64,000 nt of DNA, from assembly GCF_026151205.1 (NCBI RefSeq), contig NC_087081.1, positions 16,232,837-16,296,836 of the forward strand, written 5' to 3'. A model generated the notes under the pieces. The model made no database searches, had not been told where the DNA came from, and was given only the letters and a program-made list of their open reading frames with translations. This document shows, piece by piece, positions 1 through 64,000 of this stretch. Numbering within the stretch: position 1 is the first letter of the stretch; each line of letters opens with the position of its first letter. This stretch comes from Bolinopsis microptera (Eukaryota > Ctenophora > Tentaculata > Lobata > Bolinopsidae). The translations under genes and the position numbers were made by a program.

Positions 1-3000
1 TTCATAATCGTTCCGAAATTTATCGTGATTTTAATCACTGCAGCATATCTGGGGCCTTTATTACGATTAGCCTTTCTTTAAGGGTATTTTGCCTTCGACC
101 ATGACATAACTAAATATTCCGAAATTTGGTTAGCCTAGACGTTCAATAGTTGACACTGTTACTCGATTATTCGTTTTCTGCTAAAGTGCTCAAGATATCG
201 TTAGTTTTTACCTCGTTCGTTAACTCCGTGAACATTCCTTTTTATAAGGGGTGATGTTATTCCGTTAAACCATGAGAGTCCAAGTATGAAGTCATCCTTA
301 TCAATCAAAATTTACCTAGTTTCCCATCAACCTCCCACGTCTTTCCATTCCTGTTCTGACTCATTGCAAACCCTGCTCGCTTGAGGCGCAATGAGATTAA
401 CACCACTAAGATCTCAGTAGGTGTCATTTAAAACTTAGGCTGGTTCTCTTTGTAATTCCGCATTCACTCAACCTTAACTTGTTGGTGACTGTCGCGGACG
501 CCCCTCACTTTATCTCCATCTCGCGCCATTTTCAGCCACGGCACCTTCCTTCTCAAGGATCAATTATCAGAAAAATGCAAAAAACCAATCAAATCAACTT
601 GTTGAAAGACGTAATTTTTTTGACGCTTCGTCTGGAAAACGTTTTCTACAAATCTCATCTCCCTTCTAGAATAACCTCTTTATTTCCAGCACACTTACAG
701 TTTAACACCGTCTACCACGGCTCATTGTACACCATAACCGTTTAGGATCCCTGTCTCTCCCTCCCAGAGTTAGGAGAGCTAGTGGGGATAATTGTAACTG
801 TAATCGTCGAGTGAGAGCTGGTCTCTCAGCTACTCGGTTACCTGCTCTTTTCCCTCAGCTAATCGAACCAAGACTCAGCTCCGGCTTATTATACCACTTT
901 TATCTCAACTCTTCACCGCCATTCTCTCTATTTTCGTGAGCTCATCAACTATGACTTCACCTGACTTGACAAGGCTATTTGTACTGGCGCTTCGTCTTGT
1001 CATGATCTATTGTAAAGAATGTTACTTAAAACAGTGTTCATCACTTATTCAGACGGAGGTGATGAATTCTCGCCCATAAGATCAGATCTTGTCATAATCT
1101 CCTAACTTTTCATTTCCACCTCGGCAATTTCTTGAAATACTTTCCGTCACTATGACTGCCTAATCATTTCCACTATTTGAACATAGATCTTTTCTTGACT
1201 ACTGATTTTTAATTTGCATTTAAAACATGAAACCACGAAACATGACATCACATCTTTCAATTCGCGACGTTTTATAATCTCAGCAGTTCGTTCCAGAAAC
1301 ATCCAGACATCTCTGCATTTCCTTGTTCTTCGAAAGAACCCAGTTTTTAGCATCGATAACCCTTATCTAGTTTCTTACCGATAATAAGCCCTGTTTTAAC
1401 CTTTTCTGATAATAAAACCACCATTGCTGGGAAAACCACCATTTCTGGTATTAAAGCTCCATTTTAGGTTTAAAAAAACCCGGTACTGATCAGGTTAATA
1501 TTACGTTATGTCTTCCTCACTAGTATCTGGTATTACTGTAAGGTCTAGTTCTTATTAGATTACGATTCATAGCGTCATCTCAGATAACGCTAATTGCAGA
1601 TAAGGTAAGTGAAGGTACATCTAGTCACCACCACCACAACCGGTATAGTTTAAAATGTAATTTTCGTGATTCTCAGGTTGTTCGGAATCCGTTTATCTTC
1701 TCTTTTTAAGATTTCATTCAGAGTTCTTCAATACCTCTTTCTTCGGTTCCAATTTGATCCATTGTTAAACATTTCCATCTAGATATCTCCTTTATCTGCT
1801 TTCTAATATTATTACCAATGGACACTGGGACAGTTTATAAAGCATAATGCCTACGATTTTACGCCTTGTTGAAACATTCGAATAATTTTTCTACATATCA
1901 TGAATTTTACAATTTGCCCTGAACTCCTAATGTTCCCATGTAAATGTTCTACTTGTAGTATACAAGTATGTCTCACTGCCAAACATGACGTAAGTTCCCC
2001 ATCTACTACACAATTACTGCTCACTTAAGAAGTCCTGTTCCTAGCCTTTACAGACTGCAGTGTGCCAATTAGCTGAAGTACTCTTACAGGGTGTGGCCAC
2101 AGAGCCTTATAAGGAGATGTAGAGACACGTGATGCCCTTATAAGGGGATGTGGCCACAGAGCTAACTCAATTTACTGGTTAATCCCAGAGGAAGTTAGAT
2201 AACAGGTACATGTAGAATGTGGATAGTTAATTATTAATCATGTAATGTTTGTTAAAGCTCGGTCAGTTTTCTTGGCTTTTTCAACTTCTCTCATAGAAAT
2301 GTTTGATGAAGGAGCACTGTGCGTCCTGTGGTTGTGAGTTAGAGGTCTGTAATTGTTGTGGTAATATAACCTGTTACTTAGAATCCCTAAAATCCCAGAC
2401 TCCTGACCCCTTGTCCACCATATCCTGGAAATACGTAATTTTAATTGGAATTTTACGCATTCCCGGATCCTAATCTGAGGATGAATTATAATTGGAGATG
2501 TCACGTGTGACTCACTGTAAATCAAAGTTCCGAACTTGTTTCGTCTGTGTTCCCTGTCCCGTATCAATGACCGGCGAATTCCAAACGGGCGGGGGTTCCA
2601 GGGACCCAGCCAGGAATTTGCGATCCCTGAAAATGAGGCCGTTAGCAGTGTCGAATGTCGCATATTTGGGCAATGACACTGCTGTGTTTGTAATGGTACC
2701 CTCCCACCTTCGTCCCTTTTTAAACGAAAAGTTTACCTAATACTCCAACTGATCGATTACCTAATCGTGAACATATCATACCATTCCTGACATAACTCTC
2801 CATTCCTAGCCTTACTTAATCATTACCAATTATTGAGCATCTTATTTGTCTCTCCATACAATATGAACATCTTAATCACCCTTAACTGACGAATGATGAC
2901 AATTTGCGGCATTTTGAAATGTGTGACATTTATTTAACAATGACTGATTTTGGCCTATATTTAGTGTTAGTTCTTAAATTTTAAGCTTCACTCTCTGATT

Positions 3001-3890
3001 TTAGTATGAACGATATATTTTCAAGTATATGATACCTATTCCTAACTTTTATCATGATAGTTTCTGGGATGACTAGATTAAACACTGCTGAGTATACGTT
3101 TATCTTAATAGTGGTGTTCTTAAACTTCAATTTATTATTATTATTATTGAACAACTCTGGGTTTTGCATCTGTAACAATGTTCACAGTAAGCCTTCAGTC
3201 TCTTAGTGCGAGCTTTATTATCCTTGACAACAAGACTGTATTCTATTGTGCATGTGACTGTTACAAACACAACCGGTCCTCTGTCAAGCAATCAACCGGG
3301 GCTGAAGACCATTTAACTCAGACAGCTCAATCTGAATGTGTCAGAAATGTTTGTAGATTAATTAAACTCTTGCTCGTACCCCTGTCGTGAATAGTACAAG
3401 CTCTCTCTCTCTGTGAGTGTATGCTCTCAGTACCCTACACATATTGTACAGTGTTATGGCGGGAGTTTTGAACCTGAGGTCACGTGACCTACATCCCCTC
3501 TCTACAGAGTGTACCGTGTGAGCTGCGCACTACAAGCTATCTCTCTCTTTATTATGTGTACTGTCCTGGGCCCTTTTAGTCAATATATTATCCATCCTTT
3601 AAGGTAACTTTTAGGACCTTTAAATTTATATGTCGTTCTTTCAAGTTCACTTTACCCTGATTTTAGTTTAGTTGACTCGAAATTTTCAGTTGTTTCCTAC
3701 AAATGGCAAGAGCTCTTTTTATAGCTTCATTTTATCTTAAAAATGGAATTCTTCTTTAGTCAGAGGTTTAATTTTGTGAATAGGTTAATTTTGTAACTCA
3801 TAGATTTTAGGTTGATAATAGCTTGCTATTTTGCAATAGCAAAAAGTGACTACTACTGCTATAATCCAAGACAAAAGCAGATATATATAG
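1..3890. other. Intergenic stretch without a supportable gene
   Basis: AT-rich sequence with short open frames only. None has codon bias, splice context or a protein I recognise. The overlapping opposite-strand frames at 2238-2740 are of chance type. The stretch holds two CArG-like boxes (listed separately) and a CACGTG site near 3480. It could contain upstream non-coding exons or regulatory DNA of the gene that starts at 7839, but nothing in the sequence proves that. Confidence 0.5.
2105..2145. promoter_or_regulatory. Two CArG-like boxes flanking a CACGTG E-box
   Basis: CCTTATAAGG occurs at 2105-2114 and again at 2136-2145, with CACGTG between them. Both decamers match the SRF (serum response factor) consensus CC(A/T)6GG exactly. 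A third copy lies at 5629-5638, again beside CACGTG sites. Whether SRF binds here is inference from the motif. Confidence 0.35.
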
Positions 3891-4870
3891 TTGCTTGCCC
3901 ACGTCACGAATAACCAAATAAGGTATAATTGGCCGTTTAATGGGAGCAAACCTCTCTACCTCGCTCCTCAAACCGTTATTGCTTTGAACCGTTTATTGCT
4001 TCTGAGAGGCACCATTTTTAGTAAAACAGTAAGCTTTAACTTTCTTATTCCTTTTCAAATGATCTGTCTAAAAGAGAGGCTGTTCTACAAGACCCTCTTA
4101 GTCAGGAATATTTTGTTCGTACGTGAACTGCGTCCTGCCACGGTATGCCACCGACTTTTTATCATGTTTCAGAGCTACAGAGATCGATAAAAGTTCCAAG
4201 TTTTAATTCTGTCCGTATACTGCAGATTTCAGAGTACCGCCAGTCTTGATGAAACACTTGTCAGTGATTGGTAGATAACTTTGCAGGTTTACACGTACAT
4301 TGAGTGTACAGCTGTAAAACTGTGTCTGCAGACTCTGCTATGTCTACTGTGTGTTTAGTCTGCCTCAGGGTCGTTTACATTCTCCTTTTAGAATTTGTCT
4401 TCTGGCAATATTACGTTTTGGGCATTTTTAATAAATACTTCTTGGGGTGACTGGATCATGTTTAGATAACATTAACATCTGCTGAAAAGGAGTTTATTGA
4501 AAGAGGAGCTGGATATTGATTGGCCAACTGTTGGCAGTGTTGGTCACGTGATGTTTAAAAGTAGCAGCTGTCATCTGCCTCCGCAAACATCTCGCAAACA
4601 CTCTCCCACTATCTCAGCTGGGTTCATATAGCCTACCACTTCATATTATATGTATAAGTATTTGCAATTTAAAGCGGGGGAAGCCTAATAATTACTTAGA
4701 ACGGTGGTGTCGGATGATTCTAATTAGTAACAGATATTAGCTGGTGTACTGTGTCTAGTGTCTACAGTCCCCCACATACCTGCACAGTGCACTCTACAGG
4801 GTTGTGAGGGGGAGCTGGGTTCGTGTGTCTTTAATTCTTTAATTGGGAGGAGGGTTTAAAGGGTACAGCT

Positions 4871-4989
4871 CTCAGTTGTTGTGTAGTTCGTACTGGCGGT
4901 GCTGATCTGCAATATCTGCAATATATTGTGTTGCTCAGTTGTTGTGTAGTTCGTACTGGCGGTGCTGATCTGCCATATATTGTGTTGCT
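4871..4989 (+). repeat. Two-copy direct repeat, about 60 bp
   Basis: A segment beginning ctcagttgttgtgtagttcg is followed by a near-identical second copy that starts about 65 bp later and ends with the same atattgtgttgct. This looks like a simple recent tandem duplication. Confidence 0.7.
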
Positions 4990-5989
4990 ATGTTTATAAT
5001 GCTGAATTCAAGCATTATCATTGTTTTAGATTCCTTATGTTCTACCTTCTAATATTTTCTAAAATAGGTATTGGATGAATTCATAACTTAGAATCCTTTA
5101 CGATACTAATGATTCCCCTTCAGAAAATTTGTTTCTGGTTATTTTCCTTTTAAAATATTTTTCACGCCGCCTTCTTGACTACGGTAAACCAACTTATGCC
5201 TGATGGTCCTTCATAAATCGGTCTACTAACTCATTAACGGACGTAATTGCCTAAAATTCCCTTGATTCTCCAATATGGCATTATTGCACTTCGCACGATG
5301 TAATCTTCATGCTTTGTTACCATGTTACTTTTATATCAGATATAAATAGTCCAACTTCAATGCACTTTGCAATCTTTTAACTTGGTCCATTAGCAGACAG
5401 GAAAACGGGCAACAGCCAGTAGGGAGCCAGTAGGGAGCCTATCACAGGATCACGTGATGGTGTCCCACCAATCACCTCTCATTTCCCGTCTCGCGTGATC
5501 ATCTGTAAATACAGGCAGTAAATCCACCAAATAATGATGCTAAGTTAGATTTACTTTCTTGCCCGCCCTTATTTAGTAAAAACATGTGACTAGGCGAGCC
5601 CATTTTTAGCCATACCACGTGACATGTCCCTTATAAGGAAATCACGTGACAAGCTGCAACTTCTTACTGTTCGTGTTTTACCGGAATTGCTTTATTTTCA
5701 GTGCTAGGAGGATTGTTCTTCTTGATACTGTCTAACATTTGTTATTTAACGGTTGCAGACTACTTTTGATATTATTACTGAAAGGGTTGACTCTAGCACA
5801 TAATAGGCGACGTGAGGGAAGCAAAATGTTGTTTATATCGGGGCATTTCATTTTCAGGTTGTTTAATTCAGCGTAGTGCTATAATACTACTACCAACGCT
5901 TAGTCGTGCGATTACCGTATTCTGGTCCGTACATCTAATAAACTGGTTTCGGTTTGTTTTACTTTGTTCTAGTAATAGTAACTTGTGAT

Positions 5990-6026
5990 ATCACGTGACG
6001 TCATCACAATATCACGTGACGTCATC
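5990..6026. promoter_or_regulatory. Composite E-box/CRE sites, two tandem copies
   Basis: TCACGTGACGTCA occurs twice within 37 bp. Each copy overlaps an E-box (CACGTG, bound by MITF/TFE/USF-type bHLH-Zip factors) with a cAMP-response element core (TGACGTCA). The same combination recurs at 11555, 12988, 17311, 44281 and 49987. Confidence 0.4.
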
Positions 6027-6080
6027 ATGATAACATATTGACCCAGTATCGGCATGTTAACACATAGCTATTGATTATAG

Positions 6081-6740
6081 CAGGGCTTGTATAGCGCAAG
6101 AGGAGGTGGTTTGTATGCAGCAGAACAATAATAACCTCACCAGGGCTTGTATAGCGCAAGAGGAGGTGGTTTGTATGCAGCAGAACAATAATAACCTCAC
6201 CAGGGCTTGTATAGCGCAAGAGGAGGTGGTTTGTATGCAGCAGAACAATAATAACCTCACCAGGGCTTGTATAGCGCAAGAGGAGGTGGTTTGTATGCAG
6301 CAGAACAATAATAACCTCACCAGGGCTTGTATAGCGCAAGAGGAGGTGGTTTGTATGCAGCAGAACAATAATAACCTCACCAGGGCTTGTATAGCGCAAG
6401 AGGAGGTGGTTTGTATGCAGCAGAACAATAATAACCTCACCAGGGCTTGTATAGCGCAAGAGGAGGTGGTTTGTATGCAGCAGAACAATAATAACCTCAC
6501 CAGGGCTTGTATAGCGCAAGAGGAGGTGGTTTGTATGCAGCAGAACAATAATAACCTCATCAGGGCTTGTATAGCGCAAGAGGAGGTGGTTTGTATGCAG
6601 CAGAACAATAATAACCTCACCAGGGCTTGTATAGCGCAAGAGGAGGTGGTTTGTATGCAGCAGAACAATAATAACCTCACCAGGGCTTGTATAGCGCAAG
6701 AGGAGGTGGTTTGTTTGCAGCAGAACAATAATAACCTCAT
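6081..6740 (+). repeat. 60-bp minisatellite, 11 near-perfect copies
   Basis: Exactly eleven 60-bp units (660 bp) begin cagggcttgtatagcgcaag. By eye I see only about three single-base differences among the copies. Because 60 is a multiple of three and the unit lacks stops in several frames, long open frames of 214-224 codons arise on both strands. I treat these as by-products of the repeat, not genes. The near identity implies recent expansion or strong homogenisation. Confidence 0.95.
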
Positions 6741-7072
6741 CGGAATGTAGGCCGTTATTACGAGTTACTCATTATATTTAAAACTTACTGTTTACGATAT
6801 AATGGCACCAGTTTTTATCACTGTCTTCTGTATATATTTCCTCATCGTTAGCCGCCCTTATCATTGTCCACTTTTACTGCTCCACTTTAAGCTTATCCAC
6901 TGATTTTAAGTATAGGCCGTTTCTTTGAACACATGATAAAAAACGATTTGTCATTCCTAACCTGCTCTTCAAATAAATCTATAGAATTTTATTAATTTAT
7001 CAAGTTAATGACGAAACTTCGTGATTGCTCAAAGGAGCACTATATAATTCGTGAACGGTAATATTAATGTAT

Positions 7073-7425
7073 AGTTATTAGTTACAGTACTCACTAATAG
7101 TTATTATTAGTTACAGTACACACTAATAGTTATTATTAGTTACAGTACCCACTAATAGTTATTATTAGTTACAGTACTCACTAATAGTTATTATTAGTTA
7201 CAGTACCCACTAATAGTTATTATTAGTTACAGTACCCACTAATAGTTATTATTAGTTACAGTACCCACTAATAGTTATTATTAGTTACAGTACTCACTAA
7301 TAGTTATTATTAGTTACAGTACTCACTAATAGTTATTATTAGTTACAGTACCCACTAATAGTTATTATTAGTTACAGTACTCACTAATAGTTATTATTAG
7401 TTACACTAATAGTTATTATTAGTTA
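7073..7425 (+). repeat. 29-bp AT-rich minisatellite, about 12 copies
   Basis: The unit contains actaatagttattattagtt followed by acagtaccc or a close variant. The array ends with two shortened copies near 7400-7425. Confidence 0.9.
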
Positions 7426-7685
7426 AAGTGACCACTCGTTAGTTTTACTTAGTCTTTAGTTTTCAGTACTTATTGTGCTCACTGATAAATTCTATCGTGC
7501 GCGTGGTGCAGTGTTAGTACATATTGTTTTTATTAACGAATTGACTGTGCATGTGATCGTTCACTCTCTTTTTACATTCATATCCTCGGATGATTTTGCC
7601 TTTAATTTCTGTTCATTTTTTTTCGTTGGCTTTAATACTAACTACATGCTAACTAACAGTAACCTACATTAATTATAATTATGCT

Positions 7686-7747
7686 ATAAATATCATTAAC
7701 TATTCTTTAATATCATTAACTATTCTTTAATATCATTAACTATTCTT
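7686..7747 (+). repeat. 20-bp repeat, three copies
   Basis: aatatcattaactattcttt is repeated three times about 65 bp before the proposed splice acceptor at 7810 of the plus-strand gene. Confidence 0.85.
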
Positions 7748-7838
7748 ACTTTAAAGGTTACTTTATTCAACTCTGAAATAATTGTAATATTAACTGTAAC
7801 TCTAATTGTAGGGTCGCTCCAGTAAATTAGAAATCACA

Positions 7839-10800
7839 ATGGTTGACACAGAAACAACACCAGTTCCAGAAGTTGCTGAAACTACCAAAGCCCAGGTAAA
7901 CCATACTTTTCTTTCTTGCAATATTTCTGCTATATTTGACAGATCTTTGAATCCTGTTAAAGGAAACAACTTAACTAACTGCCCAACCTCCCCAGGTTGA
8001 AGAACCAGTTGCTGAACCTGTAGTTAATGGGGATCACGTTGAATCAGAAGAGGAGAAGTTATCTGAATCTGAAGAGAAAGATAGTGCTGTGAAGGAGAGC
8101 GTGCCCGTTGAAGAAGCAGCCCCCGCAGAAGAAGCCGCTCCAGTAGAAGAAGCCGCTCCAGTAGAAGAAGCCGCTCCAGTAGAAGAAGCCGCTCCAGTAG
8201 AAGAAGCGGCACCTGTAGAAGAAGCCGCTCCAGTAGAAGAAGCAGCTCCAGTAGAAGAAGTAGCACCTGTAGAAGAAGCCGCTCCAGTAGAAGAAGCAAC
8301 TCCCGCTGTTGTGGAAGAAACGCCATCACCAGTGGAAGAGCCTGAAATTGCAGTAAGTAAAAAGTTTAGAGTTTGAACTTATGTGATGTTTTGTGTCGTG
8401 TAACGTGTTTGTGTGCAACTGTGCGCTTAAAGCAGCGCTGACCTTGGTGAACGCTTTCTGTAGTGCAGTGAATATTATAATTGTCACCTGCCTACCTAAT
8501 TGCATTGGGAATCAGTCCCCCCTTTAACCATTATGTCACTTCATTGCATCCCTAAAGTAGCTATCACCTACTGAGTACTGAGTGATCTTTCTCTCACATC
8601 TGTCAAAACACAACCCGCTCAAAACACAACCCCCTCAAAACATAAACTGGCTCCCCTCATGAGTTTGAAAGTCTTTTTCACAGTCTAAAGAAGAAGATCC
8701 AGTTCCTGAAGAACCGGCATCCGCAGAAGAACCTGTAGTAGAAGAACCTGCAGTAGAAGAACCTGTAGTTGACGAACCCGCAGTCACTAAAGAACCTGCA
8801 GCCATTGTAGAACCTGCAGCCGTCGAGGAACCTGCAGCTGTTGAAGAAACTGCAGCTGTTGAAGAACCTGCAGCTGTTGAGGAACCTGCAGCCGTCGAGG
8901 CACCTGCAGCTGTCGAGGAACCCGCAGCCGTCGAAGAACCAGCAGCCGTTGAGAAACCTGCAGCTGTCGAGGAACCTGCAGCTGTTGAGGCACCTGCAGC
9001 CGTCGAGGAACCTGCAGCTGTTGAAGAACCTGCAGCCGTCGAAGAACCAGCAGCTGTTGAAGAACCTGCAGCTGTTGAAGAACCTGCAGCTGTTGAAGAA
9101 CCGGCAGCTGTTGAAGAACCTGCAGCTGTTGAAGAACCGGCAGCCGTTGAAGAACCGGCAGCCGTTGTAGAACCTGCAACTGTTGAGGAACCTGCAGCTG
9201 TTGAGGAACCTGCAGCCGTCGAGGAACCAGCAGCCGTTGAGGAACCTGCAGCTGTCGAGGAACCCGCAGCCGTTGAGGAACCAGCAGCCGTCGAAGAACC
9301 TGCAGCTGTTGAAAAACCGGCAGCCGTTGAAGAACCTGCAGCTGTTGAGGAACCTGCAGCCGTTGAAGAACCTGCAGCCGTTGAAGAACCTGCAGCCGTT
9401 GAAGAACCTGCAGCCGTTGAAGAACCTGCAGCCGTTGAAGAACCTGCAGCCGTTGAAGAACCTGCAGCCGTCGAGGAACCCGCAGCTGTCGAGGAAGATG
9501 CAGCTGTCCAAGAACCTGCAGCCGTTGAAGAACCGGTAGATGCCTCCGTAGCAGCAGAAGTGGCTGCAGCTGCCGCCATAGTCGAGGAGGCGTTCAACAA
9601 GGAGGAGTCTCTGGAAGCCCCGGTAAGATTTCCGGGGAGCTGTTGAACCTTATGTAGCATTGCTATAATTTGAACCTTATGTAGCATTGCTATAATTTGA
9701 ACCTTATGTAGCATTGCTATAATTTGAACCTGTCGATCGGGCTAAAAAAATAAACTTAAGTTATTGGCCACATTCAGTCGTCTACATTTTTCACAAAATT
9801 CTTATTATTGTCAGTTTTTCATGTTCAGCTCAATCTTTTAAACCTTTCCTGCATGTTCCAAGCTGCACGTTCTTCCCATTTCTCTCTCAATTTCAGTCAG
9901 CACTGCTTTTGTTTTACACCAGCTCCATTTGGAACTAATTCAGATTGTTAGATTGGGTTAATTTTTGTTTAAATACGTTAGGCTGTGTTGAGTGTCTGAT
10001 TTTGCATGTCTTTGCTTTAAAACTTTACCCTAGGCAATATGCTTATGGAACATGTTATTTTGTTCAATTTAAGTTCTTATAAAAGAGATTATTGTTATTT
10101 TGAATGATAGCAGCATGATCTCATGATTTAACCATAAGTTCTACTGTCGCACAATATTATAATTTTAGTACTGTCAATATAAAATATTACGATTAATTTA
10201 AACTGTCGTCCGCCAGGCAGAAGAAGCTGCACCTGATGCTGCACCCTGCTGCTGAAGAGGCACCTGCTGAGGTAGCTGCCGAGGAAGAAACACCCAAAGA
10301 AGAAGAAAAGAAGCCAGAGTGTGAAACTCCTTCAAAAAAGAAGGGTCTTATGTCCAAGTAAGAACTCTCCTTTCACTCAAGATTGTGGATTGTGGAATCG
10401 TTGCCATTTTCAATTATCGTCTCGGAAATTTCAGGCCATTCATTTGAGATGTGCAAACGGCGATCATTCATGAGATTCGTGTCACTTTCTTATGTTTAAA
10501 GAATTAAACACTATTTACATTAATTTCAAATTAGTTCTGTAATCCAGAGAAGTAACAATCCCTTGCTACTGCAAGGAAGAGAGTTTTAATTCTCACAACT
10601 TTTTACAAATGCATCCTGTGTAGGCTGGGTCTGAAGTTCCCGAAGAAGAGAAGAAGGAAGTAGCTGCGGAGGAAGAGAAACCAGCCGAAGAGGAGGCAGC
10701 CGTTGAGGAGGAGGCTGAACCTGCTGCCGAACCTGCTGCTGAAGAGGTAGCTTTTAATTCTTAACAATTGTAGGGGGTTTTTAGAGTTGAACATATTAAG

Positions 10801-13800
10801 TCAGCAAGACAAAATGTTGGTTAATGTATCGTTCAGAAGTCCCCACGCAATGTCAGATTTTGCTTATTTTTGTTGCTATTTTGGACGTTTTGTGCAGCGA
10901 AAAATTCAGGAGATTAATTATAAGACAGTTTTAACTGCAGTTAAACTGTGCCACCTCCTTCTTTTACATTTTTCTGTTCGTGTATATCAAACAACGAGCA
11001 GTTTCACATTTTCCGTGCGACTGTCATTGGTTAATAAATTGAGCCATCTTCCGTAATTGGGTTAATAAAATTCTTAAACCGACGAAGGCTCGGCTAAGTT
11101 TAGGATAATTTCAAGATGATGGAAGTTTATTTTTGGTAAATTGCGCAAGTTGTTCGGACTAATTCTATTTCCGAGGGGTACATGGGATGCCGTTAAATTT
11201 GGAATTAAAATTACGTAAATAAATAAATCCTGGCTCACTTTTTAAACTTATTGTGACAAATTCTTGTGATCAACCGAGCATTCATTAAGTTTATTTCGCT
11301 GTTTCTTCGGTGAAAAATTTCTCTTTGAAAGATATAAGTAACTCTCTAAAGAAGCATTAGTAGTGATCATTCACCCGCGCATGTATGATATTATATTTAG
11401 AAAATATTGCTACATAACATGACCAGGCCAAGCAAATCTCTAAAGCTGGTCGCTGAGCCTCATTATTCCATATATGGCAATGTACTGAGACTAATTAGTG
11501 AGATTGCAGATTGAGTAAGGTGAGGGTGTAGGTAGCATTTGTACTGTGTGTTCTATCACGTGATAAGACGGGTTATGACGTCATGTCACGTGATGTGACG
11601 TCATCAACGTGGTGGTCGGCTAGTTTTTATAAACATTTAATCTTCTCTGGCTAGAAAGATTGGGAGAGATTTAGAAATTTCTAATATCGTGGATATAGGT
11701 TATGTCAGCATAAGTGTTAAAATATCGGTACATCTACGATTCGTTGGTTTTGGGGCGTTATCAGCGATTACGTAATTGTTTATACGAAAGAACAGGGCAT
11801 CTAGTACCATTACGGACCATAAATAACGTATCATAGTGACAAAGAGCTGTGTATTGGAACAAGATGCATGATCCCCGGTCCTTTATCTATAATATTGAAT
11901 AGATGGGTAATTTGTCCGCTAAGTGTCGTGTCTGATAATACTCCTTCATAATACTCCTCATTGGTCATGTCTAACATTATGAGAAGCACCTGGTCTGCAG
12001 CTGAATAAAGTAGGAGCTATTATAAAGGAGTATTATAAAGACCTCTCATGTAACCTTCTCGTACTACGTTTCTTGTGGAAGATGGGTTAGACGCGCACTC
12101 TGAACCAGATTCTGTTGTAGAACAACTTTAAACCCAGAAATGTATAAATACATATGAGTCACGTGTCAGCAAATATTAATTGCAGTCTTCATTTGCCTCA
12201 ACATTCTACCACGACCCGGCTACATGCTACATAGAGGCCAGGGGGGGGGGGGGCAATACACACGCGTATTGTATTTGTATCATTGTAACATTAAGTGTCA
12301 TGATATTAATAGCCTCTATGTTCTTCTTTTGTACAATCTTCAACCGGAAGACTTTCGGCGGGAGCTTTGAGCGGGGAATTCTATGAAGGAAATGACAAGA
12401 AACTATTATACTTAAAATTTACATAATTTACACATTTTGTAGATATTAATAATATTATTGCTAACGTGTGTTCCCCAGACACCTGCTCCTGCAGCTGAAG
12501 AAGAAGTGGTAGAGACTCCAGCTGAAGAGACAACTGAAGAACAACCTGAGAAGAAGAAGAAGACTAACATAATTAAGAGATTGTCACAACGCGGACTCAA
12601 GAAGCTGAGGAAGGTGAGATAAGGATTAATTATTTAGTCTGTAGTGTCCCCCCCCCCCCCCCCCTCCCCCCCCCCCCCCCCTCCAGCTCCCCCCCCCCCC
12701 CCCTGTAGGGACAGTTTTGTAAATCTGGAGCAATTACAGATCTAAAACTGCCTGTTTTATATGGTAGCAATGTGATACTCGCAATATTATATTTACTGTC
12801 CAGTAAATTAAACTAAACACGTTTTTTTGGTTAAAAAGCACGTTTCGTTAGTGAAAATGTCTTTAATTATCAGTAAACACTGCAAATGTTAGTGGAGAAG
12901 CCCTTGAACCCACCTTCTCACATGAATTTTATTAAATACTTCGCATATTTCTGTGTCATTATAAGAACCTCTGATTCCTTCATTTAACCACGTGACACTA
13001 CACGTGACATTACGAGTTTGGTTTGATGACGTCACATTATCAGTTTGGTTTGATGACGTCACCTAGCATCAAATATTGTGACGACAGTTTCAATCCGGAT
13101 ATCCCCACTCTAATACCAGGTCAATTAGGTGGCCCAGCTATATCTACATTTAGATTTGACACTGTTCCCCGTCCTGTGAAATTACCTCGAGGTGTAGCTG
13201 TCAGGTTTAACTTCACGTGACCACGTTTTAACCAACCGGAATTCAGCTTTACAGCACGTGATCTCGTCTTGACCAATAGCAGATCACAGTTATCAGGGTA
13301 ATTTCCCGACAACTGTCATTTTAGTGTGGTGTTATGTTAATACCCCCCTCCTACTTGGCAATCTCCCTGGTCAGAAGAATCCTTCTCGGTGAGAGGGACC
13401 CAGTTTTTAAAGGGAATTAGAGTTTATATCAGTAACCAGGATTTTATCCTGGTAGAAAGGTTATAGGATAAGTCCAGGAGCTATACAGTGTACCCAGTAT
13501 ACAATATACAGTGTACCCAGTATACAATATACAGTGTACCCAGTATGCAATATACAGTGTACCCAGTATACAATATACAGTGTACCCAGTATACAATATA
13601 CAGTGTACCCAGTATACAATATACAGTGTACCCAGTATACAATATACAGTGTACCCAGTATACAATATACAGTGTACCCAGTATACAGTATACAGTGTAC
13701 CCAGTATACAATATACAGTGTACCCAGTATACAATATACAGTGTACCCAGTATACAATATACAGTGTACCCAGTATACAATATACAGTGTACCCAGTATA

Positions 13801-14288
13801 CAATATACGGTGTACCCAGTATACAGTATACAGTGTACAATATACATGTATACAGTATACAATACAATATACATGGCGTTAATTCATTAGTCGTCGTATA
13901 GTACCATGAGAGATACTATTTTTGAGAAACAGTATTTGCAGGCATGGTACGTGAGATATGGTACCTTAGAAATCAGCATTTACAATTTACAGGTACTTTA
14001 CAGGCACTGGGCATAATTCTCTTTACACCAGAAATCCCTCTATCCCAAATACTCCCAACACGTGATACTTACTAAATACACGTGTCACGTGCCTGACACT
14101 GGCTAAGCAGCTCTGTTCAGTGAGCGGTGTTTTAGGAGGGCAGTGTTATACAGTGTTGGGATACTAATCCTGCCTCCTAGTGTTGGGATACTAATCCTGC
14201 CTCCCACAGTTAAACACTGCTACTGAATATTCAACGTCTCCCCTGCTCTGAAACTTACTGTCTCCTTTCAACTACACTTGTAATATAA

Positions 14289-14320
<32 letters not shown>

Positions 14321-14796
14321 GTTTTGTTACTAAGGTCCCCCCCACATAAACAAACCACTATATAGTTGTATAATGACTGTGAGTAGTGGTGCCTAGTCGC
14401 CGGTCTGGGACCGTGCCAAATAGTAGTGAGACGGTACTGTGATACTGTCCGAATACCTCCTATAATACACATCTAATTAGTACATGTTACTAATTACATG
14501 TTACTTATGATTACCCTGAAATAGACAAGGACTATCGATTAGAGTCTACACAGGTTTGTAACCATTATCACATACCACCACTACAACACCACTGTTAGTA
14601 GCCTGTAGCATCTATACTAATAATCTCAAGATGTGTTTCGTTTGTTCGCTCGCGTGTAATTTCCTAACGGCTTATTCAAGAAAACGGTAAGAGTTACGGG
14701 GCTGGTTCTTGACGAAGCCAAATGATAAAAGTTTTAAAAATCGGTCGATGGTAAATGTAATACTGAAGTGTGTGTGTACTCTCCCACTTTCGCTCC

Positions 14797-14879
<83 letters not shown>

Positions 14880-17800
14880 CCCCCCCCCGCAATAGATTTG
14901 CTGTATAATTAGGTAATTTGGCGGGGGACCTCAAGATTGCCTATCAAGTATTACTATTAGATGAATGAGCTAATATCACACCTATTTCACCGCTAATATC
15001 ACACCTCATAACTATATCTCCACCAGTACCATAATATATTGTTTCAGCCCAAGTCCAGCGAAGAAGCAGTCGGTGATGAAGTAAAGGTCGTGGAGCCAAC
15101 AGCAGATGAAGCAGCCCCAGCGGAAGAATCAGCCCCCGCAGAAGAAGCAACCCCCGCAGAAGAAGCAGCCCCCGTAGCAGAAGAAGCAGCTCCCGCTGAA
15201 GAGGAACCCGCTGAAGAGGTAAGAAACAGGCATTATCAATAAAAATAAAAATGAAGAAATTTCACTTTGCTAAGTTTAAAAAGAGAAGGGTCTGATCTAG
15301 AAGTGGGTAAATAGTTCTAAGTTTATCGGTTTATTTGGGTTTTTAATTCTTCTCGGCCTCCCGACGAATAATGCTCTGTATGTGGTAAATAAGGTGGTTA
15401 CCCCTGGTTACCCCTGGTTACCCCTAGCCTGGTTACCCCTGGTTACCCCTGGTTACCCCTGGTTACCCCTAGCCTGGTTACCCCTGGTTACCCCTGGTTA
15501 CCCCCAATACGCTGTCGTGAATTGTGCAGCATTTAAAACTCCTTGTCTAGTGGTTGTGATTTAGCTGTATCTATTATATACAGCTGATATGCTTCTCGTG
15601 TTGTATAGCATATTACCCTCCTGTCTCCTTGTGCTGACTTTAGTAAAGGAGACTGTCTCCTTGTGCTGACTTTAGTGAAGGAGACTCAGAGACTGTCTCC
15701 TTGTGCCGACTTTAGTAAAGGAGACTGTCTCCTTGTGCTGACTTTAGTAAAGGAGACTGTCTCCTTGTGCCGACTTTAGTAAAGGAGACTGTCTCCTTGT
15801 GCTGACTTGAGTAAAGGAGACTGTCTCCTTGTGCCGACTTTAGTAAAGAAGACTGTCTCCTTGTGCTGACTTGAGTAAAGGAGACTGTCTCCTTGTGCTG
15901 ACTTGAGTAAAGGAGACTGTCTCCTTGTGCCGACTTTAGTAAAGGAGACTGTCTCCTTGTGCCGACTTTAGTAAAGGAGACTGTCTCCTTGTGCTGACTT
16001 GAGTAAAGGAGACTGTCTCCTTGTGCCGACTTTAGTAAAGAAGACTGTCTCCTTGTGCTGACTTTAGTAAAGGAGACTGTCTCCTTGTGCTGACTTTAGT
16101 AAAGGAGACTGTCTCCTTGAATTCAGGAGACACATCACCTCCATTCCATCTTGCCGTCATTGGAAAAGTAAAGACTTGACATAACTTTATCACCAAACTG
16201 CCTAAAGTAGTCCAGTATTTGAAGTTACTGTTAGTAACTCCCTGTCTGTAACTCCGTAAAGGCGCGGCGGAACGTGTCAATATGTGACTACTGGTACCTG
16301 GCTGTTATTTGAAATGTGATCATGTAAACTTTGGCTCTTGTCATGGTTTTAACATGGACAATACTGACTTTCTATTGGCTGGTTCCATTTTACCCAGTAT
16401 ACGGTTACTGGAATGTGTTTAGGAGTGGTGTTTGGGAGGTTGAACTTCCAGTGACCAGACAAGTGTGGGAGTGATTAATTATCCCTGATAATAGGGTGGC
16501 AGTTCACCCCCTTTTAATTATGGTATTAAGATGCTGCTGAGTAAATACCAGGCCCGCATATTGAGCCAGTAGTTTCTGAAGTGGAACACAGGTTGACATT
16601 CATTGACCGGTGTTATCAGAGATACGCATCCCACCAATCACAAGGGAGTATTTGTATCACGTGTTATCTTACTAATACAACCCTGGTTAAATTCCTGGTG
16701 TCATTCACTCGTCTAATTAATGAGGTCTCGTATTTCAATATCTCTAGACAAGTCTCTGTTTCCAGTTCAAAATTGACTAATTAAGACAATCGCTGCTTTC
16801 AACAAACAACAACCAATGGTGGTGTTACCTGGCCTCTCTGTTGACCAATCAGCAATCAGCATCCCTTATACCACTCATACGTTTTCTGTAGAGTGAAATT
16901 GTGTTGCTTTGAGTGGTCGATAGAGTTAAAAACAGTCTAATTTCAATAAACAAAATTATAACAAGATTTAATTTACGATATTTCTATAACTATGAATTGG
17001 ACATAGGTACCAATATATTAACACTTATCGTTTTGATATTCCCGCGATCAAACGACAAACAGCATGATGGAATTGATTGAATGACTGATTATTTCACGTT
17101 TGATTCTTGCTTGACTTGATTTTAGCTGATTGATTTGATTTTACCATTTTATAATGTTTACTCATCAGTAGATATGTATTCCAATAATTTGTAGGTTTCT
17201 GTGGAGAAGGCCGACAAACGTCGGCTAAGTTTTGGGGCGCAAATTCGAAATCGTCTGTCGTTCGGAAAGGGTGATAGGAAAAAGAAGGTAAACTACGCGG
17301 CCGCTGCATATGACCACGCGGTGTGACGTCACGTGACAGTGTGGCGTGACGTCATTTCACGTGGTATGACGTCACTATGCTCTAGCTGCATTATACTTGC
17401 TCATCACGACAGTACTCAGTACAGCCGTACAATAATTCAATATGATTAGCTGCAACAATACAACTATGCGCTTAGTTAATAAAGACACCGTGATGTGGTA
17501 GTCTTTCACATGAAGAGCTTTTGAACAAAGTGTCCTTTCATTACACTATTAAGGCCCAGAAACTGAAGATCCTGCAATTCATGCTTACTCTCAATTTGAA
17601 ACTGCAATATTCGCACAATTGAAATTTTGAGGAACCTATAAATAAGTTTCGACCATTTACCAAGTTTCGTGTTAAATATTATTAACTGCACGGATTGGAA
17701 TGAAAAGCATGTGTTAGGGCTTTTTACTTAAATAATAATATCACAGGTTCATTATTAGACTTGTTCCTAACCATCTTCGCTATTCTAGATTTTGCTTTTT

Positions 17801-20800
17801 TAATATTAAAATTTGCCATCAACATGCCAGTTCTTTGCTGAATCCTTTATTTTTCTTCTTATATTTTTGTTATAATTTTAACATGTGACACTTGCACCGT
17901 ACACACGAACTTGTAACCAAGTTGCGACCACCTTGAATGGTTTCCAGGTTCGTCACAAGTTGTGGCTGAGTAAATATGCTAGAATCTTCTTTTAACTAAG
18001 TTATTTAGTTGCAGTTTGACAACGTGACCAGGGCGATATATCACAAATCTACAACAAGTATCCAGACGAAGTATTATCATGTTCATACATTAACCCCTAT
18101 ATAGTCATATAAATGAAGTGAAAGTGTTGTCCAAATAGTTTAGCAACAGTAGTATTTATGAAGGAGCAATATAAAGTAGAAGAATCCTATTAAAGCCAGG
18201 TAGCCTCTTAAGTTGTGCAGTAAGAAGAATCTTACCTCTACACTCTACAGTGGTACAGTGTGCATTTAACGGCAATGTGTTTAACTGCAGCTATTATTGG
18301 ATCTTTTAACCATCTCCTAATATTTGAATGATCTAAGAACTTAGCACATTCTCGCGTAGAAAGGAGGTTTAATATTTCCAATTATGGTAGTAGTCGGAGA
18401 ACATGTTAGCTAGGGTCTAATATACTATATAATATTGCTGTGCCTTACTGACTCTAGAGGTTAAGCGCAAAAACACCACCGCCATATTACTGAATCTAGT
18501 TGCTATAGTTTAGTAAAAGTGCAACGCTGGTATGTGATTATCACTATCTGCGAGGTATGTGTTTTTGTCAGGTAACTCATTACATTTAACTTACTTATTA
18601 TCCTATCGGAACAATTTGTTTAATCATAGCCAATCACAGCACAGCTCTTCAACCAAATTGTACAATAAAAAGACAGCATTGTATGCACGTGATTGATAAG
18701 CACCTGTTGCCATGGCAACGAACTTTCAAACGTCTTACTACAGATCCGCTCACTAAATATTGGCAATAATTCAAGTGTAAGTCCTGTGAGCTATTATGAC
18801 ATAATATAATATCATTCGGCAACTTACTAAGTGTATGCTAGCATATGACCTGTTGGCAGAACTTAAAGTTTCATGTTGAAGGTCTTATGAATTGTCAACT
18901 TAGCTGGACCCTGCTTATAGGCTCCAGTAAGGTTGTACTGGCACTAAATCTCGCATCAGTGATCGAGCGAGTTAGTCACCCTGCATGTTACCTGCATGTA
19001 TTCAGCATGTTTACACTCCTTTAACCTGCATGTTTTAATTATTACAGGGAAACTACATGTCATGTCGCCACTCCCCGTTTAATTAAAGCGTCCTCCAATG
19101 TTACCCCTCTCTTGTTTCCTCTTAGTAATTAACCCACCGGAACTAACCCATGAGAAGTTCTAGTGGCATGTTTGTTATGACACGTGACAGTCCGGAACCA
19201 ACCAGCTGCTTCTACCGCTTTATTGTCACATAAATGTCTTTCCCATATGCAGCACACACAAAAGATTTTCTAAGTCGTAAAATAACGAATATAATCTCAG
19301 AGACCAGCAGTTGCCGAAGAGCCAGCAGCAGAGACTCCAGCAGAAGAAGAAGCTCCTGAGACTCCTGAAACTGAGGAGGAGATCAAGGAGAAGGTTTGTT
19401 AAATGAAATGCTCGTTATGTAGTGATATAGCCTTGTTATGCAGACAGCTGCTAACACAGCAGTGGCTAATTGAAACAGTCTAATTAGTTCTTGTCGTCTT
19501 GAACGAAGATGATAAAGAGGTTAACTTGTCCTATCAATGGAGACTACAGACCATACCGGTACCAGCCCGCGCAAAGCTCTTATCATTATAGAAACCCAAA
19601 GTTTACCGCGCGTTTTATACGCGCGGCTTAATTCTTAATCGATTCGATTCACTTCTGAAAGGACAATTTTGGTGTGAAATGCCCTGCATCGACATCTCGT
19701 GTGTTAGCTTCCATCTACGCTATTAAAAGAGGTATATTTTCCCATATCAATAGCAAAGACTTTCAATTTCCAGGCAGAAGACGAATCCGCCGAAAAAGAA
19801 GACACAGAAGAGAAGCCCAAGGCCAGGAAGAGTTTCCTCTCTATCTTCAAGAAGAAGCCTAAAACCGAGGACGCAGCCGCACCCGAGGTGATGATCATAT
19901 TCAAATCAATCATACAGATTGTATTTGGAAATATTAAATACTATTTTGATGTGCTCCTATCAAACCTCCATATCTCTTCATTCTTTGACTATTGATCAGT
20001 AAGGAGTAATACCTGACTATATATTTTATCCAGGTAGCAGAAGAGGAGGCCCCCGCGGACCCTGCTGAAGAAGCCCCTCCAGTTATAGAAGAACCAGAAG
20101 CTGCAGCCCCTGAAGAAACACCTGCCGAAGATGCCCCAGCTGAAGAGACGCCTGCTGAAGACACACCTGCTGAAGAGGAAAAGACTGAGGTTAACGAAGA
20201 CAAACCTAAGAAAGGTAAGGTTGCTAGTGGCGCAGGTGCGAGGTTTATTTTTATATTACCCGAACTGTGAATGATGTATGGTTAATACTATGCAGGACTC
20301 TGATTTTCTGGACAAGTGACCTTTATTAGATGTAACTATTGTTTCAGAAAACTTCATGAGCAGAATGAAGAACAGCTTTAAGAACACGAAGAGACCAAAG
20401 GTAGAGAAAAGGAATAACGATAACGAGGAGCCAGCAGCTGAAGAAATCGCCCCCACTGAAGAGGTCTATATTTTACTCCTTTCAATCACTTGTTCGCGCG
20501 TACTGTTAACTATGTTGCTGACTGTTATTTACTTTAAAATCATGATAAAGCAGCCGGTGGCAGCAGACTATTGCTGTTATTGTTTCAATCTGTGCTTTTA
20601 TAAATGTTTTTCTTTCAGGAAACGCCGGTAGAGAAAACAGATAACGAAATAACAGATAACAAAGAGGCAGAGGAAACGAAAAAGGAAGAAAAGGAGAAGA
20701 AGAAACGATCGAACATCTTTAAGAAACCCAAGAAAGAGAAGAAAGAAGAGGATGTAGTGGAAGATAACAAGGTATTAGTCGCAGAATTTAGATCGATATT

Positions 20801-22689
20801 ATCTCTGATTACTTCTACTGTTTGATATAATATCTCAATGTTCAGATCTAATTTAATCTATTGGTTGTTGTTGTTGTTGTACTTTATGGAAGACAGCAGC
20901 ATGGTTTATTTAACGTTAACTAGGGAATCTTCCCTTCTGAAAATTCAAATAAATGTTGAGATCCTTACCCGTAAACCCCGGCCTTAATCAGTACCAGCCT
21001 GGTTCAGCTTATCCCGGCTAAATCTAAAGTTTTTTGAAGTCAATCCCTTCCAAAACAAATAGTTTCGCTCTATCAATCAAAATTCTGAAATCAGTTTGAG
21101 CTCCTTGTTGCAGTGACTATTACTTGTGATCTTGTCTGGTCATGCTGCTGTCCCCATAAGGTACTTCATGCATTGCACTGGTTGTTATGATTGTTATGTT
21201 GACTGTCCAGCTAGCCCCCCGCTTTGTTGCATACTTACATACCTTACATACCGCACATACCGTCAAATATTTGTAATCTTTGTGAACAATTATGATCAGC
21301 TTGACTGCGAAATTCTGTGTTCTTGCTGATTTCTCCTTTTAATAACACGATGTTGCTCTTCAAAATATATTTACGTCTGCATATTTCACGGCCCTATCCA
21401 AACACAATTCCCGAATTTGTTGATCACGTGATAAATTTTGTACTGAACCTGCTGCTGGCTAGTTCCACTTTCTCGCTATTCGTTAGCTTTACATTCAGAC
21501 GATCGAAGAAGCAGCAAAAGATGACACGAACGAGAACAAGAAGAGGAGCAAGCTGAACCTCTTCTCCAAGAAGAAAGAAAGTACGGATGAGAAGTGTGAC
21601 AAAGAAAAAGCAACACCCGTCCACACGTCGGACGAAGAAACCCACAACGTTGACAATGTAATTTTCTCCAGTCCTCTATAAAACGTTCTCACGAGTTATC
21701 AGTTCGCACTGTTTTATATCATTATCCCCAGACTTTAGTTGGAGTTGCTCAATGCTTATTCCCGAACTGCGTTAAGCTGCACATGTTTTGCCCCATAAGC
21801 TAGCCTTACGAAGCGTGCAGCGCTGCCCCCCCCCCCCCCCCTTAAGCCCCCCCCCCCCCCCCCCCCCCCTTTAGCAGCACTGAATGTTCCCCTGATGAAG
21901 CCTCTATCACTATGTTGCTATAAAGCTTGCATGTTCAACATTACTTGTCTATTCCCCTGACATTTCATTCAGGTCATATTATTGCACATGTTGACTACTG
22001 CATGGATTTAGCACAATTTAACGAGTTTTAAAACAAATTCGTGATGTTATTTACGCTTATTGTGCTTTTTCATTTACGCATTCTCAAAGCAATATCAGCA
22101 GAAATGGTCGTTCGCACGGGCAGGGCTAAGGAAAATATTGAAATAACTATTGATGATCAAAGTAAAATTGTGGGATATTGTTTGGGAGACTGGGGATTAA
22201 ATCGACCATTTCTACTCTAACCACTTCACAGTCACTTCCCATCACAATGCACTCTTAGTATTTATACTGTTTTCTTAGGGCACGCCTGGAGTGGAGGTCG
22301 GCGCCTGAGCATCATGAGCCCATTACATGTAAGTGTAAACCAGTGGTATTACCACATACTCCGCATACTATCAAGGAACTTAGGAATGTAGGAGATATTG
22401 TAAGGAAATCATTCCTCACCAACATTGATACACTCTGTCAATGTTCTAACCGTATCGCATTATATATCCCCGTTATATGTAGCCTGTTTGTAATCTCCAT
22501 TGCCAGTGTTTTCTCTGTGTTATTTTTTCAATGTTATTCTCGTTTCAGCGGAGCTCAGTTTCCCTGATTATGTCTCGCATTAAGCGGCCCCGAACTACGG
22601 GCCCAGGAACAGGTGCACCCACCTACGGTACGCTAAATAGAGAGCCCTGTCCAGGCACTGACAATTCTATTCTAGACACTGCACCTTAA
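7839..22689 (+). CDS. Acidic Glu/Pro/Ala-rich multi-exon protein with repeated basic clusters (unrecognised)
   Basis: Proposed coding exons: 7839-7895, 7996-8352, 8684-9622, 10221-10271, 10624-10746, 12479-12613, 15048-15218, 17195-17287, 19301-19393, 19774-19887, 20034-20214, 20348-20463, 20619-20771, 21499-21657, then either 22279-22308 or 22549-22689. All junctions are GT-AG and all are phase 0 except the 20214/20348 intron (phase 1). The result is about 923 residues. The ATG at 7839 ([12 protein letters not shown]) follows an acceptor at 7810, so an upstream non-coding exon is likely. The protein is low-complexity and acidic, interrupted by short Lys/Arg clusters with Ser and Phe/Ile/Leu, such as [35 protein letters not shown] and RRLSFG. 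These resemble the effector segments of MARCKS or AKAP12, but residue 2 is not Gly, so N-myristoylation is not expected. I infer a cytoplasmic scaffold or membrane-skeleton protein. The function is unknown. Confidence 0.75.
7996..8352 (+). CDS. Exon 2 of the acidic protein, with a coding EEAAPV repeat
   Basis: The acceptor is cctccccag and the donor gtaagt. The exon is 119 codons and phase 0 at both ends. After a unique segment ([20 protein letters not shown]) come about a dozen copies of the six-residue EEAAPV, encoded by an 18-bp unit. Reading frames on the other strand here are shadows of the repeat. Confidence 0.8.
8684..9622 (+). CDS. Exon 3 of the acidic protein, with about 40 EEPAAV hexapeptides
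   Basis: This 313-codon exon runs from a ttttcacag acceptor to a gtaaga donor, phase 0 at both ends. Roughly 40 copies of an 18-bp unit encode EEPAAV. The phase has no ATG, which is why simple ORF finding misses it. Between about 9350 and 9470 the copies are identical at the DNA level, while flanking copies differ at synonymous sites. The central block has therefore expanded most recently. A more complex tail ([12 protein letters not shown]) ends the exon. Confidence 0.8.
9642..9729 (+). repeat. 26-bp repeat, about three copies, just after a donor site
   Basis: ttgaaccttatgtagcattg plus ctataa is repeated three times. The array begins 20 bp downstream of the exon 3 donor at 9623. Confidence 0.85.
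9730..10216 (+). other. Intron of the acidic-protein gene
   Basis: AT-rich intron DNA between exons 3 and 4, ending in cgtccgccag or, with the alternative acceptor, cgccaggcag. I see no other feature. Confidence 0.6.
10217..10357 (+). CDS. Exon 4 of the acidic protein, with an uncertain frame
   Basis: The coding look is clear on both sides of about 10245, but the frame shifts by one base at gctgcaccctgctgctgaag. Read from the acceptor at 10216, an in-frame TGA follows. The phase is consistent if the acceptor is at 10220 and the donor at GAG|gtagct (10271), giving 51 nt. A longer version ending SKKKGLMSK at 10357 looks coding but leaves the wrong phase for exon 5. The options are alternative splicing, a one-base error in the sequence, or a real frameshift. 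Confidence 0.5.
10747..12478 (+). other. Intron of the acidic-protein gene with E-box/CRE sites
   Basis: A 1.7-kb intron. It contains a composite CACGTG/TGACGTCA cluster at 11555-11612 and a G-run at 12240-12253. The short open frames (for example 10787-11056) run straight through a donor region and show no coding character. Confidence 0.6.
11555..11612. promoter_or_regulatory. E-box/CRE cluster in an intron
   Basis: Within 58 bp there are two TCACGTGA-type E-boxes and two (A/G)TGACGTCAT CRE-type sites. This could be an intronic enhancer. The role is inferred from motif content. Confidence 0.35.
12479..12613 (+). CDS. Exon 6 of the acidic protein, with a basic tail
   Basis: The acceptor is gttccccag and the donor gtgaga. 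The exon has 45 codons, phase 0 at both ends. An acidic start ([17 protein letters not shown]) is followed by a strongly basic amphipathic end with [11 protein letters not shown] and GLKKLRK. This acidic-then-basic pattern recurs in exons 10, 12, 13 and 14. Confidence 0.75.
12648..12703 (+). repeat. Poly-C tract, interrupted
   Basis: Runs of C interrupted by single t residues, 35 bp after the exon 6 donor. Long G/C homopolymers occur beside several splice sites in this window (12648, 41482, 52844 and 57400). Confidence 0.95.
12988..13062. promoter_or_regulatory. E-box/CRE cluster
   Basis: CCACGTGACA and ACACGTGACA are followed by a duplicated gtttgatgacgtcac, giving two CACGTG and two TGACGTCA sites in 75 bp, within the intron between exons 6 and 7. 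Confidence 0.35.
13483..13873 (+). repeat. 23-bp minisatellite, about 15 copies
   Basis: The unit is tacagtgtacccagtataca plus ata. It is rich in GTATAC/GTGTAC self-complementary steps and open in almost every frame on both strands, which explains six overlapping ORFs of 118-137 codons that I do not call as genes. Confidence 0.95.
14290..14317 (+). repeat. Poly-G tract
   Basis: An uninterrupted G run of 28 bases in the intron between exons 6 and 7. Length is uncertain, as for any homopolymer. Confidence 0.95.
14800..14888 (+). repeat. (CT)n microsatellite followed by poly-C
   Basis: About 38 CT dinucleotides, then a run of about 12 C, located 160 bp upstream of exon 7. Confidence 0.95.
15048..15218 (+). 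CDS. Exon 7 of the acidic protein
   Basis: The acceptor is ttgtttcag and the donor gtaaga. The exon has 57 codons in phase 0. It starts [17 protein letters not shown] and continues with AEEAAP-type repeats like exons 2 and 3, but with more codon variation, so it appears older. Confidence 0.8.
15393..15506 (+). repeat. ggttacccct decamer repeat
   Basis: About eleven copies of ggttacccct, interrupted twice by agcct, 175 bp after the exon 7 donor. Confidence 0.9.
15623..16119 (+). repeat. 32-bp hairpin-forming minisatellite, about 15 copies
   Basis: Each unit begins gtctccttgt and ends aaggagact, so AGTCTCCTT pairs with AAGGAGACT inside or between units around a gtgctgactttagta loop. Copies alternate between tgctgac and tgccgac and between tttagta and ttgagta. 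One unit carries an extra cagaga. Confidence 0.95.
16120..17194 (+). other. Intron of the acidic-protein gene
   Basis: Remaining intron sequence up to exon 8. Short open frames only. A CACGTG site lies near 16659 and a CCAAT-type motif near 16812. I see no further structure. Confidence 0.5.
17195..17287 (+). CDS. Exon 8 of the acidic protein, a basic RLSFG exon
   Basis: 31 codons between aatttgtag and gtaaac. The product is [14 protein letters not shown], then [17 protein letters not shown]. The RLSFG motif occurs twice in one exon, each preceded by basic residues, as in Ser-containing MARCKS-type effector segments and PKC/PKA sites (R-x-S). Family membership is inference. Confidence 0.75.
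17311..17375. promoter_or_regulatory. Dense CRE/E-box cluster after exon 8
   Basis: GTGACGTCACGTGAC, then GTGACGTCAT, TTCACGTGG and ATGACGTCAC within 65 bp, starting about 25 bp after the exon 8 donor. This is the densest such cluster in the window. Confidence 0.4.
17376..19300 (+). other. Intron of the acidic-protein gene
   Basis: A 2-kb AT-rich intron. Apart from CACGTG sites near 18685 and 19180 I see nothing distinctive. An additional small exon cannot be excluded. Confidence 0.5.
19301..19393 (+). CDS. Exon 9 of the acidic protein
   Basis: 31 codons between aatctcag and gtttgt: [20 protein letters not shown], then ETEEEIKEK. Acidic, phase 0 at both ends. Confidence 0.7.
19774..19887 (+). 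CDS. Exon 10 of the acidic protein, with a basic cluster
   Basis: 38 codons between aatttccag and gtgatg. An acidic start ([14 protein letters not shown]) leads to the basic/hydrophobic cluster [15 protein letters not shown] and an acidic end (TEDAAAPE). Confidence 0.75.
20034..20463 (+). CDS. Exons 11 and 12 of the acidic protein
   Basis: Exon 11 (20034-20214) is acidic and ends with a split Glu codon at gtaagg, the only phase-1 intron in the gene. Exon 12 (20348-20463) follows tgtttcag. It encodes a basic cluster ([20 protein letters not shown]), then [17 protein letters not shown] before gtctat. Confidence 0.75.
20619..20771 (+). CDS. Exon 13 of the acidic protein, with a basic cluster
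   Basis: 51 codons between ttctttcag and gtatta. It starts acidic ([19 protein letters not shown]), then has the highly charged [18 protein letters not shown] block. Phase 0 at both ends. Confidence 0.75.
20772..21498 (+). other. Intron of the acidic-protein gene
   Basis: About 0.7 kb between exons 13 and 14, with a short (ttg)n run near 20863 and a TCACGTGA site near 21425. No further structure seen. Confidence 0.55.
21499..21657 (+). CDS. Exon 14 of the acidic protein
   Basis: 53 codons between ttacattcag and gtaatt, phase 0 at both ends. It contains the basic cluster [16 protein letters not shown] and then a mixed polar segment ending DEETHNVDN. It can be joined in frame to either 22279 or 22549. 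Confidence 0.75.
21826..21869 (+). repeat. Poly-C tract, interrupted
   Basis: Two long C runs separated by ttaag, in the intron before the terminal exons. Confidence 0.95.
22279..22328 (+). CDS. Terminal exon A of the acidic protein (short C-terminus)
   Basis: After the acceptor tttcttag the frame reads GTPGVEVGA then TGA at 22306-22308. The exon continues untranslated to 22328, where catgtaagt provides a canonical donor. The stop is therefore followed by another splice site, so an untranslated exon may follow. Confidence 0.6.
22549..22689 (+). CDS. Terminal exon B of the acidic protein (alternative C-terminus)
   Basis: After the good acceptor ttctcgtttcag at 22548 a phase-0 open frame of 46 codons ends at TAA 22687-22689. 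It includes [15 protein letters not shown] and a tail [17 protein letters not shown]. If exon A is skipped, exon 14 joins it in frame. If exon A is used, this is 3' UTR. The tail has normal composition, unlike the rest of the protein. Confidence 0.55.
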   Translation, partial: RSSVSLIMSRIKRPRTTGPGTGAPTYGTLNREPCPGTDNSILDTAP

Positions 22690-23477
22690 AGCAGGCTCTC
22701 AACGCGCAGATCTCCGTGCCGAGATGCGCAGCACGTGCTAAGTTTGAGCATGTGTTTGTATGCATGGTACGTGCGGGTGTGAAACGTTTTGTTCTATTTT
22801 TAATTTACGGTATATGTTTCTTTTTCGGTTTTTGGTTAATTTAGTCCACGCCAAATAGAAAATATGTACAAGAATTATTGAACGGATTCCCTAATCCCGA
22901 GCTATTTGCATATTTTCTTATTTACTAAATTTATATTTTCGAAATTTCTCGTAGCGATATCATTCGTTGCTTGATTTTAATATTGGAGTTTAGAATTTGT
23001 TGGAAATTTGAATCTGCATGAAAATTTATTGAGAATTATTAAATATATAATTTAAATTAGTCTACCATGGTGGAAAAATTTTTAGCTTCAAACATCTCCT
23101 TTGCTTATTGAGTATTACTATAAGTAGTTTCCTAGGAAATATTTAATTGTTGATAATATTAGAGGCAGAACGATTATGATCGATAAAAGACCTATGTTTT
23201 AAGGTGTCCCCTAATGGGCCGTGTTTTGTTTCATGATATAATGCTATCTTCAGTTAAAATATTTTATTTTTATTCAACTAAAAGTCGGAAGCCGAGCATT
23301 GATTTTTATAGGAGCTTAATGAGCAAGCTTAGAACTTGTAATGTTTTAAAGTGAGCCTGCACTTGAACTGTAATATTAATGTAATTTTTTATTAACATTA
23401 AAAATGACTCATTTTATTATCTTCATCATTCTTGCCAAATCAATCGAAATTATGTTTCCCTATCAGTTTAGTATTTG
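22690..23477 (+). other. Probable 3' UTR and intergenic DNA
   Basis: Very AT-rich. I find no canonical AATAAA in the first few hundred bases after the stop codons. No open frame of interest. Confidence 0.4.
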
Positions 23478-23485
23478 TTCGGGAA

Positions 23486-23695
23486 CAGTGGCGTAACGAA
23501 GGGCCCCGCTGACCCCGCTGTGCGGGGGGCGCCAAATCGTCGTTTGAATGTGGGACAATTTCGAAAACTTAACTAAAGTACTAGCAAAACTGCGCGTTTT
23601 GCTCTATATACACACTTTTTTAGAGATTTTACCGGCGTATTCTCTAAAATTACCTAATTTGTTCAATTCTAGGGAGGGGCGCCAACTGGCCACTG
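23486..23695. mobile_element. hAT-type MITE with 8-bp target duplication
   Basis: A 210-bp element starts CAGTGGCGTAAC and ends GGCCACTG, so CAGTGGC and its complement sit at the two ends. It is flanked on both sides by the identical octamer ttcgggaa (23478-23485 and 23696-23703). Ends of CAGTGG type with 8-bp target duplications are typical of the hAT superfamily. The element has no coding sequence and is therefore non-autonomous. The perfect target duplication suggests a fairly recent insertion. Confidence 0.85.
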
Positions 23696-23778
23696 TTCGG
23701 GAATAGCCATCAAAAGGTGTATTAACAAATAAGTTTACTGATAGTGATAAGAAATACTCTTCAAAGTTTCTCCGAAGT

Positions 23779-23861
23779 GACTTACTGGGCCGCGCTCAGC
23801 CTGTCATTCCGCCGAATCTCTATTCTATGTTCATGAACATAATAACCTGAAGTCCCCAGGT
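23779..23861 (+). repeat. Dispersed repeat family A, copy 1
   Basis: Starts ttactgggccgcgctcagcc, then tgtcattccgcc, and ends near ccccagg. The same sequence occurs at 38778-38854 and, inverted, at 27237-27312, 30681-30755 and 38495-38580. In the 38.5-kb copy it forms the terminal inverted repeats of a small element. Confidence 0.8.
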
Positions 23862-23903
23862 AACGAAGTGACGCGCGCCGCTCTTAATCTTCAAGGCTGT
23901 TGT

Positions 23904-24000
23904 AGGTTCATAACCTACCAGGACGCGCGCCGAGTTGGACTCGTCGACGGTCCTAATTGCTAATATTTGGAACAAATATTTTACGAGTATCACCCGTTAA
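23904..24000 (+). repeat. Dispersed repeat family B, copy 1
   Basis: A ~95-bp unit contains acctaccaggacgcgcgccg, agttggactcgtcgacggtc and acgagtatcacccgttaa. Other copies lie at 36692-36760 and 37085-37180 (same strand) and at 38307-38402 and 39677-39770 (inverted). Confidence 0.85.
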
Positions 24001-25750
24001 CGAGGGTGTCAATCCTTCGCAGCTCGGCGTGGCTCAGTGGTGCATCGAGCCAATCTAATTTCTAATGAAGGTGTGGTCGCGAGAAGCATTAGTAGCCATC
24101 TACTTTAAGGACATCGCCAAAATCGCAGATTTTCTGACCATTCCCACTGTCCGGGTGTGTCCGAATTTTCAAAACGTCCGGATTTCCAGCTACTTGGAAA
24201 TCCGGACAATTTAGAGTACAAATATGAAATAAAACCAACTCAAATTCATTTGTCATTGACAAGTTTCAACTTCAAGTAACTACACATTTTATTAATAATG
24301 ACTCATTGTTAATAAAATGTGTAGTTGATTGACGGTGTCAACCCATCGAAATCGTTGCTCTGCGAAGCAGAGCAACGCAGAATGCTAGTTTGCGCGGCGC
24401 GTCGAAGCGGCGAAGTCCTCCAAAATGTGCAGTACTAGTTACTTGAAATAGAAAATAATACATTTAGTGTCGAACAAGTTTAGCACAGTTACATTTAAGT
24501 ACTAATACAACTTATATATAATAAGTAGCCATCCAATCGAATAAGTTTTAAGGCAGTACTAGTAGGAGAATTATATGAAAGTTGTGTCCTGGCTTTCATG
24601 AGCTGCTCCATGGGAATCGACCCAGAAACCCTTACTAATACTGGATGGGGCTTAACTTTGAAAGTAAAAGAGTTGGAGACTTCCGGTTTTTTGTAACATG
24701 TTCCTCTTTTAAACATTAAAAGTAACGTTACCTCCCCAGGAGGATAATTCAAGACAACGTAGTTGTTGAGTTATCTCAAAATCTCCAGAAAAGTCCCATT
24801 TCGGGCCGATCAAAAGTTTGCAACTTTAACTTTGCGGATTCCTGTACTCTGATTGGCTGAATTGTGTCACGTGGTAGCTGCTTGAACATTGGAATGCGCC
24901 ACGCGTGCAAATCATGCTTAATGTCGCGCGCGATCAGGTCGAGCCGTCTGTTTAAATTAAACCATGACTCTAATTATACATGTAGTAGTACCACCACCAG
25001 CCAGAAACTTTTCCTGGGTTTCTTTGCAGTTTGCACTTTGGTCCTCCTGTGATTAGTGAAACGACAATGGGGGTCACGTTGACACACGCTGCAACCCCTT
25101 TTGTTCGCGCGGCGGCCGGCCGGCCGGCGTGCACGCTTCGCGTGCACGAGAGGTTATACTAATACAACGTGTTTGTTTGGGGACTGGTTTGTAAGCCAGC
25201 CAATGTTTACGAATATAATATTAATAACTTTATTACATAATCATAAATATATATCATAAATATTTCAAATCTGAAACACAAATTTGCACGCAGTTAATAA
25301 ACTGCGTGCAAATAGCAAGGGTCACGACGTGATACAATGTTTCATAACGCCATCAAACTGTGCAAAATATTAACATGGATCATCAAAAATGTAGCAGCAG
25401 TAGCAGAAATTTGCATTTGTAACTTTATCATTATTGATTATGCTGGTCGTAATGCCTTGTCATACGTTGTATGACCCGCCGCGCACGAAGTGCGCGGCTC
25501 CCCCTGTATCGTCAAAGACTATAGTGAAGCGACCGTGGGGGTCACCACGTGATACAAGTAATGCCTATGTTATTACTCGCTCAGTTTGGCAAACCGGAGA
25601 AAACTCTGATCTTTGGAAAAATCCTCTACAGCGTCATGGGATGTAATCTTTTAATTTTTTTCTATTAGCCAACATTCGACATTTTTCTTGAAAATATCCG
25701 GTCATGTCGCTCAACAAATTAATGAGTTGTAAGTGCCTCAGATCGAAAAA
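24001..25750. other. Degenerate repeat block with several short hairpins
   Basis: No gene found. The block holds perfect or near-perfect inverted repeats at 24176-24207, 24278-24328, 24355-24376, 25128-25148 and 25283-25315. A repeat at 24620-24890 is shared with 37455-37730. The segment at 24022-24055 has a tRNA A-box-like stretch (TGGCTCAGTGG) but no B box. Confidence 0.5.
24620..24890 (+). repeat. Dispersed repeat family C, copy 1
   Basis: Shares gagacttccggttttttg, cctccccaggagga-type and tgattggctgaattgt segments, in the same order and spacing, with 37455-37730. This is a diverged interspersed repeat of about 270 bp. Confidence 0.75.
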
Positions 25751-25807
25751 ACTTGGCTGGGTTTGACCAGACACCACCTAATCACGGTGTTATGAGCTTC
25801 TCACCAT

Positions 25808-25811
25808 TGGC

Positions 25812-25848
<37 letters not shown>

Positions 25849-27015
25849 CACCCTAATTTTTTTGTGAAACTTGGTTTCGAGATAGCAGTTGAACAACAAA
25901 CTAGGACCGGTGACCGAACTTTTGAGGGGGTCCTGGACCCCAACCGCCAAACGGTGCCCGCGGGGCAGCCACGCCCATATTTGGTCCAAATTAGGCCCAA
26001 TTTAGCCAAATACCCTCAACATGCCCAAAACCCAGATTTTAGGTGCTTTACTTGTAGCTAGTGGTCCCCTGAACTCGTATATGAATTTTCATCAAGATTG
26101 GACAAAAAATGACTGAGTTATGAGCCAAAAACCATATGCCCATATTTGGGTATACGCACCAAATTTGGTCGATTTTGGCCCATAAATTGGTCAAATATCA
26201 ATATTTTTGAATGAAACCAACTTTATATGGAAGGTAAGCCTATACTACACATTCTCTATGATTATCAGCTCAGTATCTACCTAACTGTGGATTCTGTGCT
26301 CAATTAATCGCAAAAAATGAACAAAATCGCCCATATCTCAGTTCGCGATATTTGCGAAACTGATTTCGTTCAAAACAATAGAACTCAATAGGGTTTCAAT
26401 ATTTTTACATGAAATTTTCAGAATCAACGTAGAATCGCATTTCGACCTTAAGTTTTCATATGGAATTTTGAGTTAGGCCTTTAAAAAAATTTGGCGGCCA
26501 AATTCTGAAAAATGCCCGATTAATTGAGCACAGAATCCACAGTTAGGTAGATACTGAGCTGATAATCATAGAGAATGTTTAGTATAGGCTTACCTTCCAT
26601 ATAAAGTTGGTTTCATTCAAAAATATTGATATTTGACCAATTTATGGGCCAAAATCGACCAAATTTGGTGCGTATACCCAAATATGGGCATATGGTTTTT
26701 GGCTCATAACTCAGTCATTTTTTGTCCAATCTTGATGAAAATTCATATACGAGTTCAGGGGACCACTAGCTACAAGTAAAGCACCTAAAATCTGGGTTTT
26801 GGGCAAGTTGAGGGTATTTGGCTAAATTGGGCCTAATTTGGACCAAATATGGGCGTGGCTGCCCCGCGGGCACCGTTTGGCGGTTGGGGTCTGGGACCCC
26901 CTCAAAAGTTCGGTCACCGGTCTTAGTTTGTTGGTCAACTGCTATCTCGAAACCAAGTTTCACAAAAAAATCAGGGTGAACCCCCCCCCCCCCCCCCCCC
27001 CTTAACAATGGTCAA
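25808..27015. mobile_element. Large foldback element with ~500-bp inverted arms
   Basis: The left arm (about 25808-26322) and right arm (about 26511-27015) are inverted copies separated by roughly 200 bp. For example, ggttcaccctaattttt on the left matches a complement with aaaaaaatcagggtgaacc on the right, and gattctgtgctcaattaatc pairs at the inner ends. Each arm carries the same short open frame (FVKLGFEIAV...CFTCS), which I regard as non-genic. Poly-G and poly-C runs mark the outer ends. The family is not recognised. A single strand would form a very long hairpin. Confidence 0.85.
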
Positions 27016-27236
27016 AAAATAGTCCATTAACAATGTTATTGTTAATGGTCTGGCCCGGCGAGCACTTGCCATCGGGCCATTTCGAGAAGATTTTCGAGAA
27101 CATTTCGAGAAGAAAGCGGCGCGCGCTACTTCGAAGAAATTTAGACGAGTAACATCCGTCAATATTTTTATTTCAATCCTGCCTCATTTTGTATCCGGGA
27201 TACTATCCCTTACAATACGTAGCAAATTACTTGGGG

Positions 27237-27312
27237 ATCCCAGGCTATTGTGTTCATAAACATGAATAGAGATTCGGCGGAATGACAGGCTGAGCACCGC
27301 CCGGTAAGTAGC
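27237..27312 (-). repeat. Dispersed repeat family A, copy 2 (inverted)
   Basis: Contains the complement of the family A core (ggcggaatgacaggctgagc). It is duplicated at 30681-30755 by the segmental duplication. Confidence 0.8.
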
Positions 27313-28959
27313 AAATCGCGAATCTGCGAATCACCCTGGTCACTAATAGTAATTTATACTTCAACTTGGATAGTTGGATCAATCCATTTATTTACTTCGC
27401 AGGTAACTCTGCTTTCGAGGAATTTACCAACAAAAAAACTTTTGTATTAGAGACAAAGTTCGACAATTCAAAAGGATGTTTTAGCTACAAGGGCTAGGTC
27501 TGACGATCCGTTAATGTTATTTCAAATTGACTCTAAATGAATATTAATCGTTAATATTTTAACATGAACTGTTAAATTGCTGTCAACATTCTGTACAAAC
27601 TTCGTAAAAAACCCGGTATAAAAAGGTTGAAGATCATTTTTTATTACTAATGAAAAAATTATTAGGGAGCGTTCACATATAACGTCAGCAAGATTTTGCC
27701 CAATTTTACCCCCCCCCATCCCCCCTGTCAGCAACTGTCAGCATTGAGCGACCCCCTCCCCCCTAATGACGTCAGCATTTTCCAGACGGGGTTTAATGCT
27801 TGGGGAGAGGTCTTCAACTCAGTTCTTAGTTTAGGGTAATACTGTCAAAGGATCACATTTATCCACTGTTACACCTGAACAACATGATTTATATCGAAAC
27901 CACAATAGTCCAACTCAGGGAAGGCAGGGAGAATAGAAGTCGATTATGAAATTGATCATAGTCATTGCTCGCAGAGTTCGTGCCGCTGCTTAATGTTTAT
28001 CTAAAGAACCCACAAGTATTGACCGCGGATCATTTTCCCATTGATCATCCACCGTAAATACCTGTAATACTAATTATAAAGTCATCTTTACTACACGAGG
28101 ATAGTTTTCAATAAAATCTACCATTTTATCACATGAATTCTGTGACCTCATGTGCCTCTTCTTTTTTATAATTAAGTTCTGCCATGTTTGAAGTCTGGTG
28201 TGATTGTTTCACGAGAATTATTATCAGAAATTTCAGTTAAAAAATAACATGATCTGGAGTTAGAGATCACCACGTGCGGTTCCAGATCACTATTATACGC
28301 ACGTGCATTATCTCAATATAAAGGAGCTGTTGCTCCAGGTCTTTTTACCAGCTGCTGCACCACCTTCTGGTCTATTTTCTTAGGTTAATAATAATATTGA
28401 TGATTAGTGAAAGCTGAATCACCTTGGTGTGCAATATAATATTTATTGCAGTACGTTTATAAATTTTACCAGTATACCTACTGCACGATTCAACGTTTTG
28501 TTTTATCTTGGCTGATTATTTGATTTCTCGATACAAGAAAAGCCTCTAGCAATTTCAATAGTGAAATGTGAGTGAGGAGAGCCCTGTGTAGAGTGTTCGC
28601 GTATAAATAGCACGTACCTTATCGGCCATTTTAATGTCCGTTAAAATAAAGTCCGTTTACTAGTTATAAGGTCCGTTCAACTTCAAGTCAAAGTCTGTTG
28701 AATTTTTCCCACGAAAGTATTCCACTACGAACATATTTTCCAGGATATGACTACTTTTTAATTTCGGTAAATTCCAATTTCTACAATCGGACTAAATTAT
28801 ATCACCATTTTTACTGCTAACGACTGCTTTTTTATTTGTACTAGTGCGTTGTTCGTTTGATTAAATTCCTTCTCAAATAAACAGTTCATTAAACAAGCAC
28901 CTAGTTCAGGTTGAATTAAGTTTTACCTTACTTAAGAAAGACGAGTGGCAGCAAAAGAA
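27313..28959 (+). other. Upstream region of the truncated receptor copy
   Basis: No gene seen. It holds a C-rich run with gacgtcagc near 27709-27775, CACGTG sites near 28270-28305, and a TATAAA-type sequence at 28317-28323. The intact copy has the same sequence at 30760-32408. Confidence 0.5.
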
Positions 28960-29575
28960 ATGTGGGCAGGTTCAATGATGATGATGTGTATAACAACAGG
29001 TCTTACTCACGGTCTAGGTAAACTACTGTACAAGTGATTTTGTAAAAATGTGTTTTAAATTTTAACAATATGCAAACAATTTTAAAATGATTAAGACTAA
29101 TGTATTAACCGAGTGAATAATTTCAGGAAATTCCCAGTACATGGAAGTGAACAACTTATTTCTGACCGAACTATCTGAAAATGGAACATTCAAATGTTAT
29201 CGAGAGGACAAATACTTCAAGATCCTGTCAAGCTATGAACTTGAAAACAAGGACAATCAGGGAGCACCTTTAAAAGCACACCGGGTGAGCCAAAAATGTT
29301 ATGATGACATCGGAACTGAGCTTGGGTCGTATCAGGCGTGTATTGTTAACGGCTATACTAAAGGTGGGTCCTGTGGTAAAGTTTGTTCTGATTATAATGA
29401 GAATCACTTGGTATGGCCAGTAGTTTTACCCCCAGAGACAATGTGTGATGGCGTAGAGGACTGTCAGGATCTAGGACCGGTGACCGAACTTTTGAGGGGG
29501 TCCTGGACCCCAACCGCCAAACGGTGCCCGCGGGGCAGCCACGCCCATATTTGGTCCAAATTAGGCCCAATTTAG
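28960..29575 (+). pseudogene. Truncated 5' copy of the LDLa receptor gene
   Basis: Exon 1 (28960-29017, signal-peptide exon) and the first 344 bases of exon 2 (29127-29470) match the intact gene at 32409-32919. The match includes both splice sites, with only one or two base differences. At 29470, in the middle of the first LDLa module (CDGVEDCQD), the frame runs into duplicated foldback-element sequence and stops at 29573-29575. The product would be a secreted fragment without membrane segments. It arose as the 5' copy of the tandem duplication and still has its full upstream region, so it could be transcribed. Confidence 0.9.
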
Positions 29576-32500
29576 CCAAATACCCTCAACATGCCCAAAA
29601 CCCAGATTTTAGGTGCTTTACTTGTAGCTAGTGGTCCCCTGAACTCGTATATGAATTTTCATCAAGATTGGACAAAAAATGACTGAGTTATGAGCCAAAA
29701 ACCATATGCCCATATTTGGGTATACGCACCAAATTTGGTCGATTTTGGCCCATAAATTGGTCAAATATCAATATTTTTGAATGAAACCAACTTTATATGG
29801 AAGGTAAGCCTATACTACACATTCTCTATGATTATCAGCTCAGTATCTACCTAACTGTGGATTCTGTGCTCAATTAATCGCAAAAAATGAACAAAATCGC
29901 CCATATCTCAGTTCGCGATATTTCATATGGAATTTTGAGTTAGGCCTTTAAAAAAATTTGGCGGCCAAATTCTGAAAAATGCCCGATTAATTGAGCACAG
30001 AATCCACAGTTAGGTAGATACTGAGCTGATAATCATAGAGAATGTTTAGTATAGGCTTACCTTCCATATAAAGTTGGTTTCATTCAAAAATATTGATATT
30101 TGACCAATTTATGGGCCAAAATCGACCAAATTTGGTGCGTATACCCAAATATGGGCATATGGTTTTTGGCTCATAACTCAGTCATTTTTTGTCCAATCTT
30201 GATGAAAATTCATATACGAGTTCAGGGGACCACTAGCTACAAGTAAAGCACCTAAAATCTGGGTTTTGGGCAAGTTGAGGGTATTTGGCTAAATTGGGCC
30301 TAATTTGGACCAAATATGGGCGTGGCTGCCCCGCGGGCACCGTTTGGCGGTTGGGGTCTGGGACCCCCTCAAAAGTTCGGTCACCGGTCTTAGTTTGTTG
30401 GTCAACTGCTATCTCGAAACCAAGTTTCACAAAAAAATCAGGGTGAACCCCCCCCCCCCTTAACAATGGTCAAAAAATAGTCCATTAACAATGTTATTGT
30501 TAATGGTCTGGCCCGGCGAGCACTTGCCATCGGGCCATTTCGAGAAGATTTTCGAGAACATTTCGAGAAGAAAGCGGCGCGCGCTACTTCGAAGAAATTT
30601 AGACGAGTAACATCCGTCAATATTTTTATTTCAATCCTGCCTCATTTTGTATCCCTTACAATACGTAGCAAATTACTTGGGGATCCCAGGCTATTGTGTT
30701 CATAAACATGAATAGAGATTCGGCGGAATGACAGGCTGAGCACCGCCCGGTAAGTAGCAAATCGCGAATCTGCGAATCACCCTGGTCACTAATAGTAATT
30801 TATACTTCAACTTGGATAGTTGGATCAATCCATTTATTTACTTCGCAGGTAACTCTGCTTTCGAGGAATTTACCAAAAAAAAAACTTTTGTATTAGAGAC
30901 AAAGTTCGACAATTCAAAAGGATGTTTTAGCTACAAGGGCTAGGTCTGACGATCCGTTAATGTTATTTCAAATTGACTCTAAATGAATATTAATCGTTAA
31001 TATTTTAACATGAACTGTTAAATTGCTGTCAACATTCTGTACAAACTTCGTAAAAAACCCGGTATAAAAAGGTTGAAGATCATTTTTTATTACTAATGAA
31101 AAAATTATTAGGGAGCGTTCACATATAACGTCAGCAAGATTTTGCCCAATTTTACCCCCCCCCCCCCATCCCCCCTGTCAGCAACTGTCAGCATTGAGCG
31201 ACCCCCCTCCCCCTAATGACGTCAGCATTTTCCAGACGGGGTTTAATGCTTGGGGAGAGGTCTTCAACTCAGTTCTTAGTTTAGGGTAATACTGTCAAAG
31301 GATCACATTTATCCACTGTTACACCTGAACAACATGATTTATATCGAAACCACAATAGTCCAACTCAGGGAAGGCAGGGAGAATAGAAGTCGATTATGAA
31401 ATTGATCATAGTCATTGCTCGCAGAGTTCGTGCCGCTGCTTAATGTTTATCTAAAGAACCCACAAGTATTGACCGCGGATCATTTTCCCATTGATCATCC
31501 ACCGTAAATACCTGTAATACTAATTATAAAGTCATCTTTACTACACGAGGATAGTTTTCAATAAAATCTACCATTTTATCACATGAATTCTGTGACCTCA
31601 TGTGCCTCTTCTTTTTTATAATTAAGTTCTGCCATGTTTGAAGTCTGGTGTGATTGTTTCACGAGAATTATTATCAGAAATTTCAGTTAAAAAATAACAT
31701 GATCTGGAGTTAGAGATCACCACGTGCGGTTCCAGATCACTATTATACGCACGTGCATTATCTCAATATAAAGGAGCTGTTGCTCCAGGTCTTTTTACCA
31801 GCTGCTGCACCACCTTCTGGTCTATTTTCTTAGGTTAATAATAATATTGATGATTAGTGAAAGCTGAATCACCTTGGTGTGCAATATAATATTTATTGCA
31901 GTACGTTTATAAATTTTACCAGTATACCTACTGCACGATTCAACGTTTTGTTTTATCTTGGCTGATTATTTGATTTCTCGATACAAGAAAAGCCTCTAGC
32001 AATTTCAATAGTGAAATGTGAGTGAGGAGAGCCCTGTGTAGAGTGTTCGCGTATAATAGCACGTACCTTATCGGCCATTTTAATGTCCGTTAAAATAAAG
32101 TCCGTTTACTAGTTATAAGGTCCGTTCAACTTCAAGTCAAAGTCTGTTGAATTTTTCCCACGAAAGTATTCCACTACGAACATATTTTCCAGGATATGAC
32201 TACTTTTTAATTTCGGTAAATTCCAATTTCTACAATCGGACTAAATTATATCACCATTTTTACTGCTAACGACTGCTTTTTTATTTGTACTAGTGCGTTG
32301 TTCGTTTGATTAAATTCCTTCTCAAATAAACAGTTCATTAAACAAGCACCTAGTTCAGGTTGAATTAAGTTTTACCTTACTTAAGAAAGACGAGTGGCAG
32401 CAAAAGAAATGTGGGCAGGTTCAATGATGATGATGTGTATAACAACAGGTCTTACTCACGGTCTAGGTAAACTACTGTACAAGTGATTTTGTAAAAATGT

Positions 32501-32919
32501 GTTTTAAATTTTAACAATATGCAAACAATTTTAAAATGATTAAGACTAATGTATTAACCGAGTGAATAATTTCAGGAAATTCCCAGTACATGGAAGTGAA
32601 CAACTTATTTCTGACCGAACTATCTGAAAATGGAACATTCAAATGTTATCGAGAGGACAAATACTTTAAGATCCTGTCAAGCTATGAACTTGAAAACAAG
32701 GACAATCAGGGAGCACCTTTAAAAGCACACCGGGTGAGCCAAAAATGTTATGATGACATCGGAACTGAGCTTGGGTCGTATCAGGCGTGTATTGTTAACG
32801 GCTATACTAAAGGTGGGTCCTGTGGTAAAGTTTGTTCTGATTATAATGAGAATCACTTGGTATGGCCAGTAGTTTTACCCCCAGAGACAATGTGTGATGG
32901 CGTAGAGGACTGTCAGGAT
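29471..32919 (+). repeat. Tandem segmental duplication, copy 2 (3449 bp)
   Basis: Nearly identical to 25901-29470. It differs mainly by a deletion of about 100 bp in the foldback loop (junction gatatttcatatgg, with a shared ttt), a 12-bp deletion near 30653, shorter C runs and scattered single bases. The right end continues uninterrupted into the intact receptor exon. Confidence 0.95.
31767..31773 (+). promoter_or_regulatory. Candidate TATA box for the receptor gene
   Basis: TATAAAG lies about 640 bp upstream of the receptor ATG, 25-45 bp before a pyrimidine-rich stretch (aggtctttttacc). Two CACGTG sites lie 25-50 bp upstream. A leader intron would be needed to shorten the 5' UTR. This is weak evidence. 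Confidence 0.25.
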
Positions 32920-35900
32920 GGTTCGGACGAGGATAATTGTGGTGAAGATATTGCGGGGAGATACTGTGCTGCAGATTTCAGTCAACAGATTCCAAAGGAG
33001 TACCTGTGTGATGGGTCTGTACATTATTGCGTAAAAGACAGGCCAGAGATTAAAGATGAATCGGACTGGTGGTGCAACAATGGTAATAGGCCTGGTGCGG
33101 TCGAGAGGATCAAATGCCAAAACATGAAAGGTTTCTTGCATCCAGCAAAGTTCTGTGATGGTACTAACGACTGTGGAGATGCTTATAATTCTGATGATGG
33201 TCCTTATGATGAGTTAAGATGCAATTCTACCCAAAATGAGTCTTATCTGAATGCTGATGGTGGCAGGCTGTGTCAGGACAATGTGACAGGTGATATCAGA
33301 TATCTTTATCCTGAGCAGATCTGTGGTAATCCTAGAGTAACCACGGGTGCTGTTGAAACAGAGGATTTTCGGCCATGCTGGAAAAAGCTTGATCAAATAC
33401 ATTGCAACAAAGAACATACAAGTGTTCATGGCTTAAGATGTCTTCTCGAATATTATTTGGAAAAATACGTAACAGAGAACACACACGAGTATTTTGACCA
33501 TGAGTTACGAAACAGACTGTCAAATAATACCTATAACGAAGAACGAGAAGAAACCATAATATCAAAATACCTGCTCTGTGACGGTGATAGGGATTGCGAA
33601 AATGGTATCGATGAGAAATGTCAAGACCCAAATGAAATGATTGATAATAAAAACAAAAAGGTTAGCGACCAAAATGATATGAATAATATCGCTCGAACGT
33701 GTCTGATACATAGACATCACATTTGTGATGGCTACAGAGATTGTCTAGAAGGAGAAGATGAACTAGACAGTATTTGCGAGACTGACGATTGGCAGAAGCT
33801 GCCTGGGTGTGTGAGAGTAGGAGCCAGGAACTTCGCGGATAGCACCAAAACAAGTTTGATTCATGTAGATTGGATCAAGGATACTATCACAGATTGCAGA
33901 AATGGAGTAGACGAAGAAGATAGAACACAGATTTGTCCGGTCACTTTTACGAATGGAGACCGGCAGCTAAGAAGTTTCAAAGGCGAATGTCCCGAAGTGT
34001 ACAAATGTACAGATGAAATGGAGAATCGGGACAGCTACGTTGAAATCTTTGACCTATGCCAGTCAAGTCTAGACACTTGTGAACGCCAAAACAGAATCTG
34101 TCAGGCAGCAAAGAGAAGACCATCCATAGAAACAACGCCAATCAAAACTTCAAGGGTAGAAGTAGAAGGTATCATCGCCACTAAACATGTGGCCCCTTGT
34201 TTACCTGGTTTGATGAAATATAGACAGTTCAACTGCACGACCAGTGATCAGCATATCTTTGGATCTAAGAATAGGACCTCTGGAATAATGAACACAACTT
34301 GGGTCTATGAAGACAAGGTGCGTGATTGTTCTTATTACTTCGGAGAGACGTTTCTTTTCCTGACATGCAACGATCTTTGTTTTTCAAGGGAAGAATATGC
34401 CCGTTATTGGTACTATTTACATCGGCCATATATTCAACCTCGGAAATGTCCTTTTAAACAACCAAAATACCAAGATGATCTCTTTAGAGACTCTAGAGAA
34501 ACTTATCCAGTAGCAAGAATCACAGTTGAAGACGAGTTTAAAAGTGGAGATATTAAATTGAGATTGGTTGCTAAAATTAAGGACGGTTATCAGCTAAAAT
34601 GGTTTGGATGTGATAATGGCAGAGTGGTTCTTTTGAACGAAGTTTGTAATTTGGTAAACGATTGCGGAGATAACTCTGACGAATTGTACTGCTCTAATTC
34701 AGTGAGCTGCCGAGTTGCAACTGGTTATAATTATGATTCGGATTTCTCAAAAGTATCAAGAATACCACTATCATCGTTCAATGATGGAAAAGTCAATTGC
34801 AAAATAGTAAATGATTATAGTTCTAGGATGAATGACGAGTGTACCTCTCCATGGCTTTCTTTTCTTCTGGGTGAATACTCGGGAAACACCTACACATTTG
34901 CGATTGCCTTTGGTGTGCTGGCAACGGCTATAAATTCTTTTGTCATAGCAAAGAATATTTGGTCTTTGCGGAAAACCACAATGAAGTCGGTGTTATTTGG
35001 AGACACTATATATATTCTCATGATATCTGTTGGGGACTTTTGCATAGGTGTCTATCTTTTATTGTTAATAAAGAACCACTCGAGTTTCGGAACTAAATAC
35101 TGTTCTGAAAAATTTCGCTGGCTCTCATCGAACACGTGTAATTTCTTGGGAGCCCTTAGCACTTTTGGTTCGCAGATTTCACTGCTCTCGATGACTGTCA
35201 TGAGTATTTTGCGAGCAAGAAATCTCTCCAAATCACTTTCGTTTCGTTTTTCGAGACGACTTTTGGCAGTCTACATCATTTTGGCATTGGCAGTTGTAAT
35301 TCTGTCTGTTGCAATAGCGGTAACACCTCTCCTGGATATTTTCGAAGATTACTTCTTGAACGGACAAGTGTATGGAGATTCATACCAGCATCCGAAAGAG
35401 CAAATAAAAATATCTTTTCTCCTTGGACAGCAAACCAAGCGGGACCTTGTCAGTGTTATTGATGCTCATTACGGCTCAACAATCCAAAAGAAACTACTCC
35501 AAAATGGAGAAGGCTTAAGATGGAGTGAAATCAGGCGTCTCTTTGAAGGCATGTTCACAGGATTTTGGAGGAATAAAGATAGTGAAATTTCCGGAATCCC
35601 CTTTGGAAGAGTTGGATTTTATGGAAGTAGTGCAGTCTGTCTCTTTAAATACTTCGTCACCAAAGATGATCCTCAGCATATGTTCTCGATAGCAATATTG
35701 GGGCTGAATTTGGCTTGTTTCGTGATCATCACAGCATCCTACTTGAAAATTCTGCACCAGACCACCAAGTCTAGTCAAGCTGTAGCCGGAGCCAGGGCCA
35801 ACAAATCCATTTTGCTCCAGACAAAGATATCGATGATAATCCTCTCAGATGCAGTATGCTGGCTGCCCTTCATTACCTACGCTTTTCTTCACTATACCGA

Positions 35901-36267
35901 GGTTGAAAATGCAGAGAAGCACTATCTTTTCTTCTCCGTCATCCTTCTACCTGTAAACTCAGTTGTCAACCCAATCATCTACCACTACAACCATTCATAC
36001 GTCAAACAGAAGGGCAGGGAGGTCTTGGCGAGGGTCCGTTCCAGTGATTGTTATTTGGGCTCCGTTTTCTTCCTATCTGAACTTCTCACCAGCACCGTAA
36101 CTTTATTATCAGGTTATGACATCCGATCCACGATCCAACCGATTCTAAAAAGAGTAAATCCTCATTTGGTCTCAACCGTAGTGAGATATAAAGTTGAGAA
36201 CTCTCAAGTTGAAATCGAAGACACTGACATGAAGGAGGATTCTCTCGTTGAAATCGAATGTGATTAA
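32409..36267 (+). CDS. LDLa-repeat rhodopsin-like G-protein-coupled receptor
   Basis: Exon 1 is 32409-32466 and exon 2 is 32576-36267, joined in phase 1 to give 1249 residues. Exon 1 (MWAGSMMMMCITTGLTHGLG) supplies a probable signal peptide. The ectodomain of about 770 residues has several Cys-rich LDLa or LDLa-like modules with the CDG...DC.DGSDE..C calcium-cage pattern. The clearest are near residue 126 (CDGVEDCQDGSDEDNC) and just before the membrane (CNLVNDCGDNSDELYC). I see no leucine-rich repeats, unlike relaxin receptors or snail GRL101. Seven hydrophobic segments start near residue 790. TM6 has CWLP and TM7 ends NPIIY (residue ~1151), typical of class A. The TM3 end lacks a DRY/ERW motif. 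The loop between TM4 and TM5 is about 100 residues, far longer than usual, but keeps the loop-2 Cys (SSAVCLF). Ligand unknown. It probably signals from the plasma membrane through G proteins. Confidence 0.9.
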
Positions 36268-36600
36268 TGATCATGCTTATAAGTTATGCTACCGGGTTAC
36301 GATTTTGTTATCATTGGTACAAAGTAACGATCACAGAATCCAGAACTCGAATTTTGCAACATACAAAACCAGAAAGGTTGTCGAGAATTGTTTCAAGACT
36401 GTTTTGGTAGGTAGTATAAAGTGCCGTAAGGGTCTATAATTATTAGCTGTCAAATTCAAACTGTACAAATATAGTTATACATTGCCCCGAGCTTGAGCAA
36501 GTTATTGCATGTTCAGATGATGAATACTATTTAATTATTGTTGTAGGAATAAACCTGTAGATGAAATACTTGTTGTAGAAATAAATAAAACCCATATTCA
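36268..36600 (+). terminator. Receptor 3' UTR with polyadenylation signals
   Basis: After the TAA at 36265-36267 there are AATAAA hexamers at 36548-36553, 36580-36585 and 36584-36589. I expect cleavage shortly after about 36600. Confidence 0.65.
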
Positions 36601-37454
36601 TATTTATGATTTCCCAAATTGTCAATCAGAAAAAAAGAACTTTCATTTATTATTATCAAAAACTGGTGCTAATCATTGTGAAAGACTGCAATATTGTAGG
36701 TTTATAACCTACCAAGACGCGCGCCGAGTTGGATTTGAAACAAACATTTTACCCGTTAACTGCAATAAAGACTACCTCCTGCTCTATTCAGCTACCCTCA
36801 GAGCAAGTACCCTCAAATTCTCGTTCATGCTGCCTCAGGTTATATCCAGCCTTATTTTAAGGTTATTTAAGGCTTCCAAAATCTCTTTTTATATTCTCAA
36901 TTCTGATGATTTTCCGTTTATCGAAGCTTTCTTTGGGAATAGGATTTTATGTACCTAGCTTAATCGTGTCTTGTGCCATCCTCATCGCATCAAAGTTTTC
37001 TCCGGACATCAGACATACTGCTTCCACATTCCAGTACCAATTGATGGCGACTTGTGGCACTCTCACCGACCTCGCTGATTGGTCATTGTAGGTTTACAAC
37101 CTACCAGGACGCGCGCCGAGTTGGACTCGTCGACGGTCCTGGATATATGGAACAGATATTTTACGAGTATCACCCGTTAAATTGGTCATTGGTCAAAATT
37201 TTAGTCAAAACCGCGAAATTGCGGTCAAGGGGATGGCAGAAATTTTTTTTCAACAATCTTCCAAAATCTCTGTTCATTACATTCTGATATGATTTTCCGT
37301 TTATCAAAGCTATCTTTGGGAATAAAACTTTGAATACGTGAGCTTGTGCCATCCTCAGTGACCTTTCTAGATGGTCATTCAAGGGGACAGCTCTCACTCT
37401 CACCGACTTGCTCTATACTATGACTATGCTCTATACTATGACTATCCAGAGCCC

Positions 37455-37730
37455 CTCCCATGAAACCTTACTGGCTGGGGCCTAACTTCAAAAGTAAAAG
37501 AGATAGAGACTTCCGGTTTTTTGCAAAATGTTCGCCTTGTAAATGTTAAAATAACTTTTCCTCCCCAAGAGGAAAATTAGCCCCAGGGACATTGTAGTTT
37601 TTAGTTATTTAGAGTTATCCCAAAAAGTTTTATTTTGGGCCTAATAATTATAGTGCGCAGCTTTGAGCTTTGACTTTGCGGATTCTTGTCCTCTGATTGG
37701 CTGAATTGTATCACGTGATGCAATCGCATT
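37455..37730 (+). repeat. Dispersed repeat family C, copy 2
   Basis: A diverged copy of 24620-24890. It includes gagacttccggttttttg, a cctccccaagagg segment and ctgattggctgaattg followed by TCACGTGA. Confidence 0.75.
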
Positions 37731-37964
37731 CTTGGGATGTTCGAAGCGTGCAATAAACTTACGAGCGCGCGCGAGCTTGTACATGCTGTGAAGACGCGAT
37801 CACGTACCTGTATTAATACGCCCAGCCAGTAGAATTGCTGGGGACTTCGAAGTATTTTGAACGAGATCTCGTTCAAAATACAGGGATCTAAACTAATACA
37901 GAGTAATTTAAATTAGTGTCAAAGAGTTGAAATAAACTTTTTCGTTAATTCTGCCAACATTTTT

Positions 37965-38085
37965 GACCATTGTTAATGATCTGGCCCGGCGCGCGCTACT
38001 TCGTAGCACTTGCCATCGGGCCATATTTCGAGAAGAAAGCGGCACGCGCTACTTCGAAGAAATTTTGACGAGTAACATCTGTCAA
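37965..38085 (+). repeat. Dispersed repeat family D
   Basis: Matches 27040-27165 (and 30500-30620): ctggcccggcg, cttgccatcgggccat and cttcgaagaaattt occur in the same order. This links the inner element here with the flank of the foldback element. Confidence 0.75.
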
Positions 38086-38494
38086 CCAAAATTTCCGGAT
38101 TTTCAGAAACCTCAAACCTCCCAGTCACCCTGTCCGAAATTCTGAAACCCCCTCCCTATTTGCCAGACGTCCTAAGTAGATGGCCCCTTATTGGATAATG
38201 GATGCGCATGTCCAACATGCAAAAGGATGATGATTAATCACTCTACAATCGACTGTCGCGTGAATTTTTCAACCGTACGTTGACTACGTTCTCTAGCTGG
38301 TCCTGAATTAACGGGTGATACTCGTAAAATATCTGTTCTATATATTGGACCGTCGACGAGTCCAACTCGGCGCGCGTCCTGGTAGGTTGTAAACCTACAA
38401 GTCCTGAACGACTATCCGACACCCCTGATTCACGATGTCAATCCTTTGCAGCTCGGCGAGGCCCAGTGGTGCATCATGCCGATATACTGAAGGT

Positions 38495-38854
38495 GGTTAC
38501 GAGTTTCCTGGGGACCTCAGGCTATAATTTTCATAAACATAGAATAGAGATTAGGCGGAATGACAGGCTTAGCGCGGCCCAGTAAGTTACGAGCAGCATT
38601 GTTTGATGCGCGGCGCGGCCTAGTCACTAGTACAATGTATGTAGTACTACTACTAGTACATACTTGCTACTACTAGTAGTGCATCTGGCATCGCGCTACA
38701 ACCGAAACCCTAACCCTATAATCTGAACACAATCCATGAATCCATAACAAAAGCATATGCTAAAACCTTATATAACTTACTGGGCCGCGCTCAGCCTGTC
38801 ATTCCGCCAAATCTATATTGTTAATGAACATAATAGCCTGGGGTCCTCAGGTAA
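38495..38854. mobile_element. Family A MITE with ~85-bp terminal inverted repeats
   Basis: The left end cctggggacctcaggctat and the right end atagcctggggtcctcagg are inverted copies, and the similarity continues for about 85 bp to taagtta / taactta. About 190 bp lie between the arms, with no coding sequence. Solo copies of one arm occur at 23779, 27237 and 30681. Confidence 0.8.
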
Positions 38855-40099
38855 TATATAACGAGAAATTAGATACATTTTTTTATACGGTCATTTTTTG
38901 ATTAGTTGATAAATTCAGTTTTAAGTTCAATTTTTTGCATAATTTTTGATTTTGATAAGTTCAGTTTTAAGTTCCTTTTTTTGTATTTATAGTAAGTTTT
39001 CAGTTCTACAAGTCTTTTAAGTAGACTTATCATATCAGGTCTTTAGGATGTTCTTAGTAACTACTTTGGATTTGTGTAAAGTTTGATAATAATACGGTCA
39101 TATCACGTGATCCAGACAGTTTTTCACGGTCACGTGATATGACCATATAATATAATTATAATTTCTCGTCAGGGTTTCAGCATATTGATATGCTTCAGTT
39201 AGAGATTGGGTTAGGGTTGGGATCAGATTATATTTATAGGGTTTCGAATAGTCATTCAGAGCCACCTAGAGGACGTGTTTAAAAAGTGTAGACAGTAGAG
39301 TGATTAATCATCATCCAAAAAGTTTTTCGACAATTTAACAAAAAATGTTTAGAACAAATTCCAGGGAAGCATTTTTACCCTACGTCATAGGGGTGATTCG
39401 GAATAGGCGTCCAAAAATACACCAAACTTGATTTCTTATATTGTATACCCTCAGGGCCTTTTCACAAAATTAAAAAATTGGGGCGAGTGATTTAGTGGGA
39501 GCGGTCGGAAACAGTAAGACTAAGAGTAAGAGTACTACTCAACTAGTAGTAACAAAAGTTTTGGATTAGCCGGCCCAGGGGAGCCAATCCAAAATCAGAG
39601 TGCTAACATGGTGCATTTGGCATTGCACAATTACAATTAGTCTGGTTCTAGAATATAATGTGGGATTATGTTTTGGATTAACGGGTAATACTCGTAAAAT
39701 ATTTGTTTCAAAGACCGTCGACGAGTCCAACTCGGCGCGCGTCTTGGTAGGTTATTTTAACCAACAAGTCAAGGATCCTTCCAGACATACACAATACACA
39801 TCAATATGACATTAAAATAGTGAATCTCTAACTAGTGGCTGCGGATTTATTTAGGCCTAGTCATAGGCACAAAATGCACCAACAGTTTGGTCACGCCTAC
39901 TTTTTAAAATCAACTGATATCCAGAAAGTTAGAAGTGAGTTTTATACGGGTCCCACATCCAACATAATTAAACTATCTTTTTAGTTTATAACGTTTCATG
40001 TTTGCAAACCAATCACGATTGATATTCTAGATTTGACCATTATCCAGCATTTACAAAAATATCAGTTGTGAATAAATTAAAAATATTTACAATAATGCT
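38855..40099. other. Intergenic stretch with an E-box palindrome
   Basis: No gene seen. 39097-39147 is a palindrome whose arms GGTCATATCACGTGA and TCACGTGATATGACC are perfect complements. The last family B unit (39677-39770) lies here. RWDD4 3' UTR probably occupies the right end. Confidence 0.5.
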
Positions 40100-41681
40100 T
40101 CAGTTCCCGGCTCCAGTTTTACTCAAATGTTTGATAACATCGACCCAGTCCCAACCCCTCGGCTTGTCGTCCGCATCTATGTTGCCGTATTTGTCGTAAA
40201 AACGTCTTTTTTGACCTTTCGTCATGCCTTTAGTTGAAGCAAGTTTTTCCTTTTCCTTCTTCTCTAAAGCGATGGCTTCCTGACAAAGACAAAAATGATC
40301 AATTACAAAATCAACGGTAGCTATAACACAAGCTAAACAGCATAATTTTGCCACACGTTGTGTCTCATTGACATTAATATTATCACGCGCGGCCGGTAAA
40401 CAGTAAATGGACACGTGTGGAAAATAACGCTGTACTTTATTACGGATGCAAACAGTGAGCACCCAGTAATCATGATTAACTACTTAGACTAATTAGAAAC
40501 CTTCTCCTCTCGCGTTACGACGTTTTCGTTTTTAACCAGCGCTCTAATTTCCTCTAGATTATCAGTCACATAGTTGATAATGTTGAAAGTCATCGCCATT
40601 CCTGACCAGTCATCGTACTGAGAACGAATCTTACCCAGGATCTTTACTTTCTCGTGTGGCTGCAGAATAGAACACTGTTAACTAACACTGTTAACTAAAT
40701 ATTTACCTAATGAACACTGTTAACTTTACGTAAGGGACCTTGCTCGCACCAGTAACTGCACGTTGGTAGTCTTATTACAGTTACACGGTACAGTAAAACC
40801 CCGATTTATCGCGACTGTTTCCTTTCCCCCGCGATAAATTGAGGTTTTACTGTAGTACGCGATAAATTGAGGTTTTACTGTAGTACGAGGGTCCGTTTTA
40901 TGTTTATCACATAGAAAGAGAACTGAATTTAATATGCACCGTCAGGAGTAAGAACTAACCTTAATATGTGAGTCAGGAGTAAGAACTAACCTTAATATGT
41001 GAGTCAGGAGTAAGCACTAACCTTAATATGTGAGTCAGGAGTAAGCACTAGCCTTAATATGTGAGTCAGGAGTAAGCACTAACTTTAATATGTGAGTCAG
41101 GAGTAAGCACTAACCTTAATATGTGAGTCAGGAGTAAGCACTAACCTTAATATGTGAGTCAGGAGTAAGCACTAACCTTAATATGTGAGTCAGGAGTAAG
41201 CACTAACCTTAATATGTGAGTCAGGAGTAAGCACTAACCTTAATATGTGAGTCAGGAGTAAGCACTAACCTTAATATGTGAGTTGAAGAAGCTGTTAAGA
41301 TCTACCACAGCATTCTCGGACTCAGGGTACTTTTTTGGCCACGTTATCTGAAAATAGAAGATGTTAGATTTCATCCCATTACCGCTAATACTATGTAATG
41401 TCAGCAAACCCATCCCATTACCTCTAATACTATGTAATATCAGCAAACCCAACAGATAAAAATAAATAGAGCATTCAAGAAGGGGGGGGGGGGGGGGGGG
41501 GGGGGGGGGGAGGGGGGGGAGGGGGAGGGGAGGGGGGTACCTGTATCATAATACTCTTTAGTTCATTCTCCTCACTGATGAACTTGTAACAGTACACTGT
41601 GTCTTTAATCTGCTTGAAGTTGGTGTCGTCCTCGTATATTGAGAGTAAAACTTCCTGCTCATCGGCCTGGTCATCATTCAT
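40100..41681 (-). CDS. RWDD4: RWD domain-containing protein 4
   Basis: Coding exons on the minus strand: 41681-41541, 41347-41270, 40659-40501 and 40279-40100, all phase 0, giving 185 residues (human RWDD4 has 188). The N-terminal RWD domain starts MNDDQADEQEVLLSIYEDD and continues with ITWPKKYPESENAVVDLNSF. The C-terminus has the family's basic K-G-Q-K-R motif followed by PRGWDWVDVIKHLSKTGAGN, close to human PRGWNWVDVVKHLSKTG. RWD domains bind partner proteins. The exact role of RWDD4 is poorly known. A G/C homopolymer lies directly inside intron 1, and intron 2 begins with a 31-bp array that repeats the exon 2 donor. Confidence 0.95.
40791..40852. mobile_element. Tiny pogo/Tigger-like MITE
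   Basis: 62 bp with ends CAGTAAAACC and GGTTTTACTG extending inward as (c/t)gatttatcgcg and cgcgataaattgagg, flanked by TA on both sides. A TA target and CAG...CTG ends suggest the Tc1/mariner-pogo group. A second copy of the right end follows at 40857-40882. It lies in RWDD4 intron 2. Confidence 0.65.
40941..41270 (-). repeat. 31-bp array repeating the RWDD4 exon 2 splice donor
   Basis: About ten copies of a 31-bp unit. Read on the coding strand, each has actcacatattaag|gttagtgc, the same sequence as the last bases of exon 2 and its donor at 41270/41269. The array starts at the exon edge and runs into intron 2. Confidence 0.95.
41482..41537 (+). repeat. Poly-G tract at the RWDD4 intron 1 donor
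   Basis: G runs with a few a residues. On the coding strand, intron 1 starts gtaccccccc immediately after exon 1. Confidence 0.95.
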
Positions 41682-42084
41682 GATCTTGAAAATTAGTTGA
41701 CTTGAAAATGAGCTGTGAGTAACTGGTTGGTTAATTAATTGTATTAATCGAGGAATTATAATCCTTCGATAAGGTTTGTCTGGGAAAATCCAGAACTTTT
41801 TCTTCCAACTCTTGGATTTATCATTAAATTTAGAACAACTGTATTTTTATATTTTTCACCGCCAACAAAAACAAAACTCGGATATCTCATGTTGGTATCA
41901 TAAGAGCGAATTGTTGTAAATATTCAGATAACTTCATTCACATGTGAGTCTATTAACATGATTAGGTAAAAAGGAAAATCTCGACTGGTTAAAGATTAAA
42001 TATGGTACTTGTTCGTTGCAGTCCCAACCGATTAAACTGGTCATGAAATTATATTCCTCTGTTGAGATGATTGTTAAACGCATA

Positions 42085-42142
42085 AATAACACCAGATTAG
42101 CATAATTAACACCATATTAGCATAATTAACACCAGATTAGCT
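42085..42142 (+). repeat. 22-bp repeat, three copies
   Basis: taacaccagattagcataat is repeated with small changes in the ZMAT2 3' flank. Confidence 0.8.
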
Positions 42143-42208
42143 TTAACATGAAGTGCTCGACACTTGTACCATGTACGTTTCTGATCAAGGCATTAAATTG
42201 TTTCCCGG

Positions 42209-44517
42209 CTACTTTCCAAAGCCGCCGAACCCCATTATTGCAGCAAGTTCAGGATCCAGTTCCTCCTCCCCCGCCCCGGCCACGGCCCGCTTCTTGTCCT
42301 TCTTTCGCTGGCGTTTCAGTGCTCTCTGCCGCTCCTCCTCCTCTTGTCGCTCCTGAGCTCGAGCTTCAAGGTCGTAGTCCTCCGCCTAGGTGGGGGACAT
42401 TTCATTATTATGGAATACAAATAAATAAGTAAACTGAATGTTACAGTGCATTCTGAATGTTACAGTGCATTCTGAATGAGAAGTAAAAACAGAAATATAA
42501 ACTTACTTTATTTTTCTCATCGTCCTCCCTCTTTCGTTTATTTTTATCAAATCTGGCTCGGACCTGCTCTAAAGTTGATCTCTCTACTTTCATCGACATT
42601 CCTAAATTTCGTTGATCTGAAAAATAATTTATAAAAATAGTAAAATCATTGGTGGTCTTTGGTGCTGTCAATTAAGAGTTCATCAGAATAAACTACGACA
42701 GACATGATCCACAAGCCACTTGATGACAGCTTTTACTCCACATACTCTAGCAAGATCGAGTATTTGTTTGCTGTAGCCTCAGTGTTTGGGCACGATATTT
42801 AGTAAACTATTATTAATGTATTCGCCATTCGGTCACTAATTGGTGACATGATCTGATCACCGTGGGACCCCTGATAATTGGGTCGTGCAGCCATGAAAAC
42901 AATCAGGATTCCCAGAAACTTACGTTTTTTGCCGTTGATATGATCCAGATAGTTGATGGAATCTTTAACAACACAATCACAAACTTTGCAGTAATAGCCT
43001 CCTTGCATTGCGCTGGGACTGTCTTTTGTTACCACCATAGTCTTCCCCAACTTGGAGTCTAGATCGACCTGCAATTATAGGACTTTAAAAAAAATACTTT
43101 CAACACTACTATATAACAAATAATTCGAGCATGAATACGAAGTTGTTACTTTGAAACGTCGTTTATCCTAACAGTGCAGTATCATTTGTCGCAGTAATAA
43201 GAATAATCAGAAATTATCATCTGCAATCATAGTACTGGAGAGTGGATCATGCGGGCACAATAACCCGGTTAACAGATCGTAATCAATAAGAATGTAATAG
43301 CTTTCGGTCAGTTAAATTAAACTAGTTACGTTATTTCATACCTTGTGGTCTCTAGGTCTAAGAAGTTCTCTTTTAACCTTCCTCTCCGATACGATTTCTG
43401 GTTCTGAAACACATGATATATAAACTTCACAATAATAAACTCGTGATAAATAAACTTCACAATATTAAACACGTGATACATAAACTTCACAATAACAAAA
43501 ATGTTGACCGCTTCTACGAGTTAAATTGAACGCCTGCATCGCCTACATCGGCAATCTATAATACATCTTGCTTGGCAGAGGATATCTGGTATTTAAAATT
43601 AATGCGTAACACGATATACAACCGACATTGAAGAATTTTCCTAATTGTTACAGTGTGGTTATGAGCTAGACGTTTTCTCACCATTTTCTGCGACAAGTCG
43701 GTCTTTCGCTTTCTGAGCATATTCATCTTTATCCCAAGTTTTCCTGTACGTCGTCATATCTATATGATTGTTATTTGTACAGCAAGTTATCAGTAATATC
43801 GTTAACTAGTTTGTATAGCACATGGAAGTGTAGCACAGTTGGGGAATAGTTGAGAGATCGGATCAAATTAAACAGAAAGCGCGTAAAGCAAAATGCTGAA
43901 ATTGTGTGGTTTCTGTATAAAGCTGTATTTGCGCGTAACACGTTATAGTGCGCGGCTCAATGTTGCTTCTGCTGAATTGTAAGTTACTGTTTTTCAGGAA
44001 TTATTATGGTTTATTAGTGATTTTGTGGATAAATGCAACAGCCAGCAACAGTCAAGAGTCGTCTTAAAGTATACTCTAGGACTCTAGCCCCTGCAATGAA
44101 ATTTTAGCCGGGTACTTGAGATATTGGCCTGTTTCCAAAACAGTACTGTGTATAGAAACGTACATATCTAGTTGAGCCAGCCAGAGGTTATCAATAAAAC
44201 AAATAGTTACAAATTAAACAAACGTAGAATAAATTTGAATATTTCACCGCAATCACGTCACTAAACATTAAAGTATTCCCCTGTGACGTCACACCACGTG
44301 TTATGACGTCACGTTAATATGAGCTTAACAGTTAGCTGCATTCATTTGAACATTACCGAAATCTAAAAAGACAATAAACCGATTTTCGCAAAGACTTGGT
44401 CTCCAAAGCGACTGTAACATTGACTTCAGAATGCGATAAAAAGATTAAAATAAAAAATAACACAATATATGAAAAGTCAGAAATATACTAACGGGGCCGG
44501 TTCGAACTAAAGGCCAT
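42209..44517 (-). CDS. ZMAT2: Zinc finger matrin-type protein 2 (spliceosomal)
   Basis: Minus-strand exons 44517-44493, 43759-43682, 43403-43342, 43068-42924, 42616-42507 and 42385-42209 join in matching phases to give 198 residues (human ZMAT2 has 199). The N-terminal exon is tiny (MAFSSNRP) and is followed by [18 protein letters not shown] and [12 protein letters not shown]. The U1-type C2H2 zinc finger is [20 protein letters not shown], then [13 protein letters not shown]. The C-terminus has a charged coiled-coil-like region and ends MGFGGFGK, slightly shorter than the human tail. ZMAT2 is the homologue of yeast Snu23, a component of the U4/U6.U5 tri-snRNP and the pre-catalytic spliceosome in the nucleus. 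CRE/E-box sites lie in intron 1. Confidence 0.96.
43405..43500 (-). repeat. ~30-bp array adjoining a ZMAT2 acceptor
   Basis: Three copies of an attgtgaagtttat(n)atcacg unit (coding strand). The copy nearest the exon ends atcatgtgtttcag and supplies the acceptor for 43403. Confidence 0.8.
44281..44313. promoter_or_regulatory. CRE/E-box cluster in ZMAT2 intron 1
   Basis: TGTGACGTCAC, CCACGTG and ATGACGTCAC within 33 bp, about 200 bp downstream of the proposed ZMAT2 start codon on its own strand. Confidence 0.4.
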
Positions 44518-44519
44518 CT

Positions 44520-45007
44520 AAAAGGGAAGAAATTGAAATGTCATTATCAGACACTTGCTCTGAATTGAGATGCTTTCAATATGGAGTTATAAAGTGAATA
44601 ATTCTGTAACAAATAAGCATGTGCAAATCACTTGTACAACGATTCAAGCAACAAATGTTGGTTGTTCAATGTTCATTAGCAGTACAATAACCATCACACT
44701 TTAATAACATATTCATATCATGTCACATTAAACAATTGGGACAAGGAGACGGTAAGCTTATACTAAAAAGCTTTTAAAGTATTTGATCGGTTAACCCACA
44801 AGTAGTAGTTTCTACAAATGAAATGTTTTTTGAAAGCTCTCAAATAGTTTACACCATCATCCTTATCCAAACAACATAGGGAATCTTTAAAAGAACCAAG
44901 TTTATCATTTGACGGTAAAGTACGCCTTGAACTATAGACATATCATCACATCTAATTAGCTGTTTATAGGTTGATTAACCTGTCAATTAGCTAATCATAT
45001 AATCAAT
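44520..45007. other. Short gap between ZMAT2 5' end and MAP4K 3' end
   Basis: About 490 bp between the ZMAT2 start codon and the MAP4K stop codon, both on the minus strand. It must contain the MAP4K 3' UTR and the ZMAT2 promoter or leader. A pyrimidine-rich ttcttcccttttag precedes the ZMAT2 ATG, so an upstream non-coding exon is possible. Confidence 0.5.
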
Positions 45008-60479
<15,472 letters not shown>

Positions 60480-60481
60480 TT

Positions 60482-60518
<37 letters not shown>

Positions 60519-60537
60519 TTTTTTTTTTTTTATTTTT

Positions 60538-60571
<34 letters not shown>

Positions 60572-60611
60572 TTTTTTTTCTTTTTTTTTGTTTTTTTTTT
60601 TTTTTTTTTTT

Positions 60612-60690
<79 letters not shown>

Positions 60691-60696
60691 ATAATT

Positions 60697-60744
<48 letters not shown>
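60480..60744 (+). repeat. Poly-T tract with sparse interruptions
   Basis: About 265 bp of almost pure T. Such a tract is prone to sequencing and assembly error, so lengths here are unreliable. It could mark a poly-A tail of a retroposed sequence on the minus strand, but no body is recognisable. Confidence 0.95.
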
Positions 60745-60745
<1 letters not shown>

Positions 60746-61350
60746 AAATTTATTCCGCTTTTAGTTTTATTCCCACTCTCGATTCCTTGCTAGCAGTCCG
60801 GTTAATTTAGTACCTTTAGTGGGTCTCATTTAATCATTAGCTCTAATTAAAGAACCTCTCACCCTCTCAGAAAACTCCGTTTGGAGATATTCCTTATTAC
60901 GCTCTAAGTTATTAATTTTCCTTGTGTTTGAATCCTTTCACTTTTTAACTGTTTTTAGTATTTGTTATTTTCGGCCGATTTCTGCACTTTTACACTGGGT
61001 CATCATTCATAATTTCTGGGATTGAGACGACTTATATGAGCATTTAAGGAAGAGTTTGCTTGTCTGACTTACTTCATTAGACACTTCTGGTCAAGAACTG
61101 AACAAGAACCACATTCGAAGACTGGAACATCTGAATGACTCTGCAACCCAGGAATCAACTACTCAGTTATTATCGCTCAATAATCGGTTTGGTATCGACG
61201 TTACATACTTTATTATTATTTTTTTAAAAAGCTGATTTTAGAAACCAGGGAATTAAAGTTACTGTCCCAAGGCTAACATTAAATCGCTGATTTTATTTAT
61301 ATATATCACTTTTTTTGTTCTTTCTTTTCCTTCAAAACATTCCAGTACAT
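60745..61350. other. Stretch with nothing identified
   Basis: AT-rich, no open frame of interest and no repeat that I can see. Confidence 0.4.
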
Positions 61351-61358
61351 TGTGCAGA

Positions 61359-61546
61359 AAATTGGAGATGAAGCCGTAGTACGTACATGTAGCATTGCAC
61401 TGGAACCACCAGAGTGTGGTTTTTTCCAGTCTGCGCCGTGTGCTTATACAAATATACGCGGCGCAGATAGACTGGAGGAGATTGCACTGTGTAGGCTCTG
61501 GTGTAATGTGATATGTATGTACTACGGCTTTACAAATTTTGGAAGC
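61359..61546. mobile_element. Palindromic (foldback) MITE
   Basis: The two halves are inverted copies: aaaattggagatgaagccgt at the left matches the complement of acggctttacaaatttt at the right, and at the centre agtctgcgccg faces cggcgcagatagact around a short AT-rich loop. About 190 bp, no coding capacity. Confidence 0.75.
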
Positions 61547-62004
61547 ATGTAGGGATATATTTCTGATACCAATCGTATATACTAAAAATACTCTAGCACA
61601 ATTGTAACTGCAGTTTTACAGAACTCTAAATGCTTAATGAACACTCTTGCAGGTACCACCCGTATTCACACTCAGACCTGAGTTTAGTCATTTTCCAATA
61701 CGAGATTGGGGACGGGTTCTATAAACAAACAAACAACAAATCTGATTCGAAAGTGTTCAGTAAATATTTTACACGACCTAATGCACTAAAATTATCTGAC
61801 CTCAGACCTTAACTCTACTAAGCCATAAACCCATCAGTATCTTTATCTCTTACCAATTTAAAGGTATAACCATAATCAATAATCATATGATATACAATAT
61901 ACATATGTATAACACTGATTAAGATTAGATATCGTACATTAAGGTGATTACATAAAATAACACACGTGCACTACTCAGCTTACACATTGAAACTTAGTTA
62001 CAAT

Positions 62005-62350
62005 AACAAACCAGCTATATCACACTATACACTAGATATAACACACACTACACTAGATATAACACACACTACACTAGATATAACACACACTACACTATAA
62101 TACTACACTAGATATAACACACACTACACTAGATATAACACACACTAGATATAATACTACACTAGATATAACACACACTACACTAGATATAACACACACT
62201 ACACTAGATATAACACACACTACACTAGATATAACACACACTACACTAGATATAACACACACTACACTATAATACTACACTAGATATAACACACACTACA
62301 CTAGATATAACACACACTAGATATAATACTACACTAGATATAACACTAGA
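62005..62350 (+). repeat. 21-bp ctagatataacacacactaca array
   Basis: About 14 units with higher-order arrangement: the block ending actataatactacactagat recurs. Confidence 0.93.
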
Positions 62351-62429
62351 TATAGTTAGCAAGAGTTAGGTAATAATATACACTGTGATTAACATTAAGT
62401 ACTAGGTAGGTGGGTCTATACTCTATAGT

Positions 62430-62655
62430 GTGTAGTGCAGTGTAGTGTAGTGTAGTGTAGTGTAATGTAATGTAATGTAATGTGTGTAGTGTAGTGTAGT
62501 GTAGTGTAGTGTAGTGTAGTGTAGTGTAGTGTAATGTGGTGTAGTGTGTAGTGTAATGTGGTGTAGTGTGGTGTAGTGTAATGTAGTTTAGTGTAGTTTA
62601 GTGTAGTGTAATGTAATGTAATGTAATGTAATGTAGTGTAGTTTAGTGTAGTGCG
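62430..62655 (+). repeat. tgtag / tgtaatg pentamer repeat
   Basis: Tandem gtgta and atgta units changing in register along the array. Confidence 0.92.
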
Positions 62656-63585
62656 TATAAAACATTGCGTAAGGTTAGGCTAACAGGTTCATTCTGCACC
62701 AGTGTAACACAGAGTAATTTACAGTACTCAAATTACAGAATACTTGTGGAATGTAGCAGTGAGACGATTATTCCAGTTGAGAAGATCAGTGTAGCATCCT
62801 AATTTCTACTTTTCTACATTTTCTACTTCCTACTTCACACATAACACACATAACTACACTACACACTACACTGGTTTGTACTCCAGTGACAGGAATTATT
62901 AAATGTTCAAAAAAAACATGTACATATATTATCTTTGTAACAACAATCTACTATATATATGTATATATATTATATACATTATAATACAAAGATAATAAAT
63001 GTACAAAGATAATAAATGCATTGAATGCATTCGAGTGTATAAATTATAATACACTCATGTTATATAAGTAGCACAAGTTCATTCTATTCAGCATTATGTG
63101 TATAAAATGTGGTCCTTATTGCTAATAAAATGTACTTGTTTCTTAAACCAGCCTCTTTTAACTAGATAATAACTTATTTAAAACCACAGTTCTACTACTA
63201 CTACTACTACCACAGTTCTGTAATCTCAAACCTCTCCACGTTCTACTGTTCTATGTTTACCTAGTTACAAAGTTAAGTCCCGTTATCAAGTATCTTATGG
63301 GGGCATGAAGAACCCCCCTCCCTACCCCCTTAAGGGGCATGAAGACCCCCCCTCCCTGCCCCCTTAATTAACAACTAAAATACTCAATACTGATCCCCTC
63401 ACTGAGATTCTTATATTCTGAAATAGTTTTGGTACTCAACTTGGCAATATTCCTCTGTGAGTTGATCGTATAATTTACCAATAAATTAACGTGTAGCAGC
63501 TAATGGGCCGAAGTAGCAGATGCTATAATATTATGTTATACAGTGACTGTTGTCATTGGTTAAAGTTAAGTATAATATTTACCAG
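62656..63585. other. Stretch with short simple repeats only
   Basis: Includes an imperfect ~35-bp duplication of gggcatgaagaccccccctc-type sequence at 63300-63365 and an AT-rich inverted repeat near 62930-63000. No coding segment recognised. Confidence 0.45.
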
Positions 63586-63587
63586 TG

Positions 63588-63686
63588 TCATTAATTGTCT
63601 GATCGAACAAATATGGCACTGCAGATAGAAAAGTCATGTCGCCCACACTAGGCTCTACACATAGCTGTGTGGGATTTGGGCGTCTT
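63588..63686 (-). CDS. Possible isolated coding exon, unidentified
   Basis: On the minus strand an open segment follows an AG (ctgaaag) and ends at a good donor (gacactg|gtaaatatt). It would encode RPNPTQLCVEPSVGDMTFLS, then AVPYLFDQTINDTG. The composition is that of a folded protein, but I do not recognise it and it is not part of a kinase N-lobe. It may belong to a gene extending beyond 64000 or be chance. Confidence 0.25.
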
Positions 63687-64000
63687 TCAGCACAGATCAC
63701 AGGTACAGTGTGTTATGTTCAATAGTTCATATCACCGTTAATATCATGATCACTCTACATATTACTGTCAGACGAAAAATAAGTTTAACTGATAATAAAC
63801 TAGAAATTAAATACACAACAATTTAATTAAAGGGTCACAACGACAGAGATTTCATTTCCATTAATTACCAATTGTTACCGCCACATACGGAGATCACCGT
63901 GTTACTATTTAATGAGTGAAATTCCGAACATTCTAGCTCACTCACACTCCAAGTTAGGGGCTGATCTAATTACGGCCTAGGGGTAAGCTTGTGACGTAGA

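Follow-up and report, generated by a model that had tools for sequence, protein, structure and literature searches.

Minisatellites at and across exon edges in the comb jelly Bolinopsis microptera: a modest excess over random placement

Results

Three neighbouring minus-strand genes lie in the part of the Bolinopsis microptera genome analysed here, a stretch of 64,000 nucleotides (C10:16232837-16296836) that we call the window and to whose positions all coordinates refer unless a block or locus is named. The joined proteins match the Pfam families CNH (3e-36), Pkinase (1.7e-23), RWD (1.1e-13) and zf-C2H2_jaz (3.2e-7). The protein that combines part of a kinase domain with CNH is presumably MAP4K-like, and we take the zinc-finger protein to be ZMAT2/Snu23-like and the RWD-domain protein to be RWDD4-like (Table 1). 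An initial annotation had assigned the arrays described below to two genes; the MAP4K-like, ZMAT2-like and RWD-domain genes make three. Exon edges on this strand were set with a self-trained gene finder, written for this genome and trained on 29 kinase reading frames from it, together with hand reading for which human proteins served as a partial guide. The 21 introns set by hand in the three genes are all GT-AG, an ambiguous MAP4K-like intron (~56346-56536) with a coding-like 12-bp repeat having been excluded from the hand-checked introns before counting. The GC content of the window is 0.388, and published descriptions of the genome give 265 Mb, 13 chromosomes, the largest of 26.2 Mb, and a GC content of 38.5% (PMC11797021; PMC10232365).

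Elsewhere in the window, a predicted plus-strand gene (7839-22689) encodes an E/A/P-rich protein with long, coding-looking 18-bp repeats (8110-8297 and 8707-9534). A 3-kb direct duplication (26454-29470 / 29921-32919), 99.0% identical, copies the first-exon region of an LDLa-repeat and 7TM receptor (ORF 32566-36267), and an interrupted T tract of 265 bp occupies 60480-60744.

Table 1 Minus-strand genes of the window and the minisatellites that contain, or end within 30 bp of, their splice junctions.
Feature	Position	Strand	Basis or relation to junction	In initial annotation
MAP4K-like gene	45011..59846	-	Pfam Pkinase (part) and CNH; first exons not found	
ZMAT2/Snu23-like gene	42213..43759	-	gene finder; zinc finger from Pfam	
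RWD-domain gene	40100..41712	-	gene finder and Pfam RWD	
31-bp x 11 array	40941..41283	-	contains RWD-gene donor, exon edge 41270	yes
40-bp x 11.7 array	45660..46128	-	contains MAP4K-like donor 46125	yes
41-bp x 22.5 array	50553..51481	-	contains MAP4K-like acceptor 50561	yes
44-49-bp x 4 array	57407..57593	-	contains MAP4K-like donor 57576	yes
39-bp x 2.1 array	41372..41451	-	24 bp from acceptor 41347	no
G-rich near-homopolymer array (C-rich in transcript)	41481..41537	-	3 bp from donor 41541	no
19-bp x 2.4 array	42434..42478	-	28 bp from donor, in 121-bp ZMAT2-like intron	no
30-bp x 3.1 array	43407..43499	-	stops 3 bp before ZMAT2-like exon; intron end CAG at 43404	yes
21-bp x 4.3 array	50336..50425	-	14 bp from donor 50440	yes
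24-bp x 9.5 array	51917..52144	-	stops 3 bp before exon ending at 51913	yes
14-bp x 16 degenerate array	53079..53301	-	26 bp from acceptor 53052	no
8-bp x 16.6 array	56809..56941	-	23 bp from acceptor 56785	yes
16-bp x 3.8 array	58126..58186	-	3 bp from donor 58190	no
15-bp x 2.3 AT array	58528..58562	-	15 bp from donor 58578	no
38-bp x 3 array	58753..58865	-	24 bp from acceptor 58728	yes
31-bp x 2.7 array	59457..59548	-	stops 3 bp before kinase exon; intron end CAG at 59454	yes

As the initial annotation had proposed, four arrays contain a splice site: TRF and the exon edges place the donors 41270, 46125 and 57576 and the acceptor 50561 inside tandem repeats. Pfam domains bridge three of these four junctions, with the CNH alignment (residues 396-669) spanning 50561 and 46125, near residues 492 and 643, and the RWD alignment spanning 41270, while junction 57576 falls in a linker outside the Pfam domains. 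Copies of the splice site recur along each array. The RWD-gene array holds eight downstream copies with the identical donor ATTAAG/GTTAGT, the 40-bp array six decoy donors AATTAG/GTGTGT and the 44-49-bp array three identical decoys CTCCAA/GTATGT, all with the score of their authentic donors; upstream of the acceptor lie 22 copies scoring 6.9 to 8.2 bits against 6.9 for the authentic site (to one decimal). Every decoy in the four arrays therefore scores the same as or above the site that it copies.

Intact decoys with such scores could serve splicing, as redundant sites or as enhancers that selection retains at exon edges, and a C. elegans minisatellite has been described as over-represented near alternative exons (PMC4039745). 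A function of this kind is nevertheless highly improbable, given that 21 of the 22 acceptor decoys would bring a stop into the exon if used (the remaining one, adding 123 nt, is read through in frame) and that most donor decoys would shift the frame. TRF consensus units also vary from intron to intron, as judged from a comparison that was not systematic.

Twelve further arrays end within 30 bp of a junction without containing it. Six of them, beginning at 43407, 50336, 51917, 56809, 58753 and 59457, stand much as they were initially described, and the other six, beginning at 41372, 41481, 42434, 53079, 58126 and 58528, add to that list. Two more arrays that had been named as lying near junctions fit less well: the one near 46265 is 37 bp away, and the one at 9643 lies 20 bp from a predicted donor of the plus-strand gene 7839-22689 that is supported by the gene finder only. 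A TIR transposon (46274-49388) with 18-bp perfect inverted ends, AGGGCATATTTCAAAACT, is inserted in an 11-bp GTGTTACAGAA minisatellite that continues on both sides; the array near 46265 is therefore what lies on one side of this insertion, half of the original minisatellite. We read TACA as the target duplication of this element, whose ORF pieces (47769-48422 and 48356-48763) gave no Pfam match at E 0.01. The word TAATTA is found in 5 of 34 near arrays and 3 of 40 far arrays; TTAATTAA-type words were accordingly dropped as candidate junction-near seeds, this being a weak trend only.

To count arrays against junctions, we took TRF arrays with a period of at least 7, a length of at least 30 bp and a score of at least 50 (the TRF output for the window has 89 rows). 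The main null placed one unit uniformly in the intron minus the array length, allowing up to half a unit to enter the exon. Among the 25 arrays in 21 introns of the window, 4 include a junction, another 12 have an end no more than 30 bp from one and 9 do neither, so that 16 of 25 are near or containing against 7.8 expected (p 0.0001, a value that is not independent, since the window was selected for this pattern). Junction-containing arrays by themselves number 4 against 2.41 (p 0.2), and non-containing arrays within 30 bp, counted per collapsed base, number 12 against 2.9.

An independent sample consisted of four 40-kb blocks at round coordinates and 30 kinase loci of ~3.7 kb each, the latter being the best-scoring PF00069 matches and hence a non-random sample; eight additional loci from a DNA search were excluded from the counts. 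Minisatellites cover 21.5, 2.8, 4.3 and 12.5% of the four blocks and 14.5% of the window (minimum array length 40 bp in both cases), and because the blocks span this range the window is not special in its minisatellite content. An array-blind predictor at an exon score of at least 5 gave 122 predicted introns with 39 arrays in the independent set, of which 16 are near or containing against 9.06 expected (p 0.003). The excess that the initial annotation had suggested thus extends beyond the window. Non-containing arrays within 30 bp, counted per collapsed base over all introns, number 11 against 5.1 (p 0.009, rate ratio 2.7); the counts within 10 bp (8 against 5.5, p 0.13) and of junction-containing arrays (5 against 3.04, p 0.16) are not significant.

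We considered whether predicted exon edges had been drawn to array edges, which would make the excess an artefact of gene prediction. When real arrays were transplanted randomly within the same introns and the array-blind predictor was run again, 16% were near against 41% observed, and none of 74 replicates (at most 9 arrays near) attained the observed fraction. Transplanted arrays could land inside introns only, and when containing arrays are set aside, the observed fraction is 11 of 34 (32%) for blocks and kinase loci. In the window, transplants gave 11% near against 50% observed (16 of 32 arrays in predicted introns). Furthermore, the excess is strongest in Pfam-supported genes of the independent set, with 12 of 21 arrays against 6.5 (p 0.002) in eight ranges taken as such, and 10 of 18 against 5.2 (p 0.007) after removal of B1 9183-15525, which itself lacks a Pfam hit, and of the doubtful last exon of another range. 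The remaining, less supported introns have 4 of 18 against 2.6, which is not significant and speaks for an artefact. Since the array-blind transplants fall short of the observed fraction, the gene finder does not create the excess, and an artefact of this kind is very improbable.

An earlier version of the gene finder, with array-aware emissions, made false introns of coding repeats and was dropped as evidence. It gave 17 of 41 arrays near against 7.2 for blocks and kinase loci before a coding-like array filter and a correction of the null, and 11 of 30 against 6.6 (ratio 1.67) in the independent set; the filter also took out true intronic arrays. Pseudo-arrays alone, which were allowed on exons, yielded an observed/expected ratio of 1.56 under this version (52 replicates, all sequences), a bias that the ratio of 1.67 hardly exceeds, so that this version proves nothing.

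Intronic arrays are thus found beside or across exon edges at about twice the rate expected from random placement, a modest excess that recurs in a small independent sample. At an exon score of at least 8 and with a null that places arrays inside introns only, the excess is smaller, at 9 of 29 against 4.9 (p 0.018) for blocks and kinase loci and 5 of 14 against 1.95 (p 0.022) for the window. Junction sequence as such is not array-rich: in 160 introns, arrays cover the smallest share of bases beside junctions (9% at 10-40 bp) and the largest deep inside (25-30% at more than 300 bp).

Alternative nulls weaken the excess, and it is gone if the introns in which arrays arose were no longer than present-day introns that lack arrays. 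Geometry alone would then account for the pattern, through uniform seeding in short introns that later grew by arrays and transposons. Taking the 109 array-free predicted introns, window included, as the null (median 205 bp), we find 16 near-or-containing arrays against 18.0 expected and 5 containing against 6.1 in blocks and kinase loci, and 4 containing against 3.5 in the window. The window nevertheless exceeds even this unweighted null (16 against 11.3, p 0.046), and a length-biased form with seeding per base expects 10.5 in the independent sample (p 0.037) and 6.4 in the window. In addition, arrays, which as minisatellites would be expected to change quickly, would have to predate the rest of the intron. 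We consider geometry alone a credible but unlikely explanation.

The two intron ends are touched alike, with 15 of the 32 near-or-containing arrays at the 5' end and 17 at the 3' end. Most of these arrays, 23 of 32, leave the junction out, and for 6 of the 23 the gap to the exon is exactly 3 bp, so that only the first or the last three bases of the intron lie between them (p 0.0001 against a uniform distribution over 3-30 bp; the chosen window contributes five of the six). Near arrays also exceed far ones in length, with a median of 88 bp against 49 bp (32 arrays in each group, one-sided p 0.018).

The same forms recur outside the window. Blocks and kinase loci hold five more junction-spanning arrays at predicted junctions, one of them (B1 34218) at a doubtful exon. 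Three two-copy duplications lie across a predicted donor, with a 67-bp unit in a VWD gene (block B1 3894-4033, L039), a 15-bp unit at L012 2275-2306 and a 17-bp unit at L032 133-165, and are candidates for nascent 'mirages' of the amphioxus type discussed below. An array in an ABC-transporter gene of the blocks begins at donor position +4, and a 4-kb predicted intron of block B1 (L040 1267-5266, B1 11267-15266) is nearly all array, with 137 copies of 29 bp that leave 11 and 8 bp at its ends.

Two-copy duplications across donors, like the independent excess within 30 bp, would be expected if duplication started preferentially at splice junctions or at AGGT or GTRAGT words, as the initial annotation had offered as one possibility. 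A further observation in this direction came from words counted independently of any gene model. We searched 264.65 Mb of genome sequence for 8-mers in three copies separated by gaps of 12-42 bases, a pattern that detects periods of 20-50 bp only and whose matches overlap within arrays. The donor 8-mer AGGTAAGT has 1380 such tandem-triple matches, against 576 and 340 for two dinucleotide-matched permutations. A reversed 8-mer, tried as a control, gave a misleading 12; given the counts of the matched permutations, most of the gap between 1380 and 12 reflects the vocabulary of arrays and not splicing. Moreover, AGGTAAGT as a single word is itself 1.37 times commoner than the first control (10758 against 7838), and on contig C1 (26,206,493 bases), which the listed matches cover to its end, the distinct arrays number 5 against 3 and 3. 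Donor words in arrays are therefore over-represented about two to four times by matches and less than twofold by arrays on C1, a difference in arrays that is too small to weigh.

The array vocabulary is lopsided more generally: triples of AGGTAAGT, AAGTAGGT and AAGGTAGT number 1380, 576 and 340 and those of their mirror words 12, 0 and 16, although as single words the mirrors of the first two (7965 and 9455) are about as frequent as the forward words. Sampled array units are rich in CAC, CCC, ACA, ACC and ACT and poor in GAA and ATC.

Other observations speak against preferential starts at junctions. Containing arrays total 9 of 64 against ~5.4 under uniform seeding, with neither set significant, most near arrays exclude the junction, donor and acceptor ends are affected alike, and the short-intron null described above accounts for the count in the independent sample. 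None of the nine junction-containing arrays holds both junctions of one intron, the arrangement looked for as a test of AGGT-type intron gain, and there is thus no sign that any array created an intron. Boundary-seeded duplication is neither established as the cause nor the best-supported reading, and we judge it improbable, though less so than a splicing function.

Discussion

We tentatively favour, with a probability of about 0.45, ordinary intronic minisatellites, in a genome rich in repeats, that grew outward until they were halted at the exon edge. Short tandem duplications would arise anywhere in intron DNA, splice junctions included, and some would expand outward, absorbing flanking single-copy DNA. 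Selection would halt this expansion at the few bases needed for splicing and coding, and array ends would gather on the intron side of the exon edge, for instance before CAG. A duplication that spans the junction would be tolerated where the exon-proximal copy still yields the right mRNA; its remaining copies would become decoys inside the intron, and intron lengthening would be a by-product.

The pile-up of ends at 3 bp and the greater length of near arrays suggest growth until the splice signal stops it, which is the likeliest reading. Because containing arrays are not in significant excess and most near arrays do not reach the junction, growth halted at the edge is favoured over AGGT-seeded duplication. 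Purifying selection alone would remove edge arrays and add none, so it is the outward-growth step, which we infer, that must carry the excess. Arrays of at least three copies are indeed over-represented near junctions (13 against 5.5 expected, p 0.0003), but those with fewer copies lean towards junctions too (10 against 6.0, p 0.04), and the contrast between the two is not significant alone (Fisher p 0.105), both of which count against outward growth. So does the fact that short ancestral introns explain the independent sample with no need for growth up to a wall.

Boundary-spanning minisatellites are already known in kind, and what we describe here is accompanied by a modest, unexplained excess. 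The initial annotation knew of no description of splice-site arrays of this size, yet structures of the same kind are reported from amphioxus and from human paralogs. The 'mirage' minisatellites of amphioxus, found in Adh3 and the globins BflGb6 and BflGb9, duplicate exon-intron boundaries; AG/GT splice signals occur in many of their units, the duplications involve 5' as well as 3' boundaries, and they have been proposed as a route to new introns (PMC3087553). As in these mirages, a tandem repeat spans the exon-intron boundary in our four cases in the window and five at predicted junctions elsewhere, and its units carry copies of the splice signal (8, 6, 3 and 22 decoys). For amphioxus, however, RT-PCR results point to normal splicing, and the repeats are reported to be unstable in length (PMC3087553), whereas the arrays described here are known from DNA alone. 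They differ further in having up to 22 decoys, in that four cases lie within 20 kb of neighbouring genes, in that array ends were counted against junctions, and in belonging to another phylum.

Similarly, human paralogs have internal tandem repeats at their exon-intron boundaries, which are described as modifying introns and as able to give new splicing patterns (PMC2812944). Like the Bolinopsis arrays these are minisatellites, with units of 30 bp on average and 4 copies, but unlike them they belong to segmental duplications, have transcript support and lie for one half in coding exons (PMC2812944). Human UBC and VCX3A contain tandem arrays of dual-specific splice sites, likewise arrayed inside tandem repeats; there one site acts as donor and acceptor (PMC10809524), whereas none of our arrays includes the two annotated junctions of its intron. 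Duplication of a segment within a gene has also been described as supplying intron sequence (for example PMC4974935), in contrast to the lengthening of existing introns seen here. Among the literature matches listed, none reports boundary-spanning minisatellites in ctenophores, as far as titles and the beginnings of abstracts tell.

It is conceivable, if rather doubtful, that ctenophore junctions are true hot spots of minisatellite birth or outgrowth. Introns would then lengthen inward from their ends, and splice sites would routinely be copied into arrays of equivalent decoys, leaving the spliceosome to pick the copy next to the exon. Minisatellites that span exon boundaries in a comb jelly would carry a structure described in lancelets and in human paralogs over to an animal that branched off early. 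The roughly twofold excess at exon edges makes intron lengthening countable with transcript-based gene models, and the identical decoys, with as many as 22 successive acceptors, offer natural tests of spliceosome choice among equal sites.
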